From Mycobacterium florentinum (GTDB taxonomy: Bacteria; Actinomycetota; Actinomycetes; Mycobacteriales; Mycobacteriaceae), in assembly GCF_010730355.1 (NCBI RefSeq), contig NZ_AP022576.1, forward strand, positions 3,968,001 to 4,032,000: a stretch of DNA of 64,000 nucleotides, written 5' to 3'. A program made the position numbers and the translations under genes. The notes under the pieces are model-generated. The model was not told where the DNA came from and did not search any database. It saw only the letters and a list, made by a program, of their open reading frames with translations. Within the stretch, counting starts at the first letter, position 1. Every line of letters starts with the position of its first letter. Of this stretch, positions 1 to 64,000 are shown in pieces.

Positions 1-3000
1 CATGCGCATGATCCGGTCGTGGAAGAGGTGAGTCTGCACCACACAGCCGCGGTTGACGGTTGCCCCGTCGCCCAGCGTGACGAGATCTGCCTCAGGGAGC
101 CAATAGGTTTCGCACCAGACGCCGCGCCCGATCCGGGCGCCCAGCATACGCAGCCACATGTTCAGGGCCGGTGTGCCGCTGGCCGCTCGGGCGAACCACG
201 GTGCGGCCAGGGTCTCGACGAACGTATCGGCGACTTCGTTGCGCCAGACGAACGACGACCAGAGCGGAAATTCGCCGGCCCGGATCCGGCCGACCAGAAG
301 CCATTTCGCGATGATCGTGATTACAGCGGCGATCGCACCCGCCGCCAGCAGCACCAGACCGCCGCCCAACGCCGCCCACCAGATGCCGAATATCTGTGCC
401 AGCGCCTGCAATCCGCCCAGCACGGCCAGCCCGATCGCGACCGATACGATCACCGGCAGCAACCGGAACGTCTCGACCAACGCTCGCATCACCTTCAGTC
501 GTTGCGGCGGGTCGTAGGTGGTTGCCGCGTCGGCCTCGGCCGGGCGACGTCGCAGCCGCATCGGCGGGCTGCCCAGCCAGGACGAGCCGCGCTTGGCCTT
601 GGGCGGCGCGGCCGACAGCACCGCCACCAGTCCGTCGTCGGGCACCCGGCGGCCGGGCTGGGTGATGCCGGAATTGCCGAGGAACGCGCGCCTGCCGACG
701 GTCGTCGTCGCCGCGTAGATCCACCCACCGCCCAGCTCGTAGGACGCGACCATCGTGTCGTCGGCCAGGAACGCGCCGTCCTCGATCACGGCGAACTTCG
801 GCGTCAGCAACACCGTCGAGATCTCGGTGCCCTGGCCGACTTTCGCGCCCAGCAGCCGCAGCCACGTCGGCGTCAGCAGGCCGGCATAGAGCGGGAACAG
901 ATAGTTACGCGCGGCGTCCATCAGGCGCTCGGTGGCCCACAGCTGCCACCCGGCGCGACTGCGCACCGGGTGATAGCCCTCGCGCAACCCGAGCGACAAC
1001 ACCCGCACCGCGAGCACCGTCAGCAGGGCGTACATCGCGAGCGCGGCCAGCGTCGCCACCGGGGTCCACAGCAGCGCCGGGACCACGGCCTGCGACAGCC
1101 GGTGGGTGTGCCGCACGGCAAGCCCGATGACCGCGAGGCCGCTCGCCACCGCGATCAGCGGCAGCGCCCCCAGCAGTGCCGACGTCAGCCCGTACATGGC
1201 GACCCAATGCGTTCGGCGCGGTGGCCGCTCGTCCGGCCACGGGTGGTTGACCCGGCCGGACTTCACCGCCGGCGAGCCCTTCCAGTACTGGCCGTTCTTG
1301 ATCTTGTCGAGCACACCCGCGCCCGGTGCCACGTCGGCGTTCTTGCCGACGACCGCGCCGGGCAGCAACGTGCTGCGGGCACCGACCGTCGCATCGTTGC
1401 CGATCGTGATCTCGCCGACGTGGAACGCGTCCCCGTCGACCCAGTGACCACACAGGTCGACTTCGGGTTCGACCGCGCAGCGGTGGCCGAGGGTGAGCAA
1501 TCCGGTGACCGGCGGCAGCGAATGCAGGTCGACACCCTTGCCGATGTTGGATCCGAGCGCGCGGGCGTAGTACACCAGCCACGGCGCCCCGGACAGGTTG
1601 TGCGCGCCGCTGGCCTCGGCGAGCCGCTCGGTGAACCAGATCCGCAGGTGTACCGACCCGCCGCGGCGATAGGTTCCCGGTCGCACGTTCCACAGCAGAA
1701 TCCGCGCGCACAGCACCGCGATTCCCATCCGGCCCAACGGCGTGACAAACAGAAGGAATGCCACCGCGATCAGCCACCAGTTCACCGCCACGGTCCACGG
1801 CACCACGTGCAGGGCGCGGGCGACCTTGTTGCCCAGCGCCAGCCACGTCAACCACGGCAGCGCCGCCAGCGACGCCAACGGCACGGCCAGCAGGGTCTGC
1901 GCGAACCGCGTCAGCCACGGCGTCGGGGAGACCGTCCGCTCGGCGACCTCCGGCGGCGCCTCGAGTTCGTCGAGGAATCCGGCGAGCGAGCCTAGCCGGG
2001 GGTGGTCGTACAGATCGGCGACCGTGACTTGGGGGTACTGCCGGCGCAGCGCGGCGACAAGTTGCGCGGCGGCCAGCGAGCCGCCGCCGAGGGCGAAGAA
2101 GTCCGCCTCGACGGTATCGACCGCCGCGCCGAGCAAATCCCGCCACAACCCGGCCAGCCAGCCGGTCGTGCCGCCCAGGTCGACGGCTTGGTCCGACTCG
2201 CCACCCGGCGGCGGCCAGGGCAGCGCGTCGCGGTCCACCTTGCCCGACGTGCGGGTGGGCAGCTCCTCGACCCGGACCAGCCGCGGCACCAGCGAGGCCG
2301 GCAGCTGCGCGGCGAGCCGGGTGCGCGCCTCGCCGAGATCGAACTCCGGATCCGCGCTGACGAGGTAGCCGACCAATACCGGTGTGCCGGTGGCGGTGTG
2401 GCGCACCGCGGCCGCTCCGCCGCTGACCCCGGGCAGGTGCACCAGCGCCGAGTCGACCTCGCCCAGCTCGATCCGCCGGCCCCCGACCTTGACCTGGTCG
2501 TCGCTGCGTCCGCAGAAATACAGCCCGTCCTGTTCGAGCCGGACCAGATCGCCGCTGCGATACGCGCGCGCCCAGCCCAGCGACGGCATCGCGGCGTACT
2601 TCTCGGCGTCCTTTTCCTTGTCCAGATAGCGGGCCAGCCCGACGCCGCCGATCACCAGTTCACCGACATCGCCGTAGGCGACCGGCAGACAGTCGCCGTC
2701 GACGACGGCCAGGTCCCAACCGGGCAGCGGCAGCCCGATGCTGATCGGCCCGCTGCCGCCGAGTCTCGCCGCGCACGCGACCACCGTGGCCTCGGTCGGG
2801 CCGTAGGTGTTCCAGACTTCCCGGCCGTCGACGGCGAGCCGCTCGACCAGCTCCGGCGGGCAGGCCTCGCCGCCAAAGATCAACAGCCGCACCGCTTCCA
2901 GCGCCTCGCTGGGCCACAGCGCGGCCAGTGCCGGCACCGTCGAAACCACGGTGACGTCGCGGGTGACCAGCCAGGGACCCAGGTCCATGCCGCTGCGCAC

Positions 3001-3690
3001 CAGCGAGCGCGGTGCGGGAACCAGACAGGCACCGTGGCGCCAGGCCAGCCACATTTCCTCGCACGACGCGTCGAAAGCCACTGACAGCCCGGCCAGTACC
3101 CGATCACCGGGCCCAATCGGGTTGTCCTGCAAGAACATCTGCGCCTCGGCGTCGACGAACGCGGCGGCGCTGCGGTGAGTCACCGCGACACCCTTTGGCG
3201 TGCCGGTCGATCCGGACGTGAAGATGATCCAGGCGTCGTCGCGGCCCAACGGCGCCGTGGCCCGCCAGCCCCGCGACAAGCCGACGCCCCGGAGCAGGCC
3301 CGCCTCGGTGATGACGCCCACGACGCCGGCCTCACCGAACACCAACTCGGCGCGTTCGTCGGGATCGTCGGCGTCCACGGGCACGTACGCCGCGCCGGTG
3401 GCCAGCGTCGACAGGATCGCGACGTACAGCGCGTAGCTGCCCGACGGCATCCGGATCCCGATCCGGTCGCCGCGCCCGATGCCCCGGGCGGCCAGCCACT
3501 CCACGCTGGCCTCGATGTCGCCGATCAGTTCGTTGTAGGTGAGCTGCACGGTGCCGTCGTCGATGGCCGTCGCGTCCGGGTAGCGCGCGGCGGTCTCATA
3601 GAGGATGTCGATCAGCGTGCGCGGGCTTGGTGCGGCGGGCGACAGCGTGTACTGCGCAGGGACTCGTGCTGGGACAGGGGCTATCGCCAC
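1..3690 (-). CDS. Pls/PosA-type single-module non-ribosomal peptide synthetase, 3' end outside window
   Basis: The minus-strand frame from GTG 3690 is open to base 1, giving at least 1230 residues, so the C-terminus is outside the window. Reading it, I see an adenylation domain first: core P-loop IIFTSGSTGTPKG near residue 150 and NTYGPTEATV near residue 290. A carrier domain follows, with its phosphopantetheine serine in FALGGGSLAA near residue 536. After that come several hydrophobic stretches (about 570-660) and then hexapeptide-repeat, left-handed beta-helix sequence such as ITIGNDATVGARSTLLPGAVVG. This A-PCP-membrane order is that of epsilon-polylysine synthetase (Pls) and PosA-like proteins. 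They join amino acids without a condensation domain, using membrane-embedded acyltransferase-like domains. No obvious RBS precedes GTG 3690, so the start is tentative. The substrate cannot be read reliably. Confidence 0.85.
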   Translation of the reverse strand, partial: MAIAPVPARVPAQYTLSPAAPSPRTLIDILYETAARYPDATAIDDGTVQLTYNELIGDIEASVEWLAARGIGRGDRIGIRMPSGSYALYVAILSTLATGAAYVPVDADDPDERAELVFGEAGVVGVITEAGLLRGVGLSRGWRATAPLGRDDAWIIFTSGSTGTPKGVAVTHRSAAAFVDAEAQMFLQDNPIGPGDRVLAGLSVAFDASCEEMWLAWRHGACLVPAPRSLVRSGMDLGPWLVTRDVTVVSTVPALAALWPSEALEAVRLLIFGGEACPPELVERLAVDGREVWNTYGPTEATVVACAARLGGSGPISIGLPLPGWDLAVVDGDCLPVAYGDVGELVIGGVGLARYLDKEKDAEKYAAMPSLGWARAYRSGDLVRLEQDGLYFCGRSDDQVKVGGRRIELGEVDSALVHLPGVSGGAAAVRHTATGTPVLVGYLVSADPEFDLGEARTRLAAQLPASLVPRLVRVEELPTRTSGKVDRDALPWPPPGGESDQAVDLGGTTGWLAGLWRDLLGAAVDTVEADFFALGGGSLAAAQLVAALRRQYPQVTVADLYDHPRLGSLAGFLDELEAPPEVAERTVSPTPWLTRFAQTLLAVPLASLAALPWLTWLALGNKVARALHVVPWTVAVNWWLIAVAFLLFVTPLGRMGIAVLCARILLWNVRPGTYRRGGSVHLRIWFTERLAEASGAHNLSGAPWLVYYARALGSNIGKGVDLHSLPPVTGLLTLGHRCAVEPEVDLCGHWVDGDAFHVGEITIGNDATVGARSTLLPGAVVGKNADVAPGAGVLDKIKNGQYWKGSPAVKSGRVNHPWPDERPPRRTHWVAMYGLTSALLGALPLIAVASGLAVIGLAVRHTHRLSQAVVPALLWTPVATLAALAMYALLTVLAVRVLSLGLREGYHPVRSRAGWQLWATERLMDAARNYLFPLYAGLLTPTWLRLLGAKVGQGTEISTVLLTPKFAVIEDGAFLADDTMVASYELGGGWIYAATTTVGRRAFLGNSGITQPGRRVPDDGLVAVLSAAPPKAKRGSSWLGSPPMRLRRRPAEADAATTYDPPQRLKVMRALVETFRLLPVIVSVAIGLAVLGGLQALAQIFGIWWAALGGGLVLLAAGAIAAVITIIAKWLLVGRIRAGEFPLWSSFVWRNEVADTFVETLAAPWFARAASGTPALNMWLRMLGARIGRGVWCETYWLPEADLVTLGDGATVNRGCVVQTHLFHDRIMRM

Positions 3691-3759
3691 CCCACGAAAA
3701 TACTGGAGTCTCGGCGCCGCGCCGGCAAGCGCTTGCGGCGTGTGGGGACTGGGTGCGTC

Positions 3760-4419
3760 TCAGGCGGTGCGGCGTTGCTCGAGCCAGTCGGCCAGCGAGC
3801 GCCCCGCGTCCAGGACATGGCGTTCGGCAATCGTGCGGGACCGCTCGACGTCCTTGTCGCCCAGCGCGTCGAGCAGCTCCCGGTGCTCGTCGAGCGAATG
3901 TTTCTCGTGGTCGGGAAACAGCGTGAGGAAGTTGCTCGGCACCACCCGCGCGGCCTGCTTGATCTGCGTCATCAGCCGCGGGGAGTGGGCGGCGCGGTGG
4001 ATCTTCTGGTGAAAGTGCCAGTTGGCCTCACCGATGCTGTCGTCACCGGAGCGCGCCGCCACGTCCGCGGCGAGCTCGCGCAGCATGTCGAGCTCGCCCG
4101 GTTCGATGCGTTGGGCCGCCCAGGCCGCGGCTTGTCCGGTGAGAACGCCGAGGATCGTGAAGCTGTCCATCACATCGGTGGGGCTGATGCCGATCACGGT
4201 GACGCCGCTACGGGGCGCGACCTGCACCAAACCTTCGTAGGAGAGTTCCAGCAGCGCCTCGCGGACCGGCGTCCGGCTGGTGGCGAACTCGGCGGTGATG
4301 GCGTCGAGGTCGACCCGCGCGCCGGCGGGCAGGGTGCCGGTCAGGATCCGGTCCCGCAGCTCGCGGGCGGCCCGTTCGCGCACGGTGCCGGAGATGTCGA
4401 TCCCAGGGGTCGAAGCCAT
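3760..4419 (-). CDS. GntR/FadR-subfamily transcriptional regulator (FCD domain)
   Basis: This is a 219-residue regulator. Its N-terminal winged helix (about residues 10-75) carries the GntR recognition signature TSRTPVREALLEL. The all-helical FCD effector domain follows, with the usual histidines (HFHQKIHRAAH and RHV near the C-terminus) that bind a metal and acid ligands in this family. It lies between the NRPS gene (same strand) and a divergent LLM monooxygenase operon, and a palindrome (4453-4472) sits in the shared intergenic region. It probably represses the divergent operon, releasing it on binding a carboxylic acid or CoA-type ligand. That role is inferred from context. Confidence 0.88.
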   Translation of the reverse strand: MASTPGIDISGTVRERAARELRDRILTGTLPAGARVDLDAITAEFATSRTPVREALLELSYEGLVQVAPRSGVTVIGISPTDVMDSFTILGVLTGQAAAWAAQRIEPGELDMLRELAADVAARSGDDSIGEANWHFHQKIHRAAHSPRLMTQIKQAARVVPSNFLTLFPDHEKHSLDEHRELLDALGDKDVERSRTIAERHVLDAGRSLADWLEQRRTA

Positions 4420-4452
4420 CCGGGAATGCTATCAAACGGCACACCTCACATT

Positions 4453-4472
4453 TGATATCTGAAATATCAGAT
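4453..4472. promoter_or_regulatory. Probable GntR-regulator operator (nested palindromes)
   Basis: Two overlapping perfect inverted repeats lie here: TGATAT-CTGAA-ATATCA (4453-4469) and ATCTGA-AATA-TCAGAT (4457-4472). The stretch is AT-rich against a GC-rich background. It is 34 bases upstream of the GntR start and 14 bases upstream of the divergent monooxygenase start. That is where a FadR-type repressor would control both genes. Binding by the neighbouring GntR protein is inferred. Confidence 0.6.
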
Positions 4473-4486
4473 GTTAGGTTTCGAAC

Positions 4487-5872
4487 ATGGCTGATCCACG
4501 ACACGACAAGATGGCCCTCGTTGCTTTCATGCAGGCGGGCAGCACCTCGGTGTACGCGGGCTCATGGCGGCACCCCGCGACCGAACACGGCTACCTGGAC
4601 GCCTCCTACTACGCCAAGATCGGCCGCCAGCTCGAAGAAGGCCGCTTCGACCTGATGTTCTTCGACGATCGCCTGGCAATGCCGGGCGTCTACGGCGGGT
4701 CGGTGGACGACGCGGTGTCCTACGGCGCACGGCCGGTCAAGCTGGACCTCGGCGTCGTGCTCGGCGTGCTGGCCGAGGCCACGTCGCGCATCGGACTCGG
4801 GGCCACCTACTCGACCACGTATTACCAACCGTTCCACGTCGCCCGGACCTTCGCGACACTCGATCACCTGTCGGCCGGGCGGGCCGCCTGGAACGTGGTC
4901 ACGTCGGTCAACGACAGCGAGGCACAGAACTTCGGGGTCAACGCGCACCTGGGCCACGACGAGCGATACGACCGCGCTGACGAATTCATGGACGTGGTGA
5001 CGGGCCTCTGGGACACCTGGGAGGACGACGCGATCCTGCACGACCGGGCGAGCGGACACTATGCGGACCCGGGCAAGGTGCACGAGCTGGGCCATGTGGG
5101 GCAGTACTTCTCCGTTCGTGGACCGCTGACCGTGCCCCGCACCCCGCAGGGCCGGCCGGTCATCATCCAGGCCGGCTCTTCGGGCCGTGGTCGTGAATTC
5201 GCCTCGCGCTGGGCGGAATTGATCTTCACCGGGGATCCGGGCATCGAGGTGGCGCGCAGTCACTATGCGGATCAGAAAGAACGCATTGCCGAGGCCGGGC
5301 GTGATCCTGCCTCGGTACGGATCTGCCCGATGGCCTACGCTGTGGTAGGCGAGTCCGAGGCCCACGCCAAGGAGCGCGAAGCCCTGTTCCTCAACGATCT
5401 GGTTCACCCCATGGCATCGCTGACATTGTTGTCGGAGTTGATGAATTACGACTTCGCGCAACACGATCTGGACGATCCCGTCACCGACGAGCTGATCGCT
5501 TCGTCCTCCGGGATCCGGGGACTGGTGCACAACCTCCGCAACCACATATCTTCTGGGGGCGGCGGACGCCCTGTGACCGTCCGTGATCTGGCGGGTCATC
5601 GCGCGACGCTGCTGCAGGGTCCCCGCTTCGTCGGCACCGGCGAGCAGGTCGCCGATCAGATGGCGGAGTGGTTCGAAAGCCGCGCCTGCGACGGTTTTGT
5701 CCTGGCGGCAACGCATCTGCCCGGCGCATTCGAAGACGTCGTGCGGATGGTGGTTCCGCAGCTACAACGACGGGGGCTGTTCCGCACCGAGTACGAGTCC
5801 TCGACATTGCGGGGACACCTTGGGCTGCAACGGCCCTCGAACGCACACGTGGTTGCCGATGCAAATGCTTGA
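4487..5872 (+). CDS. LLM-class flavin-dependent monooxygenase (NtaA/SnaA/DszA family)
   Basis: The 461-residue TIM-barrel luciferase-like protein matches the NtaA/SnaA/DszA group in length and motifs: an early FMAGSTSVYAGSW-like strand, FFDDRLAMP, the long segment HVARTFATLDHLSAGRAAWNVVTS, and GRPVIIQAGSSGRGREFAS. Members use reduced FMN from a separate reductase to oxygenate sulfones, chelators or xenobiotic amines. No flavin reductase gene is adjacent. The 3' end overlaps the CoA-transferase by 14 bases, so translation is probably coupled. A palindromic operator lies just upstream. The substrate is unknown. Confidence 0.88.
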   Translation: MADPRHDKMALVAFMQAGSTSVYAGSWRHPATEHGYLDASYYAKIGRQLEEGRFDLMFFDDRLAMPGVYGGSVDDAVSYGARPVKLDLGVVLGVLAEATSRIGLGATYSTTYYQPFHVARTFATLDHLSAGRAAWNVVTSVNDSEAQNFGVNAHLGHDERYDRADEFMDVVTGLWDTWEDDAILHDRASGHYADPGKVHELGHVGQYFSVRGPLTVPRTPQGRPVIIQAGSSGRGREFASRWAELIFTGDPGIEVARSHYADQKERIAEAGRDPASVRICPMAYAVVGESEAHAKEREALFLNDLVHPMASLTLLSELMNYDFAQHDLDDPVTDELIASSSGIRGLVHNLRNHISSGGGGRPVTVRDLAGHRATLLQGPRFVGTGEQVADQMAEWFESRACDGFVLAATHLPGAFEDVVRMVVPQLQRRGLFRTEYESSTLRGHLGLQRPSNAHVVADANA

Positions 5873-7049
5873 CGGTGTGCGAGTCCTCGACCTCGCGACC
5901 TTGGCCGCCGCCCCGCTGGTCGCGACCTACCTGGGTGAGTTCGGCGCCGACGTGATCAAGGTCGAAGACCCACGGCATGGCGATCCGATCCGAGGGTGGG
6001 GCAATCAGCGCGAAGACGTCGGGCTGATGTGGAAGTCCTTGTCGCGCAACAAGCGAGCGATCACGCTGGACCTGCGCTGCGCCGAAGGACAGGCGATGGT
6101 GCGTCGGCTGGTCGAGCATGCCGATGTCGCCATTTTCAACACCCGGCCGCAGACGTTGCGCAAATGGGGCCTGGACTACGAGAACCTGCGCGCGGTCAAC
6201 GACCGGATCGTGATGCTGCACATCACGGGATACGGGTTGACCGGGCCGAAGAGCGAACGCCCGGGCTTCGGCACGCTCGGCGAGGCGATGAGCGGGTTCG
6301 CGCACATCACCGGCCAGGCCGGCGGCCCGCCCACGCTGCCGCCCTTCATGCTGGCCGACGGCGTCGCCTCACTGAACGCCACCTACGCGGTGATGATGGC
6401 GCTGTACCACCGCGACGTGCATGGTGCGCCGGGCCAGCTGATCGACGTCAACCTGATCGACCCGCTGGCCCGCCTGCTCGAGCAGACGCTGCTGGGCTAT
6501 GACCAATTGGGCTTGGTCCCCGAGCGGGCCGGAAACCGTTGGGACATTTCGGCGCCGCGCAACACCTACCGCACCGCGGACGGGCGGTGGCTCGCCATGT
6601 CCGGCAGCTCACCCGCGCTGGCGTTGCGGGTGTTTCGCGCGATCGGCCGAGACGACCTGCTGTCGGACCCCGACTTCTCCGACCCGCAGCGGCGGCTGGC
6701 CCGGGCCCGTGAGGTCGACTCCGTGGTCGCGGATTGGGTTGCCACCAAGACTCTTTCGGAGGCGATGCAGACGTTCGAAGCCCACGAGGTCGCCGCGGCC
6801 CCCGTCTACGACATCCGCGATCTGGTCGCCGACGAACAACTGGCCCATCGGGAGGTGTTCATCTCGGTCTCCGATGACCAGCTCGGGGCGATGACGGTGC
6901 AGGCCCCGGTCCCGCGTTTCTCGTCGGCGTCCGGGACGGTCGGCCATCTCGGCCCCGGCCTCGGTGAACACAACGCCGAAGTCTACAGCGAGCTACTCGG
7001 ATTGACCCCCAACGAGATTGACGACCTGCACGCCCGTGGCGTGTTGTGA
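5859..7049 (+). CDS. CaiB/BaiF-family (class III) CoA-transferase
   Basis: This 396-residue protein begins MQMLDGVRVLDLA, the standard class III CoA-transferase N-terminus. It carries GADVIKVEDPRHGDPIR, the conserved LSRNKRAITLDL strand and the catalytic-region aspartate near residue 167 (MLADGVASLNA). The family moves CoA between carboxylic acids, usually succinyl- or acetyl-CoA to a substrate. The start was set at ATG 5859, overlapping the monooxygenase stop; ATG 5865 is possible. Lying between an LLM monooxygenase and a CitE-type lyase, it probably activates an oxygenation product as a CoA ester. Confidence 0.9.
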   Translation: MQMLDGVRVLDLATLAAAPLVATYLGEFGADVIKVEDPRHGDPIRGWGNQREDVGLMWKSLSRNKRAITLDLRCAEGQAMVRRLVEHADVAIFNTRPQTLRKWGLDYENLRAVNDRIVMLHITGYGLTGPKSERPGFGTLGEAMSGFAHITGQAGGPPTLPPFMLADGVASLNATYAVMMALYHRDVHGAPGQLIDVNLIDPLARLLEQTLLGYDQLGLVPERAGNRWDISAPRNTYRTADGRWLAMSGSSPALALRVFRAIGRDDLLSDPDFSDPQRRLARAREVDSVVADWVATKTLSEAMQTFEAHEVAAAPVYDIRDLVADEQLAHREVFISVSDDQLGAMTVQAPVPRFSSASGTVGHLGPGLGEHNAEVYSELLGLTPNEIDDLHARGVL

Positions 7050-7062
7050 CAGAAGGAAACTT

Positions 7063-7971
7063 GTGACTGGTCTGCTCCGTCGTTCCGAACTCGCGGTGCC
7101 CGCGTGCAACGACAACATGTTCGAGAAAGGCGCCAAGTGCGGCGCGGATTTGGTGTTCCTCGACCTCGAGGATGCGACCCCGGCCGGCGCTAAAGTGGAA
7201 TCACGCGCCAAGGTCATCGCTGCACTCAACGACATCGACTGGGGCCGAACCGCACGCGCCATCCGAATCAACGGCCTGGACACCCAGTGGTGTCACGACG
7301 ACGTCATCGACGTCGTCAGCAAGGCCGGTGAGAACCTCGACACCATCATCGTCCCGAAGGCGCGCAAGGCGCGTGATGTCTGGTGGGTAGACGTGCTACT
7401 GACTCAGCTCGAGTCGAAACTTGGTCTTAGTAACCAGATTCGGCTCGAGGTTCTGATCGAGGAAGTGGAAGGCCTCGCCAATGCGGAGGAGATCGCTGCG
7501 GCCAGCCCTCGCCTGGATGCGTTGATCTTCGGGGTCGGCGACTTCTCGTTGTCGCAGGGCGCGCGGGTGGACACCAACTTCGTCCCGCTCGGCGAATACC
7601 CTGGCGAGTTCTGGGCTTACGCGCGCAACAAGGTGATCGTCGCGGCGCGCATCGCCGGCATCGACGCGATCGACGCGCCCTATCCCGACTACCGCGACCT
7701 GTCGGGTTACGAGCGTGACGCGCGGCGCGCGTCGCTGCTCGGCTACACCGGCAAGTGGGCCATCCATCCCGACCAGGTGCCCGTCGCCAACGGTGTCTTC
7801 GCCCCGACCGCCGACGAGATCGCCCGGGCTGAAGCCAATATCGCCGCCTACCGGGAGGCCGAGGCCAAGGGCCGCGGCGCGGTCGGAGTCAACGGTGTGC
7901 TGGTCGACGCCGCCCACGTGAAACAGGCCGAGCAGACGCTGGCACGCGCCGCTCTGATCAAGGGAAACTAG
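7063..7971 (+). CDS. HpcH/HpaI aldolase / CitE-like CoA-ester lyase
   Basis: A 302-residue CitE-type TIM-barrel protein. It shows RRSELAVPACNDNMFEKG, the signature DLVFLDLEDATPAGAKVESR-type strand, the acidic magnesium ligand region LEVLIEEVEGLANAEEI and IFGVGDFSLSQG. Relatives split or form 3-hydroxy- or malyl-CoA-type esters. GTG 7063 is chosen because AGAAGGAA (7051-7058) sits at the right distance; the upstream in-frame start lies inside the CoA-transferase. It follows the CoA-transferase by 13 bases and probably acts on the CoA ester that enzyme makes. Confidence 0.88.
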   Translation: MTGLLRRSELAVPACNDNMFEKGAKCGADLVFLDLEDATPAGAKVESRAKVIAALNDIDWGRTARAIRINGLDTQWCHDDVIDVVSKAGENLDTIIVPKARKARDVWWVDVLLTQLESKLGLSNQIRLEVLIEEVEGLANAEEIAAASPRLDALIFGVGDFSLSQGARVDTNFVPLGEYPGEFWAYARNKVIVAARIAGIDAIDAPYPDYRDLSGYERDARRASLLGYTGKWAIHPDQVPVANGVFAPTADEIARAEANIAAYREAEAKGRGAVGVNGVLVDAAHVKQAEQTLARAALIKGN

Positions 7972-8051
7972 CGTTACCTGATTGGGGGCGTTCAGAAGGG
8001 GTAACCCGATGATTACCAATTCTACTGACGCCCAATAGAAGGGGGCTCGAC

Positions 8052-8207
8052 GTGATTGTCTTAGGCATCATCCTGGTGGTCATCGGTTATTTCGCCGTCA
8101 TCCCGATTCTGGAAACGATAGGTGGCATCCTGGTGCTTATCGGCGTGGTCTTGTGGATCCTCGGGGCCGTCGGGCGTCCGGTGGGTGGCCGCAAGGTGTG
8201 GTTTTAG
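8052..8207 (+). CDS. Small two-segment membrane protein (DUF6131-like)
   Basis: GTG 8052 opens a 51-residue protein made almost entirely of two hydrophobic segments (about residues 1-17 and 24-39) followed by a basic tail GRPVGGRKVWF. This shape and the wording LGIILVVIGYFAV resemble the small DUF6131-type membrane proteins common in mycobacteria. AGAAGGGGG-type sequence (8037-8046) provides an RBS. It stands alone between the CitE-like gene and a decayed DJ-1 gene. Its function is unknown. Confidence 0.6.
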   Translation: MIVLGIILVVIGYFAVIPILETIGGILVLIGVVLWILGAVGRPVGGRKVWF

Positions 8208-8229
8208 CGCTTAGCGCACAAGCTGTTTC

Positions 8230-8530
8230 GATGCGTTGCCGGTGTTGCGGTGCCGACTCCGGCCGGCTGCTTGTCGCGGCCCTGGCGTCGGGTAAACCCG
8301 TTCGCGGGCTACCGCGTCACCGCCTTCACCAACGACGAAGAGGACGGCGTCGGACTCCGCGAGAAGGCGCCCTGGACGGTCGAGGACGAACTGGTCAAGT
8401 TGGGCATCGACTTCGTTCGCGGCGACATGTGAAACCGTTCACGGTCGTGGACCGCAATCTCTACACGGGACAGAACCCCGCCTCGGCCGGACCGCTGGCG
8501 GAGAAGGTACTCGGAGTACTGCCGCGCTGA
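8230..8530 (+). pseudogene. Decayed C-terminal fragment of a DJ-1/PfpI-type (HchA-like) protein
   Basis: Pieces of one protein are split over two reading frames. GRLLVAALASGKPVRG is in the frame ending at 8530. FAGYRVTAFTNDEEDGVGLR and KAPWTVEDELVKLGIDFVRG are in the frame ending at 8432. The first frame then resumes with VVDRNLYTGQNPASAGPLAEKVL. Joined, they read like the C-terminal third of class I glutamine-amidotransferase-like DJ-1/PfpI chaperone or deglycase proteins. At least two frameshifts and loss of the N-terminal two-thirds make it non-functional. The 5' border is not sharply defined. Confidence 0.75.
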
Positions 8531-8567
8531 TCGACCGCCGCCTCGACCAATAGGGGACTTCGAATCC

Positions 8568-8585
8568 GATATCACCGGCGATATC
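8568..8585. promoter_or_regulatory. Palindrome in the leader of the Rieske operon
   Basis: GATATC-ACCGGC-GATATC is an 18-base palindrome with one mismatched pair, lying in the 182-base gap upstream of the first Rieske gene. It may be a regulator site for the large catabolic operon. The cognate regulator is unknown; the MarR protein inside the operon appears to have a different site at 12024-12053. Confidence 0.35.
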
Positions 8586-8673
8586 CCGTTCGAAAACGAC
8601 GTGGCGATTGGGACTGTAGGTCGAGTGCGGCCGGTCAGTATCAACTACTTGCGATTAGCGGTTCGAGGATATA

Positions 8674-8688
8674 CCGTCGGCCCGACGG
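8674..8688. promoter_or_regulatory. Perfect palindrome just upstream of the Rieske operon
   Basis: CCGTCGG-C-CCGACGG is a perfect 15-base palindrome ending 24 bases before the ATG at 8713. It sits just after an AT-rich GGATATAC that could be a -10 element. The position fits an operator overlapping the transcription start. It could instead be a short leader hairpin. Confidence 0.4.
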
Positions 8689-8712
8689 AGTCCTACGGAC
8701 AGGAGTGCGGTC

Positions 8713-9981
8713 ATGCCTCGATTTCCCAAGCCGTCGGAGGGAAGCTGGACGCAGCATTACCCCGAATTGGGCACCGCTCCGGTGTCCTACGAAGACTCCA
8801 TCAGCCCGCGGATCCATGAACTGGAACGGGCTGCGATCTTCAAACGCGCCTGGTTGAATGTTGGCCGCGTCGAACAGATTCCACGCAAGGGTAGCTACTT
8901 CACCAAGGAGCTCAAGGTCGTCAACACCTCAATCATTGTGGTGCGCACGGGATCCGGCGAGGTCAAGGCGTATCACAACATCTGCCGCCATCGCGGCAAC
9001 AAGTTGGTGTGGAACGACATGCCGCTCGAGGAGACCAGCGGGGTGTGCCGGCAGTTCACCTGCAAGTACCACGCCTGGCGGTACGACCTGGACGGCAACC
9101 TGACGTTCGTCCAGCAGGAGGAGGAGTTCTTCGACCTGGACAAGAGCCGCTATGGTCTGGTGGCGGTGCATTGTGAGATGTGGGAAGGCTTTATCTTCGT
9201 CAACTTTGCCAAGCAGCCCGAGCAATCGCTGCGCGAATTCCTGGGGCCGATGGTGACGGCGCTCGAGGGCTACCCGTTCGACAAGCTGACGTCGCGTTTC
9301 TATTACCGCTCGGAGGTCAAGGCGAACTGGAAGCTGTATATGGACGCGTTCCAGGAGTTCTATCACGCGCCGGTGCTACACGCGAACCAGTCGCCGACCG
9401 CATATTCAAAGGCCGCTGCCGAGGCGGGTTTTGAGGCGCCGCACTACCGCCTGGACGGTCCGCACCGGTTGGTCAGTACCTCCGGGGTGCGGGCCTGGGA
9501 GATGCCAGACGAGATGCGCAAGCCGATCGATGACATCTGCCGGAGCGGACTGTTCGGGCCTTGGGATAAGCCGGATCTGGGCGAGATGCCGGCGGGCCTG
9601 AATCCGGCGAAATGCGATCCGTGGGGCCTGGATTCGTTCCAGCTCTTCCCCAACTTCGTGATCCTGTTTTGGGGCCAGGGGTGGTATCTGACCTATCACT
9701 ACTGGCCGACCTCGTACAACAGCCACCTCTTCGAGGGGACGCTGTATTTCCCGCAGCCGCGCACGCCGCGCGACCGCGTTGCCCAGGAACTGGCGGCGGT
9801 GACGTTCAAGGAATTCGGCCTGCAGGATGCCAATACGCTCGAGGCCACCCAGTCGATGATCGAATCCCAAGTGCTCGACGGGTTCCTGCTCTGCGACCAG
9901 GAGATCCTGATCCGCCATCTCCACAAAGAGACCGCGGCCTGGATCGATGAGTACCAGCGCGGCAGCGCGGCTAGCGTGTGA
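8713..9981 (+). CDS. Rieske non-heme iron oxygenase, alpha subunit (first copy)
   Basis: This 422-residue aromatic-ring-hydroxylating-type oxygenase has its Rieske 2Fe-2S ligands visible as C91/H93 (CRHRGN) and C117/H120 (CKYHAW). The catalytic iron histidines are H218 and H223 in QEFYHAPVLH. The residue three before H218, which bridges the Rieske cluster and the mononuclear iron, is glutamate (E215) rather than the usual aspartate, as in carnitine monooxygenase CntA. AGGAGTGCGG provides the RBS. The stop overlaps the start of a 112-residue partner gene by 4 bases. The only electron carrier nearby is the ferredoxin at 12067; no reductase gene is present. The substrate is unknown. Confidence 0.93.
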   Translation: MPRFPKPSEGSWTQHYPELGTAPVSYEDSISPRIHELERAAIFKRAWLNVGRVEQIPRKGSYFTKELKVVNTSIIVVRTGSGEVKAYHNICRHRGNKLVWNDMPLEETSGVCRQFTCKYHAWRYDLDGNLTFVQQEEEFFDLDKSRYGLVAVHCEMWEGFIFVNFAKQPEQSLREFLGPMVTALEGYPFDKLTSRFYYRSEVKANWKLYMDAFQEFYHAPVLHANQSPTAYSKAAAEAGFEAPHYRLDGPHRLVSTSGVRAWEMPDEMRKPIDDICRSGLFGPWDKPDLGEMPAGLNPAKCDPWGLDSFQLFPNFVILFWGQGWYLTYHYWPTSYNSHLFEGTLYFPQPRTPRDRVAQELAAVTFKEFGLQDANTLEATQSMIESQVLDGFLLCDQEILIRHLHKETAAWIDEYQRGSAASV

Positions 9982-10316
9982 CGACGATGTCCCCAATGCT
10001 GCCAACCGAATTCGCTGACCTGGAGCCCTTCGCGCAGTGGTGCCTGCCCACCGAACCGGAGCGCTATGCCAAGCGGCTGTCGAGTTCGATGACCGAGATG
10101 AAGGCCTTCTACGACGCGATCACGCCGCGCGCCGAGGAAGCCCTGACCTATTGCGACAAGTTCCCCCTCGACGAATTGCCGGACGACGTCCTCAATCTCA
10201 TGCATCTGCTGTATTCGATGATCATGGTGTCGTTTCCGGTGGAGTGTTGGAAGCAGCCCCGCGTGCCCGACTCCGGTGCGTCCACGCTGGACTGCGTGTC
10301 CGAGCCGGTTCCGTGA
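9978..10316 (+). CDS. Small Rieske-associated protein (first copy), unknown family
   Basis: A 112-residue acidic, mainly helical protein begins GTG 9978 (ATG 9987 possible), overlapping the Rieske stop as GTGA. Shared blocks with the proteins at 14420 and 46013 are FADLEPF, a Trp-x-Leu-x-Thr near the start, FYDA-x2-PR-x-EEA-x-x-Y, LP-D-x4-L-x-L-YS-x-I-x-V, and a final EP. All three lie directly after a Rieske oxygenase gene. The protein is much shorter than classical SnoaL-fold beta subunits (about 160-180 residues) and I see no such fold signature. It may be an accessory or stabilising subunit. Confidence 0.85.
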   Translation: MTTMSPMLPTEFADLEPFAQWCLPTEPERYAKRLSSSMTEMKAFYDAITPRAEEALTYCDKFPLDELPDDVLNLMHLLYSMIMVSFPVECWKQPRVPDSGASTLDCVSEPVP

Positions 10317-11560
10317 CCACCGTCCTGCGCGCCGCCCGCTGGGCTGACGTGGACACCGGACAAATTCACTCGCCGGCGGTCGTGCTGATCGACGGCAACC
10401 GCATCACCACGATCAATCCCGAAGGGCCGGAACCGGATTCGGCGACGGTGATCGACCTCGGGGACGTCACGCTGTTGCCGGGCCTGATGGACATGGAACT
10501 CAACCTGCTCATCGGCGGCCCCGGTGGACCCGAGGGCCTGCCCTCCCCGATGCACGGCGTTCAAGATGATCCCGCCTACCGGACTTTGCGTGGCGCCGTG
10601 AACGCGCGCACCACGCTGGAGGCCGGGTTCACCACGGTGCGCAACCTCGGGCTGATGGTCAAGACCGGCGGCTATCTGCTCGACGTCGCGCTGCAGCGTG
10701 CCATCGACCAGGGCTGGCACGCCGGTCCTCGCATCTATCCCGCCGGGCACGCCGTGACACCCTACGGCGGGCATCTCGATCCCACGGTGTTCCAGCGGCT
10801 GGCGCCGGGCGTCATGCCGCTGTCGGTCGCCGAGGGCATCGCCAACGGGGTGCCCGACGTAATCGCGTGTGTTCGCTACCAGATTCGCCACGGCGCCAAG
10901 CTGATCAAGGTGTCGGCGTCGGGCGGTGTCATGTCGCACAGCACCGCCCCGGGCGCCCAGCAGTATTCCGATGCGGAATTCGCCGCCATCGCCGACGAAG
11001 CCCATCGCGCCGGGGTGCGAGTGGCCGCACACGCCGTCGGCGACTCGGCGATCCGAGCGTGTATCCGCGCCGGGATCGACTGCATCGAACACGGATTTCT
11101 GGCCACCGACGAGACGATTCAGATGATGGTCGACCACGGCACCTTCCTCGTCTCCACGACCTATCTGACCGAAGCGATGGCAATCGACCGCATTGCACCG
11201 GAGCTGCGCAAAAAGGCCGAGGAGGTATTCCCGCGAGCAAAAGCGATGCTGCCCAAGGCGATTGCCGCCGGCGTCCGCATCGCCTGCGGCTCCGACGCAC
11301 CGGCGATTCCACACGGCCAGAACGCCAAGGAGATCCGCGCCCTGGTGGACCGCGGCATGACGCCCATGCAAGCCATCAGGGCCGCCACGGTCGTCGCGGC
11401 CGAACTCATCGAGGCCGACCACGAGCTGGGCCGCCTCGCCCCCGGGTACCTCGCCGACATCATCGCGGTGCCCGGTGATCCGTCGCGCGACATCGCCAGC
11501 ACACTTGAGGTCTCCTTTGTGATGAAGGACGGCCAGATCCACAAGACGCCGACGACCTGA
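10313..11560 (+). CDS. Amidohydrolase-superfamily protein with altered metal motif
   Basis: A 415-residue protein of the imidazolonepropionase/prolidase-like amidohydrolase type. It keeps the candidate carbamylated lysine region KLIKVSASGG, histidines in VAAHAVG and IEHG, and the catalytic aspartate in CGSDAP. The first metal motif, normally PGLIDxHxH, reads PGLMDMELN here: Glu62 and Asn64 replace both histidines. It may bind metal differently, perhaps with a single site. GTG 10313 overlaps the previous stop by 4 bases, so it is translationally coupled in the Rieske operon. A hydrolytic role on an amide or lactone intermediate is inferred. Confidence 0.85.
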   Translation: MTTVLRAARWADVDTGQIHSPAVVLIDGNRITTINPEGPEPDSATVIDLGDVTLLPGLMDMELNLLIGGPGGPEGLPSPMHGVQDDPAYRTLRGAVNARTTLEAGFTTVRNLGLMVKTGGYLLDVALQRAIDQGWHAGPRIYPAGHAVTPYGGHLDPTVFQRLAPGVMPLSVAEGIANGVPDVIACVRYQIRHGAKLIKVSASGGVMSHSTAPGAQQYSDAEFAAIADEAHRAGVRVAAHAVGDSAIRACIRAGIDCIEHGFLATDETIQMMVDHGTFLVSTTYLTEAMAIDRIAPELRKKAEEVFPRAKAMLPKAIAAGVRIACGSDAPAIPHGQNAKEIRALVDRGMTPMQAIRAATVVAAELIEADHELGRLAPGYLADIIAVPGDPSRDIASTLEVSFVMKDGQIHKTPTT

Positions 11561-11578
11561 CAGCGAGCGGAGACCGGT

Positions 11579-12034
11579 ATGGAACTCACCGAAAACATCC
11601 TGTGGCTACTCAAGCAGGCCTTCTACTTCTCGCTGACCACCGTGAACGACGCGATCAGTACGCACGGGGTGAGCACGGCGCAGATCGGTGTGCTGCGTCA
11701 GCTCTCCAACGAACCCGGACTGTCCGGTGCCGACCTGGCCCGGCGCCTGCTGATCAGTCCGCAAGGCGTGCAGTTGGCTCTGACGGCGCTCGAGCGGCGC
11801 GGTCTGGTCGAACGCAAGCAGGACCCGCAGCACAAACGCGTTTTGAAGGCATACCTGACCGATCAGGGACGACAGGTGGTGGCCGAGGTGCTCAGTGACG
11901 CCGTGGCCGCGCACGACAGGGTGTTCGGCGTGCTCAGCACCGAGGAGCAGGAGACGCTGCGCGAATTGCTGGGCCGGGTGGTGGAAAAGGGCACCGGGCA
12001 CGAGCTCACCGAGCGCAATATATCCAGTACTTGA
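11579..12034 (+). CDS. MarR-family transcriptional regulator
   Basis: The 151-residue MarR protein has a winged helix in its centre (STAQIGVLRQLSNEPGLSGA, then RLLISPQGVQLALTALERRG, wing HKRVLKAYLTD) and dimerisation helices at both ends. It sits within the catabolic operon, 18 bases after the amidohydrolase. Two copies of a CMAGTACTTG element lie at its 3' end and just downstream. It therefore probably autoregulates the second half of the operon (ferredoxin onward) in response to a small aromatic or acidic ligand. Confidence 0.9.
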   Translation: MELTENILWLLKQAFYFSLTTVNDAISTHGVSTAQIGVLRQLSNEPGLSGADLARRLLISPQGVQLALTALERRGLVERKQDPQHKRVLKAYLTDQGRQVVAEVLSDAVAAHDRVFGVLSTEEQETLRELLGRVVEKGTGHELTERNISST

Positions 12035-12053
12035 GATGAATAGCAAGTACTTG
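12024..12053. promoter_or_regulatory. Tandem MarR-type operator
   Basis: CAAGTACTTG (12044-12053) is a perfect 10-base palindrome. A near-identical CCAGTACTTG (12024-12033) lies 20 bases upstream, two helical turns away on the same face. The first copy overlaps the end of the MarR gene and the second lies 13 bases before the ferredoxin ATG. This is a likely internal promoter/operator controlled by the MarR protein. Confidence 0.6.
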
Positions 12054-12066
12054 ATACTCTGCCTTC

Positions 12067-12393
12067 ATGCAGGTCTCCCGCGCGCCCTCGTATGCCGGAC
12101 CTGCCGACGCCGGTGTCGCCACCGAGAAAGTGACCATCGAGCTGGATCGGTCGACCACCACGGTGGCCTACTCGGCGGGGGACACCTTGCTGCAGACCGC
12201 GCGGATGGCGGGCTTGTCTCCGCCGTCGTCCTGCGAAGTCGGTTCGTGCGGAACATGTATGGCCCGGTTGACCGAGGGATGCGCCCGGATGCTCAACAAC
12301 GATGCGCTTGAAGACGACGAGGTGGCGCAGGGCTGGGTGCTGACCTGTCAGGCCATGCCGACGAGCCCGACGGTGCGGGTGGTTTACGAATGA
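12067..12393 (+). CDS. Plant-type [2Fe-2S] ferredoxin
   Basis: A 108-residue ferredoxin with cluster ligands C56, C61 and C64 (CEVGSCGTC) and C94 (VLTCQAM), the CX4CX2C...C pattern of plant-type ferredoxins. It probably carries electrons to the two Rieske oxygenases of the operon. There is no fused or adjacent flavin/NADH reductase, so a housekeeping reductase must supply it. Its stop overlaps the SDR start as ATGA. Another in-frame start at V18 (GTCGCC is not a start codon) was not supported, so ATG 12067 is used. Confidence 0.92.
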   Translation: MQVSRAPSYAGPADAGVATEKVTIELDRSTTTVAYSAGDTLLQTARMAGLSPPSSCEVGSCGTCMARLTEGCARMLNNDALEDDEVAQGWVLTCQAMPTSPTVRVVYE

Positions 12394-13133
12394 GCAGGGT
12401 TGCGGTGGTGACCGGCGGCGCCTCGGGTATGGGTGAGGCGACCTGTCACGAGCTGGGCCGGCGCGGCCTGAGCGTCGCCGTCCTCGATATCAATGAGCAA
12501 GCGGCGCAACGTGTTACCGAAGATCTGCGCGCGGACGGGACCGCGGCAATCGGTGTCGGCGCCGACGTCACCGACCGGGCGGCCGTCGAGCAGGCGTTCG
12601 CCAAGGTCCGCAGTGAGTTGGGTCCGGTGTCGGTCCTGGTGACCAGCGCGGGCATGTTCGGGTTCTCCCCGTTCGCCGAGATCACGCCGGAGTCGTGGTC
12701 GAAGATCATCGACGTCAACCTGACCGGTACTTTTCACTGCTGCCAGGTCGCGCTGCCGGACATGGTCGCCGCGAAATGGGGCAGGATCGTGATGATTTCG
12801 TCGTCCAGCGCCCAGCGGGGCTCGCCGTTTGCCGCGCACTACGCGGCGTCCAAGGGCGCGGTCATCACCCTGACCAAGTCGTTGGCCCGCGAGTACGCAC
12901 CACACGGGATCACCGTGAACAACATTCCGCCCTCGGGCATCGAAACCCCGATGCAGCACCAGGCGCAGGCCGCGGGATACCTGAAATCCAACGAGGAGAT
13001 CGCCGGCAACATCCCGCTGGGGCATTTGGGTACCGGAGCCGACATCGCCGCGGCGGTCGGGTTCCTGGTCTCCGAGGAGGCCGGTTTCATCACCGGCCAG
13101 GTGTTGGGTGTGAACGGCGGAGCGGTGATGTGA
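12390..13133 (+). CDS. SDR-family NAD(P)-dependent oxidoreductase
   Basis: A 247-residue classical short-chain dehydrogenase. It has the cofactor motif TGGASGMG at residues 8-15, an NAD-favouring aspartate after beta-2 (VAVLDIN), the active-site YAASK tetrad and the C-terminal FITGQVLGVNGG. It overlaps the ferredoxin by 4 bases and precedes the second Rieske gene by 21 bases. It probably oxidises an alcohol or cis-diol made by a Rieske oxygenase. A close paralogue is at 49686. Confidence 0.92.
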   Translation: MSRVAVVTGGASGMGEATCHELGRRGLSVAVLDINEQAAQRVTEDLRADGTAAIGVGADVTDRAAVEQAFAKVRSELGPVSVLVTSAGMFGFSPFAEITPESWSKIIDVNLTGTFHCCQVALPDMVAAKWGRIVMISSSSAQRGSPFAAHYAASKGAVITLTKSLAREYAPHGITVNNIPPSGIETPMQHQAQAAGYLKSNEEIAGNIPLGHLGTGADIAAAVGFLVSEEAGFITGQVLGVNGGAVM

Positions 13134-13154
13134 CTGCCACACGAGGAGGTTCGG

Positions 13155-14423
13155 ATGACGCGCGAGGGTAGGCCCCCGGAAGGCTCCTGGACCGAGCATT
13201 ACCCCGAATTGGGCACCGGCGACATCTCTTTCGCCGACTCCACCTCGAAGGAGTTCTTCGAGGCCGAACGCGAAGCGGTATTCAAACGGGCTTGGCTCAA
13301 CGTGGCCCGGGTCGAAGAGCTACCGCGTATCGGCAGCTACGTCACCAAGGAGATCGAGGTTGCCCGGGTTTCGGTCATCCTGGTCAAGGGGCGCGACGAA
13401 CGAATTCGCGCCTTCTACAACGTCTGCCGGCACCGCGGAAACAAGTTGGTGTGGAACGACTTTCCCAACGAGCCGACTCACGGTACGTGTCGCCAGTTCA
13501 CCTGCAAGTACCACGGCTGGCGCTACGATCTGGACGGCACGCTGAAATTCGTGCAGCAGGAATCGGAGTTCTTCGACCTCGACACCGCCGACTACGGCCT
13601 GAGTCCGGTGCACTGTGACATCTGGAACGGCTTCATTTTCATCAACTTTGATGCCGAGCCCCGGCAGAGCCTGCGCGAGTTCCTGGGCCCGATGGTCACC
13701 GGCCTGGACGGCTACCCCTTCGACAAATTGACCGAGCGATACGAGTGGGTCGCGCATAACAACAGCAACTGGAAGATTTTCGCCGACGCGTTTCAGGAGT
13801 ACTACCACGTGCCGTCGCTGCACCCACAACAGGTGCCGCCGGAGGTGCGTGACCCCAAAGCCGGATTCACTTGCGGCCATTTCCAACTCGACGGTCCGCA
13901 CCGGTTGGTGTCGACGGCGGGGCGACGGCGCTGGCTGCTGCCGCAGGAGTACATGTATCCGATCGAGCGGGCCACCCAGAGTGGGCTCGTCGGCCCGTGG
14001 CGCACCCCGGACATCGGCGAACTGCCCGCCGGGCTCAACCCGGGCGGCATCGAGCCCTGGGGGATCAGTAATTTCCAGATCTTCCCCAACACCGAAATAT
14101 TGATCTACGGCGGCTGGTATCTGCTGTACCGGTACTGGCCCACCTCCCACAACACCCACCGGTTCGAGGCCTACACGTACTTCCACCCGGCGCGCAGCGT
14201 GCGGGAGCGCATCGAACACGAAGTCGCCGCGGTGGTGCTCAAGGAGTTCGCGCTGCAAGACGCGGGCATGCTCGGCGGCACGCAGGCCGCGCTCGAATAC
14301 GGCATCGTCGACGAGTTTCCGCTCAACGACCAGGAGATCCTGGTCCGCCATCTGCACAAGACGGTGGTGGACTGGGTCGAGGCCTACCGCCGCGAAAATA
14401 GCCCAGCGCGGGCGGGAGTGTGA
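13155..14423 (+). CDS. Rieske non-heme iron oxygenase, alpha subunit (second copy)
   Basis: A 422-residue paralogue of the protein at 8713 with nearly collinear motifs: Rieske ligands C91/H93 and C117/H120, iron histidines H218/H223 in QEYYHVPSLH, and again glutamate (E215) at the bridging position. GAGGAGG-type sequence upstream (13142-13149) gives an RBS. The final GTG-TGA overlaps the next small gene. Having two complete oxygenase alpha subunits in one operon suggests two successive hydroxylations or demethylations, not an alpha/beta pair. Confidence 0.93.
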   Translation: MTREGRPPEGSWTEHYPELGTGDISFADSTSKEFFEAEREAVFKRAWLNVARVEELPRIGSYVTKEIEVARVSVILVKGRDERIRAFYNVCRHRGNKLVWNDFPNEPTHGTCRQFTCKYHGWRYDLDGTLKFVQQESEFFDLDTADYGLSPVHCDIWNGFIFINFDAEPRQSLREFLGPMVTGLDGYPFDKLTERYEWVAHNNSNWKIFADAFQEYYHVPSLHPQQVPPEVRDPKAGFTCGHFQLDGPHRLVSTAGRRRWLLPQEYMYPIERATQSGLVGPWRTPDIGELPAGLNPGGIEPWGISNFQIFPNTEILIYGGWYLLYRYWPTSHNTHRFEAYTYFHPARSVRERIEHEVAAVVLKEFALQDAGMLGGTQAALEYGIVDEFPLNDQEILVRHLHKTVVDWVEAYRRENSPARAGV

Positions 14424-14761
14424 CCATGTCGGATCCTTTGCTGCCCAACGGATTCGCCGAGCTGGAAAGCTACGCGCCAACCTGGTGCCTGGCCACCGAA
14501 ACCGACCGCTGGAACGCGCGGATGGCCAGCACCATGGCCCAAATGCACGACTTCTATGACGCGTTCTTCCCGCGGCTCGAAGAGGCCATCGACTACTGCG
14601 ACAAGTTCACGCTCGAGGACCTGCCCGACGACGCACTCAACCTTCTTCACATGATCTATTCACTGATCATGGTCGCGATGGCCGTCGAGGTCATGCACCA
14701 GCCCGTCCCGACGGATGCGGCCGACGCGGTCATGATCCGCACCGTCGAGCCCATGCCCTGA
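14420..14761 (+). CDS. Small Rieske-associated protein (second copy)
   Basis: The 113-residue protein begins GTG 14420 in a GTGA overlap with the Rieske stop; ATG 14426 is an alternative start. It aligns over its whole length with the products at 9978 and 46013: FAELESY, W-x-LAT, FYDAFFPRLEEAIDYCDKF, LPDDALNLLHMIYSLIMV and a terminal VEPMP. The function is unknown. The fixed position directly after a Rieske alpha gene suggests a dedicated partner. Confidence 0.85.
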   Translation: MTMSDPLLPNGFAELESYAPTWCLATETDRWNARMASTMAQMHDFYDAFFPRLEEAIDYCDKFTLEDLPDDALNLLHMIYSLIMVAMAVEVMHQPVPTDAADAVMIRTVEPMP

Positions 14762-14794
14762 TCCCCACCAAGGCCACCCAAGAAAGGACTCTCG

Positions 14795-15640
14795 ATGAGT
14801 CTGCTCACCATCACCAAGCTCAGCGACTCCGTCGGCGCCGAAGTCACCGGCCTGGATCCCGCCCACCTGGCCGCCGACGACCCGGTCGGTGAAACCATCC
14901 TGGATGCGTTGGAGGACAACGGTGTTCTGGTCTTCCGTGGGCTGCATCTCGACCCCGAGGCCCAGGTCGCGTTCTGTCACCGCCTCGGCGCCATCGATTA
15001 CTCCTCGGACGGTCATCATCCCGTCGCCGGCATCTACCCGGTCACGCTGGACAAATCGAAGAACTCCTCGGCGGCCTATCTGAAGGCGACGTTCGACTGG
15101 CATATCGACGGCTGCACGCCCACCGGCGACGACTACCCGCAAAAGGCCACCGTCCTGTCCGCCAAACAGGTGGCCGAGCGGGGCGGCGAAACCGAATTCG
15201 CGTCTTCCTACGCCGCCTACGACGCGCTGACCGGCGACGAAAAAGACCGGTACGGCGCGTTGCGTGTGGTGCACTCGCTGGAGGCCTCCCAGCGGCGGAT
15301 CACCCCCAACCCCACTCCGAAGCAGTTGGCACAGTGGCGGTCCCGTCGCACCCACGAACACCCCCTGGTGTGGACGCACCGCAGCGGCCGTAAGTCGTTG
15401 GTGCTGGGGGCATCTGCCGACTACGTGGTGGGCATGGACCTCGACGAAGGCCGCGCATTGCTCACCGACCTGCTCGATCGGGCCACGGTGCCCGACAGGG
15501 TCTATAGCCACAACTGGTCGGTCGGTGACACCGTCATCTGGGATAACCGCGGTGTGCTGCACCGCGCGGCTCCCTACGACCCGGACTCACAGCGTGAAAT
15601 GCTGCGCACGACCGTGCTGGGTGATGAGCCGATCCAGTAG
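14795..15640 (+). CDS. TauD/TfdA-family 2-oxoglutarate/Fe(II) dioxygenase
   Basis: This 281-residue protein keeps the iron facial triad as H103-x-D105 (DWHIDG) and H256 (VLHRAAP), with the 2-oxoglutarate-binding arginine R267 eleven residues later. The family hydroxylates or cleaves small acids such as taurine, phenoxyacetates or alpha-ketoacids. AAGAAAGGA (14780-14788) is the RBS. The next ATG starts immediately after its stop. It is a third type of oxygenase in this operon, after the two Rieske enzymes. The substrate is unknown. Confidence 0.92.
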   Translation: MSLLTITKLSDSVGAEVTGLDPAHLAADDPVGETILDALEDNGVLVFRGLHLDPEAQVAFCHRLGAIDYSSDGHHPVAGIYPVTLDKSKNSSAAYLKATFDWHIDGCTPTGDDYPQKATVLSAKQVAERGGETEFASSYAAYDALTGDEKDRYGALRVVHSLEASQRRITPNPTPKQLAQWRSRRTHEHPLVWTHRSGRKSLVLGASADYVVGMDLDEGRALLTDLLDRATVPDRVYSHNWSVGDTVIWDNRGVLHRAAPYDPDSQREMLRTTVLGDEPIQ

Positions 15641-16186
15641 ATGGCCGACAGACACCCGGTGCGGCTGACGCCACTGCCGGCCGGCGAATGGGACGATCGC
15701 AGCCGCCGCGCAATTGCCTCCCTGATCCCCGCCGAGCGGGCCAACCCCACGGGAGCCGGCAATATCCTGTCCACCCTGGTGCGCCATCCCGATCTGACGC
15801 GGGCGTATCTGCCGTTCAATACCTACCTGCTCAACGGCTCCACGCTGTCGCCGCGGGTACGTGAGGTGGCCCTCTTGCGGGTGGTGCACCGGCGCAACTG
15901 CGACTACCTGTGGTCGCATCACCTCCCGATCGCCCACCGGGCGGGCTTGAGCGCCGAGGAGACCGACGGCATTCGCGACGGGCATCTTGCCGCCCACGCC
16001 GACCAGTCGGTGCTGGCCGCGGTGGACGACCTGGTGGACACCGGCACCGTCTCGACACCGGTGTGGGACGAGTTGGGCTGCCACTTCACCGACCCCCAAC
16101 GGATGGACCTGGTGTTCACCATCGGGGGCTATTGCCTGCTGGCCATGGCGGTCAACGCCTTTGGCGTAGAAGATGAGGAACTGTGA
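15641..16186 (+). CDS. Carboxymuconolactone-decarboxylase-like / AhpD-fold protein
   Basis: A 181-residue CMD-domain protein. The core is TLSPRVREVALLRVVHRRNCDYLWSHHLP in which the usual CxxC redox pair is reduced to a single cysteine (NCDY) followed by HH, so a peroxidase function is unlikely. It starts directly after the dioxygenase stop and its end overlaps the acyl-CoA dehydrogenase start. A decarboxylase, isomerase or hydrolase role in the pathway is plausible but not shown. Confidence 0.82.
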   Translation: MADRHPVRLTPLPAGEWDDRSRRAIASLIPAERANPTGAGNILSTLVRHPDLTRAYLPFNTYLLNGSTLSPRVREVALLRVVHRRNCDYLWSHHLPIAHRAGLSAEETDGIRDGHLAAHADQSVLAAVDDLVDTGTVSTPVWDELGCHFTDPQRMDLVFTIGGYCLLAMAVNAFGVEDEEL

Positions 16187-17322
16187 CACCGTCGTCGTCA
16201 GAGACCGAGCTGTTCCTTGCCACCGCCCGTGCGTTTCTGGATCAGCACGCGACGCTCGCCCAGCAGCGAGCGCTGCACGCCGAAGACCGGCCCGTCGACC
16301 CCAAGTGGTGGAAGCAGGCAGCAGAATTGGGCTGGGCCGGCTTGCTGGTGCCCGAGGATCTCGGCGGCGGAAACGTATCCGGCAGTGGGCTGCACGACCT
16401 GGCGGCCATCGCCGAACTGACCGGGCACACAGTCGCGCCGGGACCGCTGCATCCGGTGAGCACCGTGCTGGCCGGGCTCGTCGATGCCGACAACCACGCC
16501 GATCACGCCGAAACCATCCAGGCACTGGCCTCGGGCGAGTCGGTGGCGACCTGGGCGGTCGACGAACCCGGCCGCTCGTTCGACCCGTCGACGCCCACGC
16601 TCACCGCGACCGCCACCGCGCGGGGCTGTCGCCTCGACGGCGTCAAGGACCGGGTTGAGGCGGGCGCGCAAGCCGACCTGCTCCTGGTCACCGCCCGAGC
16701 CGAAGACGGCGTGCGCCAGTTCCTGATCCCCACCGGCGCTACCGGTGTGACGGTGCGCCCCCAGCGCTGCGTCGATCTGGTAAAGCGGTATGCCCGAATC
16801 GAATTCGACGGTGTTGTCGTCGACGACTCGGCCCGGGTGGGCTCGGTCGCCCAGACCCAAGCCCTGATCGACCGGCAGAGCCAGGTGGCCATGCTGCTGC
16901 AGTGCGCCGAGACCGTCGGAATCCTCGACACCGTGCTCGCGCTGACGATCGACTGGTCTCGCGACCGTTACAGCTTCGGCCGGCCCTTGGGGTCCTATCA
17001 GGCGATCAAGCATCGGCTGGCGGACATGACGATGTGGCTGCACGCGAGCCGCGGCATCACCGCCCGCGCGGTCGACCGGGCGGCCGCTCGCGCCGGTGAT
17101 GCCGCGCTCTGGGTCAGCGCGGCCAAGTCCTACCTCGGCGAGCATGCCGGGCCGCTGGTGCAGGATTGCGTGCAGCTGCACGGGGGCATCGGCGTCACCT
17201 GGGAACACGATCTGCACTTGTTCCTGCGGCGAATCACGCTGTACCGCTGTCTATTCGGCACACCGAGCGAGCATCATCAGGCCATCTACCGGCACGTCAG
17301 GAACGAGGGGCCGGCCGCATGA
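16183..17322 (+). CDS. Acyl-CoA dehydrogenase, first of a pair
   Basis: A 379-residue acyl-CoA dehydrogenase-like protein, GTG start overlapping the previous stop by 4 bases. It has the N-terminal helical region (WKQAAELGWAGLLVPEDLGG), a reduced middle domain and the C-terminal helices with FGRPLGSYQAIKHRLADM and LHGGIGVTWEHDLHLFLRR. Its middle domain is divergent, as in the partner subunits of heteromeric mycobacterial FadE pairs (alpha2beta2). The second subunit gene overlaps its 3' end. It probably carries out an alpha,beta-dehydrogenation of the CoA-linked degradation product. Confidence 0.9.
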   Translation: MTPSSSETELFLATARAFLDQHATLAQQRALHAEDRPVDPKWWKQAAELGWAGLLVPEDLGGGNVSGSGLHDLAAIAELTGHTVAPGPLHPVSTVLAGLVDADNHADHAETIQALASGESVATWAVDEPGRSFDPSTPTLTATATARGCRLDGVKDRVEAGAQADLLLVTARAEDGVRQFLIPTGATGVTVRPQRCVDLVKRYARIEFDGVVVDDSARVGSVAQTQALIDRQSQVAMLLQCAETVGILDTVLALTIDWSRDRYSFGRPLGSYQAIKHRLADMTMWLHASRGITARAVDRAAARAGDAALWVSAAKSYLGEHAGPLVQDCVQLHGGIGVTWEHDLHLFLRRITLYRCLFGTPSEHHQAIYRHVRNEGPAA

Positions 17323-18548
17323 CCGAGACGGTAGCCGAATTCGCCGCCCGGGCGCGGGACTGGTTGGCCGACAGCATGCCCCGGCTGGACCCGGACAACC
17401 CGCCCCCGGGTGCCCGTGATGATGAACATGCGTGGCAGCGCGCCCGCGAACTGCAACAGCTGCTCTATGCCGGTGGATTCGCCGGGATCTGCTTTCCCCG
17501 CGAATACGGCGGACTCGGCCTCGACGTCGCCTACCAGACGGCCTTCGATGCCGAAACCGACGGCTACGAGATGCCACTGATTCTCAACGTTCCCACCTTC
17601 ACGATCTGCTGTGCGACCCTGCTGGACGTCGGCACCGAAGACCAGAAGCGCCAACACATTTCCGCGGCGCTGCGAGGTGAGGAGGTGTTGGTGCAGCTGC
17701 TTTCCGAGCCGGGTGGTGGCTCGGATCTGGCCGGACTGATCACCCGCGCCGATCACGACGGTCAGTGCTGGATCATCAACGGCGCCAAGACCTGGAGCAC
17801 CAGCGCCTTCGCCGCGGACTACGGGCTGCTGCTGGCCCGCACCGACCCGACGGTACCCAAGCACGACGGGCTGACCATGTTCCTGATGCCGATTCACGCG
17901 CCCGGCGTGACGCTGCGGCGCATCGAGCAGATCGACGGCTCCAACGAGTTCTGCGAGGAGTTCTTCGACGGGCTGCGCCTGGACGATTCCGCGGTCGTCG
18001 GTGAGGTCAACAAGGGCTGGGAAGCTGCGGGGCGCTTACTGTTTCACGAACGCCGCGCCGTCGGGCAGGGCTCGGAATTCGCCAGCGGCCGCGGCCGCGA
18101 GCGGTCGGAAGATTCCTACTCCGACTACTTCGCCCTGGCCGAGGCGGCCGGCAAGGCCGACGATCCGTTGACACAGGACAAGATTGGCCGGGTGCTGGCC
18201 CGCCGGATGGTGCGCGACGGCCTCGTCGAACACGTGGCCGCTGCGATGCGCGACGGCACGCTACCGCCCGCGGCGGGCTCGATCATCCGGCTCTTCCACT
18301 CCGATGTGACCTTCCTGCAGGTCGACACCGCGGTGGACATCGTCGGTGCCCTCGGCGTCGTCGACGACGAGCACGCGCTGCTGAAGGTCGGGGAGCGCTA
18401 CCTGTCCCGCCAAACCGTCGCGCTGGGCGGCGGCAGTGATGAGATGGCCCGCAACGTGATTGGGGAACGCGTGCTCGGCCTGCCCCGCGAATACGCCGCG
18501 GACCGTGGCGTGCCGTTCAATCAAGTGCGGCACAACAAGGCCCGCTAG
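17319..18548 (+). CDS. Acyl-CoA dehydrogenase, second of a pair
   Basis: A 409-residue acyl-CoA dehydrogenase beginning ATG 17319 in an ATGA overlap. The FAD/substrate loop LLSEPGGGSDLAGL and WIINGAKTWSTSA are well conserved, and the C-terminus has LGGGSDEMARNVIGERVLGLPRE. With the preceding gene it likely forms a heterotetramer, as known for several mycobacterial FadE pairs acting on sterol side chains. It is the last gene of the catabolic operon; the arsenic operon converges on it 7 bases downstream. Confidence 0.92.
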   Translation: MTETVAEFAARARDWLADSMPRLDPDNPPPGARDDEHAWQRARELQQLLYAGGFAGICFPREYGGLGLDVAYQTAFDAETDGYEMPLILNVPTFTICCATLLDVGTEDQKRQHISAALRGEEVLVQLLSEPGGGSDLAGLITRADHDGQCWIINGAKTWSTSAFAADYGLLLARTDPTVPKHDGLTMFLMPIHAPGVTLRRIEQIDGSNEFCEEFFDGLRLDDSAVVGEVNKGWEAAGRLLFHERRAVGQGSEFASGRGRERSEDSYSDYFALAEAAGKADDPLTQDKIGRVLARRMVRDGLVEHVAAAMRDGTLPPAAGSIIRLFHSDVTFLQVDTAVDIVGALGVVDDEHALLKVGERYLSRQTVALGGGSDEMARNVIGERVLGLPREYAADRGVPFNQVRHNKAR

Positions 18549-18555
18549 AAGGCGT

Positions 18556-18972
18556 TTAGGCCGTGCAACAGGCTTGGTCGGGTTCGTCGGTGCCGGGCCC
18601 AAAGGTGTCCGAGTCGGCCAGCACGGTGTAGACCTCCCAGCGTTCACCACTGGCTCCGGTGACCCAAACTTTGTCCTGTGCCGCAAAGCAGCAGGTGGTG
18701 TTGAGTTCTTCCTCGGTGAAGAGACCTTCGTCGGTGAGCCGGTTGATCTCGGCGTGCACTGTGTCGCTGTCCGGCACTTCGACGCCGAGGTGGTTGAGAG
18801 TGCCGCCGTGGCCGGGGTTCTCGATCAGCACGAGCTTGAGCGGGGGTTGGGTGATCGCGAAATTGGCGTAGCCCGGTTTGACCTTGCCGGGCTCGGCGTC
18901 GAAAAGCTTGGAGTAGAAGGCAATTGCCTCGTCCAGATCGTCGACGTTAAGGGCTAGCTGCACACGCGACAT
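18556..18972 (-). CDS. cadI: CadI/ArsI-type vicinal-oxygen-chelate protein
   Basis: A 138-residue glyoxalase-fold protein closely like mycobacterial CadI: MSRVQLALNVDDL, PGYANFAI, PLKLVL, GTLNHLGVEV and KVWVTG. The vicinal pair C94-C95 (TTCCFA) and candidate metal ligands Q5, H61 and E113 match the layout of ArsI C-As lyases, which split trivalent organoarsenicals. It also ends with a second CC. In M. tuberculosis cadI is induced by cadmium and lies in an arsenic cluster. Here it is the last gene of arsR-acr3-arsC-cadI. Confidence 0.93.
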   Translation of the reverse strand: MSRVQLALNVDDLDEAIAFYSKLFDAEPGKVKPGYANFAITQPPLKLVLIENPGHGGTLNHLGVEVPDSDTVHAEINRLTDEGLFTEEELNTTCCFAAQDKVWVTGASGERWEVYTVLADSDTFGPGTDEPDQACCTA

Positions 18973-18996
18973 GGTGGTTCCTTTCTTCGGGGGCAG

Positions 18997-19413
18997 TTAT
19001 GCGGTTGTGAAGGTTGGCAAGAGTTCGGTGATCAGCGCCTCGACACGGCGGGCTACGTCGTCGCGGACGGCCCGCACGGTTTCCAGGGATTGGCCGGCGG
19101 GATCAGGCAGCTTCCAGTCGCGGTAGGACACTCCACGAAAGTACGGGCAGGTGTCACCGCAGCCCATGGTGATCACGACGTCGCTGGACTGCACTGCGTC
19201 GCCGGTCAGGAGCTTGGGAGTCTCGGCGGTGATGTCGATGCCGAGTTCGGACATCGCCGTGATGACCGCGGGGTTCAGGCGATCGGCGGGTTCGGTTCCC
19301 GCGGAACGCACTTCGATCCGGTCCCCGGCCAGTTGCAGCAGCAGCGCCGCGGCCATTTGGGAGCGGCCGGCATTGTGCACACACACGAATAGGACACTGG
19401 GGCGCTCAGCCAT
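18997..19413 (-). CDS. arsC: Arsenate reductase, low-molecular-weight phosphatase type
   Basis: A 138-residue protein starting ATG 19413 (MAERPSVLFVC). The P-loop C11-x5-R17 (CVHNAGRS) and the acidic loop YRDWKLPDPAGQ are those of LMW-PTP-like arsenate reductases. Later cysteines in MGCGDTCPYF could serve the thiol relay. The enzyme reduces arsenate to arsenite for export by the adjacent Acr3. Its start overlaps the 3' end of acr3 by 8 bases. Confidence 0.93.
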   Translation of the reverse strand: MAERPSVLFVCVHNAGRSQMAAALLLQLAGDRIEVRSAGTEPADRLNPAVITAMSELGIDITAETPKLLTGDAVQSSDVVITMGCGDTCPYFRGVSYRDWKLPDPAGQSLETVRAVRDDVARRVEALITELLPTFTTA

Positions 19414-20512
19414 CGCCGGTGCTCCCGCTCGAATCTGCGGTGTCCCGAAAGCCGAAGAGCCGGTGCCGAAATGCCAGCGAGAGGTAGACAAGTCCAACGA
19501 GAACGGGGACCTCGATCAAAGGGCCGACCACGCCGGCCAGCGCCTGCCCGGACGCGACGCCGTAGGTGCCGATCGCCACCGCGATGGCCAGCTCGAAGTT
19601 GTTACCGGCCGCAGTGAGCGCCAACGTGGTGGTGCGCGCATAGCCCAGCCGCAGTGCCACTCCGAGGGCATACCCGCCGGCCCACATGATCGCGAAGTAC
19701 GCCAACAGTGGGATCGCAATCCGGGCGACATCCCATGGGCGGGAGGTGATCTGGTGACCCTGCAGGGCGAACAGGATAACGATGGTGAACAACAACCCGT
19801 ACAGGGCCCACGGTCCGATGCGCGGAAGGAATCGGGTCTCGTACCACGGGCGGCCCTTGACGCGTTCGCCCACTCGGCGGGACAGGTACCCGGCCAGTAG
19901 CGGAATCCCGAGAAAGATCAGCACGGATTTGGCGATTTCCCAGGGGGAGACGGCGATGCCGGTTCGCGGCAGCCCCAGCCAGCCGGGCAGTACGGACAGA
20001 TAGAACCAGCCCAGCGCGGCGAACATCAGCACTTGGAAGATCGAGTTCAGCGCGACCAGGACAGCCGCGGCTCCGCGGTCCCCGCACGCCAAGTCGTTCC
20101 AGATGATGACCATGGCGATGCAGCGGGCCAGTCCGACGATGATCAGACCGGTGCGGTATTCGGGGAGGTCGGCGAGTAGCAGCCATGCCAGGGTGAACAT
20201 CACTGCCGGGCCGATCAGCCAATTGAGCAGCAGCGAGGACGCCATGAGTTTGCGGTCGCCGGTGATCTCGCCGAGCTGGTCGTAGCGCACCTTCGCCAGC
20301 ACCGGGTACATCATCACCAACAGGCCCAGCGCGATCGGCAGTGAAATGCCCTCGACCTCAACGGCGCTCAGCGCCGATCCCAAGCCGGGCACCATCCGGC
20401 CGAGCAGCAGACCGGCGCCCATGGCCACCCCGATCCATAGCGGAAGCATCCGGTCCAGGGTCGAAAGCCGGGCGACAGGCTGTGCGGCCGGCTCTGATCG
20501 AGTCTGGGTCAC
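19406..20512 (-). CDS. acr3: ACR3-family arsenite efflux permease
   Basis: A 368-residue membrane protein with about ten hydrophobic segments. It carries the ACR3 hallmark VGLARCIAMVIIWNDLACGD with the essential cysteine of the fourth helix, plus LVALNSIFQVLMFA. It exports arsenite using the membrane potential. It lies 2 bases downstream of arsR and overlaps arsC, so the four genes form one transcript. An N-terminal extension (MTQTRSEPAAQPVARLS) precedes the first helix. Confidence 0.95.
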   Translation of the reverse strand: MTQTRSEPAAQPVARLSTLDRMLPLWIGVAMGAGLLLGRMVPGLGSALSAVEVEGISLPIALGLLVMMYPVLAKVRYDQLGEITGDRKLMASSLLLNWLIGPAVMFTLAWLLLADLPEYRTGLIIVGLARCIAMVIIWNDLACGDRGAAAVLVALNSIFQVLMFAALGWFYLSVLPGWLGLPRTGIAVSPWEIAKSVLIFLGIPLLAGYLSRRVGERVKGRPWYETRFLPRIGPWALYGLLFTIVILFALQGHQITSRPWDVARIAIPLLAYFAIMWAGGYALGVALRLGYARTTTLALTAAGNNFELAIAVAIGTYGVASGQALAGVVGPLIEVPVLVGLVYLSLAFRHRLFGFRDTADSSGSTGDG

Positions 20513-20514
20513 GG

Positions 20515-20874
20515 TCAGCGCCCCGGTGTCGCCATGGCCATGTCATCGACCTTCAATGCTGACGAAAGTTGCTGCAATGCAGAGGGAATCACCCAGTAGT
20601 ACACCCAGGTGCCCCGCCGCTCGCAGTCGATCAAGCCGGCCGCACGCAACAGCTTCAGGTGGTGGGAAATCGTCGGCTGGGAAACATCGAACGTCGACGA
20701 GATTTCACAGACACAAGCCTCACCGCCGGGATGGCTCGCGATCAGGCTCAACAACCGCAGCCGCACCGGGTCGCCGAGTGCTTTGAACATCGTCGCCAAG
20801 GTTGCCGCCTGCGCATCGTCCAGCGCGGTCGCACCCAGACTTGGGCAACACCCCGGCCGAGATTGATTCGACAT
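20515..20874 (-). CDS. arsR: ArsR-family arsenic-responsive repressor
   Basis: A 119-residue winged-helix repressor. The sensor motif CVC in GEACVCEISSTF sits in the helix used for As(III) sensing in ArsR, and the recognition helix is DVSQPTISHHLKLLRAAGLI. ATG 20874 (MSNQSRPGCCPS) is preferred; an in-frame ATG at 20892 would add six residues. It heads the arsenic operon. An inverted repeat spans its start (20864-20901), so it probably autorepresses and is released by arsenite. Confidence 0.92.
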   Translation of the reverse strand: MSNQSRPGCCPSLGATALDDAQAATLATMFKALGDPVRLRLLSLIASHPGGEACVCEISSTFDVSQPTISHHLKLLRAAGLIDCERRGTWVYYWVIPSALQQLSSALKVDDMAMATPGR

Positions 20875-20901
20875 TCTTCTATATAAACACATATCGAATC
20901 A
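20864..20901. promoter_or_regulatory. Probable ArsR operator/promoter
   Basis: Perfect arms TGATTCGA (20864-20871) and TCGAATCA (20894-20901) flank a 22-base AT-rich centre. The left arm covers codons 2-4 of arsR and the right arm lies 20 bases upstream of its ATG. The AT-rich centre TATATAAAC could hold the -10 element. Repressor binding here would block the whole arsenic operon. Confidence 0.6.
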
Positions 20902-20937
20902 GCCCGCCAGTCGTGAGCGGCGATCGAAACCGGCTGA

Positions 20938-21546
20938 CTATTCCGTCGAGCGCTTCTTTCGCCAATAAGGGCTCTTGACCCCCTCCAGCGCTTCGATCAC
21001 ATAGCGATCCAGCGGCTGTCGGTTGGTCGACCGCAGTACCCACTGCTGGAAGGCGAAATCGGCTGCGGCAAAAGCAAGTTGGATCAGCAATCCGGGCCGC
21101 ATATCGGTTTCCGGGTTGGCACCCATGCGTTGAGCGACGAGCTTGACCGCCCGGTCCTTGTCGGCGGGCGTGTGGATCGTCGCCTTGTCCAACAAGCCCG
21201 GCGCAACCAGCAGGGCTGCCCGCCACTCCTCGCAGTCGGCGCGGTCGAACGACTGGGTCCGCGTGACGATGGCATTGATCAGCGCGATATCGGGGGCCTC
21301 GGTGGCGGGCCGCTCTTCCAGGTGATTGACGATCGCCGCACCACCGTAGCGCACCGGCGCCAGCAGCAGCTCCTCCTTGGTCGGCACGTGGCGGAAGAAG
21401 GTGCGCGGTGACACGCCCGCGGCAGTGGCGATCTCCTCGGTGGTCACCGCGTCATAGCCGCGTTCGACAAACAACCGGAACGCCGCTCGGCGAATATCGG
21501 CGCGGATCTGTGCGCGCTGGCGATCACGGAGCGACTCGCCGGTCAT
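20938..21546 (-). CDS. TetR-family transcriptional regulator
   Basis: A 202-residue TetR protein with N-terminal helix-turn-helix AVTTEEIATAAGVSPRTFFRHVPTKEEL (residues about 35-62) and a variable ligand domain. Its ATG overlaps the SDR stop by 4 bases, making it the last gene of the SDR/VOC/reductase operon that reads from 23898 leftward. It probably autoregulates that operon and perhaps the divergent SDR at 23994. Confidence 0.9.
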   Translation of the reverse strand: MTGESLRDRQRAQIRADIRRAAFRLFVERGYDAVTTEEIATAAGVSPRTFFRHVPTKEELLLAPVRYGGAAIVNHLEERPATEAPDIALINAIVTRTQSFDRADCEEWRAALLVAPGLLDKATIHTPADKDRAVKLVAQRMGANPETDMRPGLLIQLAFAAADFAFQQWVLRSTNRQPLDRYVIEALEGVKSPYWRKKRSTE

Positions 21547-22316
21547 CGGAAGCAGCCGATCCCACCGTCGACGTGAATGGTCTGACCGGTGATGAACGTG
21601 GCGTCACTGCCGAGCAGGAACGCCACCAGCGCGCCCACATCGGTGCGGACGTCGCCGATGCGCTTCATCGGAACCCGCCCCACCGCCTTGTCGTACTCCT
21701 TGGGCGCGAACGACTTCCAGAACTTCACGCCGTCGGATTCGGCGAACGGGCAGATGACATTGACGCGGATGTTGTCGCGTCCCCATTCCAGGGCGGCGAC
21801 CTTGGAGAGGCCACGGATGCCTTCCTTGGCGGTCGCATAACCGCCCCACTTTGGTTCGCCCCCGGTGCCCGTCCCCGAGCCGAGGTTGACGATCGAGCCG
21901 CCGCCGGCCTTGACCATCAAGGGGTACACCGCCTGCATGAGCAGAAACGTCGCACGAGGGCCGACGTCGTGGCCGAGCGCAAAGTCCTCGAGGGTGATGT
22001 CGACGAACTTCTTGGGCTCGTTGGTGGCGATGGCATTGTTGACCAGTCCGTGCACCGTGCCGAAGGCCTCGACCGCGACGGCGGCGATCCGCTGCGCGCT
22101 GTCCGGGTCGCGCAGATCGGCGACCAGGCTTTCGACCGGGCCCAGCTCCTTGAGCTCGGTGGTGGTCGTTTGCAGGACGTCGGCCTGGATGTCGACCAGC
22201 AATACCGAAGCGCCGCGTTCGAGCAGCGCCGTCGCGGTGCCCTTGCCGACACCTTGAGCGGCGCCGGTGATGATTGCGACGTGGCCGCGCATCGAATCGG
22301 GATGGCTGTAACTCAT
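21543..22316 (-). CDS. SDR-family oxidoreductase
   Basis: A 257-residue short-chain dehydrogenase with TGAAQGVGKG at about residues 17-26, acidic LLVDIQ after strand 2, VNLGSGTG with the active serine region, YATAK and FITGQTIHVDGG. It overlaps the TetR gene at its 3' end and the VOC gene at its 5' end by 4 bases each. It is probably a step in a small catabolic set with the VOC dioxygenase and the diaminopentanoate-dehydrogenase-like reductase. The substrate is unknown. Confidence 0.9.
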   Translation of the reverse strand: MSYSHPDSMRGHVAIITGAAQGVGKGTATALLERGASVLLVDIQADVLQTTTTELKELGPVESLVADLRDPDSAQRIAAVAVEAFGTVHGLVNNAIATNEPKKFVDITLEDFALGHDVGPRATFLLMQAVYPLMVKAGGGSIVNLGSGTGTGGEPKWGGYATAKEGIRGLSKVAALEWGRDNIRVNVICPFAESDGVKFWKSFAPKEYDKAVGRVPMKRIGDVRTDVGALVAFLLGSDATFITGQTIHVDGGIGCFR

Positions 22317-22819
22317 GCGACGGGCCCCATCTGCAGCCGCACGCCGCGGTGCATTTCGTAGGTGCTACGTACCCCGTCGGGCAGTTCGATGAACTCCACC
22401 GGCGTCCCGTCCGGGTCCTTCACGAAAAACATTCGGACACCGCCGATCTCGAACGGCTCCTGGTCGGGCGTGTACCCGGCGTCGATGACGCGGCGATGCG
22501 TGTCGTCGAGATCGGTCACCGACAACGACACATTGTGGATACCGGTGATGCCCCGGCGTGCGGGTTTGCGCTCCGGCGGGTTCGTGCCGAGCGACAGCAG
22601 CTCGATCATCAGCCCGCCCAGCAAGCCACCGACCACCCGGCCCTCCTGTTTGCGGGTAGCGTGCAGCACCGCGTCGAAAGGTTCGCCGGAGATCAGGGAT
22701 TCGAAGACGACGTCCATACCGAGCACGTCCCGGTAGAACGCCAGCGCGCGGTCCATGTCGGTGACGCCCACCACGAGGTGGCAGAACGACACATCGGCGA
22801 CGACGCTCTCGCCGGTCAC
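22313..22819 (-). CDS. VOC-family (glyoxalase/extradiol-type) protein
   Basis: A 168-residue vicinal-oxygen-chelate protein with two paired beta-alpha-beta-beta-beta modules. The visible metal-ligand candidates are the histidine in FCHLVVGVTDMDRALAFYRD, GIHNVSLSVTDLDD and the glutamate in GTPVEFIELP. It may be an isomerase, epimerase or ring-cleavage enzyme. It is translationally coupled on both sides (4-base overlaps). Confidence 0.85.
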   Translation of the reverse strand: MTGESVVADVSFCHLVVGVTDMDRALAFYRDVLGMDVVFESLISGEPFDAVLHATRKQEGRVVGGLLGGLMIELLSLGTNPPERKPARRGITGIHNVSLSVTDLDDTHRRVIDAGYTPDQEPFEIGGVRMFFVKDPDGTPVEFIELPDGVRSTYEMHRGVRLQMGPVA

Positions 22820-23898
22820 GACGGCCGCGCGAGATTGGGCGCCGGGCGCCCGGCGAACAGGGGCAGATCAAGGTAGGTCTTGATCCCCGGGTCCGCCGCG
22901 CACACATCGGGAATCGCGTTGATGCAGTGGTTGGCGGTGACCACGACGCCCGGGTTCTTGATCAGACCTTCGGCGATCGTCTCCGGCTGTAGCCCCTTGA
23001 AGGTCAGCTTCACCGGCGGGTCGCCGGTGATCTCCACCTCGAATCGTTCGCCGATCCCACCGAAATTCCAGGCCGGGTCCAGGTTTTCCTCACCCATCAG
23101 CCAGTTGACCGCCGCCTCGATCACCGGCTCGCCGTCGACAAGTGCCTGCCAGCGGAACCGGCGCGCGGCCACCTGTCCGGCCGTGATCGGGAACGGGTCG
23201 TAGTCGATGGTGGCGGTCGCGACCGCGATCTCCTGAATGGTCCTGATGTTCGGTTCGATGCGAAATCCCATGTGGTCGGCGATCATTCGCACCGACTGCT
23301 TGAAGCCCGCCTCCAGCAGGCTGGCCATGGGCCCGTTCACGGCTTCCTCCGGCGCGCCGCCGAAGCCCATGATGTGGCGGACCACGTCCGGGGCGTTGTA
23401 GGTGCGGATGTCGGAGAATTCCTCGGCACGCACATGCGTGACCGCCGCCGACAGCGAGGAGATCATCAGCGGGAATCGCTCAGTGATGCCTCCGGGGTGG
23501 ATCCCCGAACCGTGAAGCGTCACACCGCTTTCCACTGCAGCATCGGCGACGGCTTGGTGCCGCTTGTTGCCCGGATCGGGGTAGACCCAGCCGACCGGAG
23601 TCACCACGTTCTTGCCGGACCGCAGGATCGCGATGACCTCGTCGTCGCTGGGCACCAACGGGCTGTACATGACGCAGTCGGCGTCGAGCGCGAGGATCTC
23701 GTCGATGCTCGACGTGGCCGTGACGCCCAGGTCCTCGGTCCCGATGATCCGGCCGACATCGACGCCGTTCTTGTTGGCGCTGTGCACCCAGCAGCCGGCC
23801 AGTTCGAGCTGCGGGTGGTTGAGCACGCAGGAGATGGCGGCCTTGCCGACGCCCCCGGTCGCCCACTGAATGACACGAAGCTTGGCCGAACTGCTCAT
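22816..23898 (-). CDS. Dihydrodipicolinate-reductase-like / 2,4-diaminopentanoate-dehydrogenase-like protein
   Basis: This 360-residue protein has an N-terminal Rossmann domain (VIQWATGGVGKAAISCVLNH, residues about 9-28), a nucleotide-binding continuation LALDADCVMYSP, and GSGIHPGGITERFPL typical of mycobacterial homologues of diaminopentanoate dehydrogenase. Many actinobacterial copies lie in lipid or sterol catabolic clusters, and their substrates are mostly unknown. It is the first gene of the 23898-20938 operon. A paralogue is at 57581-58636. Confidence 0.85.
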   Translation of the reverse strand: MSSSAKLRVIQWATGGVGKAAISCVLNHPQLELAGCWVHSANKNGVDVGRIIGTEDLGVTATSSIDEILALDADCVMYSPLVPSDDEVIAILRSGKNVVTPVGWVYPDPGNKRHQAVADAAVESGVTLHGSGIHPGGITERFPLMISSLSAAVTHVRAEEFSDIRTYNAPDVVRHIMGFGGAPEEAVNGPMASLLEAGFKQSVRMIADHMGFRIEPNIRTIQEIAVATATIDYDPFPITAGQVAARRFRWQALVDGEPVIEAAVNWLMGEENLDPAWNFGGIGERFEVEITGDPPVKLTFKGLQPETIAEGLIKNPGVVVTANHCINAIPDVCAADPGIKTYLDLPLFAGRPAPNLARPS

Positions 23899-23960
23899 CG
23901 GTGTCCTTTCGATTGCACGTCTTTACATGCCAACGACCGAAATGGCACAGTATGACCCGC

Positions 23961-23975
23961 TGGCAGTCACTGTCA
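23961..23975. promoter_or_regulatory. Imperfect palindrome between divergent SDR operons
   Basis: TGGCAGTCACTGTCA is an inverted repeat (one mismatched pair) around CAGT-C-ACTG. It lies in the 95-base gap between the reductase operon (start 23898, minus) and the SDR gene (start 23994, plus). It could be the site of the TetR protein at 20938, but it is short. Confidence 0.3.
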
Positions 23976-23993
23976 ACAACGGAAGGTCTGTTC

Positions 23994-24857
23994 ATGAGCG
24001 TGCTCGAGGGCAAGGTCGCGATCGTCACCGGAACCAGCCGCGGCGTGGGGGTCGGTATCGCCCATGAACTGCTGCGCGCCGGCGCCACCGTCATCGGCTG
24101 TTCGCGCGGGCCGCTGGACACCATCCCCGGTGTCGACGCCGAATCCGAGTGGGCGCCCCGCGCCTCGCAACGGGTCTGCGATCAGGGCGACTGCGGCTCG
24201 ATCGACGCCTTCGTCGCCGACGTGGTCGCCACGCACGGCCGGATCGACATCCTTGTCAACAACGCCGGCGGCACCGTCCCGGCGCCGCACGTGGAGAGCA
24301 TTCCCGAACTCGTGCAACGCATTCAGGGCGCCCCGCCCAGCGACGACGACTACCAACGCACCGCGCTGTTCCACGCGTTCGCGGTGCAGATGAACCTGAT
24401 CAGCCCGCTCTGGTTCGCGATCCGCGCCTATCGGCAGATGGCGACCCAGGACGGCGTCGGCTGCATCATCAATATCTCGAGCGGCGCCGGGCATCCGGCG
24501 GGTTCGCCGACCTTGGTCTCCTACGGTGCGGCCAAGAGCGGCCTCAACCACCTCACCCGGTCACTGGCCGAGGAGTGGGGACCGAAGGTGCGCGTCAACT
24601 GTGTGGCCCTGGGCCCGACGATGACCGAAAACTTCCGGTCGTTCGTGTTGCCCAAGGACGATCCGACCGGCGAGAAGTACTTCGCCGCCGTTCCGATGCG
24701 CCGCGCCGGCGAGCCCGCCGAGGTCGGACGCGTCTGCGTCTTCCTGGCCGGCGGGGAAGCCGACTTCGTCAACGGCACCACCATCGAATGCGACGGCGGC
24801 ATGATGCCCGGCGTGCTCTACGACGCGGGCCTGAAGACGATCACCGATCTGCTGTAA
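23994..24857 (+). CDS. SDR-family oxidoreductase
   Basis: A 287-residue short-chain dehydrogenase starting ATG 23994, with GGAAGG RBS at 23981. It has TGTSRGVGVG at residues about 12-21, NNAGG, IINISSGAGHP, SYGAAKSG with the catalytic Y-x3-K, and FVNGTTIECDGG. An insertion after NNAGG (HVESIPELVQRI and onward) makes it longer than the 250-residue norm. It is divergent from the TetR-linked operon and probably works in the same pathway. Confidence 0.9.
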   Translation: MSVLEGKVAIVTGTSRGVGVGIAHELLRAGATVIGCSRGPLDTIPGVDAESEWAPRASQRVCDQGDCGSIDAFVADVVATHGRIDILVNNAGGTVPAPHVESIPELVQRIQGAPPSDDDYQRTALFHAFAVQMNLISPLWFAIRAYRQMATQDGVGCIINISSGAGHPAGSPTLVSYGAAKSGLNHLTRSLAEEWGPKVRVNCVALGPTMTENFRSFVLPKDDPTGEKYFAAVPMRRAGEPAEVGRVCVFLAGGEADFVNGTTIECDGGMMPGVLYDAGLKTITDLL

Positions 24858-24908
24858 GCCCTGTGCACCAACGGCTTTCACTGTGCGTCCAGGGCGGCGA
24901 CACGCCGA

Positions 24909-24944
24909 CTGAGGGCGCCCCTACCGCACACTCAAAGCCCTCAG
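24909..24944. terminator. Candidate hairpin between convergent genes
   Basis: CTGAGGGC (24909-24916) and GCCCTCAG (24937-24944) are perfect inverted arms around a 20-base loop. They sit in the 94-base gap between the SDR (plus) and the TetR gene (minus). There is no U-run, so if it terminates transcription it would do so in the GC-hairpin, Rho-assisted manner proposed for mycobacteria. Confidence 0.35.
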
Positions 24945-24951
24945 CGCACAG

Positions 24952-25584
24952 TCAAGCAGAGGCCTGGATGCCGGTGAGCAGCATGTCGAGGGCGCGGTCG
25001 AAGTCGTCGGCCATCGTCGAACGTCGGCTGGTCTCGGACAGTGCTGCCAAGTGCGGGTGCTCGGCGCCGGCAAGGTCGCCGATCCGCTTGGCGGCGGCCG
25101 CATTGGATTGTTCTCGGTCGTCCCCCGCAAGCGGGTGGGCCAATTCGACTTGGGCGGCACCCATTACGAGACTGAGCACTCCGCGGAACGCGGCGAGCAC
25201 GTCGAGGTCGCTCAGTCCCGCGCGCCGCAGCGCCTCGATGAGGCGTTCGGCCGGCAGGTAGCCGACCGACGACACCGTGCGGCGCGTCAACACCAACGGC
25301 GCGGCGTTGGGGTGTTGTCGCATGCCAAGCCACCAGGCGGTCGCGATGGCCTTGACGTCGGCTCGCCAATCGTCGGACCGCCGTGGCAGACGGATATCGG
25401 CGAGCACCGCTTCTGCGACGAGACCTTCGAGTTCCTCGCGGTCTTTGACGTAGTTGTACAGCGTCATCGGTCCGGTACCCAAAGCGGCCGCCAGGGATCG
25501 CATGCTCAGGCTCGCCAGCCCGTCCTTGTCGACGATCCGGATCGCCTGCGCCCGTACTTCGGCGAGAGTGAATCTTGCCCGCAT
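24952..25584 (-). CDS. TetR-family regulator (TetR C-terminal type)
   Basis: A 210-residue regulator with N-terminal helices RAQAIRIVDKDGLASLSMRSLAAALGTGPMTLYNYVKDREEL, the TetR/ActII-type layout in which recognition ends in LYNYV. The C-terminal domain is of the antibiotic-resistance TetR_C type. It faces the alpha/beta hydrolase operon across two near-identical palindromes (25623-25660), which it probably binds. Confidence 0.9.
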   Translation of the reverse strand: MRARFTLAEVRAQAIRIVDKDGLASLSMRSLAAALGTGPMTLYNYVKDREELEGLVAEAVLADIRLPRRSDDWRADVKAIATAWWLGMRQHPNAAPLVLTRRTVSSVGYLPAERLIEALRRAGLSDLDVLAAFRGVLSLVMGAAQVELAHPLAGDDREQSNAAAAKRIGDLAGAEHPHLAALSETSRRSTMADDFDRALDMLLTGIQASA

Positions 25585-25622
25585 GGAACGGCCGTCCTCC
25601 TCATTGTCCGCATCCCATTGAC

Positions 25623-25660
25623 ACGTACGATGTACGTAAGTTAAAACGTACGGTGTACGT
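25623..25660. promoter_or_regulatory. Twin TetR operators
   Basis: ACGTAC-GAT-GTACGT (25623-25637) and ACGTAC-GGT-GTACGT (25646-25660) are perfect 6-base-arm palindromes with centres 23 bases apart. They lie between the TetR start (25584) and the divergent hydrolase start (25680). This is the arrangement for a TetR repressor controlling itself and the divergent operon. Confidence 0.75.
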
Positions 25661-25679
25661 ATCTAGGGAAGGATCTCAC

Positions 25680-26585
25680 ATGACCGCTACCTACGACACC
25701 GTCAGGGTGTCCTTCATGTCGCGCGGTACCCGCTGCGCGGGTTGGCTGACTCTTCCCGGCGGGCCAGGCCCGCATCCGGGCCTGGTGCTGGCTCATGGAT
25801 TGGGCGCCACGCATGGCATGTCGCTGTCCCAGTACGAACAGCATTTCGCCAAATCCGGGATCGCGACGCTGGCGTTCGACTATCGATACACCGGCGAATC
25901 CGACGGGGAGCCGCGCCAGCAGTTCAGCATGCGTGCGCACCGCCACGACGTCGAGGCGGCGCTGGACTACCTGCGCCAGCACGGCAGTATCGACGCCGCC
26001 CGGCTGGGCCTATGGGGGACCAGTCTGGGCGCGCTGCATGTGCTGCAAGCGGCGGCACACGGGGTCGACGTCGCGGCGGTGGCGGTGCAATGCCCGATCG
26101 TGCACGGGCCGACAACGATGCTGCGAGGCGGCATTTCGCCCGCCCTGCGGCTCACGCCGGCGATCGTCGCCGACGCCATCGGCCGGCTGCGTCGGGCAGG
26201 CCGAACCTACATCCCCATCGTCGGTCGGCCCGGCGAATTGGCCGCGGTCACCGGCGTGGGCGCGTTGGACGGCTGGTATTCCACCGTTTCGCCGGGGTGC
26301 ACCTTCGACAACCGCATGGCGGCGATGGACATACTCGGTATCGTTGCGAGCAGTGCGAAGCGTGGCGCCGCGAAAATCGAAGCACCGCTGCTCGTTTGCG
26401 TATCGGAAAAGGAAAACTTGATGGACCCGCGGCATGCCGAAGACGTCGCTGCCGCCGCGCCGCGCGGTCTGGCGAGGCACTACGACGGGGATCACTTCCA
26501 GATCTATCACCCGCCGCTGCTGAGCACGCTGCTCGACGATCAAACCGCCTTCCTGCAGGAGCATCTCGGTGTCCGGGTCGGCTAA
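25680..26585 (+). CDS. Alpha/beta-hydrolase (dienelactone-hydrolase/peptidase S9-like)
   Basis: A 301-residue hydrolase starting ATG 25680 after AGGGAAGGA. The N-terminus (VSFMSRGTRCAGWLTLPGG) and HGLGATHGM resemble acyl-peptidase or dienelactone-type folds. The nucleophile elbow is GTSLGA near residue 118, the acid is in ENLMDPRHAEDV and the histidine in YDGDHFQIYH. It probably cleaves an ester or amide, perhaps as a resistance enzyme under TetR control. It overlaps the next gene by 17 bases. Confidence 0.88.
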   Translation: MTATYDTVRVSFMSRGTRCAGWLTLPGGPGPHPGLVLAHGLGATHGMSLSQYEQHFAKSGIATLAFDYRYTGESDGEPRQQFSMRAHRHDVEAALDYLRQHGSIDAARLGLWGTSLGALHVLQAAAHGVDVAAVAVQCPIVHGPTTMLRGGISPALRLTPAIVADAIGRLRRAGRTYIPIVGRPGELAAVTGVGALDGWYSTVSPGCTFDNRMAAMDILGIVASSAKRGAAKIEAPLLVCVSEKENLMDPRHAEDVAAAAPRGLARHYDGDHFQIYHPPLLSTLLDDQTAFLQEHLGVRVG

Positions 26586-27204
26586 TGCATTGCGCGACAA
26601 CGACACCAGGCTGATCGCGTTGGGCCGGGATATCAGCGCCGCACAGTGGGCCCAACCGAGCCTGTGCACGGAGTGGACCAATCACGAGGTACTGGCCCAT
26701 CTCGTCATCGGCTATGGGGTCGCGTTCTCCGCGGTTGCCACCAGCATGCTGCGACACCGCGGCCGGTTCGATGCCGCAAACACCGAACTGGCCCGGGACC
26801 TTGCGGTCCGGCGCGGTCCGGGGCAGTTGCTCGACGAACTGGTGGCGCTGGCTCGTCGCCCCCGAGGCATCGGGCGCCTCTTCCCGAAGCGGCTGCTGCT
26901 GGGCGACCACGTCATCCACGAACTCGACATCACGTATGCGCTGGGCAACGAGTCGGCGGTGCCGGTGTCGACCGTCGTCGCCGTGCTGAACACCCAGGTG
27001 CGGGTGCCCAACCCGTTCGTCCCCGCGGCCGCGCGCGCCCGTGGCCTCAATCTGCTTGCCACCGATACGAACTGGGCTCGTAAGGCCGACGGACCCGCGG
27101 TTGCCGGGCAGGCCGCTCACCTGGCATCCGTGCTCGCGGGAAGACCCTGGGCGCTGCGACACTTGAGCGGCGACGGCGTGGCGGTACTTTCTACCCGGAT
27201 GTGA
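26569..27204 (+). CDS. Maleylpyruvate-isomerase/DinB-like TIGR03083-type protein
   Basis: A 211-residue actinobacterial protein of the mycothiol-dependent maleylpyruvate isomerase-like group. It has the early CTEWTNHEVLAHLVIGY and GDHVIHELDITYALG, whose histidines form the metal triad of the DinB-like four-helix fold. GTG 26569 overlaps the hydrolase end. It may conjugate or isomerise a toxic substrate with mycothiol. The precise reaction is unknown. Confidence 0.8.
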   Translation: MSGSANALRDNDTRLIALGRDISAAQWAQPSLCTEWTNHEVLAHLVIGYGVAFSAVATSMLRHRGRFDAANTELARDLAVRRGPGQLLDELVALARRPRGIGRLFPKRLLLGDHVIHELDITYALGNESAVPVSTVVAVLNTQVRVPNPFVPAAARARGLNLLATDTNWARKADGPAVAGQAAHLASVLAGRPWALRHLSGDGVAVLSTRM

Positions 27205-27228
27205 TCGCACAACGGCAGGAAGACTCAC

Positions 27229-27612
27229 ATGAGCGGACTGGAACCCACTCCCGAGCAATTCGCGGCGCTGGCCGCGCGCCCCGCGGACGCACCGGTGGTG
27301 ATGGTCAACCTGCTGAAGTTCAAATCCGAGGGCGGCGTGGAGCGCTACCTGCAGTACGGCGCGGGAGTTGTTCGGCATCTCGAACGCGCCGGTGCCACCG
27401 TCCGCTATACGGGAGGAGCGCCGTCGGTGGTGATCGGCGACGGTGAAAAGCCTTGGTGGGACGCGATTATCATCGTCGAGTACCCGTCGCCGCAGGCCTT
27501 TGTCGACATGGTGACCGACTCGGAGTACCTCAAGGTGCACGAGCATCGCGCCGCCGCGCTGGAGCGCGGAGATCTGATCGCGACGTCGATGTGGTCGATC
27601 GCGGCAGATTGA
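27229..27612 (+). CDS. DUF1330-family protein
   Basis: A 127-residue ferredoxin-like alpha/beta protein with the DUF1330 signatures VVMVNLLKFK, YLQYGAGVVRHLERAGA, VEYPSPQAFVDMVTDSEYLKV and HRAAALE. It lies 24 bases after the TIGR03083 gene with GGCAGGAAG as RBS, closing the TetR-controlled operon. These proteins are small dimeric enzymes or binding proteins of unsettled function. Confidence 0.85.
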   Translation: MSGLEPTPEQFAALAARPADAPVVMVNLLKFKSEGGVERYLQYGAGVVRHLERAGATVRYTGGAPSVVIGDGEKPWWDAIIIVEYPSPQAFVDMVTDSEYLKVHEHRAAALERGDLIATSMWSIAAD

Positions 27613-27618
27613 TACAGC

Positions 27619-29532
27619 TCAATTCGAGCTGATGGGCTCGGGGATGTCCCGCAGGTACCACGGTCCTTCGCCGAGCAGCGTCAATTCCTGATGGTGATGC
27701 TGCTCGATGGTGCTGCGGTGGCTGACGCTGACCACGATGCAGTCCGGCAACTCGGTCCGTAGCAGGTTGTACAGCAAGAACTCCAGAGCTTCGTCGACCG
27801 CGGAGGTGGCCTCGTCGAGGAAGACGGCCTTGGGTTTGATCGCCAACAGCCGGGCGAACGCGATGCGTTGCTGCTCTCCGGGCGAGAGGACCTTGGCCCA
27901 GTCCCGTTCCTCGTCGAGTCGGGTGGTCAGGTTGGGCAGCGCGGCCCTGATCAGCGCCTGCTGCAATGTGGCGTCGTCGATCTCGCCGGCCACGGCGGGG
28001 TAGGACACCACGGCGCGCAGGTTGCCGAGCGGGACGTAGGGCAGCTGGGACAGGAACATCACCTGGTTGGGGCCGTCCGGGCGGCGCAGCGTTCCCGAGG
28101 CATACGGCCACAACTGCGCCAGGGTGCGCAACAGGGTGGTTTTCCCGCTGCCCGACCTCCCGGTGACGACCAGCGCGTCGCCGGGCCTCAACCGCAGATC
28201 GAGCGGTTCGATCAGTCGCGTCCCGGACGGGGTACGGACCTCGACATCGGCCAGCTCGACCGAGCCGTCCGAGCTGGCCACGGCCGACAGCTCCGGGAGC
28301 GTCCGTGCCGCGGCGTTGGCCTCGACCAGTCCATTGAGGCGCAGTATCGCGGCCCGGTAGCTGGCGAAGCGGTCGTACGCGTTGCGGAAGAACGACAGCG
28401 AATCCTCGATATGGCTGAAGGCGCTGGCCGACTGCGTCACCCCGCCGAACTTGACGCTGCCGGCGAACAGCCGCGGCGCCTGCACGATGAAGGGCAACGG
28501 GGTGATCGCCTGACTCACCGTGAGGTTCCAGCCGATGAACCCGATCGTGCGCCGCACATAGCTTCGGTAGTTGGCGATCGTCGTATCGAACCGGCTGGCC
28601 AGCTGTGCGTGCTCGGCCCGCTCACCGCGATAGAGGCCGACCGCCTCGGCGGCGTCGCGCAGCCGCACCAGCGCATACCGGAATGCGGCGTTGAACTGTT
28701 CGTTGCGAAAGCTGAGGCGGATCAACGGGCGGCCTATCCAGAACGCGACCACCGTGGCGACCAGAACGTGGACGAATACGACCCAGAACAGCGCCCTTGG
28801 GATGGCCAGCCCGAGGACGTGCAGCGTGCCGGAAAGCCGCCACAGAATCACGCTGAATGACACGACCGAGACGATCGAATGAACCGCGCCGAAAAGCAAA
28901 TTGCTCGACGTGCCGGCGTTTGGGTGGTTGGCCGAACCGCCCATTCCGGCGGTGAAAATGTCGATGTCGAGCTGGATGCGTTGGTCGGGGTTGTCGATCG
29001 TGGCGTCGCTAAAACGGGCGCGGTAGTACGCGCGTCGATCGAGCCAGTCCATCGTCAAACGATCGGTGAGCCACACCCGCCAGCGGATGAGGAACTGCTG
29101 CGTCAAGTACAAATCCGCCATCGCCCGCAACACGTGCAACGTCGCGAGGACGCAGAACGTGCGGATGGCCACCCAAAAGCCGTGGATGCCGGAGTCGCGC
29201 ACGGCATCGTTGCCCGCGCCGGCTCCCTGAAATGCGGTCTGCAGAGACGAGTACAGGTCGTTGCTGTAGTAGCTGAGCAAGATGTTGATCCGCACCGCCA
29301 GCATGACCGACAGCAGCAGCACAGCAAACTGGCCCCACACCGCGACGCTCTGCCGCCCGGTGAAGTAACCGCCTGTGATCCGCCAGAACTCGCTGCCCCA
29401 CCCGGTGTACCGGACCGCCGCGATGCCGAAGACAAGCAAACAGACCGCGCTGATCGCCCAGGCCTCGAGAATCCAGCGCGACGATGCGACCAGTTCGTGG
29501 TTCCAGTCGATCGACGGTGTGAATTTGTCCAT
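27619..29532 (-). CDS. bacA: BacA/SbmA-type ABC exporter-fold importer, permease-ATPase fusion
   Basis: A 637-residue protein with an N-terminal SbmA/BacA-like membrane domain of about six helices (residues about 20-330) and a C-terminal ATPase. Walker A is GRSGSGKTT, the signature is [16 protein letters not shown] and Walker B is [14 protein letters not shown]. Length and order match M. tuberculosis Rv1819c, which imports vitamin B12 and hydrophilic peptides. The gene is monocistronic and converges on the DUF1330 gene. Confidence 0.88.
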
Positions 29533-29697
29533 CGCAGGCTCGTCTCTTTCGGGGGCTTCTCGGTCAATCCGATAGTGAAGTAATCACGATCATTCCCGGT
29601 CTGTCCGTCGGCGGTCCGGGGAAGGCCGATCTTGTTGCCGCACAACCCTTCCTAGAAATTGCTGGCGGGTGCTTGCCAGTAGGCGTCTAATTGGCAA

Positions 29698-31053
29698 ATG
29701 GAACTGATGAGCCCCACCGACTCGGTCTTTCTGCTGGGTGAATCCCGTGAGCATCCCATGCACGTCGGGGGCCTGTCGTTGTACGAGCCTCCAGAGGGTG
29801 CCGGTCTGGGGTTCGTGCGGGAGTTCTACGACAGCCTGGTCGTCCAGCAGGATTTCCAGCCGACCTTTCTCAAGCGCCCGGCGACCTTCTTGGGCGGGAT
29901 CGCCAACCTCGGCTGGTCCTACGACAAGGACCTGGACATCGACTATCACGTCCGGCGCTCCGCACTGCCCTCGCCGGGGCGGGTCCGCGATCTGCTCGAG
30001 CTGACCTCGCTGCTGCACAGCGCCCTGCTCGATCGCCACCGTCCGCTGTGGGAGGCGTACGTGATCGAGGGACTCAAGGACGGCCGCTTCGCGATCTACA
30101 CCAAGATGCACCACTCGCTGATCGACGGCGTCTCGGCCCTGAAGCTGATGCAGCGCGCCCTGTCGAACGACCCTGAGGACACCGAGATCCGGGCACCCTG
30201 GAACCTGCGCAAACCGAAACGTAAGCCGGCGCCGTCGTCGCGGCTGAGCTCGCTGATGCATACGGCGGGATCCCTTGCGGCACTTGCCCCGTCGACGGTC
30301 ATGCTGGCTCGCGCCGCGCTGTTCGAACAGCAACTTACGCTGCCGTTCGGCGCCCCGCGCACCATGCTCAACGTCAAGATCGGCGGGGCCCGGCGCTGCG
30401 CCGCGCAGTCATGGTCGGTGGACCGGATCAAGAACGTCAAGAACGCGGCGGGGGCCACGCTCAACGATGTCGTGCTGGCGATGTGTTCGGGTGCCCTGCG
30501 TTATTACCTGCTGGAGCAGGACGCCCTGCCGGAGGCGCCGCTGCTGGCGATGGTCCCGGTCAGCCTGCGCCGGGAGGACGAGGCCGACGCCGGCGGAAAC
30601 CTGGTCGGGGCGATCCTGTGCAACCTGGCCACCGACATCGAGGACCCGGCGAAGCGGCTGGAGACCGTGAGCGAGTCCATGCACAAGAACAAGACGGTGT
30701 TCTCCCAGTTGCCGCGAGCTCAAGCGTTGGCGTTGTCCGCGGTGAACATGAGTGCGCTGGCGATGTCGGCGGTTCCCGGATGGGTGACGTCGACGGCGCC
30801 GCCCTTCAACATCATCATCTCCAACGTTCCGGGACCCCGCGAGCAGATGTACTACGGCGGCGCACGACTGGACGGAAGCTATCCGCTGTCCGCCATCCTC
30901 GACGGCCAGGCACTGAACATCACGCTGGTCAGTAATGCCGACAAGCTCGATTTCGGTCTGGTCGGATGCCGGCGCAGCGTGCCGCACCTACAGCGCCTGC
31001 TCGCGCATTTGGAGTCGTCGCTCAAAGACCTGGAACGCGCCGTCGGGGTCTGA
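29698..31053 (+). CDS. Wax ester synthase / diacylglycerol acyltransferase (WS/DGAT)
   Basis: A 451-residue acyltransferase beginning MELMSPTDSVFLLGES, with the catalytic H138-H139-x3-D143-G144 (HHSLIDG). The later family blocks AGATLNDVVLAMCSGALR and NIIISNVPGPREQMYYGG are also present. Mycobacterial members make triacylglycerol or wax esters from acyl-CoA. The Nudix gene follows 5 bases after the stop. Confidence 0.95.
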   Translation: MELMSPTDSVFLLGESREHPMHVGGLSLYEPPEGAGLGFVREFYDSLVVQQDFQPTFLKRPATFLGGIANLGWSYDKDLDIDYHVRRSALPSPGRVRDLLELTSLLHSALLDRHRPLWEAYVIEGLKDGRFAIYTKMHHSLIDGVSALKLMQRALSNDPEDTEIRAPWNLRKPKRKPAPSSRLSSLMHTAGSLAALAPSTVMLARAALFEQQLTLPFGAPRTMLNVKIGGARRCAAQSWSVDRIKNVKNAAGATLNDVVLAMCSGALRYYLLEQDALPEAPLLAMVPVSLRREDEADAGGNLVGAILCNLATDIEDPAKRLETVSESMHKNKTVFSQLPRAQALALSAVNMSALAMSAVPGWVTSTAPPFNIIISNVPGPREQMYYGGARLDGSYPLSAILDGQALNITLVSNADKLDFGLVGCRRSVPHLQRLLAHLESSLKDLERAVGV

Positions 31054-31058
31054 GCCGG

Positions 31059-31544
31059 GTGGCCAAACTCAGCGCGGGGGTGCTGTTGTATCGCATCCGC
31101 GACGGTGTCGTCGAAGTCTTGCTCGCGCATCCGGGCGGCCCGTTCTGGGCTCGCAAGGATGACGGCGCGTGGTCGATTCCCAAGGGGGAGTACGCCGACG
31201 ATGAGGATCCCTGGGCTGCGGCGCGGCGTGAGTTTTCCGAGGAGCTGGGGCTACCGGTCCCGGCCGGACCGCGCCTCGACCTCGGTGCCTTGAAACAACC
31301 CGGCGGCAAAGTGGTCACCGCCTTCGCCGTCCGGGGCGACCTCGACGTTGGCGACGCGCGCAGCAACACCTTCGAATTGGAGTGGCCGAAAGGCTCGGGC
31401 AAGGTGCGCGAGTTTCCCGAAGTCGATCGGGTGGAATGGTTCCCGGTGGCACAGGCACACGCCAAATTGCTTAAGGGACAACGACCTTACCTCGATTTGT
31501 TGATGGCGCACCCGGAGCTGACGGGCCTCACCGAAGGGTGTTAG
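31059..31544 (+). CDS. Nudix hydrolase
   Basis: A 161-residue Nudix protein starting GTG 31059. The Nudix box is complete: GEYADDEDPWAAARREFSEE then LGL, fitting G-x5-E-x7-REUxEExGU. Members hydrolyse nucleoside diphosphates linked to other groups. The N-terminus KLSAGVLLYRIRDGVVEVLL is typical of the DUF-type mycobacterial Nudix. It probably shares a transcript with the WS/DGAT gene. The substrate is unknown. Confidence 0.9.
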   Translation: MAKLSAGVLLYRIRDGVVEVLLAHPGGPFWARKDDGAWSIPKGEYADDEDPWAAARREFSEELGLPVPAGPRLDLGALKQPGGKVVTAFAVRGDLDVGDARSNTFELEWPKGSGKVREFPEVDRVEWFPVAQAHAKLLKGQRPYLDLLMAHPELTGLTEGC

Positions 31545-32607
31545 CACGCTGCCCGCGCCTGCGCATCGCGAAGATGACGACCGGCACCGCCACCGCGATC
31601 ACGACGAACAGGAATCCGGCGAACACGATCAGCTCGATCGGGATGACGGCGTTGTGGTCGACGTATAGCACCTGCCGGTACGCGTCATCGTTGGCCGCGT
31701 TGGCGAAGCTGAAATCCGACGAGATCTGCGCCGGCTTGGGGATATTCACCTGGAGCTTGGTCAGGTAGCCGCCGTGGTCGGCGGACAATTCGCGCAGCAG
31801 CGTGTCCCGCACGTCGGCGGAGACGTTGCCGGCGAACTGGACTTGGACGGACTGGCCGGCCTGCGCCGCGGCGTCGGCGTCGGTGCGCTGCTGTCGATGA
31901 TCGGACAGGGTAAAGATCGTGACTTGCTGCGGACTCGCGGCCGCGACCGAGAGTCGCATGGGATAGATCAGTTGCTTCGACGGGAAGGCCATCCGCACCG
32001 GGTTGAGGCCGCCCACGATGGGGTCGGAACTCGTCAGCCGGATCGCGACGAACGACCACCCGTCGCGCACGTACGGGCCCAGCGCGTCCGACACCGCCGG
32101 GCGGATGGCATAACCGTTGTCGTCCAACCACTTCTGCAATCCGCTCAGGTCACCGCCGGCCAACGTGGTGGCCTCCAGCGGCCCGAGGTGGACCTGGTTG
32201 ACCACCGTGGGGCCCCGGGGAGCCGCGGCCTCGAGAGGCGCGGAGGCGCTGGAGCCCACCTGCCCCAGCACCCAGTGCCGGCGCTGCTGGACCCTGGGGG
32301 CGGTGAGGGTCTCCAGCTCGGCGAATGTCGCCTTGTCACCCTCGGTGACGGTCGCCGGGGTCGGGGTGGGCACCACCAGGGCGACGTTGTTCGTGTCGGC
32401 ATTCAGGGCGAGTTGCATGACGATGGTTTCGCTGGATCCATCCCAATGCAGCAGCGCCACTTCGTGGTTCATGGCGGCCTGGCCGCCGACGGGAGGGACG
32501 ATCGCACCGCACGCGCATGCGTAGCCCGGAGCGGCCATGGCCACATTGGCCAGGGTAGCCAGAACGACGGCGACCAGACCCAACCCGCATGTGCGGGGTA
32601 TCTTCAT
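31528..32607 (-). CDS. DUF2330 secreted, membrane-anchored protein
   Basis: A 359-residue protein with a signal peptide (MKIPRTCGLGLVAVVLATLA, cleavage near residue 26) followed at once by CACGAIVPP, the DUF2330 cysteine motif. It ends with a membrane segment VFAGFLFVVIAVAVPVVIF and a basic tail. It is therefore extracytoplasmic and anchored at its C-terminus. It overlaps the convergent Nudix gene by 17 bases. The function is unknown. Confidence 0.88.
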   Translation of the reverse strand: MKIPRTCGLGLVAVVLATLANVAMAAPGYACACGAIVPPVGGQAAMNHEVALLHWDGSSETIVMQLALNADTNNVALVVPTPTPATVTEGDKATFAELETLTAPRVQQRRHWVLGQVGSSASAPLEAAAPRGPTVVNQVHLGPLEATTLAGGDLSGLQKWLDDNGYAIRPAVSDALGPYVRDGWSFVAIRLTSSDPIVGGLNPVRMAFPSKQLIYPMRLSVAAASPQQVTIFTLSDHRQQRTDADAAAQAGQSVQVQFAGNVSADVRDTLLRELSADHGGYLTKLQVNIPKPAQISSDFSFANAANDDAYRQVLYVDHNAVIPIELIVFAGFLFVVIAVAVPVVIFAMRRRGQRANTLR

Positions 32608-32671
32608 GGCGCAATGCTAGTTGCTGAAGAGCGCCTGGTCACCCTGTTCTCGCTGCGGCTTAAGGTGCGAC

Positions 32672-33964
32672 ATGCACAATGTGTCCATGACGACTGCGCC
32701 GATTCAGCCCGCCGGGCCCGCCGACCAAGCCGAATCGCAAAAGTTGCTATTCGGATTTCTCGACCCGGCGAATCGCGCCGATCCGTATCGGCTGTGCGCA
32801 CAGATTCGCGACGGTGGACCGATCCTGCTGCCCGAGGCGCATCTCGCAGTCTTCTCGACCTACCGGGACTGCGACGACGCCCTGCGGCACCCGGCGTCGA
32901 GCAGCGACCGGATGAAATCGGCGCGCGCTCAGGAGCAGGTTGAAGCACAGATCCGGGAACTCATCGAATCCGGTGCGCCGCCACCCGCGCAACCGCCGCC
33001 GGGTTTTCTGTTCCTCGATCCCCCCGATCACACACGGTTGCGCAAGCTGGTCAGCAAGGCGTTCGCGCCGAAGGTGGTCAATGCGCTGCGGCCCGACATC
33101 AGTGTCCTGGTGGGCGGATTGCTCGACGCGATCGCCGAGAAGGGCAGCTTCGACGTCATCGAAGATTTCGCGTACCCGCTGCCGGTGGCCGTCATCTGCC
33201 GGCTGCTCGGTGTGCCACTGGAAGACGAGCCGCAATTCAGCCATGCCTCGGGATTGCTTGCGCAAGCACTGGATCCGTTCGTCACGTTCACCGGCTCGGC
33301 CTCGGATGGTCTGCAGGAGCGCCTCGACGCCGGAACGTGGCTGCGGGAGTATCTGCACGGCCTGATCGACCGCCGTCGCTCGCGGCCCGGCGAGGATTTG
33401 ATGTCGGGTCTGATCGCGGTGGAGGAGTCCGGTGACCAGCTGACCGAAGAGGAGATCGTCTCGACCTGCCTGCTGTTGCTGGTTGCCGGTCATGAGACCA
33501 CGGTCAACCTGATCGGCAACGCGGTCCTGGCGATGCTGCGCGAGCCGTCGCAATGGGCGGCGTTGCGCGCGGACGGGACCCGTGTCTCGGCGGTCATCGA
33601 GGAGACCCTGCGATACGACCCGCCGGTTCAGATGGTGGGCCGAATTGCCCTCGAAGACATGAAGATTGGACAAGTCGAGGTGCCCGAGGGCGACGTGATG
33701 ATGTTATTGCTCGCCGCAGCACACCGGGACCCGGCCGAGTTCGACCGGCCGGATACCTTCGATCCCGATCGGGGAACATTGCGGCACTTGGGTTTTGGAC
33801 GTGGCCTGCATTACTGTCTGGGCGCGCCGCTGGCACGGATGGAAGCCAGCATTGCCCTGTCGGAGGCGGCGGCGCGCTTTCCGGACGCCCGGCTGGGCAG
33901 CGAACCGCAATACAAGGCGAACGTCACCCTGCGGGGGCTATCGGAGCTGACCGTCGCTGTCTAG
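32672..33964 (+). CDS. Cytochrome P450
   Basis: A bacterial P450 of about 430 residues. It has the I-helix motif AGHETTVN, K-helix EETLR, PERF-like DRPDTFDPDR and the heme loop FGRGLHYCLGAPLAR with the cysteine ligand. Two starts are possible: ATG 32672 (AAGG six bases upstream, used here) and ATG 32687. It stands alone with no ferredoxin nearby. CYP family assignment would need alignment. Confidence 0.93.
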   Translation: MHNVSMTTAPIQPAGPADQAESQKLLFGFLDPANRADPYRLCAQIRDGGPILLPEAHLAVFSTYRDCDDALRHPASSSDRMKSARAQEQVEAQIRELIESGAPPPAQPPPGFLFLDPPDHTRLRKLVSKAFAPKVVNALRPDISVLVGGLLDAIAEKGSFDVIEDFAYPLPVAVICRLLGVPLEDEPQFSHASGLLAQALDPFVTFTGSASDGLQERLDAGTWLREYLHGLIDRRRSRPGEDLMSGLIAVEESGDQLTEEEIVSTCLLLLVAGHETTVNLIGNAVLAMLREPSQWAALRADGTRVSAVIEETLRYDPPVQMVGRIALEDMKIGQVEVPEGDVMMLLLAAAHRDPAEFDRPDTFDPDRGTLRHLGFGRGLHYCLGAPLARMEASIALSEAAARFPDARLGSEPQYKANVTLRGLSELTVAV

Positions 33965-33985
33965 CTCCGTCCCGCAACCGAGGTG

Positions 33986-34318
33986 TCAGCTGCTCGGCAA
34001 GCCCATTCGGGGCGCGTACTGCGGGCAGAAGTTTGTGACCGATGCGGTGATGAACAGCGCGGATTGATTCCTGTCGAGACCGGAATGCTGATTGAGGTAT
34101 TGGTACGCCGCCTCTTGGTAGTCGAGCATCGCGCACACTTCATTGGCGTCCTCGATCAGGGCGCCATCCGGTGCGCCGACCCCGATCCCGGCAGCCCGTA
34201 CCTGGTTGAGGAAGTCGGCCGTCGTTGCATGTGCCTCCGGCATCGCACCCCCGAAAAGCGCGATAGCCGCCAGGATTCCTATGGCCAGGGGCTTCTTCAC
34301 GGCCGCCGCAGCGTTCAT
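33986..34318 (-). CDS. DUF732 small secreted protein (first of tandem pair)
   Basis: A 110-residue protein (ATG 34318) with a signal peptide KKPLAIGILAAIALFGGAMP and AHA cleavage site near residue 33. A DUF732 domain follows: TADFLNQVRAAGIG, DANEVCAMLD and ASVTNFCPQYA with two conserved cysteines. DUF732 proteins are common in mycobacteria and without known function. It is about half-identical by eye to the protein at 34568. Confidence 0.9.
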   Translation of the reverse strand: MNAAAAVKKPLAIGILAAIALFGGAMPEAHATTADFLNQVRAAGIGVGAPDGALIEDANEVCAMLDYQEAAYQYLNQHSGLDRNQSALFITASVTNFCPQYAPRMGLPSS

Positions 34319-34567
34319 CGTTGACTTCCTTCCGACCAATTCATTTAAGGATCTGCTTCCGCCCGTCGCTCAGTACGGAGGGAGACCATAACTGGCTTCG
34401 GTGCACGTGGACCAAACAAGCGGTAATGAATTATGACCCACCGTGACGGCGTTTGCCTGTATGTCGACAGGCAAGGCTCGGCCGGGCTATCGGCTTTTCC
34501 GATCTGGCCGTTTCTCCAAGGTTCGGCCCGATATCGCTCGGGGCGAAGGTGACTGGTAGCCCGTTGC

Positions 34568-34879
34568 TTATCCGGGGGTCAGCTGCGGGCAGAAGTACTT
34601 GACCGAGACGTCAACGAACATAGCGGCCTTCTGTGCATTTAGACCGGAGTTCTGGACAAGGTATTGGTAGGGCGACTCCTGATAGTCGAGCATGGCGCAC
34701 ACTTCCTGCGCGTCCTCAATCAGGGCCGCATCCGATTTATGCAGTCCGACCCCATTTGCGCGCACCAGGCTAAGGAAGTCATCGGGTTTGGTCGCATGTG
34801 CGACCGGCGTTCCCGACGAAAGTGCGATGGCCGCCAAGATCGCCATGGCAGAAGGCGTCAAGAATGCCGTCGAGTTCAT
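34568..34879 (-). CDS. DUF732 small secreted protein (second of tandem pair)
   Basis: A 103-residue protein (ATG 34879) with a signal peptide ending VAHA and a DUF732 domain: DDFLSLVRANGVG, DAQEVCAMLDYQE, NSGLNAQKAAMFV and KYFCPQLTPG. The 249 bases between it and its neighbour hold no gene I can support, so each probably has its own promoter. It arose with the adjacent copy by tandem duplication. Confidence 0.9.
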   Translation of the reverse strand: MNSTAFLTPSAMAILAAIALSSGTPVAHATKPDDFLSLVRANGVGLHKSDAALIEDAQEVCAMLDYQESPYQYLVQNSGLNAQKAAMFVDVSVKYFCPQLTPG

Positions 34880-35059
34880 CTGTTGACTTCTCTCCGTTAA
34901 CCATCTAGACACCTACGATCCGCGCAGGTAGCCGGCGCCGCAACGGGTTTTCGCTTCTAGATCGCTGTGCAGATGCTGTACGCACCACGGCGAGCAGCCG
35001 CTCGCGCAGCTGCCGAGCGCGTACTAAATCGGGTATTGGACGCCGTCCGAGCCGCGCTT

Positions 35060-36136
35060 TCAGCCGAGACCGGGGACGATATCGCTCAGGCTGAAAGTAA
35101 CTGGCTGTTCGAGTTGTTCGTAGGTGCACGAGCGTGGATCGCGGTCGGCGCGCCAGCGGCTGAACTGCGCGGTGTGGCGGAACCGTCGGCCTTCCATGTG
35201 GTCGTAGCGGACCTCGACCACCTGCTCGGGGCGCAGCGGGACGAACGAGAGGTCCTTGCCGGCGTTCCACCGCGACGTCTCGTTCTTGCGCGGGGTGCGC
35301 TCGCCGGCTTCGTGGGCGGCCCAGTTCCACGGATGATCATCGAAAGTGGTTACCAGCGATTGCAATTCGGTAAAGAGTCGCCGCCGCTCGGCCATCGGAA
35401 ACGCGCCGATCACGCCGACCGACGCCAGCTGGCCATCATCTTGATAGAGCCCCAGCAACAGCGACCCGATCGCGTCGCCGCCGGACTTGTGCACTCGATA
35501 CCCGGCGACCACGCAGTCGGCAGTGCGCTCGTGCTTGATCTTGAACATGACGCGCTTGTCCGGCTGGTAGGTGATGGTCAGTGGCTTCGCGATGACGCCG
35601 TCGAGACCGGCCCCCTCGAACTCGTCGAACCAGAGATGCGCCGTCTCGACATCCGTGGTTGCCGGTGTGACATGAAACGCCCCGGCCGATCCGGCCGCGG
35701 AAACAGGCACAGCGTCGACGAGGGCGACACGCCGCTCGCTGAACGGACGCGAGGTGAAATCCTCGTCGCCGAGCGCCAGCAGGTCGAAGGCGATGAACGA
35801 CGCGGGGGTGTGCTCGGCGAGCATCCGCACCCGCGAATCGGCCGGGTGAATGCGCTGTTGCAGTGCCTCGAAGTCCAAACCGTGGTCGGTGGCGATCACG
35901 ATCTCGCCGTCGATCACGCACCGCGGCGGCAGCTCGGCCTGGGCCGCGGCGATCAGCTCGGGGAAATACCGGGTCATCGGGCGCTCGTTGCGGCTACCCA
36001 GTTCCACCTGATCGCCGTCCCGGAAGCAGATGGAGCGGAAGCCGTCCCATTTGGGCTCATACGAGGCGTCCGGGGGGATCGCTTTGACCGACTTGGCCAG
36101 CATCGGCGAAACCGGCGGCATCACGGGCAAGTCCAT
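35060..36136 (-). CDS. ligC: ATP-dependent DNA ligase LigC
   Basis: A 358-residue ligase starting ATG 36136 (MDLPVMPPVSPMLAK). The nucleotidyltransferase motif I is EPKWDGFR with the AMP-linked lysine; IDGEIVI and motif V GVIAKP follow, then an OB domain. Its length equals that of mycobacterial LigC. Only 37 bases separate it from the divergent LigD-type polymerase. Together they form the non-LigD repair ligase/polymerase pair used in gap-filling excision repair. Confidence 0.92.
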   Translation of the reverse strand: MDLPVMPPVSPMLAKSVKAIPPDASYEPKWDGFRSICFRDGDQVELGSRNERPMTRYFPELIAAAQAELPPRCVIDGEIVIATDHGLDFEALQQRIHPADSRVRMLAEHTPASFIAFDLLALGDEDFTSRPFSERRVALVDAVPVSAAGSAGAFHVTPATTDVETAHLWFDEFEGAGLDGVIAKPLTITYQPDKRVMFKIKHERTADCVVAGYRVHKSGGDAIGSLLLGLYQDDGQLASVGVIGAFPMAERRRLFTELQSLVTTFDDHPWNWAAHEAGERTPRKNETSRWNAGKDLSFVPLRPEQVVEVRYDHMEGRRFRHTAQFSRWRADRDPRSCTYEQLEQPVTFSLSDIVPGLG

Positions 36137-36173
36137 TGGTTCATTCTGACCCGCGGCGTGCTGGAATCGAGAC

Positions 36174-37214
36174 ATGGCTGCGGCACCCGAAGAGCTCGAC
36201 GTCGACGGCGTCTCGGTGCGACTCTCCAACCCGGACAAGGTGTACTTCCCGAAGCTCGGGTTTAAGGGCACCAAGCGGCGGCTTGTCGAGTACTACCTCG
36301 CCGTGGCGGGCGGCCCGATGCTGGATGCCCTGCGTAACCGGCCCACCCACCTGCAGCGTTTTCCGGACGGCATTGACGGCGAGGAGATCTACCAGAAGCG
36401 GATTCCTGCGCATCATCCCGATTATCTGGAGACCTGCCGGGTCACCTTCCCGTCGGGACGGACCGCCGACGCGCTGATGGTGACGCATCCGGCGGCGATC
36501 GTCTGGGCGGCGCAGATGGGCACGGTCACGCTGCATCCGTGGCAGGTGCGCTGCCCCGACACCGAGCACCCCGACGAGCTGCGCATCGACCTTGACCCCC
36601 AGCCCGGCGTCGGTTTCGAGCAGGCGCGTTCGGTCGCGGTGGACGTGCTGCGGCCGTTGCTCGACGAGCTCGGCCTCGTCGGCTATCCCAAGACGTCCGG
36701 GGGCCGCGGGATCCACGTGTTTCTGCGGATCGCCACCGACTGGGACTTCATCGCGGTGCGCCGGGCGGGCATCGCGCTGGCGCGTGAGGTGGAACGCCGC
36801 GCGCCGGACGCGGTGACCACGTCGTGGTGGAAGGAGGAGCGCGGCGAGCGGATATTCGTCGACTTCAACCAAAACGCCCGGGACCGCACGATGGCCTCGC
36901 CGTACTCGGTGCGACGGACGCCGATCGCGACCGTGTCGATGCCGCTGACCTGGGATGAGTTAGCCGGCGCGGAGCCGGACGACTACACGATGGCAACCGT
37001 GCCGGACCTCGTGCAGGGGCGCGACGACCCGTGGGCCGGCATGGACGGGAAGGCCCAATCGCTTACTCCATTGCTCGAGATGGTCGAGGCGGACGAAGAG
37101 CGCGGCCTGGGCGATATGCCCTACCCGCCGAATTACCCCAAAATGCCCGGCGAGCCGAAACGAGTACAACCGAGTCGCGATACCGATCTGACCAGGAAAA
37201 ACAAGTCGAATTGA
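36174..37214 (+). CDS. LigD-type polymerase-domain protein (Prim-PolC / PolD1 type)
   Basis: A 346-residue archaeo-eukaryotic primase-fold polymerase. It shows NPDKVYFPKLG, the catalytic RIDLDPQ (DxD metal ligands), KTSGGRGIHVF, and the third acidic residue in IFVDFNQNA. It lacks the ligase and nuclease domains of LigD. Stand-alone mycobacterial forms add ribonucleotides or deoxynucleotides to short gaps and work with LigC, whose gene is divergent here. The basic C-terminal tail (residues about 325-346) is lysine/arginine-rich. Confidence 0.92.
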   Translation: MAAAPEELDVDGVSVRLSNPDKVYFPKLGFKGTKRRLVEYYLAVAGGPMLDALRNRPTHLQRFPDGIDGEEIYQKRIPAHHPDYLETCRVTFPSGRTADALMVTHPAAIVWAAQMGTVTLHPWQVRCPDTEHPDELRIDLDPQPGVGFEQARSVAVDVLRPLLDELGLVGYPKTSGGRGIHVFLRIATDWDFIAVRRAGIALAREVERRAPDAVTTSWWKEERGERIFVDFNQNARDRTMASPYSVRRTPIATVSMPLTWDELAGAEPDDYTMATVPDLVQGRDDPWAGMDGKAQSLTPLLEMVEADEERGLGDMPYPPNYPKMPGEPKRVQPSRDTDLTRKNKSN

Positions 37215-37381
37215 ATGAAGGCGTTCGTCGGCGCGCACTGCGGGGTCGTGATTATTTTCTGCAATTACCGACGACGTGGATGGCCTATTCTGGCAGTCTG
37301 ATATCAAATTATCGCGGCGTTGCTTTGGGGGAGTTACGGCGGTCGAGCCGGGGGCGGCCAGGAAGGAACGAAGTAGTAGTC

Positions 37382-37501
37382 ATGTCCGGTCTGAAGAGCA
37401 AGCTCCTGATCGTGGCGATCCTCGCCGCGACCGCCACCGCGACCGCGGGATGCGACATCCCCCTGACGATCGACTGCACCCCCTACGTCTGCACGGGCTA
37501 G
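37382..37501 (+). CDS. Very small exported or lipoprotein-like peptide
   Basis: ATG 37382 with AGGAAGGAACG upstream opens a 39-residue product: KSKLL, a hydrophobic stretch VAILAATATATA, then GCDIPLTIDCTPYVCTG. The TAGC could act as a weak lipobox (the -3 residue is Thr). Three cysteines lie in the last 17 residues. It is a short secreted or lipid-anchored peptide with possible disulfides. The 167 bases before it (37215-37381) hold no other gene. Confidence 0.5.
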   Translation: MSGLKSKLLIVAILAATATATAGCDIPLTIDCTPYVCTG

Positions 37502-37710
37502 TCCCTGACGGGTGAGGCACCCGCCGGCAGGATCATCATCGTCACCGGGAACTTCAGCGTTGCGCCGCCGCCGGCGAACGCGCAGTAGACGATCTCCATT
37601 TCCAGCGGGGTGTGGCCGATAGGCCGGGTTTCCATCTCCAGATGAGGCTCGAGGTAGTGCGGGGTCGCCAGCCAGTTGAGGCCGCGGTGGATCGACTCGA
37701 CCAAGTTCAT
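37498..37710 (-). CDS. Conserved small hypothetical protein
   Basis: ATG 37710 (MNLVESIHRGLNWLATPHYL) opens a 70-residue protein. It has no signal or membrane segment and ends FPVTMMILPAGASPVRD. I do not recognise a domain. It overlaps the stop of the convergent small peptide gene by 4 bases. The 204 bases upstream (37711-37914) hold nothing I can call. Confidence 0.55.
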   Translation of the reverse strand: MNLVESIHRGLNWLATPHYLEPHLEMETRPIGHTPLEMEIVYCAFAGGGATLKFPVTMMILPAGASPVRD

Positions 37711-37914
37711 CCGTTCGATTCTACGCGTGCGGTGAAAAATGTTGTTGCACAGTGTGTTTCGATCATATATCCCGGCTGAGGATGCGTCCGGTTGTGGGCT
37801 CCCGCGGTGATCGGGAAAACGCCAACGGAATGGCGGCACCGAATTCGCGGGAATCCCCTATGAGTTCGCCCGCCGATTCAGAAAGGGCGACGCCGCGAAT
37901 TAACTCGCGCTCGA

Positions 37915-38826
37915 TTACGACTGTGCGGGCTGCGGCACAAATCCCGGCTGGCCCGTCAATGTTTCGGGCGCGCCGTCGCGTGAGCGCAATATCCAGGCCG
38001 CGACGACTGCGATCAGCGCACCTGCCGCGCCGGCTGTCGGGGCCGGGCCGGCCGGCCCGCACAGCACCATGTACCCGAAGGCGGAGCCGACCACGAGCAG
38101 GGCAGAGTGGAGCAGCGTCCATTGCGAGATCGAGCGCAGCCGGAAGGACAGGGCGATACCGAGCAGCAGCGCGATCACGTGCCCAACCGCGGTGAAGTCC
38201 GCGCTCAACGCCGCGGCGACGGCGTTGCCGAGCCACCAACCGATCCAGACCGGCCGCCAGCGCGACGGTATCGACGCCGTGAGCGCCCCCAGCACACACA
38301 CCGCGCCGTAACTCATCCCCACATCGGTGGCGCGCGCCAGGGACATCGGTAGCCACCCCGCCTTCAGGGCGGTGGTCAGCCAGGCGGCGACGACCAACGT
38401 GGCACCGATATGACCGAGTGCGAACGCGACGACCAAACCCCTACTGCGCCAGATCAGTTCGCCCAGCGCCAGCAAGCACACCAGCCCCGGCAGCCAGAAC
38501 AGGACGTGGCCGCCGTCGCTGAGGAACGCGCTGCCGACCAGCGTGACGATGTGGCCGTGGGCCAGATTGTGCAAATTGGTGCTCATCTCGCGCACCGCGA
38601 CGTCGTGGGTGTGCGGACCGAGCACCGTCAGCAGGAAGGACACCCCGAGCAACATGACGGCGTACACGATGGTGGCCGGCAACCACGCCGCGACAGACAG
38701 CACCCGTGAGCTCAGCGTCGTCCGGCGGTTCTCGATGCGCAGCGCCGCAGCTGCACCTTCCCGGGCGGCCCGGGTCGCGATTGGTGGCCAATGATCGGCG
38801 TGCGGGTTCATAGCCATGTCAGCCAC
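37915..38826 (-). CDS. Rhomboid-like integral membrane protein
   Basis: A protein of about 303 residues with six to eight hydrophobic segments. Rhomboid-like features are GHIVTLVGSAFLSDGGHVLFW, GLVVAFALGHIGATL, VGMSYGAVCVLGA (serine where rhomboids have GxSG) and a later histidine in AVGHVIALLLG. The serine/histidine pair could form an active dyad, but the motif is relaxed. GTG 38826 is chosen for the GAGGGGGA site upstream; ATG 38817 is possible. It begins 2 bases after the decarboxylase stop. Confidence 0.7.
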   Translation of the reverse strand: MADMAMNPHADHWPPIATRAAREGAAAALRIENRRTTLSSRVLSVAAWLPATIVYAVMLLGVSFLLTVLGPHTHDVAVREMSTNLHNLAHGHIVTLVGSAFLSDGGHVLFWLPGLVCLLALGELIWRSRGLVVAFALGHIGATLVVAAWLTTALKAGWLPMSLARATDVGMSYGAVCVLGALTASIPSRWRPVWIGWWLGNAVAAALSADFTAVGHVIALLLGIALSFRLRSISQWTLLHSALLVVGSAFGYMVLCGPAGPAPTAGAAGALIAVVAAWILRSRDGAPETLTGQPGFVPQPAQS

Positions 38827-38828
38827 GC

Positions 38829-40205
38829 CTATTTCCCCCTCGCCTCGTTGACAACCATTGTGACGGAACCCGGTCGGTGCTTCTGGTGAGACCAATCACA
38901 GTCACGCGCCAGCAGGTCAGCGACGGTTTCCCGGCGTACGAGTGGGCGAGTCCGACCGCCGGCGACGGCGATCAGCGGCGGACGGCCGACCAGGTTGCAG
39001 GCCGACCCCATCGAATAGTGGTAGGCGCCAGTGCAAGCCAGCGCCAGCAGATCGCCGGGGTGGATGTCGGTGGCCAGCTCGACGTCGCGCGCGATCTCTT
39101 CGCCGGATTCGCATTGCCGGCCCACAATCGTCACGGGCGCAGTCGTAGTGGGCAAGTGCCGGTTGGCCAGCGCCGCTGTGTATTTCACGCCGCGCAGCCC
39201 CTCATGCGGATTGTCGACCATGCCGCCGTCGACGACGGCGAAGGTGCGCCCGCCGGGCCGATGTCTGACGTCGATCACCCGGTACAGCGTTATTCCGGCA
39301 CGCGCGGCGATCGCCCGGCCCGGCTCCATCACGATCTGCGGGCGGGGATAGCCGTAGTCGGCACACGCGGACCGAAGCGTGGAATCGACGACCTCGGCGA
39401 GTGCGTGCGGGCTCAGTTCGGGATCGCCATACACATAGGGGACGCCGTGGCCGCCGCCCAGATCGAGCTGGCTCAGCACGACGCCATGGCGATCGCGCGC
39501 TTCGGCCATCAGGGCCACCAACTGCCGGATCGCCGGGCCGTAGCGCCGCGGGTCGGTAATCCGCGACCCGAGGTGGCAGTGCAGCCCGACCAGGTTCAGC
39601 CAGGGCTGATCCAGAATGCGCCGGACGGCACCGGCGGCCCGGCCATCCGCCACGGTAAAGCCGAGCCCGGCCCCGCCGTGGGCTTCGATGCCGGGGATCA
39701 CCCGAATCAGCACGTTCTGGCGGTGACGCACCTGCGCGGCCAGCAGCGCGATCGTGTTCGGGGAGTCGATGACGATGCGGCCCACCTCGGCGTCGACCGC
39801 GTCGTGCAGTTCGGCGCCGGTCATGGCATTGCCGTGCAGCACGATCTGCGACGGCGCCACCCCGGCGGTCAACACGGTGGCCAGTTCGCCGGGCGAGCAG
39901 ACGTTGAGGCCGGCACCCTCGGAGGCCGCCCACTGCGCCACCGCGGTGCTCAGCAGTGCCTTGGCGGCGTAGACCAGCTCAACTTCGGGAAGCGCCGCGC
40001 GATAGCCCCGGATCCGGGCCCGAAAATCCAGCTCATCCACCACGTAGGCGGGCGTGCCGTAGTCGGCGGCGATCTCGGTGACGGGCACCGCGCCGACGCA
40101 CAGCCGGCCCAGGTCGTCGACGGAGGCGCTCAACGGCCAGATGGCGCGATCGAGGTGCGGGCTCAATCCGTGCGAAAGCGACGGAAGCAGCTCGAACTGC
40201 GTCAT
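38829..40205 (-). CDS. Diaminopimelate-decarboxylase-like PLP enzyme (LysA paralogue)
   Basis: A 458-residue fold-type III PLP decarboxylase starting ATG 40205. The PLP lysine is K82 (YAAKAL), with LDLGGGHGVPYV and GRAIAARAG for phosphate binding and GRQCESGEEI for the active-site cysteine across the dimer. The sequence is LysA-like, but the neighbours are a rhomboid-like protein and not thrA/hom. It is therefore probably a second, non-housekeeping copy. Its substrate may differ from meso-diaminopimelate. Confidence 0.85.
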   Translation of the reverse strand: MTQFELLPSLSHGLSPHLDRAIWPLSASVDDLGRLCVGAVPVTEIAADYGTPAYVVDELDFRARIRGYRAALPEVELVYAAKALLSTAVAQWAASEGAGLNVCSPGELATVLTAGVAPSQIVLHGNAMTGAELHDAVDAEVGRIVIDSPNTIALLAAQVRHRQNVLIRVIPGIEAHGGAGLGFTVADGRAAGAVRRILDQPWLNLVGLHCHLGSRITDPRRYGPAIRQLVALMAEARDRHGVVLSQLDLGGGHGVPYVYGDPELSPHALAEVVDSTLRSACADYGYPRPQIVMEPGRAIAARAGITLYRVIDVRHRPGGRTFAVVDGGMVDNPHEGLRGVKYTAALANRHLPTTTAPVTIVGRQCESGEEIARDVELATDIHPGDLLALACTGAYHYSMGSACNLVGRPPLIAVAGGRTRPLVRRETVADLLARDCDWSHQKHRPGSVTMVVNEARGK

Positions 40206-40313
40206 GCTTCCAAATTGAGGTGTGCGGCGCCGTCTCGCCACGTTCTTAACGGATTTTTCACAACCGGGTGATCAATCTTCACGGTTCGCGACGAGTGAGC
40301 CGCCCCCGCACGC

Positions 40314-41078
40314 CTAGCTGGCGGCCTTCGCCGTCCCGAACGGCACGTCGTCGGGTGCTGCCTTGCGCGCGGCCATCAGCGCTCGCGCGGCATCGCCAAT
40401 GGGAATGCGCAGGGGCAGTCGGGGCTGTTCGGCGGCGTCGGCCACCTCGGTGGCGACCTGCTCGGGAGTGATCATCCCGGCCCGCGGACCGCCGCCGGTC
40501 AGAATCGCCGCGTAGGGATCGTCGGGCAGCGTGTAGGTGGTCACGTTGTCGAGGGCGCCGGAGCTGACCGCGCCGGGTTCCAGTAGCGCGGCCTGGACGC
40601 CGAACGGCTCGACCTCGATGGCCAGCGCCTCGACGAGCGCTTCCAGTGCCCACTTCGTCGCGGCGTAGGCCGCACCCGGTGGCCGCACGATCCGACCCAT
40701 GACGCTGGACATGAACAGCAGCTTGCCGTCGCCGCGGGCGCGCATCTGCGGCACCACCGCCTGCGCCACCCGGACGGCGCCAATGGTGTTGAGGCTCAAC
40801 ATGCGATTGAGCTCCGGCAGCGGAATCGCCTCGACGGCGGCGTAGAAGATGACCCCGGCATTGGCGATCACGATGTCGACATCGCCCGCGGCGGCGAAGG
40901 CTGCCCGCACGCTGGCGTCGTCGGTGACGTCGAGGGCCAGTCGCTCGTCGACGTCGAGGCCGCCCAGCGTGCCCGGATCGCGCGCGGTCGCCACCACCCG
41001 ATACCCGCGCTGGACGAACTCGGCGGCGATGGCGCGGCCGATGCCGCGGCTGGCACCGGTGATCAGAACAGAAGACAT
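40314..41078 (-). CDS. SDR-family oxidoreductase
   Basis: A 254-residue short-chain dehydrogenase starting ATG 41078 with GGAGCAC upstream. TGASRGIGRA lies at residues 6-15, followed by IANAGV, the active-site serine in MSSVMG and YAATK. The C-terminus lacks the usual glycine-rich tail and resembles the divergent group that acts on retinol-like or steroid alcohols. It is the last gene of the thioesterase/NmrA/SDR set under the TetR at 42679. Confidence 0.88.
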   Translation of the reverse strand: MSSVLITGASRGIGRAIAAEFVQRGYRVVATARDPGTLGGLDVDERLALDVTDDASVRAAFAAAGDVDIVIANAGVIFYAAVEAIPLPELNRMLSLNTIGAVRVAQAVVPQMRARGDGKLLFMSSVMGRIVRPPGAAYAATKWALEALVEALAIEVEPFGVQAALLEPGAVSSGALDNVTTYTLPDDPYAAILTGGGPRAGMITPEQVATEVADAAEQPRLPLRIPIGDAARALMAARKAAPDDVPFGTAKAAS

Positions 41079-41109
41079 GTCGTTGTGCTCCTTGTGGATT
41101 CGGCTGGTG

Positions 41110-42051
41110 TCACGCCCGAGTGGCCGCGGGCGCTGCGACAAAGTGGTGCAGATTGCGACGGATGAACTCGACAAGGCGCGTCGGCGGGCGGCTAAGCATC
41201 GCGGCCAACGCGTCGGGGTCCGCCGCAATGAGCGGTTCGGTTCGTTGGGACAGGAGACCGCCAACGGTCGAGATATGTTGTGCCATCGCGGCATTGATGA
41301 GGGAGGTGGGCTCTGCCTGTGCGGCGGACTCCAATTCGCTGCGCCATGCGGCCGCGGAGATGGGCTGGAAGCGAACGGACCGACCGGTCTCGGCCGAGAC
41401 GATGCGGGCCACCTCCACGTGGCTGATCATCTCGGCCGGAGGCGGATAGCTGATCCGGGCAGACTCCGGCGCCGGCGACAAGAGCTCAGCAACGGCGATC
41501 TCCGCCGCGTCGTCACCGCCGATCCAGGGTGCCGGGCCTTCGCCGAAGCTGTTGGCAATCAGGCCGTCCTCGCGAATCATGTTGCCGTGCAACAGCAAGA
41601 CGTTCTCGTGGAACAGCCCGCCGAACCGCAGCACGGTGGGGTTCAGGCCCGCCCAGGTGAAGACCTCCTCGGCGACCGCCTGCCCCTGACCCAGCCTGCT
41701 GGGGCTGTCCACCGAAGACACCGCCATCGACATCACCACCAGGTGCGGCCTCGGGCTGACATCGACCAGAACCGACGCGAGATTCGCCGCAGCCGAAACA
41801 ACACCTGCCGCAACGGGATAGGTGAAGTACACCGCACCGACATCGTGTGCGGCCGAGACCAGCGACGCCCGATCGTGCAGATCGCCGACCACGGTCGTGG
41901 CCCCGCGGCGCCGCAGGGCTTCGGCGCGCTCGTCGTCGGTGCGCACCAGCGCGCGCACCGGGTGTCCGCGGCTCAGCAGGCGTTCTGCCACGATCCGTCC
42001 GGTGCCGCCGTGCCGGCCCGTCGCGCCGATTACCAGGATCGGGGCGTTCAT
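41110..42051 (-). CDS. NmrA/NAD(P)H-binding atypical SDR
   Basis: A 313-residue protein starting ATG 42051: VIGATGRHGGTGR at residues 6-18, LVRTDDERA, DLHDRASL and the long C-terminal domain. There is no YxxxK catalytic pair, as in NmrA-like redox sensors and ketone reductases. ATG overlaps the upstream thioesterase stop by 4 bases. It may bind NADP(H) as a sensor or reduce a quinone. Confidence 0.85.
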   Translation of the reverse strand: MNAPILVIGATGRHGGTGRIVAERLLSRGHPVRALVRTDDERAEALRRRGATTVVGDLHDRASLVSAAHDVGAVYFTYPVAAGVVSAAANLASVLVDVSPRPHLVVMSMAVSSVDSPSRLGQGQAVAEEVFTWAGLNPTVLRFGGLFHENVLLLHGNMIREDGLIANSFGEGPAPWIGGDDAAEIAVAELLSPAPESARISYPPPAEMISHVEVARIVSAETGRSVRFQPISAAAWRSELESAAQAEPTSLINAAMAQHISTVGGLLSQRTEPLIAADPDALAAMLSRPPTRLVEFIRRNLHHFVAAPAATRA

Positions 42052-42587
42052 CGGCGCAGCTCGAAGATCAGCAGGGTGGTGCTGGCGGTCGCGACGACAT
42101 TGCCATTGGCGTCGGTGAGCTCGCCTTCGGCGAAGCCGATCCGGGAGCCCGCTTTGACGACGGAGCCCACCGCGGTCAGTGGCCCGCTGTCCAGCGTCAC
42201 CGCCTTGAGGTAGTTGACCTTGATCTCGACCGAGGTGTACCCGACTCCCTGCGGCAGCGTGGTGTGCAGCGCACAGGCGGCAACGGTGTCGAGCAGTGTG
42301 CACACCGCGCCGCCGTGCACCAGTCCCAGCGGGTTGTACATCGACTCGTCCGGCGTCCAGGAGAAAGTGATGGCACCGTTTTCCACCGCGACGATGCCCA
42401 TCTGCATCAGCTCGCCGATCGGCGGCGGGGGCAGGTGCCCGTCGGCGACGGCCTGCCAGTAGGAAAGGCCGCTCATCGACGCGACCGTGGCCTGCGTCGT
42501 CATCGGGTCGCGCCAGGTGATGGTGCGCGACTGCTCGGCACCCCACGGCGGCGAGCTTGGGATGTCGGTGCGCGAAGAAGTCGTCAT
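42048..42587 (-). CDS. PaaI-type hotdog thioesterase
   Basis: A 179-residue hotdog-fold protein. The core is PLGLVHGGAVCTLLDTVAACAL with the central helix, then VGYTSVEIKVNYLKAV. The family hydrolyses acyl- or aryl-CoA thioesters. A 45-residue N-terminal extension (from MTTSSRTD; a second Met at position 29, MTTQATVAS) precedes the hotdog, so a later start is possible. It is divergent from the TetR gene across two palindromes and couples with the NmrA-like gene. Confidence 0.87.
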   Translation of the reverse strand: MTTSSRTDIPSSPPWGAEQSRTITWRDPMTTQATVASMSGLSYWQAVADGHLPPPPIGELMQMGIVAVENGAITFSWTPDESMYNPLGLVHGGAVCTLLDTVAACALHTTLPQGVGYTSVEIKVNYLKAVTLDSGPLTAVGSVVKAGSRIGFAEGELTDANGNVVATASTTLLIFELRR

Positions 42588-42600
42588 GCAATCCCCTCGA

Positions 42601-42667
42601 AAACTGATCGGTTTACTTGATAGGACGAAACTAATAGCAATTTCGGCGTTTGTAAACCGATCGGTGT
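42601..42667. promoter_or_regulatory. Two TetR operators between divergent genes
   Basis: AAACTGATCGGTTT (42601-42614, one mismatched pair) and AAACCGATCGGTGT (42654-42667, core ACCGATCGGT perfect) are near-identical palindromes. They lie at each end of the gap between the thioesterase (start 42587) and the TetR gene (start 42679). The TetR protein probably binds both. Confidence 0.7.
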
Positions 42668-42678
42668 ATCTTTAAGAG

Positions 42679-43260
42679 ATGGCCGAACCGACGACGCGTC
42701 CGGCCCGCGGACGCGGGGCGCGCGAGCGCATCGAGCGTGCGGCGGCCGAGCTCTTCTACCGCCACGGAATCCACGCGACCGGCGTCGAGCTCATCGCCCA
42801 ACAGGCCAACGTGTCCAAGCGCACCCTCTACCAACACTTCCCGAGCAAGAACGACCTGGTGGACAACTATTTACGCGGCATGGACGAGCGCGGTGGTCTG
42901 CCCGGCGAGCGGCTGCTGGACGACCCGACCCGGTCCGCCCGGGACCGGCTGTTGGGGGTCTTCGAGATGTCGCGCCGAGATGTCATGCGGGGCTGCCCTT
43001 TCCACAATGCGGCAGTGGAATCCGCCGGATCGCTGCGCAGCACCGACGAAATCGTGCGGGCGCACAAGCAACGATTCATCCACCGCCTCATCGCCGTTGC
43101 GCAGGAGACCGGAGCCGCCGACCCGCACTCGCTGGGACAGCAACTGGCGGTGTTGTTCGAAGGCGCGACCGCAATGGCGACCTCGCTCAACGACACCGCG
43201 CCCGTCGTGCATGCCCGGGCTGCCGCCGCCACGCTGATCGACGCCTCGCTGAACTCTTGA
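42679..43260 (+). CDS. TetR-family transcriptional regulator
   Basis: A 193-residue TetR protein with HTH HATGVELIAQQANVSKRTLYQHFPSKNDL (residues about 35-62) and a helical C-terminal domain containing MRGCPFHNAAVESA, typical of the AcrR subgroup that senses hydrophobic compounds. It probably represses itself and the divergent thioesterase/NmrA/SDR operon. Confidence 0.9.
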   Translation: MAEPTTRPARGRGARERIERAAAELFYRHGIHATGVELIAQQANVSKRTLYQHFPSKNDLVDNYLRGMDERGGLPGERLLDDPTRSARDRLLGVFEMSRRDVMRGCPFHNAAVESAGSLRSTDEIVRAHKQRFIHRLIAVAQETGAADPHSLGQQLAVLFEGATAMATSLNDTAPVVHARAAAATLIDASLNS

Positions 43261-43302
43261 CGACCTCGTCCCGGGGCTGTTAAACATGGCCTGCGCCACA
43301 AA

Positions 43303-43320
43303 TTTGGGCGATCGCTCAAA
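43303..43320. promoter_or_regulatory. GCGATCGC-core operator, copy 1
   Basis: TTTGGGCGATCGCTCAAA is an 18-base palindrome with one mismatched pair, ending 21 bases before the start of the mycofactocin-type SDR/P450 operon. Versions of it recur at 48567-48602 and 49652-49669, so it is a shared regulon site and not a gene-specific one. Confidence 0.75.
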
Positions 43321-43341
43321 AAGGACTCGGTGGAGGTTGCC

Positions 43342-44175
43342 ATGGGCCGGATGGACGGCAAGGTCGCATTCGTGACCGGCGCGGCGCGCGGGCAGGGCAG
43401 AAGCCACGCCGTCCGGCTCGCGCAGGAGGGTGCCGACATCATTGCCGTCGACATCTGCCGGAACTTCGAGAATTCCCCGGCCGAGGGCGCGACGCCCGAA
43501 GACCTGGATATGACCGCGGGGATGGTCAAGGACGCCGGGGGTCGTGTCGTGACCGCCGAGGTCGACGTGCGTGATTTCGATGCCTTGAAGGCCGCTGTCG
43601 ACAGCGGCGTCGAGCAGCTCGGGCGCCTTGACGTCATAGTCGCGAACGCGGGCATCGGCACCACCGCGGGTAAGTTGCACAAGACCAAAGACGCGCTGTG
43701 GCAAGAGATGATCGACGTCAACCTCAGCGGGGTGTGGAAGTCGGTGAAAGCCGGGATTCCACACGTGTTGGCTGGGGAGCGTGGCGGTTCGGTCATCCTG
43801 ACGTCGTCAGTCGCCGGTAACAAGGCCTATCCGCATGTGGGTCACTACGTGGCCGCCAAGCACGGTGTCATCGGCCTGATGCGCGCGTTCGCGGTCGAAC
43901 TGGGGCAGCAGATGATCCGGGTCAACGCCGTCCTACCGACACACGTGGGTTCGCCGCTGCTGTTGAACGACGCCACCTACCGAGCCTTTCGGCCGGAACT
44001 GGAAAACCCTGGACCCGAGGACCTCAAGCCGGTGTGTCAGAGCTTTCACTTTCTGCCGATCCCCTGGGTGGAACCCGAAGACATCAGCAACGCCGTGCTG
44101 TTCTTGGCATCCGACGAAGCGCGCTACATCACCGGGGTGGCGCTGCCGGTGGATGCCGGCAGCTGCCTGAAGTAA
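43342..44175 (+). CDS. Mycofactocin-coupled-type SDR oxidoreductase
   Basis: A 277-residue SDR starting ATG 43342 after GGAGG. Besides TGAARGQGRSHAVRL, the long insertion AVDICRNFENSPAEGATPED after strand 2 is the mark of TIGR03971-type SDRs. These hold NAD(H) tightly and pass electrons to mycofactocin. The active site is HYVAAK. It is followed 12 bases later by a P450 and preceded by the shared palindrome. It probably oxidises an alcohol made by the P450 or Rieske enzyme. Confidence 0.9.
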   Translation: MGRMDGKVAFVTGAARGQGRSHAVRLAQEGADIIAVDICRNFENSPAEGATPEDLDMTAGMVKDAGGRVVTAEVDVRDFDALKAAVDSGVEQLGRLDVIVANAGIGTTAGKLHKTKDALWQEMIDVNLSGVWKSVKAGIPHVLAGERGGSVILTSSVAGNKAYPHVGHYVAAKHGVIGLMRAFAVELGQQMIRVNAVLPTHVGSPLLLNDATYRAFRPELENPGPEDLKPVCQSFHFLPIPWVEPEDISNAVLFLASDEARYITGVALPVDAGSCLK

Positions 44176-44187
44176 GGGAACGCATCG

Positions 44188-45390
44188 ATGACCGTCACGA
44201 ACGACACCGAGGTTTACTACGACCCCTACGACGTCGGCATCAATGCCGACCCGTATCCGACCTACGCGCGGCTGCGTGAAGAGGCCCCGCTGTATTACAA
44301 CGAAAAGTACGACTTCTGGGCGATATCAAGGCATTCCGACGTCGAGCGCGGGCTGGCCAACTGGGAGGCGTTCTCGAACCGCCGCAGCGACATCCTCGAG
44401 CTGGTGCAGTCGAAATTCGACATGCCCCGCGGCGTGATGATGTTCCAGGATCCGCCCGAACACACGATGCTGCGCGGGCTGATGTCGCGGGTGTTCACGC
44501 CGCGCCGGATGGCCGAAATCGAAGACCAGATCCGGCGGTATTGCGTGCGCTGCCTGGATCCGCTGGTCGGGTCGTCGGGATTCGACATCATCGCCGAGCT
44601 CGCGTCGATGATGCCGATGCGGGTGATCGGCATGCTCTTGGGAATACCCGAGTCCGAACAGATTTCGGTCCGCGATGCCAACGACGCCAACCTGCGCACC
44701 AAACCGGGAGCGCCGCTCAAGGTTGCCAACGCCGACTCCATCGCCGACGGCCGCATCTACGCCGACTACGTCGAATGGCGATCGAAGAACCCGTCCGACG
44801 ACCTGATGACCACGCTGCTCAACGTCGAGTTCGACGACGAGGAAGGCGTGCACCGCAAGCTGACCCGCAAAGAGGTGCTGCACTACACCCAGGTGGTCGC
44901 CGGGGCGGGCAACGAGACGACCGGACGTCTGATCGGGTGGCTGGCCAAGGTGCTCGCCGAACATCCCGACCAGCGCCGGGAAATCCACCAGGATCGCTCT
45001 CTGCTGAACCGCACCGTCGACGAGACATTGCGGTTCGAGCCGACGGGCCCGCACGTGGCTCGTTGGATGGCAAAGGATTTCGAGTGCTACGGGACAACCG
45101 TTCCGGCCGGCAGTGCGATGCTGCTGTTGTTCGGTGCCGCCAACCGCGACCCGCGCCGATACACCGACCCGGACACCTTCAACATCCACCGCGACAACAT
45201 CTCGCACATCACCTTCGGCAAGGGCGTGCACTACTGCCTCGGTGCAAACCTGGCGCGACTGGAGGGGCGGGTGGCGCTGGACGAGATCCTCAACCGATGG
45301 CCGGAGTGGGATATCGACTACGACACAGCACAACTGAGCCCGACGTCGACGGTGCGCGGGTGGGAGAGACTGCGGGTCGTCTTGCCCTAA
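44188..45390 (+). CDS. Cytochrome P450
   Basis: A 400-residue P450. It has the I-helix AGAGNETTGR (with asparagine replacing the usual acid/alcohol pair neighbour), K-helix DETLRFEP, and heme loop FGKGVHYCLGANLARLEGR. Its start follows the SDR by 12 bases with AGGGAACG as RBS. No ferredoxin is adjacent. Under the shared palindrome, it likely hydroxylates the alicyclic substrate of the regulon. It converges on the TetR gene with 4 bases between. Confidence 0.93.
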   Translation: MTVTNDTEVYYDPYDVGINADPYPTYARLREEAPLYYNEKYDFWAISRHSDVERGLANWEAFSNRRSDILELVQSKFDMPRGVMMFQDPPEHTMLRGLMSRVFTPRRMAEIEDQIRRYCVRCLDPLVGSSGFDIIAELASMMPMRVIGMLLGIPESEQISVRDANDANLRTKPGAPLKVANADSIADGRIYADYVEWRSKNPSDDLMTTLLNVEFDDEEGVHRKLTRKEVLHYTQVVAGAGNETTGRLIGWLAKVLAEHPDQRREIHQDRSLLNRTVDETLRFEPTGPHVARWMAKDFECYGTTVPAGSAMLLLFGAANRDPRRYTDPDTFNIHRDNISHITFGKGVHYCLGANLARLEGRVALDEILNRWPEWDIDYDTAQLSPTSTVRGWERLRVVLP

Positions 45391-45394
45391 GCGG

Positions 45395-46000
45395 TCAGCG
45401 GTCCCGTCGGGCCTTCGGTTCCGGCATCTCGTACCGGTCCAGGAGTCGGTTGACCAGCGCGATGGCGGCGTCGTGCCCGCCGGAGGAACCCAGCCCCTCT
45501 TCCAGGATCAGGGTGCGCCCGATCGAGGCGATGAAGACCGCGATGGCCGCGGGCGGGAACTCGTCGGTGTCGATGTCGTGTTGGCGGATGATGAAGTTCA
45601 GCGCGGTGATCTGCTGCTCACGCCAGCGGTCCGACCACGCGGCAATCTCCGCGCGAATCTCCTTGCGGTGGTTGGCAAGTCCCATGAACTCCAGCAGCAG
45701 CCGGGTGTCCTTGGGGGCGATCAGCGTGTCCCAGAAGGCGTGCAACGGGCGGTCGGAGGCCAGCGCCTCTTGCTGGCGCTCCAGGTAGATGGCGGCGCCG
45801 ATGCGGAAGACGGCCAGATACAGGTCGTCCATCGTGGGGAAGTAGTAGTGCACCAACGCCGGTTTGACTCCGGCTTTGGCGGCCACCCGCCGCGACGTGG
45901 CGGCGGCATAACCCTCCTCGACCATGATCTGACTCGTCGCGGCCACCAGCATGTCGCGCGTCGTGGAGTCGCGCGCCTTCGGTCGCTCGGATGCAGTCAC
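45395..46000 (-). CDS. TetR-family regulator within the palindrome regulon
   Basis: A 201-residue TetR protein with HTH ATSRRVAAKAGVKPALVHYYFPTMDDL at residues about 35-62. It is the only regulator gene between 43.3 and 52 kb, where three copies of one palindrome precede four catabolic units, so it is the best candidate for their repressor. It has no obvious copy of the palindrome before its own start; only 12 bases separate it from the upstream gene on the same strand, so it may share that transcript. Confidence 0.9.
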   Translation of the reverse strand: MTASERPKARDSTTRDMLVAATSQIMVEEGYAAATSRRVAAKAGVKPALVHYYFPTMDDLYLAVFRIGAAIYLERQQEALASDRPLHAFWDTLIAPKDTRLLLEFMGLANHRKEIRAEIAAWSDRWREQQITALNFIIRQHDIDTDEFPPAAIAVFIASIGRTLILEEGLGSSGGHDAAIALVNRLLDRYEMPEPKARRDR

Positions 46001-46012
46001 AGTCTGGTCATA

Positions 46013-46339
46013 TCACACGGCCGGTTCGGCAACCATGTCGAAGAACGCCGCACCGGAGTCGGGGATGCGGTTCTGCTTGAACACGTTGACGGCGTAAGAG
46101 ACCAGGATCATCGAATACAGCAGGTGTAGCAGCCGCTCGGCGTCCTCGGGTAATTCGTTGATGTCGAGGCCGTTCAGGTAGGCGATCGCTTCCTCGGCTC
46201 TCGGGGCTATGGCGTCGTAGAACCTGACGAGGTCGTCGTAGGGCTTCGACAGCCGCGCGTCGTAGCGTTGCGCGCGGGTCGGCAGTGCCCAATCGGCGAC
46301 AAACGGTTCGAGATCGGCGAAGCCGTTGGGCAGTGTCAT
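46013..46339 (-). CDS. Small Rieske-associated protein (third copy)
   Basis: A 108-residue protein starting in an ATGA overlap with the Rieske stop. It matches the copies at 9978 and 14420 along its full length: FADLEPF, W-x-LPT, RFYDAIAPRAEEAIAYLNG, LPEDAERLLHLLYSMILV and VAEPAV. Its presence in a third, separately regulated operon, again right after a Rieske alpha gene, makes chance linkage unlikely. The function is unknown. Confidence 0.85.
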   Translation of the reverse strand: MTLPNGFADLEPFVADWALPTRAQRYDARLSKPYDDLVRFYDAIAPRAEEAIAYLNGLDINELPEDAERLLHLLYSMILVSYAVNVFKQNRIPDSGAAFFDMVAEPAV

Positions 46340-47640
46340 GACGACTCCCCGGATCGGTAGGCGTCGACCGTGTCACGGATGACCGTGTGAAACTGGCGGA
46401 TGAGCAGCTCCTGGTCGGACAAGTGAAAGGTGTTCTGCGCCCGCGTCTTCAGCGCGGAGTGCGTCGCTTCGATGGTGTTCACATCCTGCATCGCGAACTC
46501 GATCGTGCTGTCGACCACCAATTCCTGGGCCAGCCGGTCCCGCGCGTTTTCCGGTGGGACGAAATACATGTCGATCTCGTAGATGTGCGAATCGACCGTC
46601 TCCGGCCAGTACGTGTAGGTGATGTAGTAGCCGCGCGCCCAGATCTGGATCGAAATGTTCGGAAAGACCCAGAATTGGTCGTTACCCCAGGACGCGATGT
46701 TGCCGCGGTTGAGGAAATCGGCACCGTCGTTATCCAGCCCGATGTCGGGAAAATCGTCGGGACCGAAAAGCCCGGCGCGAAACAGCTTGTAAACCCAACG
46801 CTGGTCTTGGCGGGCCGGTCCCGCGGTGCCTGGGTCGCGCGGTGGCAGCGGCGGCGGCCCGGGCACCGAGGTCAGCATGTGCGGCCGGAACAGTTCGTAG
46901 TGGTAGGAGTCGACGGGCGGCACCATCTTCTCGGCTTTGGAAACGTCGGGATCGATGAAGCGGCCATGCACGTACGGCGGGTGATACCACTCGCACACCG
47001 AGTCGACGGCCAACTTCCAGTTGCCCTTGATCCGGGTAGCGAACCCGTAACGCTGCGTCATCTTCTCGAACGGATACGACTCGATGCTCAACAGGCCGTC
47101 GCCCAGGAAACTGCGCAGCGGCAACGGATCCTGCGCGAGGTTGACGAAGATGAAACCCGCCCACACCTCGCAGTGCACCGGCGGCATGCCCAGGCTGCTC
47201 TTGTCGAGGTCGAAGAATTCCTCCTCGTTGGTGATGTGGTTGACCTTGCCGTCCAGGCCGTAGCGCCATCCGTGGTACTTGCAGGAGAACGCGCGACAGG
47301 TGCCGGACGATTCCTTGCCGGGGTGTTCCTGCCAGACGACCTTGTTGCCGCGGTGGGCGCACACGTTGTGGAACGCATGCACGGTGTCGTTCAGGTCGCG
47401 CGCGATCACGATCGAGGCGAGGCGGCCGGGCAGGTCGCGAGTGAAATACGAGCCCTTGCGAGGCAGGCGTTCAATGCGGCCGACGCACAACCAGTTTCGC
47501 TCGAAGACGGCCTTGCGTTCGGCGGTGAAGAACTCTTCGGAGATCGAGTCCTCGTAGTTGACCGGGCCGGTTCCCAATTCGGGGTAGTCGGTGGTGAACT
47601 TGCCACGCCCGGTGGAGAGTCGTTGTTGGATGCTGGTCAC
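46336..47640 (-). CDS. Rieske non-heme iron oxygenase, alpha subunit (third copy)
   Basis: A 434-residue oxygenase starting GTG 47640, overlapping the crotonase stop as GTGA. Rieske ligands are C94/H96 (CAHRGN) and C120/H123 (CKYHGW). The iron histidines are H220/H225 (EWYHPPYVH), with glutamate E217 at the bridging position. It is more divergent than the other two copies. It probably hydroxylates an early intermediate of the pathway served by the adjacent oxocamphor-hydrolase-like enzyme. An electron-transfer partner is not encoded nearby. Confidence 0.92.
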   Translation of the reverse strand: MTSIQQRLSTGRGKFTTDYPELGTGPVNYEDSISEEFFTAERKAVFERNWLCVGRIERLPRKGSYFTRDLPGRLASIVIARDLNDTVHAFHNVCAHRGNKVVWQEHPGKESSGTCRAFSCKYHGWRYGLDGKVNHITNEEEFFDLDKSSLGMPPVHCEVWAGFIFVNLAQDPLPLRSFLGDGLLSIESYPFEKMTQRYGFATRIKGNWKLAVDSVCEWYHPPYVHGRFIDPDVSKAEKMVPPVDSYHYELFRPHMLTSVPGPPPLPPRDPGTAGPARQDQRWVYKLFRAGLFGPDDFPDIGLDNDGADFLNRGNIASWGNDQFWVFPNISIQIWARGYYITYTYWPETVDSHIYEIDMYFVPPENARDRLAQELVVDSTIEFAMQDVNTIEATHSALKTRAQNTFHLSDQELLIRQFHTVIRDTVDAYRSGESS

Positions 47641-48533
47641 AAGGGGACTCCTTCGCTGTGCTGACCGCCGTTTGCCGTTGTGGACCAAGGCTCTTGGTCC
47701 CATGGCCGGTCCAGCGGCGCCATCTCGCCGCCGAAGGGGAAGAACACGCGCTGGGCGTAGGTCTCGCGGCCCAAGCCGTGGCCGAGTTCGTTGACGAAGG
47801 CTCGCTTGAGCGGGTTGGTGAACAGCTGTCGCGTGTACCGCAGGGTCAGCGGCGGTCGCTTGATCAGTTCACGGGCATGCTCCCAGGCTCGGTCGAGCAG
47901 CTTGTCCTTGGGCAGCACCTCGTTGACGACGCCCCACTCCTTGGCCTCCTGCGCGCTGAGCTTCTGACCCGTGAGCAGGAAGTAGCGCGCGCGGTTGTGC
48001 CCGGCGAGCACACTCCAGATCACGTGCTGACCGTCGCCGGGCACCTGGCCGCGCGGGAAGTGGGAGGCGTCCTGGAAGTAGGCGTCCTCGGAGGCCAGCA
48101 CGATGTCGCCCATGATCGGCACCTCGGAGTGCATGTTGCACGGACCATTGACCGCGCTGATCATCGGAACGTCGACGTCGAGCACATTGAAGATGAGATG
48201 CCTGGCATACCAAGCTTTCTCGTCGAGCTTATGCGTCCCGCGGTCGTTGGGCATGGCCTGATAAATGGGCTGCTCGGGCGGTTCGCCGTTGGGCAGGCGA
48301 CCCCAGTTGGCGTTGTAGTTCTCGCCGGTGCCGGTGTGGATGAGCACCTTGATCTCACGATCGCCCGCGATGTCGGCGAACGCGTCCGACATCTCGTCGT
48401 GTGCCTTCCAGCTCCACACCAGGCTGTCACCGTCGGTGTGGCACTGCATGAACAGGATTCCGTCGTCGGTGAGTTCGAACCGGTAGTTGGCATAGCTGTT
48501 CTGGTACTCGGCAAATCGCGTCCGCTTGGCCAT
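47637..48533 (-). CDS. Crotonase-family 6-oxocamphor-hydrolase-like beta-diketone hydrolase
   Basis: A 298-residue crotonase whose sequence follows Rhodococcus 6-oxocamphor hydrolase: HTDGDSLVWSWKAHDEM, VPMISAVNGP, SHFPRGQVPGDGQHVIW and RARYFLLTGQKLSAQEA. The catalytic residues reported for that enzyme (H122, H145, D154, E244) align with H135, H158, D167 and E257 here at exactly the same spacings. Such enzymes open beta-diketone rings by retro-Claisen cleavage without CoA. It heads the operon that includes the third Rieske pair. The large palindrome 48567-48602 precedes it. Confidence 0.85.
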   Translation of the reverse strand: MAKRTRFAEYQNSYANYRFELTDDGILFMQCHTDGDSLVWSWKAHDEMSDAFADIAGDREIKVLIHTGTGENYNANWGRLPNGEPPEQPIYQAMPNDRGTHKLDEKAWYARHLIFNVLDVDVPMISAVNGPCNMHSEVPIMGDIVLASEDAYFQDASHFPRGQVPGDGQHVIWSVLAGHNRARYFLLTGQKLSAQEAKEWGVVNEVLPKDKLLDRAWEHARELIKRPPLTLRYTRQLFTNPLKRAFVNELGHGLGRETYAQRVFFPFGGEMAPLDRPWDQEPWSTTANGGQHSEGVPL

Positions 48534-48566
48534 TGAGTTGTCTCATCTCGGCGGTGGTGAAGTGGG

Positions 48567-48602
48567 GCTACCCCGTTTGAGCGATCGCCCAAACGGGGTA
48601 GC
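48567..48602. promoter_or_regulatory. GCGATCGC-core operator, copy 2 (36-base palindrome)
   Basis: The palindrome consists of the left arm GCTACCCCGTTTG, a central GCGATCGC and the right arm CAAACGGGGTAGC, with a single mismatched pair (48580/48589). The inner 18 bases match the sites at 43303 and 49652. It lies 34 bases upstream of the crotonase start. The extended GC-rich arms could also fold as a terminator hairpin for the LLM gene that ends at 48639. Confidence 0.75.
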
Positions 48603-48638
48603 TGCCATGCTTGCACCTCGCCCAGCAGTGGTCAAGGC

Positions 48639-49604
48639 TCAGCGGCCGTGCAGCAAGGCCACCACCGGTGCGAAGGATTCGATCTGCGACTGCTGGACCG
48701 TGACGTAGTTGACGCCCAGGCTTTCGCGGCGTGAACGGAGCAATTCCCCGACGCTTTCCGGCGTGCCGATCAGAACGTTGGGATGGTCGCGCAGCAACTC
48801 GGCCGAGATGCTCGTCGTTTTCGCGATGTCGGCCAACGCCGTCTCGGGGTCGCCCGTGATTTCGGTGAAGTACGGGGAACTTTCGACGTCGAGTTTCCGA
48901 TAGCGGTCACCGGCCGCCTCTTGTACGAAGCCGATTCGGCGCTCGGCGACCTGCTGCGGATCCAGGCCGTCGGCATCGCGCGCCACGAACGGCACGCTCG
49001 AGATGCTGACGATGTCGGCCTCGCGGCCGGCGAGCGAGAGCACGCGCTGTCCACCGCCGCCGATCATGATCGGCGGATGCGGCCGTTGCACCGGCCGCGG
49101 CCGTCCCGCGTACCCGCGCACGTGAACGAACTCGCCCGAGCAGTCCAGTTCTTCACCGAGCCAGTGCGCCTTGATGAGCGCGATGACCTCGGCCAGCTTG
49201 GCGATTCGGCGCCCCGGGCGGTCGAATTCGAGCCCCATCGCGGCGTATTCGACGTCGCTCCAGCCGGCTCCGATGCCCAGCTCCAGGCGACCGTCGGAGA
49301 GCAGGTCGAGTGTCGCGGCTTCCTTGGCCAGCACCGCCGGCACGTGATAGTCGATGCAGAAAACCCGGCAGCCGATGCGCAACGTCTCGGTGTGGGCGGC
49401 CGCCGCCGCCATCGCCGCGATCGGCGCAAGATCTTGGCGAGGAGTGCGGGCGGCGCGCTGCGCGGGGCCCGGGCCGAGATAGTGATCGGCGAGGAAAAGC
49501 GTTGAATAGCCGAGATCTTCGACTTTTCGCACGGTGTCGCGCCACTCGCGCCCGCCGGAGGCGTTGGTCGCTTGTACCCCGAAGCGAAACGGAGGCCGGT
49601 CCAT
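48639..49604 (-). CDS. LLM-class oxidoreductase, TIGR03621-like (F420-type)
   Basis: A 321-residue luciferase-like TIM barrel. The layout FRFGVQATNASGGREWRDTV, LFLADHYLGPGP, LRIGCRVFCIDYHVPAVLAKEA, GIGAGW and PPIMIGGGGQRVLSLAGREAD fits the actinobacterial TIGR03621 group, probably F420-dependent. It is divergent from the SDR/aldehyde dehydrogenase operon across palindrome copy 3 (49652-49669). It may reduce or oxygenate a ketone intermediate. The exact reaction is unknown. Confidence 0.88.
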   Translation of the reverse strand: MDRPPFRFGVQATNASGGREWRDTVRKVEDLGYSTLFLADHYLGPGPAQRAARTPRQDLAPIAAMAAAAAHTETLRIGCRVFCIDYHVPAVLAKEAATLDLLSDGRLELGIGAGWSDVEYAAMGLEFDRPGRRIAKLAEVIALIKAHWLGEELDCSGEFVHVRGYAGRPRPVQRPHPPIMIGGGGQRVLSLAGREADIVSISSVPFVARDADGLDPQQVAERRIGFVQEAAGDRYRKLDVESSPYFTEITGDPETALADIAKTTSISAELLRDHPNVLIGTPESVGELLRSRRESLGVNYVTVQQSQIESFAPVVALLHGR

Positions 49605-49651
49605 AGCTTGACCGTAAACGATGATGGGTGATAGGCATGTGAAGCCAACCG

Positions 49652-49669
49652 TTTGAGCGATCGCTCAGG
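49652..49669. promoter_or_regulatory. GCGATCGC-core operator, copy 3
   Basis: TTTGAGCGATCGCTCAGG contains the perfect 14-base palindrome TGAGCGATCGCTCA (49654-49667). It lies between the divergent LLM gene (start 49604) and the SDR gene (start 49686), so one site can serve both. It matches the copies at 43303 and 48573. Confidence 0.75.
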
Positions 49670-49685
49670 AAAGGTGGATGACGGC

Positions 49686-50396
49686 TTGAGCGCGAAGACA
49701 GCGGTTGTGACGGGTGGTGCCTCGGGAATCGGCCGTGCCGTCGCCGAGAGGTTGCGCAAGGACGGATTTCAGGCGGCCGTCCTCGATCTCACGCCCACCG
49801 ACGACGGGTTCGGCCACATCGCCGACGTCACCGATCGTGCGCAAGTCGACGCCGCGATGTCGGCGATCCGCGACGCGCTCGGCCCGATCCTGGTGCTGGT
49901 CAACGCCGCCGGAGTGGAGGGCTTCAAGAAGTTCTTGAGCATGTCCTTCGAGGAATGGTCGAAGGTGATCGACGTGAACCTGAACGGGGTGTTCAACACC
50001 ATCCAGGCCGCGCTGCCCGACATGGTCGAGGCGGGCTGGGGACGCATCGTCAACATCTCGTCGTCCAGCACGCATTCCGGCCAACCGTTCATGGCCCACT
50101 ACGTGGCGGCGAAGTCGGCGGTCAACGGACTGACCAAGTCGCTCGCCCTCGAATACGGCCCGAGCGGGATCACCGTCAACGCGGTGCCGCCGGGATTCGT
50201 CGACACTCCGATGCTGCGCAGCGCCGAGAGTCGGCACTTGCTCGGCGGAACCGTGGAGGACCACATCGCTCGCACGCCGGTTCGCCGGGTGGGCAGGCCC
50301 GAGGACATCGCCGCCGCGTGTGCGTTCTTCGTCTCCGAGGAGGCCGGCTACATCACCGGACAGATTCTCGGCGTGAACGGCGGCCGCAACACTTGA
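49686..50396 (+). CDS. SDR-family oxidoreductase
   Basis: A 236-residue short-chain dehydrogenase: VTGGASGIGRAVAERL near residue 7, VLDLTPTDD, ISSSSTHSG, HYVAAK and YITGQILGVNGG. It resembles the SDR at 12390. The start is uncertain: TTG 49686 has AAAGGTGG eight bases upstream and is preferred. GTG 49674 has poor spacing. Farther upstream the frame enters the operator. It is followed 16 bases later by the aldehyde dehydrogenase. Confidence 0.88.
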   Translation: MSAKTAVVTGGASGIGRAVAERLRKDGFQAAVLDLTPTDDGFGHIADVTDRAQVDAAMSAIRDALGPILVLVNAAGVEGFKKFLSMSFEEWSKVIDVNLNGVFNTIQAALPDMVEAGWGRIVNISSSSTHSGQPFMAHYVAAKSAVNGLTKSLALEYGPSGITVNAVPPGFVDTPMLRSAESRHLLGGTVEDHIARTPVRRVGRPEDIAAACAFFVSEEAGYITGQILGVNGGRNT

Positions 50397-50412
50397 CTTC
50401 GATTGCGAGGCA

Positions 50413-51870
50413 ATGATGTACGACAGGGACCAACTCTTCATCGACGGGAAGTGGGCGGCCCCTGCTTCGGGCCAGGATTCCATCTCGGTGGTCTCCCCGC
50501 ACAGTGAGGCCGTCATCGGCCACGCGGTAAGTGCCGGCCCCGCGGACGTCGACCGCGCGGTCGAGGCCGCCCGGGCCGCTTTCGACACCGGCCCGTGGCC
50601 ACGCATGCAACCGGCGGAGCGCATCGAGGCCATCACCCGGCTGGCCGGGATCTACAACGAGCGGCGAGCCGATATGGCCACGTTGATCTCGGCCGAAATC
50701 GGGGCTCCGATCAGCTTCGCCAAAAGGGCACAGGTCCGGCTACCGCTGACCATGATGTCGGCGTTCTGCACCTTCGCCGCCGACTACGAATGGTGCCAGG
50801 AACGTTCCGGCCTCTACGGCAAGAACATCCGGATCCGGAAGGCTCCGGTCGGCGTCGTCGCCGCGGTGGTGCCGTGGAACATGCCGCAATTCCTCACCGT
50901 CACCAAGGTGGCGCCGGCGCTGCTGGCCGGTTGTTCGGTGGTGCTCAAGCCCGCGCCCGAGTCGGCGCTCGACGCGCAGCTGCTCGCGGATCTGGTTGCG
51001 GCAGCCGATCTTCCGCCCGGTGTGTTCAACGTGCTGCCCGGGGGGCGTGAGGTCGGCGAGCTGCTGGTGCGGCATCCCGGCGTCGACAAGGTCTCGTTCA
51101 CCGGTTCCACGGCGGCCGGCCGGCAGGTGGCCCTTGCCTGCGCCGACGGGCTCAAGCAGGTGAGCCTGGAACTGGGCGGCAAGTCGGCGGCCATCGTGCT
51201 CGACGACGCCGACGCCGCGGCCGCGGCGACCGGTATTCAGATGGCCAGCCTGGCCAACAGCGGACAGGTCTGCAATGCGCTGAGCCGGATCCTGGTGCCC
51301 GAGAAGCGCACGGACGAGTTCGTCGACGCGCTGGCCGCCGGGATGGCGTCGATGACCGTCGGCGACCCGGCCGATCCCAATACCCAGATCGGTCCGCTCG
51401 TGGCCCAGCGCCAGCAAGAGCGGGTTCGTGGGTACATCGAATCGGGCAAAAGCGAAGGGGCGCAGCTGGTTACCGGCGGCGCCGACATGCCCGACGGCCT
51501 CGACACCGGTTGGTATGTGCGCCCGACGCTGTTCAGCGACGCGACCAACGACATGCGCATCGCGCGCGAGGAGATCTTCGGCCCGGTGCTGACGGTCATT
51601 TCCTACCGCGACGAGGACGACGCGATCCGCATCGCCAACGACTCCGAGTACGGGCTGGCGGGATCGGTGTTCACCGCCGACGTCGAACGAGGCCACGGCG
51701 TCGCGGCCCGGGTCCGGTCGGGAACCTTCGGCGTCAACGAGGGCTACATCATGGATCCGGCAGCCCCGTTCGGCGGGGTCAAGAACAGCGGCTACGGGCG
51801 CGAGCTCGGAACCGAGGGAATCGACAGTTACACTGTGAGCCAATCGATTTCGACGGCGGCGAGCAGCTAG
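50413..51870 (+). CDS. NAD(P)-dependent aldehyde dehydrogenase
   Basis: A 485-residue ALDH with cofactor motif VVPWNMPQF, VVLKPAPESA, TGSTAAGR, general base E253 (LELGGKS) and nucleophile C287 (NSGQVCNAL), complete and of standard length. In this regulon it probably oxidises an aldehyde released after ring opening or side-chain cleavage to the acid. GCGAGGC provides a modest RBS. Confidence 0.94.
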   Translation: MMYDRDQLFIDGKWAAPASGQDSISVVSPHSEAVIGHAVSAGPADVDRAVEAARAAFDTGPWPRMQPAERIEAITRLAGIYNERRADMATLISAEIGAPISFAKRAQVRLPLTMMSAFCTFAADYEWCQERSGLYGKNIRIRKAPVGVVAAVVPWNMPQFLTVTKVAPALLAGCSVVLKPAPESALDAQLLADLVAAADLPPGVFNVLPGGREVGELLVRHPGVDKVSFTGSTAAGRQVALACADGLKQVSLELGGKSAAIVLDDADAAAAATGIQMASLANSGQVCNALSRILVPEKRTDEFVDALAAGMASMTVGDPADPNTQIGPLVAQRQQERVRGYIESGKSEGAQLVTGGADMPDGLDTGWYVRPTLFSDATNDMRIAREEIFGPVLTVISYRDEDDAIRIANDSEYGLAGSVFTADVERGHGVAARVRSGTFGVNEGYIMDPAAPFGGVKNSGYGRELGTEGIDSYTVSQSISTAASS

Positions 51871-51911
51871 CGATCGTCGAGTGTGACGCTAGCCGCACGC
51901 TCGACGCCCAA

Positions 51912-51929
51912 CGTGAAGCTGGCTTCACG
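51912..51929. terminator. Hairpin downstream of aldehyde dehydrogenase
   Basis: CGTGAAGC-TG-GCTTCACG is a perfect inverted repeat 42 bases after the aldehyde dehydrogenase stop. With two bases opened the loop becomes four and the stem seven. There is no U-run. It is a candidate terminator or a small repeated intergenic element. The surrounding stretch 51871-52224 contains no gene I can support. Confidence 0.4.
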
Positions 51930-52224
51930 CTCGGCCCGATCCGGGCGAACCGCGCGCATACCGTTATCCCCGCCCATATCTAGGTGCGACGTGTACTTGT
52001 ACCTGGCGAAAGAAGCGGTACTTCGGAACCTCACCCTTGCCTTTACCGCCGGCTCCGCCCGAGACTGGACTGTGGGCGGTGTTGCATGAGATCCGCTCGG
52101 AGTATCACAACTGATGAGCGTTACCTTCTTACTCATCGCCGGGCCGGGCCCACGGTCGATCGATGCGCCGCTGGCGCGAAAGTGACGAGGGGTCGCGAGC
52201 GCGCGTTTCTAGATCGGAGATTGG

Positions 52225-52356
52225 GTGAGCGATCAGACCGGCATCGACACCACCGTCGCGCCCAGCGGGGCAGGCGGTGTGGAGTGCGAGCATCCGGTTG
52301 ACCAATCGGTGCCAGGACCCGCCCGGGGAATGGTCCTGGGAACCATTCATAGATAG
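52225..52356 (+). pseudogene. Remnant of a UBP-type zinc-finger protein
   Basis: GTG 52225 opens a 44-codon frame beginning VSDQTGIDTTVAPSGAGGVECE, which looks like the start of the small mycobacterial UBP-type zinc-finger proteins. The frame then jumps to HPVDQSVPGPA, resembling the C-terminal 'GHPV...S..PGE' region, and the expected middle with the remaining zinc cysteines and histidines is missing. The typical W-x-W-containing tail (GEWSWEPF) continues in another frame. This suggests an internal deletion plus a frameshift. The identification rests on remembered family wording. Confidence 0.45.
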
Positions 52357-52365
52357 GGAAAACGC

Positions 52366-52752
52366 GTGGCTTTGAGTTTCCAGGACGTTATCCAGTCCAA
52401 GTACCTGCTGCTGACCACCTTCACCAAGGACGGCCGCCCGAAGCGCACGCCGATCTGGGGCGTGCCCGACGGGGACAAGCTGCTCGTCATCACCGACGAC
52501 GGGTCGTGGAAGACCAAGCGGATCAACAACACGCCCCGCGTGACGATCGGCAAAAGCGGCGTGTTGGGCAAGCCGCTGAGCGAAGAGGTCGAGGGCGTCG
52601 CCCGGGTGCTGCCGAAGTCCGAGACACGGCGGGTCTACAACGCCGTGCTCAAGCGGTACTGGTATCACGCCCCGTGGTTCTACGTGCACTCGATCGTGCG
52701 CGGCGGTATCGACAAGGTGCATGTCGGCCTGGAGATCAAACCCGCCTCTTAG
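52366..52752 (+). CDS. PPOX-class F420-dependent oxidoreductase (split-barrel)
   Basis: A 128-residue split-barrel flavin/F420 protein: KYLLLTTFTKDGRPKRTPIWGV, DGDKLLVITDDGSWKTKRI and NNTPRVTIGKSG, in the order of the TIGR03666-type PPOX group. Members bind F420 or FMN and reduce small electrophiles. It starts ATG-less at GTG 52366, with GGGAAAACGC upstream. It is separate from the regulon to its left. Confidence 0.88.
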   Translation: MALSFQDVIQSKYLLLTTFTKDGRPKRTPIWGVPDGDKLLVITDDGSWKTKRINNTPRVTIGKSGVLGKPLSEEVEGVARVLPKSETRRVYNAVLKRYWYHAPWFYVHSIVRGGIDKVHVGLEIKPAS

Positions 52753-52793
52753 CAACGCTTCCCGGCGCATATCGCCGCGGTTAGTGTTGAGCC

Positions 52794-53186
52794 GTGGCAC
52801 AGGAACCCAACCGGACATCATCGTCGATCTTGGCGTTGGTCGCCGCGGCGCGCGTCGGCGTCGGAGCCGCGATGCTGCTGGCGCCCGATCGCTTCTTCAA
52901 ACCAGACTCGGGAACCGAGACGCTGCTGATGCAGACGATCGGTATCCGGGACCTGGTCATCGGGTCGGGTGCCTGCGCAGCGTTGTTGCGCGGCGGCGAC
53001 GGCGAGTTTCGGCGCTGGGCCGCCATGGGTTTGGTCAGCGACAGCGCCGACCTGCTACTCGGGTTGCGCGGCCGGCCGCTGGTGGGGACCAAGAGCGCGC
53101 TGATCGCCACGCTGGCTCCCGTGCCGTTCGTCGGCGCGGGCGTGCGCGGGTTCGTCCGCGGCTTCGGAAAGGGCAGGCAGCCTTAG
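52794..53186 (+). CDS. Small membrane protein, unknown function
   Basis: A 130-residue protein (GTG 52794) with three or four hydrophobic segments (about residues 11-30, 45-65, 75-90 and 100-120). It has the conserved-looking wording AARVGVGAAMLLAPDRFF, TIGIRDLVIGSG and GLVSDSADLLLGL, seen in actinobacterial DUF4267-like membrane proteins. I do not recognise a catalytic site. It overlaps the convergent epimerase gene by 4 bases. Confidence 0.75.
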   Translation: MAQEPNRTSSSILALVAAARVGVGAAMLLAPDRFFKPDSGTETLLMQTIGIRDLVIGSGACAALLRGGDGEFRRWAAMGLVSDSADLLLGLRGRPLVGTKSALIATLAPVPFVGAGVRGFVRGFGKGRQP

Positions 53187-54169
53187 CCCTGGGCGGCGCG
53201 CAGCGCATCGATGGTGTCGGTCACCGTTTCGCGCGGATCCCGGTAGGTGATGCCCAGCTCCTTCTCGCTTGGCGAATCGTCCGACGCCGGCATCTGCGTG
53301 TAGTACTGCATCCCCGCCGCGGTGAACGGCGTGTTGAACGGCAGATACGGCGTCGCGACGTCGAGAATCGCTCCCGCGGCGCGGATTATCGTGTCGGGAA
53401 CCGGCACGGCGACCATCGTGGTGTCGGCCACCTCGCCGAACATGCTCGCCAGCTCGCTGACGGAGACGCGGTGGCCGCCGGCCATGTAGCGTCGCGGTCC
53501 GCGCCCGGGTTCCAGCAGCGCAGCATGCAGCGCGGCCACGTCGCGGGCATCGACGATCAACCAGGCCGCTCCTCGCCCGGGTACAAAATGCAGGTCCAGC
53601 AGCGACTTCACCCCCTGGCCGGCTTCACCGTATTGATTGCCGACCGGCGGGCCGAGGACCATGCCGGGGTAAGTGATGTTGACCGGCGCGCCGGCGTCCT
53701 GCAGACCGCGGGCGTAGATCTCGACCTGGGCCTTCGACGTTCCGTAGCCGTCGGCCCCGCCGACCACCGGCAAGTCCGCCGACAGCGTCTCCAGGTTGGG
53801 ATGAAACAGCGCGGTGAAGCTCGATACGTGCACGATCGGGTCGAGGCCGAGTTCGACGGCTTGACCGAGCACGTTCTGTGCGCCCTGCATATTCGTGCTC
53901 AGCATCTCGTTGGTCTGCCGCGGATCGGTGGCCACCAGCGCAGCGCTGTGCACGACGGCGTCGCAGCCCTGCAAGGCTTCGCGCACCGAGACGCGATCAA
54001 CGATGTCCCCGACGGCAAAATCCGACACGTCGACGCCGAGCTTCGCGACGGAGGTGTGCAGCCGATCGGGATTGCGCACCAGGAATCGAACCGAGTGCCC
54101 CGCGTCGGCGATGGCCTTGGCGGTCCACCCACCCACAAATCCAGTACCACCCGTTATCAGAATTCGCAC
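53183..54169 (-). CDS. NAD-dependent epimerase/dehydratase-family protein
   Basis: A 328-residue extended SDR starting GTG 54169 (VRILITGGTGFVGG). It has the glycine motif GGTGFVGG, DIVDRVSV, HSAALVA, VHVSSFTALF with the active serine, and Y-x3-K (YGTSK). The family includes 3-beta-HSD-like and dihydroflavonol reductases. GTG 54205 further upstream lacks an RBS. The gene is alone between convergent and same-strand neighbours. The substrate is unknown. Confidence 0.88.
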   Translation of the reverse strand: MRILITGGTGFVGGWTAKAIADAGHSVRFLVRNPDRLHTSVAKLGVDVSDFAVGDIVDRVSVREALQGCDAVVHSAALVATDPRQTNEMLSTNMQGAQNVLGQAVELGLDPIVHVSSFTALFHPNLETLSADLPVVGGADGYGTSKAQVEIYARGLQDAGAPVNITYPGMVLGPPVGNQYGEAGQGVKSLLDLHFVPGRGAAWLIVDARDVAALHAALLEPGRGPRRYMAGGHRVSVSELASMFGEVADTTMVAVPVPDTIIRAAGAILDVATPYLPFNTPFTAAGMQYYTQMPASDDSPSEKELGITYRDPRETVTDTIDALRAAQG

Positions 54170-54220
54170 GGAGCGATTGTCCAAGGCTGGTCGCCGGTGG
54201 GGCAACCGGGGTTGCGTTAA

Positions 54221-54931
54221 CTAAAGGTGGCTGGCCACGTAGCTCGCGGCTTGGCCCGTCATCCCGTTCACGACATACGACGCGTGTGCCGCGCCGTCGT
54301 TGCCACCGCCGCAGATCGGATCGCCGGCGGCGCACAGCTGCAGCGTCTTGGGCTGATACAGCGGGCCGATGGCAATGTCCGGCGCGCCGTAATGCTCGAG
54401 GAATTGATTCGACGGCGTGCCGAAGAGCGTGACGGCGGCGACGTGGTTGGCGATGTCCGGTGGCATCGGCGCCGGGACGGAAGCGGCGGGTACGCCCTTC
54501 GGCACGGCCGACGAGGTGACGAAACCGGCGACCGCCGCACCCTGCGAGAAGCCGCCCAGCACTTCCCGGGTCTTGGGGCAGCTGGCCGCCATCGACTCGA
54601 TGTGCGAGCTGGCGTCGCGAATCCCGTCGATGAACGTTGCCGGGAAGTCGGGGCTGCCGAAGTCGCTGCTGGCCGGGTAGTTCACCGGGTACACCGTCAG
54701 GCTCCGCCCGCCGAGCTGACCGCGCAGCGCGTCGACGAAGCCGGAACCGATGCCGCCGACTCCGGGCGGCTCGCTGGTGCCGCGGGCGAAGACCAAATCG
54801 ACGTCGGGACAGTCGGCGTTTGCCGCCGGGGCGTGGCCGCCGACCAGCACGGCAGCCGCCATCAGTGCGGCCGTTGCGCCGGCCGACGCGAGCCTGTGTA
54901 TCCGGCTATTGATCAACTTCACGACATTCAT
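54221..54931 (-). CDS. Secreted cutinase-like serine esterase
   Basis: A 236-residue precursor starting ATG 54931, with a signal peptide ending at about AANA (residue 39) and mature start DCPDVDLVFARGTSEPPGVG, the cutinase opening. The catalytic serine is in GGFSQGAAVAG, the aspartate in CAAGDPICGGG and the histidine in AAHASYV, with cysteines placed for the standard disulfides. Mycobacterial cutinase-like proteins hydrolyse lipids and polyesters outside the cell. Confidence 0.93.
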   Translation of the reverse strand: MNVVKLINSRIHRLASAGATAALMAAAVLVGGHAPAANADCPDVDLVFARGTSEPPGVGGIGSGFVDALRGQLGGRSLTVYPVNYPASSDFGSPDFPATFIDGIRDASSHIESMAASCPKTREVLGGFSQGAAVAGFVTSSAVPKGVPAASVPAPMPPDIANHVAAVTLFGTPSNQFLEHYGAPDIAIGPLYQPKTLQLCAAGDPICGGGNDGAAHASYVVNGMTGQAASYVASHL

Positions 54932-55001
54932 TTCCTGTCCCAATTTCCCTTTATCTGCATCCGATGCGGGTGGCCGTAAGGATTTCCCAAAGCGTCATTT
55001 C

Positions 55002-55508
55002 TCAATCGCAGCGGGGAGCCAGGCGCAATACCGGGATGTGCCGGCCGACCGCCGCCGTCGCCGCACGGTAGTCGGCGTAGCCGGGGTACAACCGTTCGGC
55101 GAGGCCGTAGAGCCGCTCGTACTCGGCGGGCTCGGTGACCTCGGTGGCCACGAAGCTGTCCCCGCCCAATTCGCACTCGGGATGCGCTTTGAGGTTGTAA
55201 TACCAATTCGGGTGCGTGCTGCCGCCGAAGTTGGAGGCGACGGCGATGACGTTGCGACCGTCGTGGAAATAGGAGATTTGGGCCTGACGCGGCTGCCCGG
55301 TTTTGGCACCCGTCATGTGCAGCGTCGCGGACGGCACAGCAAACATTCCCCAGGACACTTTCTGGTGGGATACCCGCATCAGCCACGGATCGGTCTTCGC
55401 CGCGATGTGTTGTGCGAGAAACTTTCCCGGCCCGCTGCGAGCGAACTTCGTCATGGTGCGCGTGAGCGCCGTGCGCGGGCGTTGCGGGTCGACAATCGGT
55501 AGCGGCAT
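55002..55508 (-). CDS. F420-dependent (Ddn/DUF385-type) nitroreductase-family protein
   Basis: A 168-residue Ddn-like split-barrel protein: HMTGAKTGQPRQAQISYFHDG, ASNFGGSTHPNWYYNLKAHPEC and EYERLYGLAERLYPGYADY. This is the complete signature of deazaflavin-dependent nitroreductase family members, which use reduced F420 to reduce quinones or nitroaromatics. It stands alone. Confidence 0.92.
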   Translation of the reverse strand: MPLPIVDPQRPRTALTRTMTKFARSGPGKFLAQHIAAKTDPWLMRVSHQKVSWGMFAVPSATLHMTGAKTGQPRQAQISYFHDGRNVIAVASNFGGSTHPNWYYNLKAHPECELGGDSFVATEVTEPAEYERLYGLAERLYPGYADYRAATAAVGRHIPVLRLAPRCD

Positions 55509-55603
55509 GAAACGACGATAATCCGATCTCCCGGCGGGCGGGAGTCTTCGGCGCGGCCCAACGGCTGCCCGGAAGGCGCGATGCGGGTCCGTTCTACCGC
55601 CGC

Positions 55604-55653
55604 AAAAAAACGACCAGCAGGTTTACCGGCGTCTTGAGTAAACCTGCTGGTCG
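55604..55653 (-). terminator. Intrinsic terminator of the CsbD gene
   Basis: Reading leftward from the CsbD stop, a perfect 16-base stem (arms 55638-55653 and 55611-55626) with an 11-base loop is followed directly by seven U residues (A-run 55604-55610 on the plus strand). This is a textbook Rho-independent terminator, uncommon in mycobacteria. Confidence 0.92.
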
Positions 55654-55663
55654 AGACTGTTGG

Positions 55664-55837
55664 CTACTTCTTGAAGGCGTCCTTCACCTTCTCGCCGGCG
55701 TCCTTCAGGCTGGACTTGGCCTGATCCACGCGGCCCTCGTTCTTGGTGTCGTCGTCCCCGGTGACCTTGCCGACGGCTTCCTTGGCCTGGCCGCCGAGAT
55801 CCTCGATTTTGTTCTTGATCTTGTCTTCGGTGCTCAT
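55664..55837 (-). CDS. CsbD-family small stress protein
   Basis: ATG 55837 opens a 57-residue hydrophilic protein: MSTEDKIKNKIEDLGGQAKE, AVGKVTGDDDTKNEGRVDQA and a lysine-rich end DAGEKVKDAFKK. It is the CsbD-like general-stress family, usually sigma-factor controlled. GGAGCGAAACGC provides the RBS. It is monocistronic, closed by a strong terminator. Confidence 0.92.
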   Translation of the reverse strand: MSTEDKIKNKIEDLGGQAKEAVGKVTGDDDTKNEGRVDQAKSSLKDAGEKVKDAFKK

Positions 55838-56016
55838 GCGTTTCGCTCCCTATTGACTCGATGTTGTTCTTCGTCCGGCTACCCCGGTGCGGGATTCCGA
55901 AACCCCGGACCGCGATCCGCCCCCGGCCGAGCGGGAGCGATTGCCCGGTCTAGCTGGCAAACAACCGGATCTTTCGGCCGCCATGGAATGGATCACAATG
56001 GACGAATGGGGATCCC

Positions 56017-56184
56017 ATGAGCACCGCAACCGTGGTGGCGATAGTCGTCGTGCTGATGCTGCTGGGCCTGGGCATCGTGATCAATCAGCTGCTTCGGCTG
56101 CGGAAGTTTCTGGGGGATTCACCCCCCGAGCATTTGCCCGGCGCGGATGCCGCGGAGCCCCCGGAGCACGATCCGCCCAAGTGA
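56017..56184 (+). CDS. Small single-pass membrane protein
   Basis: ATG 56017 opens a 55-residue protein. A hydrophobic helix (TVVAIVVVLMLLGLGIVI, residues 5-22) is followed by a basic patch RLRKF and a proline-rich acidic tail PPEHLPGADAAEPPEHDPPK. It is probably anchored in the membrane with its tail inside. No RBS is strong (GGGGATCCC). No domain is recognised. Confidence 0.5.
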   Translation: MSTATVVAIVVVLMLLGLGIVINQLLRLRKFLGDSPPEHLPGADAAEPPEHDPPK

Positions 56185-56291
56185 CTTTCAGGTCTCCGCT
56201 CGACTGATAGCTTCGATCTCGTAATCGCACCTCATCGGGGAGGGGCCGCCGCGGCGGTAGCTGCCCGATGCGCACAATGCCCGGGGGCACC

Positions 56292-57584
56292 ATGACACTG
56301 CTGGTAACGGATGACGGGTTGCCCCGTGGTGTGTCGGGGGCCGCCGATCCGCATTTCGCGAACGTCGTCAAGAAATTTGCCCAGCAGTTTCCGGGCCGGC
56401 GGCTCGGCGGGGGAGCGCTGAGCGTCTACGTCGACGGCATTCCCGTCGTCGACGTCTGGACCGGGTGGTCGGACCGGGCCGGCGCGCAACCCTGGACCGC
56501 CGACACCGGCGCAATGGTGTTCTCGGCGACCAAGGGTGTGGCCTCGACGGTGATACATCGGCTGGCCGATCGGGGCCTGTTGTCCTACGACGACCCGGTC
56601 GCCGAGTACTGGCCCGACTTCGCGTCGAATGGCAAGGCAGAGATCACGGTGCGCGATGTGCTGCGGCATCGAGCCGGGCTTTCCCATCTGCGCGGCGTCA
56701 CCAAGACGGCTCTGATGGATCACCTGGAGATGGAGGAACGGCTGGCCGCCGCGCCGGTCGATCACCTGCGCGGCGTGCAGGCCTATCACGCGCTGACCTA
56801 CGGCTGGCTGCTGTCCGGGCTGGCCAGGGCGATCACGGGCAAAGGCATGCGGGAGCTGATCCGCCAGGAGGTCGCTCGCCCGCTCAACACCGACGGCCTG
56901 CATCTGGGCCGCCCGCCGCAGGGCTCGCCGACGCTGCCCGCGCAGATCCTGATGCCGCAGAAACGAATCATGCCGACCCCGGTGCTCAACTTCATCGCGC
57001 CGCGGGTGGCCAACATGCGGTACTCGGGAGCGCTGGGCGCGATGTATTTCCCCGGCATCATGTCCCTGATGCAGGGCGACACCCCGTTCCTGGACGGCGA
57101 GATCCCGGCGGCCAATGGCGTGGTGACCGGCCGGGCGCTGGCCAAGATGTATGCCGTGCTGGCCAACGACGGCCGCATCGACGGCAAGAAGTATCTGTCC
57201 AAGGAGTTGGCACGCGGGCTCAGCGGGCAAGCGCGGATCAAGTGGCCCGACGCGAACATGGTGGTGCCCATGCCATTTCACCTCGGCTACCACGAGTCTC
57301 CGGTGCCCGGCCTGTTGCGCGGGTTCGGGCACGTGGGTCTGGGCGGCACGCTCGGCTGGGCCGATCCCGAGGTCGGCGGCTCGTTCGGATACGTGCACAA
57401 CCGGCTGCTGACGTCGCGGGTGTTCGACATGGGGTCGTTCGCCGGGCTGGCCGGCCCGCTGCGCTCCGCGATGGAGGCCGCGCGGCACCAGGGGCCGATC
57501 GAGGTGCCGCAGCTCGGCGCGACCTACCCCAAGCCCGGCCGGCGGCGGGCGGCCGCGCCGGCCCGGGCTGCGTCGGGGGACTAG
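56292..57584 (+). CDS. Serine beta-lactamase-like esterase
   Basis: A 430-residue class-C-beta-lactamase-fold hydrolase. The catalytic S-x-x-K is SATK (residue about 78). The tyrosine motif is YHALTYGW in place of Y-x-N, and the third motif is HVGLGG. This pattern belongs to mycobacterial esterases of the LipE/LipL type, not to antibiotic-hydrolysing enzymes. ATG 56292 has GGGGGC in front; ATG 56268 is possible. It converges with the next gene, overlapping it by 4 bases. Confidence 0.9.
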   Translation: MTLLVTDDGLPRGVSGAADPHFANVVKKFAQQFPGRRLGGGALSVYVDGIPVVDVWTGWSDRAGAQPWTADTGAMVFSATKGVASTVIHRLADRGLLSYDDPVAEYWPDFASNGKAEITVRDVLRHRAGLSHLRGVTKTALMDHLEMEERLAAAPVDHLRGVQAYHALTYGWLLSGLARAITGKGMRELIRQEVARPLNTDGLHLGRPPQGSPTLPAQILMPQKRIMPTPVLNFIAPRVANMRYSGALGAMYFPGIMSLMQGDTPFLDGEIPAANGVVTGRALAKMYAVLANDGRIDGKKYLSKELARGLSGQARIKWPDANMVVPMPFHLGYHESPVPGLLRGFGHVGLGGTLGWADPEVGGSFGYVHNRLLTSRVFDMGSFAGLAGPLRSAMEAARHQGPIEVPQLGATYPKPGRRRAAAPARAASGD

Positions 57585-58636
57585 ATCTTCGCGAAGCCGC
57601 GCGGCAGGGTCAGCGGAAGATCGCCGTAGGTGGCGATCCCGGGTGCCGCGGCGACCACGGCGGGAATCGCGTTGATGGCGGGCACCGCGGTCATGATGTG
57701 GCCGAGGTCCATGAACTCCTCGAGCGTCGTCGCCTCGAAATACGGCGGCGGCAGGAAGCCGACCTTGGTCGTCACCGTCGGCTGACCGTCGATCTGGATG
57801 ACCCAGCCGTCCTGCTCGATCTTCCAGTCGGGTTCCAGCGTCTGCCCCTTGCGCCACCGGACGTTCAGGTCGATCAGGGTCTTGCCGTTCACGATGCCCT
57901 GCCAGCTGATGTAGGTGCCCGCGACGTGTCCCGCGGGGATGGTCCAGGACGCCATTTCCAGGTCCGCGGTGGTCTGGGCGAACTCCGCGACGCACTTGAC
58001 CTCGTCGAGCTCGACGCCGAGCGCGTCGGCCACCAGCCGCACAGCCTCGCCGAAGATCGCGGTGCCCTTGGCGGCCATCGCCGGCAGGTCCGGGTGGTCG
58101 ATCGGCTGCCCGAAGCCCACCGGCCTCTCGGTTTCGGGGGAGTCGTAGAACGTGGTGTCGGCGGCCTCGTTGACGGTGACCTTGTCGACGCGGTTGCACA
58201 CCATCGCCGAGACGATGGCCAGCAGCTCGGCGAAGCCCGGGCTCACCCCGGACCCGAAGATCGTCGAACCGCCCAACTCGGCGGCCTCGAGCAGCCGGTC
58301 GCGGCCGTCGCCCAGGTTGTGTCCGGTGATGAAGGACGCCGTGGTCACCACGTTGACACCCGCGGACAGAATCTGGACCAGCTCGTCGACGTTGATCCAC
58401 ATCGGGTTGTAGACCACGCAGTCCGGTTTCAGGGCGAGCAGCGCGTCGATGTCATTGGTCGCCGCGACCCCGAGCGGGGAGATGCCGACCAATTCGCCGG
58501 CGTCACGTCCGACCTTGTCCGGCGACCAGGCGAAGCACCCGACCAGTTCCAGGATGGGGTTGTCCGCGATCGACTTCAGCGAGCTCTTGCCCACGTTTCC
58601 GGTGTTCCACTGAACGACTCGATAGTTGTTTGGCAC
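57581..58636 (-). CDS. Dihydrodipicolinate-reductase-like / diaminopentanoate-dehydrogenase-like protein (paralogue)
   Basis: A 351-residue protein starting GTG 58636 (VPNNYRVVQWNTGNVGKSSL), with the same architecture as the protein at 22816: Rossmann GNVGKS, ALKPDCVVYNP, GSGVSPGFAELL and a C-terminal TTKVGFLPPPYFEATTLEEF. It is monocistronic. The exact substrate is unknown for most mycobacterial copies. Confidence 0.87.
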   Translation of the reverse strand: MPNNYRVVQWNTGNVGKSSLKSIADNPILELVGCFAWSPDKVGRDAGELVGISPLGVAATNDIDALLALKPDCVVYNPMWINVDELVQILSAGVNVVTTASFITGHNLGDGRDRLLEAAELGGSTIFGSGVSPGFAELLAIVSAMVCNRVDKVTVNEAADTTFYDSPETERPVGFGQPIDHPDLPAMAAKGTAIFGEAVRLVADALGVELDEVKCVAEFAQTTADLEMASWTIPAGHVAGTYISWQGIVNGKTLIDLNVRWRKGQTLEPDWKIEQDGWVIQIDGQPTVTTKVGFLPPPYFEATTLEEFMDLGHIMTAVPAINAIPAVVAAAPGIATYGDLPLTLPRGFAKI

Positions 58637-58665
58637 TCGCTCAGCATAGGGAATTGTTCGCGCGC

Positions 58666-59784
58666 TTAATAGGCGGACTCGGAAGCCAAAATCTCGGCCA
58701 GAAACGCGTCCGCCGGCGGCCGCTCCAGCCGGCTGTGCGCCCACCGGCGGATCCGTTCCCGGGTCTCGCGGCTCTCGGTCGTATCGGCTCCGACGATCAC
58801 CGCGGTCGCCGTCCAGTCGTGATCCCAGGCGGCGGATTCGCTCACCGGCTGCTGCTCGGCGTCGACCAGGGGAAGGACCGCGCGGCCCCCGCTGTCCAGC
58901 GCACCGGCGCCGCCGAACGCTCCGGACCGCAATCGCACCGCGATCCCCGACGGCAGGTCCGGTCCGATGATCGCCGCGCGTACCACCGCTCCGGACGCCT
59001 CGATGCTCCAGTCGACGGTGTTCTCGGCCGCATCGAAGATGGCCGCGGGTACCGCGGTCCAGTTGATGGACGCGACGCCCCTGGCGATCGACGAGACCCG
59101 CGGGCCCGCGTCGGCACCCGCGGCCAGGGCGTAGTCGTCGCGGCGCCCGCTCGGTATCGCCAACACCGCGCCCGAATCATCAAGAGCAGCAATGAGTTCC
59201 GCCCACGCGTCGTCGTCCACACCGACCTCGTCGGCCAGCTCGGCACTCGCGCGGACCAGCTTCGCGATGCGCGCATCGTCGCTGCGGACATAGGTGAACA
59301 AAGCCGTGGCGTGCGGCGCCAGCAGCCCGGTCACGTCGGAATCCAGCGTGTCGTCGGCGAAGAAGTCCTGCGCTTTAGCCGTCAGCAGGGCGACCTCGAC
59401 GTCGAGCAGCGCGCGGTCCAGGCCGGCAATGCCGTCGCGCTGACTCGCCGGCCACCAGCGCCGCAGCCAATGCCCGACGGCCAGCCGGCGCAGCGGGCCG
59501 ACCGAACCGGGCACGATGTCGACGCCGGTCAGGTCGATACTGGCCGCGCCGTCCGCCGCGTCCGCGGCGCCGGCCAGCGCAACGTGCCCGGCTTCACCGA
59601 ACACGCGCCACAGCCAGTCAGCGCGCGACAGATCGGTGAAGGTGATGTGGGCTCGCTCTTCGTCGGGGGGATCGTCGATCGTCCAGGACAGCACGGCGCC
59701 ACTGACTTCCAGCACGGCGGCCAACGGAGTGTGGGCGCTGGCGGGGCCGACGGTCCAAAGGCCGGAATCGGCAACCAATTTCAT
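58666..59784 (-). CDS. Unknown protein of the CHAT/TPR cluster (A)
   Basis: A 372-residue protein starting ATG 59784 in an ATGA overlap with the 441-residue gene. It has no membrane segment and no signal. It contains tryptophan-rich blocks (GLWTVGPAS, VLSWTIDDPP, HWLRRWWPAS, AAWDHDWTATAVIV) and ends LERPPADAFLAEILASESAY. I do not recognise a domain. Context (CHAT protein and TPR protein in the same array) suggests a partner or substrate of a CHAT peptidase-like system. Confidence 0.75.
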   Translation of the reverse strand: MKLVADSGLWTVGPASAHTPLAAVLEVSGAVLSWTIDDPPDEERAHITFTDLSRADWLWRVFGEAGHVALAGAADAADGAASIDLTGVDIVPGSVGPLRRLAVGHWLRRWWPASQRDGIAGLDRALLDVEVALLTAKAQDFFADDTLDSDVTGLLAPHATALFTYVRSDDARIAKLVRASAELADEVGVDDDAWAELIAALDDSGAVLAIPSGRRDDYALAAGADAGPRVSSIARGVASINWTAVPAAIFDAAENTVDWSIEASGAVVRAAIIGPDLPSGIAVRLRSGAFGGAGALDSGGRAVLPLVDAEQQPVSESAAWDHDWTATAVIVGADTTESRETRERIRRWAHSRLERPPADAFLAEILASESAY

Positions 59785-61106
59785 CCGGCCACCTGCAATT
59801 CCAGCATGGACTTTATGCGCTGGCGGTGGTCGAGGCTCACCGATCGCGCGACCCCCTCCAGCAGCGACCGCATCTCGTCGACGTCTTCGCAGGGCTCCTG
59901 CCAGACGTCGCGCCCATGCAGCCGGGCCCACAGGCGGCTCAGGTACGGCGGTGCATACGCGGCGAGATCGTCGACCACTTGGCGTTGTCGTGGATGCATC
60001 GGGCCGCCCTCGGCGATGTAGCGCCGGGCGTGCAGGACGTATGCCTCCTTGCGCAGCCGTGCCTGGATCTGCCCCGCCAGCGCGTAGCGGCTCGTGACGG
60101 ATCGGTCCAGCGGCGCCAGCTCGACCGCGACCTCGATGCCCGCCACCAGGGTGGCCTGCTTGTCCTCGGACAGCAGACCCCAGGGTGCACACGCGCGGTC
60201 GACTTCCTCCTCGCAGAGCAACGGGATATCGGGCAGGGCGTCGCGGTCCAGGGCGCGGCGCAGCGTCGCGCGCACCCGGTCCACCACGCTGCGATCCAGC
60301 GGGCGATCGCCGTCGGCTCCGCCGGCGATGCGCGGGGGTCGTTGCGGCACGACCGAACTCAAACCAAGCTCGATGATCGACCAGGGCAGCTCGGCTGATT
60401 CGACCCGCACCAGGGCGCCCAGGTTATACGGGGTGGTGTCGCCGATCATCGCCGACCAGACCCGCTGGCGGGCCGTCGCGGCGCGGTCGCCGTGGGCGGG
60501 CCCGAGCACCGTGGCGAGCTCGGCCAGAAACGGTCCCGTCACGGTCTGGCCCGGCCGCACGTCACGCCAACTGCGTTCGAGCTGAGCGGTCAGCCTGGCC
60601 ACGACGTCGTGGCCGGCCACGTACTGGTGCAGGACTTCGATGGCGGTGCGGTCGCGGCCCCGGTGAATTTCGCCGAGCACGCTGGCCGCGGTCTCGCGAT
60701 CTTCCGGTGCCGGTGCGCCTTTGGTGACCGCCAGCTCGTAGCACACCGGGAAGTAAAGCTCCTGGGCGTTTCCGGACCGGATCCGCTGCCTGCGGCGCTC
60801 GAGCTTGAGGACCTCGAACCATGCTGCAGCGGCGCGCAATTCGGCTGCACTGCCCACGATCAGTTCGTGCATTGCCGCGGCGGTGTCGGGGCTGACCACC
60901 GGGGCCGAAAACTGCGGGTTGGACCGCAGCCGCAGCACCAACGGGTCGATAATGCGTTTGACGGTCCGGGTCAACGGTCCGCCGTCGTCGCTGCTGAGCA
61001 CTTCGACGCCGAGCCCGATTGCCCGCCACGCCGCCTCGATCACCGACCGGCGTGGATGGCCTGCGGCCACGGTGGTGGCCAGCTGCGAGTCCGCGCTCAT
61101 CAGCAC
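59781..61106 (-). CDS. Unknown protein of the CHAT/TPR cluster (B)
   Basis: A 441-residue, largely helical protein rich in arginine and leucine, without membrane segments. Blocks worth noting are RRSVIEAAWRAIGLGVEVLS, RAAAAWFEVLKLERRRQRIR, DRPLDRSVVDRVRATLRRAL and EEEVDRACAPWGLLSEDKQA. I do not recognise a family. Its coupled overlap with protein A and nearness to CHAT/TPR genes resemble caspase/CHAT- and TPR-associated conflict systems described computationally in actinobacteria. Confidence 0.75.
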   Translation of the reverse strand: MLMSADSQLATTVAAGHPRRSVIEAAWRAIGLGVEVLSSDDGGPLTRTVKRIIDPLVLRLRSNPQFSAPVVSPDTAAAMHELIVGSAAELRAAAAWFEVLKLERRRQRIRSGNAQELYFPVCYELAVTKGAPAPEDRETAASVLGEIHRGRDRTAIEVLHQYVAGHDVVARLTAQLERSWRDVRPGQTVTGPFLAELATVLGPAHGDRAATARQRVWSAMIGDTTPYNLGALVRVESAELPWSIIELGLSSVVPQRPPRIAGGADGDRPLDRSVVDRVRATLRRALDRDALPDIPLLCEEEVDRACAPWGLLSEDKQATLVAGIEVAVELAPLDRSVTSRYALAGQIQARLRKEAYVLHARRYIAEGGPMHPRQRQVVDDLAAYAPPYLSRLWARLHGRDVWQEPCEDVDEMRSLLEGVARSVSLDHRQRIKSMLELQVAG

Positions 61107-61183
61107 AGGATAGGGGCATTCGGAAAATACCGGCAGCCAAAAAGTTGGGTTCGGTAGCCGCCCGGCACGCAGACCCTGGATGC

Positions 61184-61498
61184 ATGAAGAAGCTCATGAC
61201 ATTCCTACCCGGCGCCGGGCGTTTGGCGTTCTGGCGGCGTGACGACACCGCCGGTCGTACCGTCGGCGTGGGCACCGTGCGCAAGGTCGCCGACGAGCGC
61301 CAGGTGTTCATCGAAGTGGTCGCCGTGTCCGGCGAGACGTTCATCGGCAGATTGGCGCGCGGCGAGGACGATCTGGATGTGTCGGTGCTGCGGCCCGGCC
61401 TCGTCGTTCTGGTCGCGTTCGATCCCGCTGCCCGCGAACAGCTTTCGCTGCCTGACGACGTGCTGGCTGTCCATGCATCGTGGCTGGCGGCGGTCTGA
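61184..61498 (+). CDS. Small beta-rich protein within the CHAT/TPR cluster
   Basis: ATG 61184 opens a 104-residue protein, the only plus-strand gene in the cluster. A basic N-terminus (MKKLMTFLPGAGRLAFWRRD) is followed by alternating beta strands (VGVGTVRKVADERQVFIEVV, FIGRLARGEDDLDVSVLRPG, VVLVAFDPAA), suggesting an OB or SH3-like barrel. It is divergent from protein B (77 bases) and convergent with the CHAT gene (3 bases). No function is assigned. Confidence 0.7.
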   Translation: MKKLMTFLPGAGRLAFWRRDDTAGRTVGVGTVRKVADERQVFIEVVAVSGETFIGRLARGEDDLDVSVLRPGLVVLVAFDPAAREQLSLPDDVLAVHASWLAAV

Positions 61499-61501
61499 GC
61501 G

Positions 61502-62872
61502 CTACCGTGCGCCGTCGACGGCGAACGTGACCAGCGCGGCCCAATACAGCGGGTTGGCGGTGCGGTCTCCGTCGCGCCAGCGCCGCATCTGTTCGCGTTG
61601 CCATCGATTCACCGCGCACCCCGCGTCCTCGGCTTCGTGCGCGCGGTCGACGGCGACCACCACCTCGGCCATCGGATCGGCCGCGTCGCCGTCCCTGGCC
61701 GCGAACTGTCGGTACGCGGCGGTGGTGGGCAGCGACCACAGCGTGGCGGTCACCAGCTGTGCGCCACCCAGAATCATCGCGGCGACCAGACCTGTCGCCT
61801 CGTCGAATCGATAGTCGCCGCCCGATCCGCAGGCCAGCAGGGCCACCCGCGGCGGCATCGGCAGCCGCAGCGACATCAGGTCGGACGCGGTGAGCGGGCG
61901 GTGATCGCCGATGGTGTCGGCGTCACCCGGGGCCGCGGCCGTACAGGCCAGGTGCAGGGCCGCGCGGTCGGCCTGGGCGGCGTGATGGTGCTGTGCATCA
62001 GCAGAACTTGCGTGGCCGACATAGAGCAGTCTGCTGGGAGTCTGCGCCAGCATTGCGGCCAGCCAGCGGCGGTCGGCGTCCTGACGGCGGAACAGCTCGA
62101 CCGCGCCGTCGACTCCGGGGAGCACCGCGCGGTGGCCCATCAATTCGGCAAAGTGTTGTGCCAATTTCGTTTCCGCCGACGGCCTGCCCAGTACCGAGCC
62201 GAGTGCGGAGTCGGGGCGTTGTCCGGGCACCCGCGGATCGAGGACCAGGACGGGTGGGCCATCCTGGCGGGCACCCCATCGCGCCGGTGTGCGCGGTGCG
62301 TGCACGATGTTGGCCGGCACCGCCATCAGCACGTCGACCAATTCCATCAGCCGATGGCCGTCGGTGTGGTCGCCAATATTGGTGAGCTGCCATGGGATCC
62401 GGGCGGCCACCCGGCCACTGGCCGTAATCGCGTCCTGGCGGGCGCGCACCAATTCCTCTTTGCTCGGCCCCGATTTCGGCACCGCCAGCAACCCCCACGG
62501 GACACGGGCCAGCCGTGCGCTTGGCGCCACGAACAGCGCGGCGCGCGGCGAGGCCACGCACTCCGTCAACAGCTGCCAGCCCTGCGCCGAGATCAGCAGC
62601 ACGCCCAGGATGTAGGCGACGGTGAGCTCGGTGTCCGGATTCGCGAAAGGGCCGGTGGCCAAGGCCCGTTCGATGGCGTCGCGGCGGCTCTCGCTGCCAT
62701 GCGGCTCGGGGATGGCGTCGGTCAGTTCTTCGGTGGCGGCCAGCAGCAAGGGCTCCTCCACCACCCAGGTCACGGTGCGCGACGGTTGGCCGACGACCCG
62801 CAGGCTGCCGTAGGTGGCGATACCGAGGTCGGCGTAGCGCAGGACGAGGGTGAGCCGGTCGGCCTCGCTCAT
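61502..62872 (-). CDS. CHAT-domain (caspase-like) protein
   Basis: A 456-residue protein starting ATG 62872, overlapping the TPR stop as ATGA. The C-terminal half (about residues 200-450) is a CHAT domain. The catalytic dyad is H287 (LLYVGHASS) and C348 (ALLACGSGG), followed by GLVAAMILGGAQLVTATLWS. The N-terminal half (LVLRYADLGIATYGSL, PWGLLAV) fits the usual partner region. CHAT proteases work in effector systems such as gasdermin activation or TPR-regulated proteolysis, so this is probably the effector of the cluster. Confidence 0.88.
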   Translation of the reverse strand: MSEADRLTLVLRYADLGIATYGSLRVVGQPSRTVTWVVEEPLLLAATEELTDAIPEPHGSESRRDAIERALATGPFANPDTELTVAYILGVLLISAQGWQLLTECVASPRAALFVAPSARLARVPWGLLAVPKSGPSKEELVRARQDAITASGRVAARIPWQLTNIGDHTDGHRLMELVDVLMAVPANIVHAPRTPARWGARQDGPPVLVLDPRVPGQRPDSALGSVLGRPSAETKLAQHFAELMGHRAVLPGVDGAVELFRRQDADRRWLAAMLAQTPSRLLYVGHASSADAQHHHAAQADRAALHLACTAAAPGDADTIGDHRPLTASDLMSLRLPMPPRVALLACGSGGDYRFDEATGLVAAMILGGAQLVTATLWSLPTTAAYRQFAARDGDAADPMAEVVVAVDRAHEAEDAGCAVNRWQREQMRRWRDGDRTANPLYWAALVTFAVDGAR

Positions 62873-64000
62873 GGCCAAGTCGACCAGGCGGGTTCGTCGG
62901 CGGTGACGTCGCGGCCGTAGCGCTGCAGCGCCAGCGCGCGATAGTGACTCATGATCGGCGGGCTGTCGGGCTGCATCTGTAGCGGCGGCAACGGGCCGAG
63001 CCGGTGCAGCGAACGGCCGGCGCCCGCGGGAGGGCCGGCGGCGGCCAACGCCGGTTCCAGGTCGGTGTCCACGAGCACCGTGGCGGTGGCCGCCGATGCC
63101 CATTCACCGATTGCGGGCCGCTGCGGATCGGTGTCGAAAGTTCCTCGTGCGCTGTGGTATTCGACGAGTTCGCTGATCAACTGGGTATTCTCCCACTCGT
63201 ATGCGACGGCGAACGCTCCGGCCAGGATGGGCGCCGAAATGCTGGTTGCCCACCGCGCTCTGGCGTCGGCGTCGGCGATCGAAAATCGCACCGAGTCGAC
63301 GGCCAGGGCGGCGGGTACCTTGAGTTCCGCGGCCTGTTCGAGTTTGGTCATGGCGCGCCAGTATTCGGGTGTGCCGACCTCGCCGCGCAGGACGCCGAGC
63401 CCCTCGGCCTGCCGGGCCTCGGTTTCCTCCAGCGGTTCGTCGGGATCGCCCGAGCTGTCGAACCCGAGGTCCGCCAACGCATCCGCACGCCACACCGTGC
63501 CGAGGTGGTTGTCGAGTTGGGCGTACTGCAACCAGCTGCTGCGTGGCGACGAGTCGAGCAGTTCCCGAGCCTGGGCGATCAGCTCGACCGCTTCGCCGAA
63601 CTTGCTCCAGAAGATCGCGATCCAGCTGCGCTGCAACAAGATACGGTGCAGATACAATGGCTTTCCCAGCTCACGCCAGTGCCGTTCGGCATGCTCCCAG
63701 GATTCGTCTGCGGCTTTGAGTTCGCCGACCGCCAGCCGGGTCAGTCCCAGGTACAGCCAACACCGGGCGACGTCGTGGGCCCGCTCGTATCGCGCGATGA
63801 CGGGGTAGGCCTCGGAGACCAGCTGCTCGGTACCCGCGTGATCGCTGACCAGCCACCGGGCGGCAGCGCGCTCCAATTGTGTTCTGGCGTCGGCTAATTC
63901 CCACCCTCGTGCCCGCGCTCTGGCCCCGGCGCGACGCAGCCAGGGTTCGGCCTCGGTCAGCCGCCCCGTCTCGACGCAAAACCTGCCGTACCCGGTGGCC
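62869..64000 (-). CDS. TPR-repeat protein, N-terminus outside window
   Basis: The frame is open to the right edge, so at least 376 residues are present and the start lies beyond 64000. Helical repeat pairs of about 34-40 residues are visible (GRLTEAEPWLRRAGARARGW, DVARCWLYLGLTRLAVGELK, DESWEHAERHWRELGKPLYL, FGEAVELIAQARELLDSSPR). The final 100 residues are not TPR and end RALALQRYGRDVTADEPAWS. It couples to the CHAT gene and probably senses or recruits the target of the CHAT protease. Confidence 0.82.
   Translation of the reverse strand, partial: ATGYGRFCVETGRLTEAEPWLRRAGARARARGWELADARTQLERAAARWLVSDHAGTEQLVSEAYPVIARYERAHDVARCWLYLGLTRLAVGELKAADESWEHAERHWRELGKPLYLHRILLQRSWIAIFWSKFGEAVELIAQARELLDSSPRSSWLQYAQLDNHLGTVWRADALADLGFDSSGDPDEPLEETEARQAEGLGVLRGEVGTPEYWRAMTKLEQAAELKVPAALAVDSVRFSIADADARARWATSISAPILAGAFAVAYEWENTQLISELVEYHSARGTFDTDPQRPAIGEWASAATATVLVDTDLEPALAAAGPPAGAGRSLHRLGPLPPLQMQPDSPPIMSHYRALALQRYGRDVTADEPAWSTWP

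What the first reader, a model, noticed from the sequence alone, without database searches (positions are those of the whole stretch)
8713..14761. A Rieske-oxygenase / small-protein pair recurs three times in one window
The small proteins at 9978, 14420 and 46013 (108-113 residues) align over their whole length. Each begins in a 4-base overlap with the stop of a Rieske alpha gene. Two pairs share one operon and the third is in a separate regulon, on the other strand, near 46 kb. Rieske oxygenases are usually alpha-only or alpha/beta with a SnoaL-fold beta subunit of about 170 residues. These are shorter and look helical. They may be a new accessory subunit or chaperone.
Basis: partly seen in the sequence, partly recalled or inferred. 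Interest (0 to 1): 0.8.

Follow-up and report, generated by a model that had tools for sequence, protein, structure and literature searches.

The report
Helical partner protein of Rieske oxygenases
A small helical protein with no named family sits next to, and evolves together with, one branch of a well-known group of oxygen-using bacterial enzymes, which suggests that this branch has a kind of subunit not yet described.

Summary
Three Rieske alpha genes (8713-9981 +, 13155-14423 +, 46336-47631 -) are each followed, in a 4-base overlap, by a homologous 108-113 residue protein. A fourth pair lies elsewhere in the genome (8, 10). The small proteins have no significant Pfam or NCBIfam match (3, 4; 105 relatives in 73, 74). 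The predicted fold is four helices and no strand, pLDDT 88.7 (61), so it is not a SnoaL-type beta subunit.

Linkage is close to absolute. 171 of 172 distinct copies touch a Rieske alpha gene. In reverse, in a 396-genome search of the phylum, 34 of 34 close alphas have the partner and 0 of 6 distant ones do. Partnered alphas form one clade (100/99). Alpha and partner diverge in step (r = 0.96). The family also occurs in Proteobacteria, where some operons encode a SnoaL/NTF2-type protein too.

Best reading: a dedicated, non-catalytic helical subunit of one Rieske oxygenase lineage. A dedicated assembly chaperone is the main rival. Binding itself was not shown.

The parts
8713..9981 (+). Rieske oxygenase alpha gene 1 (422 aa)
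   Evidence: PF00355 and PF00848 over cut-off; Rieske ligands C91, H93, C117, H120 and iron ligands H218, H223, D372 invariant in 20 partnered alphas (ligand roles by analogy with the family)
9978..10316 (+). helical partner gene 1 (112 aa), GTG start in a 4-base overlap with alpha 1 (an ATG at 9987 is an alternative start)
10313..11560 (+). amidohydrolase gene starting in a 4-base overlap with the stop of partner 1; the same trio recurs at copy 4 and after 79 of 114 partners in L020-L099
   Evidence: PF01979
12067..12393 (+). plant-type 2Fe-2S ferredoxin, candidate electron donor
   Evidence: PF00111; role inferred
13155..14423 (+). Rieske oxygenase alpha gene 2 (422 aa)
   Evidence: PF00355 and PF00848 over cut-off
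14420..14761 (+). helical partner gene 2 (113 aa), GTG start in a 4-base overlap with alpha 2
46013..46339 (-). helical partner gene 3 (108 aa), ATG start in a 4-base overlap with alpha 3
46336..47631 (-). Rieske oxygenase alpha gene 3 (431 aa as aligned; the open frame reaches an ATG at 47703)
   Evidence: PF00355 and PF00848 over cut-off

Best explanation
The small proteins are one all-helical family that serves as a dedicated, non-catalytic subunit of one lineage of Rieske oxygenases. Each copy is made together with its own alpha, binds it stoichiometrically, and plays the part that the SnoaL-type beta subunit plays in other Rieske oxygenases: holding the alpha trimer together and shaping docking of the electron donor or the substrate entrance. 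SHOWN: gene adjacency, overlap of the reading frames, single-clade distribution, matched divergence, predicted helical fold, no metal or cofactor motif recognised. INFERRED: physical binding, stoichiometry, the site (possibly the C-terminal helices of alpha around E359 and R401) and the structural role.
For: 171 of 172 distinct copies lie against a Rieske alpha gene (168 upstream, 3 downstream); 80 of 80 loci of the genome-contig scan do. Reverse test in 396 genomes of the phylum: alphas of 531 bits or more have the partner in 34 of 34 cases, those of 242 bits or less in 0 of 6; in four of these genomes with every candidate scored, 17 of 17 high and 0 of 32 low (one search held). Partnered alphas are one clade: 20 partnered against 10 unpartnered, support 99/98; 23 against 9 nearer unpartnered, 100/99. 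Distances of alpha and partner correlate, r = 0.96 over 117 non-redundant pairs, 0 of 999 permutations as high. Four copies in one genome each keep to their own alpha type: 152 of 164 pairs agree and types 1 and 2 never swap. 94 of 168 upstream pairs overlap by 4 bases. The partner is predicted with confidence as four helices. Alpha positions E359 and R401 are 23 of 23 in partnered alphas and 1 of 9 and 0 of 9 in unpartnered ones; the partner's P9, W21, R29, R33 are invariant in 105 members.
Against: No interaction, structure of a complex, or phenotype was obtained. A dedicated chaperone would give the same gene order and co-divergence. E359 and R401 of alpha may pair with each other or serve substrate binding. 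Alpha itself gave a poor model (pLDDT 52.8), so no docking could be judged. Some proteobacterial operons carry a SnoaL/NTF2-type protein as well, so the partner does not simply replace beta everywhere. One copy (L102) and one alpha fragment (L218) are unpaired, both beside IS6100. 12 of 164 pairs fall to different types by nearest reference, chiefly distant rows.
Confidence: 0.55

Rival explanations
1. Dedicated assembly or maturation chaperone: the helical protein binds nascent alpha, helps trimer assembly or loading of the Rieske cluster or the iron, and then leaves.
For: Small, helical, without recognised cofactor motif; frames overlap, which couples synthesis; it coexists with a SnoaL/NTF2-type protein in several operons, so it need not be the beta subunit.
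Against: Four separate copies in one genome, each held to its own alpha type, look more like subunits than like a shared chaperone. The other Rieske alphas of the same genome do without it: 10 of 14.
Confidence: 0.27
2. Coupling or effector protein: it binds the finished oxygenase for a short time and tunes electron transfer or substrate gating, as regulatory proteins do in multicomponent di-iron monooxygenases (recalled analogy).
For: Strict co-occurrence and co-divergence with alpha; no prosthetic group expected; operons also hold ferredoxins.
Against: No such protein is described for Rieske oxygenases in the passages of the 2025 review that were seen (PMC12445004); nothing here tests it.
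Confidence: 0.1
3. A separate pathway enzyme that acts on the product of the oxygenase.
For: Some invariant polar residues, R29, R33 and nearly invariant E89, could be catalytic.
Against: It accompanies alphas in unlike gene neighbourhoods (CoA transferases, indole-monooxygenase type genes, cupins, 2,5-dihydroxypyridine dioxygenase) and keeps to its own alpha; a product enzyme would be expected to move apart from alpha more often.
Confidence: 0.06
4. A diverged SnoaL-type beta subunit.
For: Position after alpha, as for beta genes.
Against: No PF00866 or SnoaL match in 105 members; predicted structure has no strand; true PF00866 genes in this genome lie elsewhere, beside two unpartnered alphas.
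Confidence: 0.01

Closest known systems
Rieske oxygenase alpha3-beta3 enzymes with SnoaL-fold beta subunit (PF00866)
   Same: A catalytic alpha with a small co-transcribed partner gene; alpha has both family domains.
   Different: The partner is about 110 residues and helical, not a SnoaL-type protein, and shows no PF00866 match.
Rieske oxygenase alpha3 enzymes such as carnitine monooxygenase CntA and glycine betaine monooxygenase GbcA
   Same: Nearest solved alpha by sequence is CntA and the best NCBIfam match is GbcA; CntA is listed as alpha3 in the review PMC12445004 (passages).
   Different: Far below the GbcA equivalog cut-off (130, 120.7 and 109 against 670 bits); these alphas come with a partner gene.
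Quaternary types listed for Rieske oxygenases: alpha3, alpha3-beta3, alpha3-alpha'3, alpha3-alpha3 (PMC12445004, passages)
   Same: Same enzyme superfamily.
   Different: None of the listed types has a helical small subunit.
LigA, helical small subunit of LigAB ring-opening dioxygenases (PF07746)
   Same: Small helical partner of a larger oxygenase (recalled).
   Different: No Pfam match; comparison with the one LigA-type sequence in hand gave 0.4% probability. Different catalytic partner.

Membership tests
Rieske oxygenase alpha subunit | Rieske and Ring_hydroxyl_A domains over Pfam cut-off | tested here: met
   3 of 3 window alphas, PF00355 and PF00848
Rieske oxygenase alpha subunit | CXH...CXXH cluster ligands and two His plus one Asp for the mononuclear iron | tested here: met
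   C91, H93, C117, H120, H218, H223, D372 invariant in the 20-row alignment; residue roles by established family knowledge
Rieske oxygenase alpha subunit | bridging acidic residue three before the first iron His | tested here: met
   E215 (Glu in place of the usual Asp) nearly invariant in A7; L106 has Asp there
GbcA (glycine betaine monooxygenase) | NCBIfam equivalog cut-off of 670 bits | tested here: not met
   130, 120.7 and 109 bits
Rieske oxygenase beta subunit | PF00866 or SnoaL-type profile match | tested here: not met
   window proteins 0 of 3; not among the 10 weak families listed for 105 members
Rieske oxygenase beta subunit | alpha+beta cone fold with a curved sheet | tested here: not met
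   predicted model all helical, pLDDT 88.7; a prediction, not a solved structure
Rieske oxygenase beta subunit (works like) | stable stoichiometric complex with alpha | not testable with these tools
   only indirect: linkage and co-divergence
LigA (PF07746) | Pfam LigA profile match or profile-profile similarity | tested here: inconclusive
   no Pfam match; hhalign against a single LigA-type sequence 0.4%; a single sequence is a weak test
known protein folds in the PDB | confident Foldseek or VIA-align match | tested here: inconclusive

The most novel reading that the evidence does not exclude
Rieske oxygenases have a further architecture: a lineage spread over Actinobacteria, Proteobacteria and some metagenomic phyla in which alpha carries an obligatory helical small subunit, and in part of the Proteobacteria a three-subunit oxygenase of alpha, helical subunit and SnoaL-type beta. 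Enzymes of this clade expressed without the partner would then fail or misbehave.
Probability: 0.42. Interest if true: 0.8.

Novelty: new variant of a known kind. Interest (0 to 1): 0.7.

Why it matters
Rieske oxygenases are a main route by which bacteria open aromatic and steroid-like compounds, and are wanted as biocatalysts; they are usually cloned as alpha or alpha plus SnoaL beta. If a whole clade needs a third kind of protein that annotation calls hypothetical (or, wrongly, Xaa-Pro dipeptidase), alphas cloned alone would look inactive. The family has thousands of members and no name, and the claim can be tested by one co-expression experiment.

Tried and rejected
SnoaL-type beta: rejected. 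Fused alpha-partner genes as proof of contact: none among the frames of 168 loci. Solved relatives of the partner by sequence: five listed at E up to 10, best E 0.14, taken as chance. Fold neighbours: none convincing in PDB or among viral models (0 at E <= 0.001). PHROGs: 0 of 3. LigA: no support. Structure of alpha: the model was poor (mean pLDDT 52.8, 31 rows mostly alike) and was not used for docking or fold search. Electron carrier: no cofactor motif seen; the partly conserved Cys residues are not invariant. Known indole and auxin clusters were read for a named homologue: passages of PMC9613470, PMC11373566, PMC11676955, PMC12538310 and PMC9871250; none described such a protein next to a Rieske alpha in the passages seen. 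IacB, a hypothetical protein of about 120 residues in iac clusters, was not compared by sequence, so a relation is not excluded.

Not in print, as far as searched: ten full-text searches of the open PMC library showed no paper on a helical partner of Rieske alphas in their listings; passages of the review PMC12445004 and of PMC9361823 describe other architectures. Subscription papers and preprints were not covered.

Comparison A6 with A5 is not independent, since A6 holds proteins found with A5; the independent test is A3 with A5.

Full report
What is there. The window holds three Rieske alpha genes, each followed in a 4-base overlap by a small gene. All three alphas have both family domains over the Pfam cut-off and keep the cluster and iron ligands. 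The small proteins align end to end. In the window's own genome there are 14 matches to the catalytic domain PF00848 and four copies of the small protein, each next to one of the 14. Of the other ten alphas, two are followed by a canonical PF00866 beta gene, the only two PF00866 matches in the genome; the other eight have neither partner. So one cell uses alpha alone, alpha with SnoaL beta, and alpha with the helical protein.

Not a known family. The three window proteins have no Pfam match; in NCBIfam one has a chance-level match (E 0.17, 10.6 bits against a cut-off of 326). Among 105 members scanned one by one, the best Pfam E-value is 0.022 and the best NCBIfam E-value 0.005, scattered over unrelated families, as expected by chance in that many scans. 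Sources call the proteins hypothetical; some UniRef names say Xaa-Pro dipeptidase, which a 110-residue protein can hardly be, and which may have come from the amidohydrolase gene that often follows.

Size and spread. Protein searches gave 7293 homologues, 919 with a Streptomyces-type query at E up to 10 and 711 with a mainly proteobacterial profile; these sets may overlap. In 60 genomes of the genus, 48 have it, often in three or four copies. In 396 genomes of the phylum, 13 have it (7 of 296 with the three-sequence profile). Plasmid records add Sphingomonas, Novosphingobium, Sphingobium, Acinetobacter, Cupriavidus, Burkholderia, Variovorax, Azospirillum, Paroceanicella and Rhodococcus, and source names add Binatia and Desulfurellaceae MAGs. 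The two halves are one family: profile A3 (14 rows) against A5 (12 rows, 11 of them proteobacterial) gives 99.95% probability, E 1.6e-37.

Linkage, forwards. In 168 loci there were 203 copies, 202 beside a Rieske alpha; without duplicates, 171 of 172: 168 after alpha, 3 before it, 1 alone. This includes 80 of 80 loci of the genome-contig scan, which are the best 80 of 516 and nearly all mycobacterial. Of the 20 plasmid records, I fetched 13; 12 have alpha next to the small gene. The exception, L102 on pISP4, lies between IS6100 copies beside linC; on a related plasmid the small gene and a Rieske alpha lacking its N-terminal part lie about 3.7 kb apart on either side of IS6100, so a former neighbourhood broken by the element is likely but not shown.

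Linkage, backwards. A profile of 20 partnered alphas was searched in the same 396 genomes. The listed matches fall in two groups: 34 at 531 bits or more and 6 at 242 bits or less. All 34 have the small gene within 200 bases; none of the 6 do. That search scored only four candidates per genome; with all candidates scored in four of the genomes, 17 alphas at 543 bits or more pair with all 17 small genes in those genomes, including the one left over, and the 32 alphas at 207.5 bits or less have none. On plasmids, an alpha search (22 records) led me to fetch six more regions: three have a small gene that tblastn had missed (L213, L214, L215; alphas at 312-430 bits), two distant alphas have none (228 and 233 bits), and one, L218 at 338 bits, is the IS6100-flanked fragment without partner.

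One origin. Partnered alphas form one group against the unpartnered: 20 against 10 of the own genome, support 99/98; 23 against the nine nearest unpartnered available, 100/99. Some inner forks and long branches are unsure, and the sample of unpartnered alphas is small.

Divergence in step. Over 117 non-redundant pairs the distances of alpha and partner correlate at r = 0.96, and 0 of 999 permutations came near (highest 0.22). Common descent alone gives part of this. Sorting by nearest window or genome copy, 152 of 164 pairs agree; types 1 and 2, which are tandem neighbours in many genomes, never swap (97 and 46 agree); the 12 that disagree are chiefly distant rows near no type. The frames overlap by 4 bases in 94 of 168 upstream pairs.

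How it probably works. Four separate copies held to their own alphas, single origin, translation coupling and loss of neither partner alone point to a lasting complex rather than a shared helper. The alphas nearest by sequence with a solved structure are CntA (alpha3) and phthalate 3,4-dioxygenase. In known alpha3-beta3 enzymes the beta subunit is described as structural and as part of the docking site of Rieske-type ferredoxin (PMC9361823, passages; PMC12445004, passages). I infer a like role. Alpha positions that are fixed in the partnered clade and not in the nearest others are F43 (W in 9 of 9 others), E359 and R401; the last two lie in or next to C-terminal helices of the poor alpha model and could meet the partner's invariant R29, R33 and E89, but they may as well bind each other.

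With and without beta. Near the window's three pairs I saw no SnoaL gene among the 17 neighbouring genes that were scanned. In five plasmid operons a SnoaL/NTF2-type gene follows: it is SnoaL_4 by Pfam in L101, and by annotation only in L104, L106, L107 and L108. Whether those are true beta subunits was not tested.

Verdict. It is an undescribed, unnamed protein family tied to one Rieske oxygenase lineage. Subunit is my first choice, dedicated chaperone the second.

Noticed in passing
window 10313-11560; L004 265-1491: Alpha, helical partner and an amidohydrolase (PF01979) form a conserved trio: copies 1 and 4 of this genome and 79 of 114 partners in L020-L099. It may be the next step of the pathway.
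   Followed up: partly
P0003, P0063, P0160, P0255 and others: UniRef names some of these 110-residue proteins Xaa-Pro dipeptidase, probably a wrong name.
   Followed up: no
L102 and L232 (plasmids pISP4 and pMI1 of lindane-degrading Sphingomonads): A partner gene sits beside linC and an EthD gene between IS6100 copies, with a Rieske alpha lacking its N-terminal part across the element on pMI1.
   Followed up: partly
L112 4726-5971: The alpha next to the partner is annotated as two genes, a Rieske part and a catalytic part; broken gene or annotation effect, described only.
   Followed up: no
L103, L110 and the second copy in L108: In three loci the partner gene precedes alpha instead of following it.
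   Followed up: partly
L101 (Acinetobacter plasmid): A partnered alpha lies among styrene/indole monooxygenase, flavin reductase, acetamidase/formamidase and ferredoxin genes, suggesting an indole-type pathway.
   Followed up: partly
window 18556-20512, - strand: By eye, three genes that look like an arsenic set: a small glyoxalase-like protein, an arsenate-reductase-like phosphatase and an Acr3-like transporter (frames; no family search run).
   Followed up: no
window 4487-7971 and 14795-17322: Around the pairs: luciferase-like monooxygenase, CoA transferase, HpcH/HpaI lyase, TauD dioxygenase, carboxymuconolactone decarboxylase and acyl-CoA dehydrogenase, an unidentified catabolic island.
   Followed up: partly
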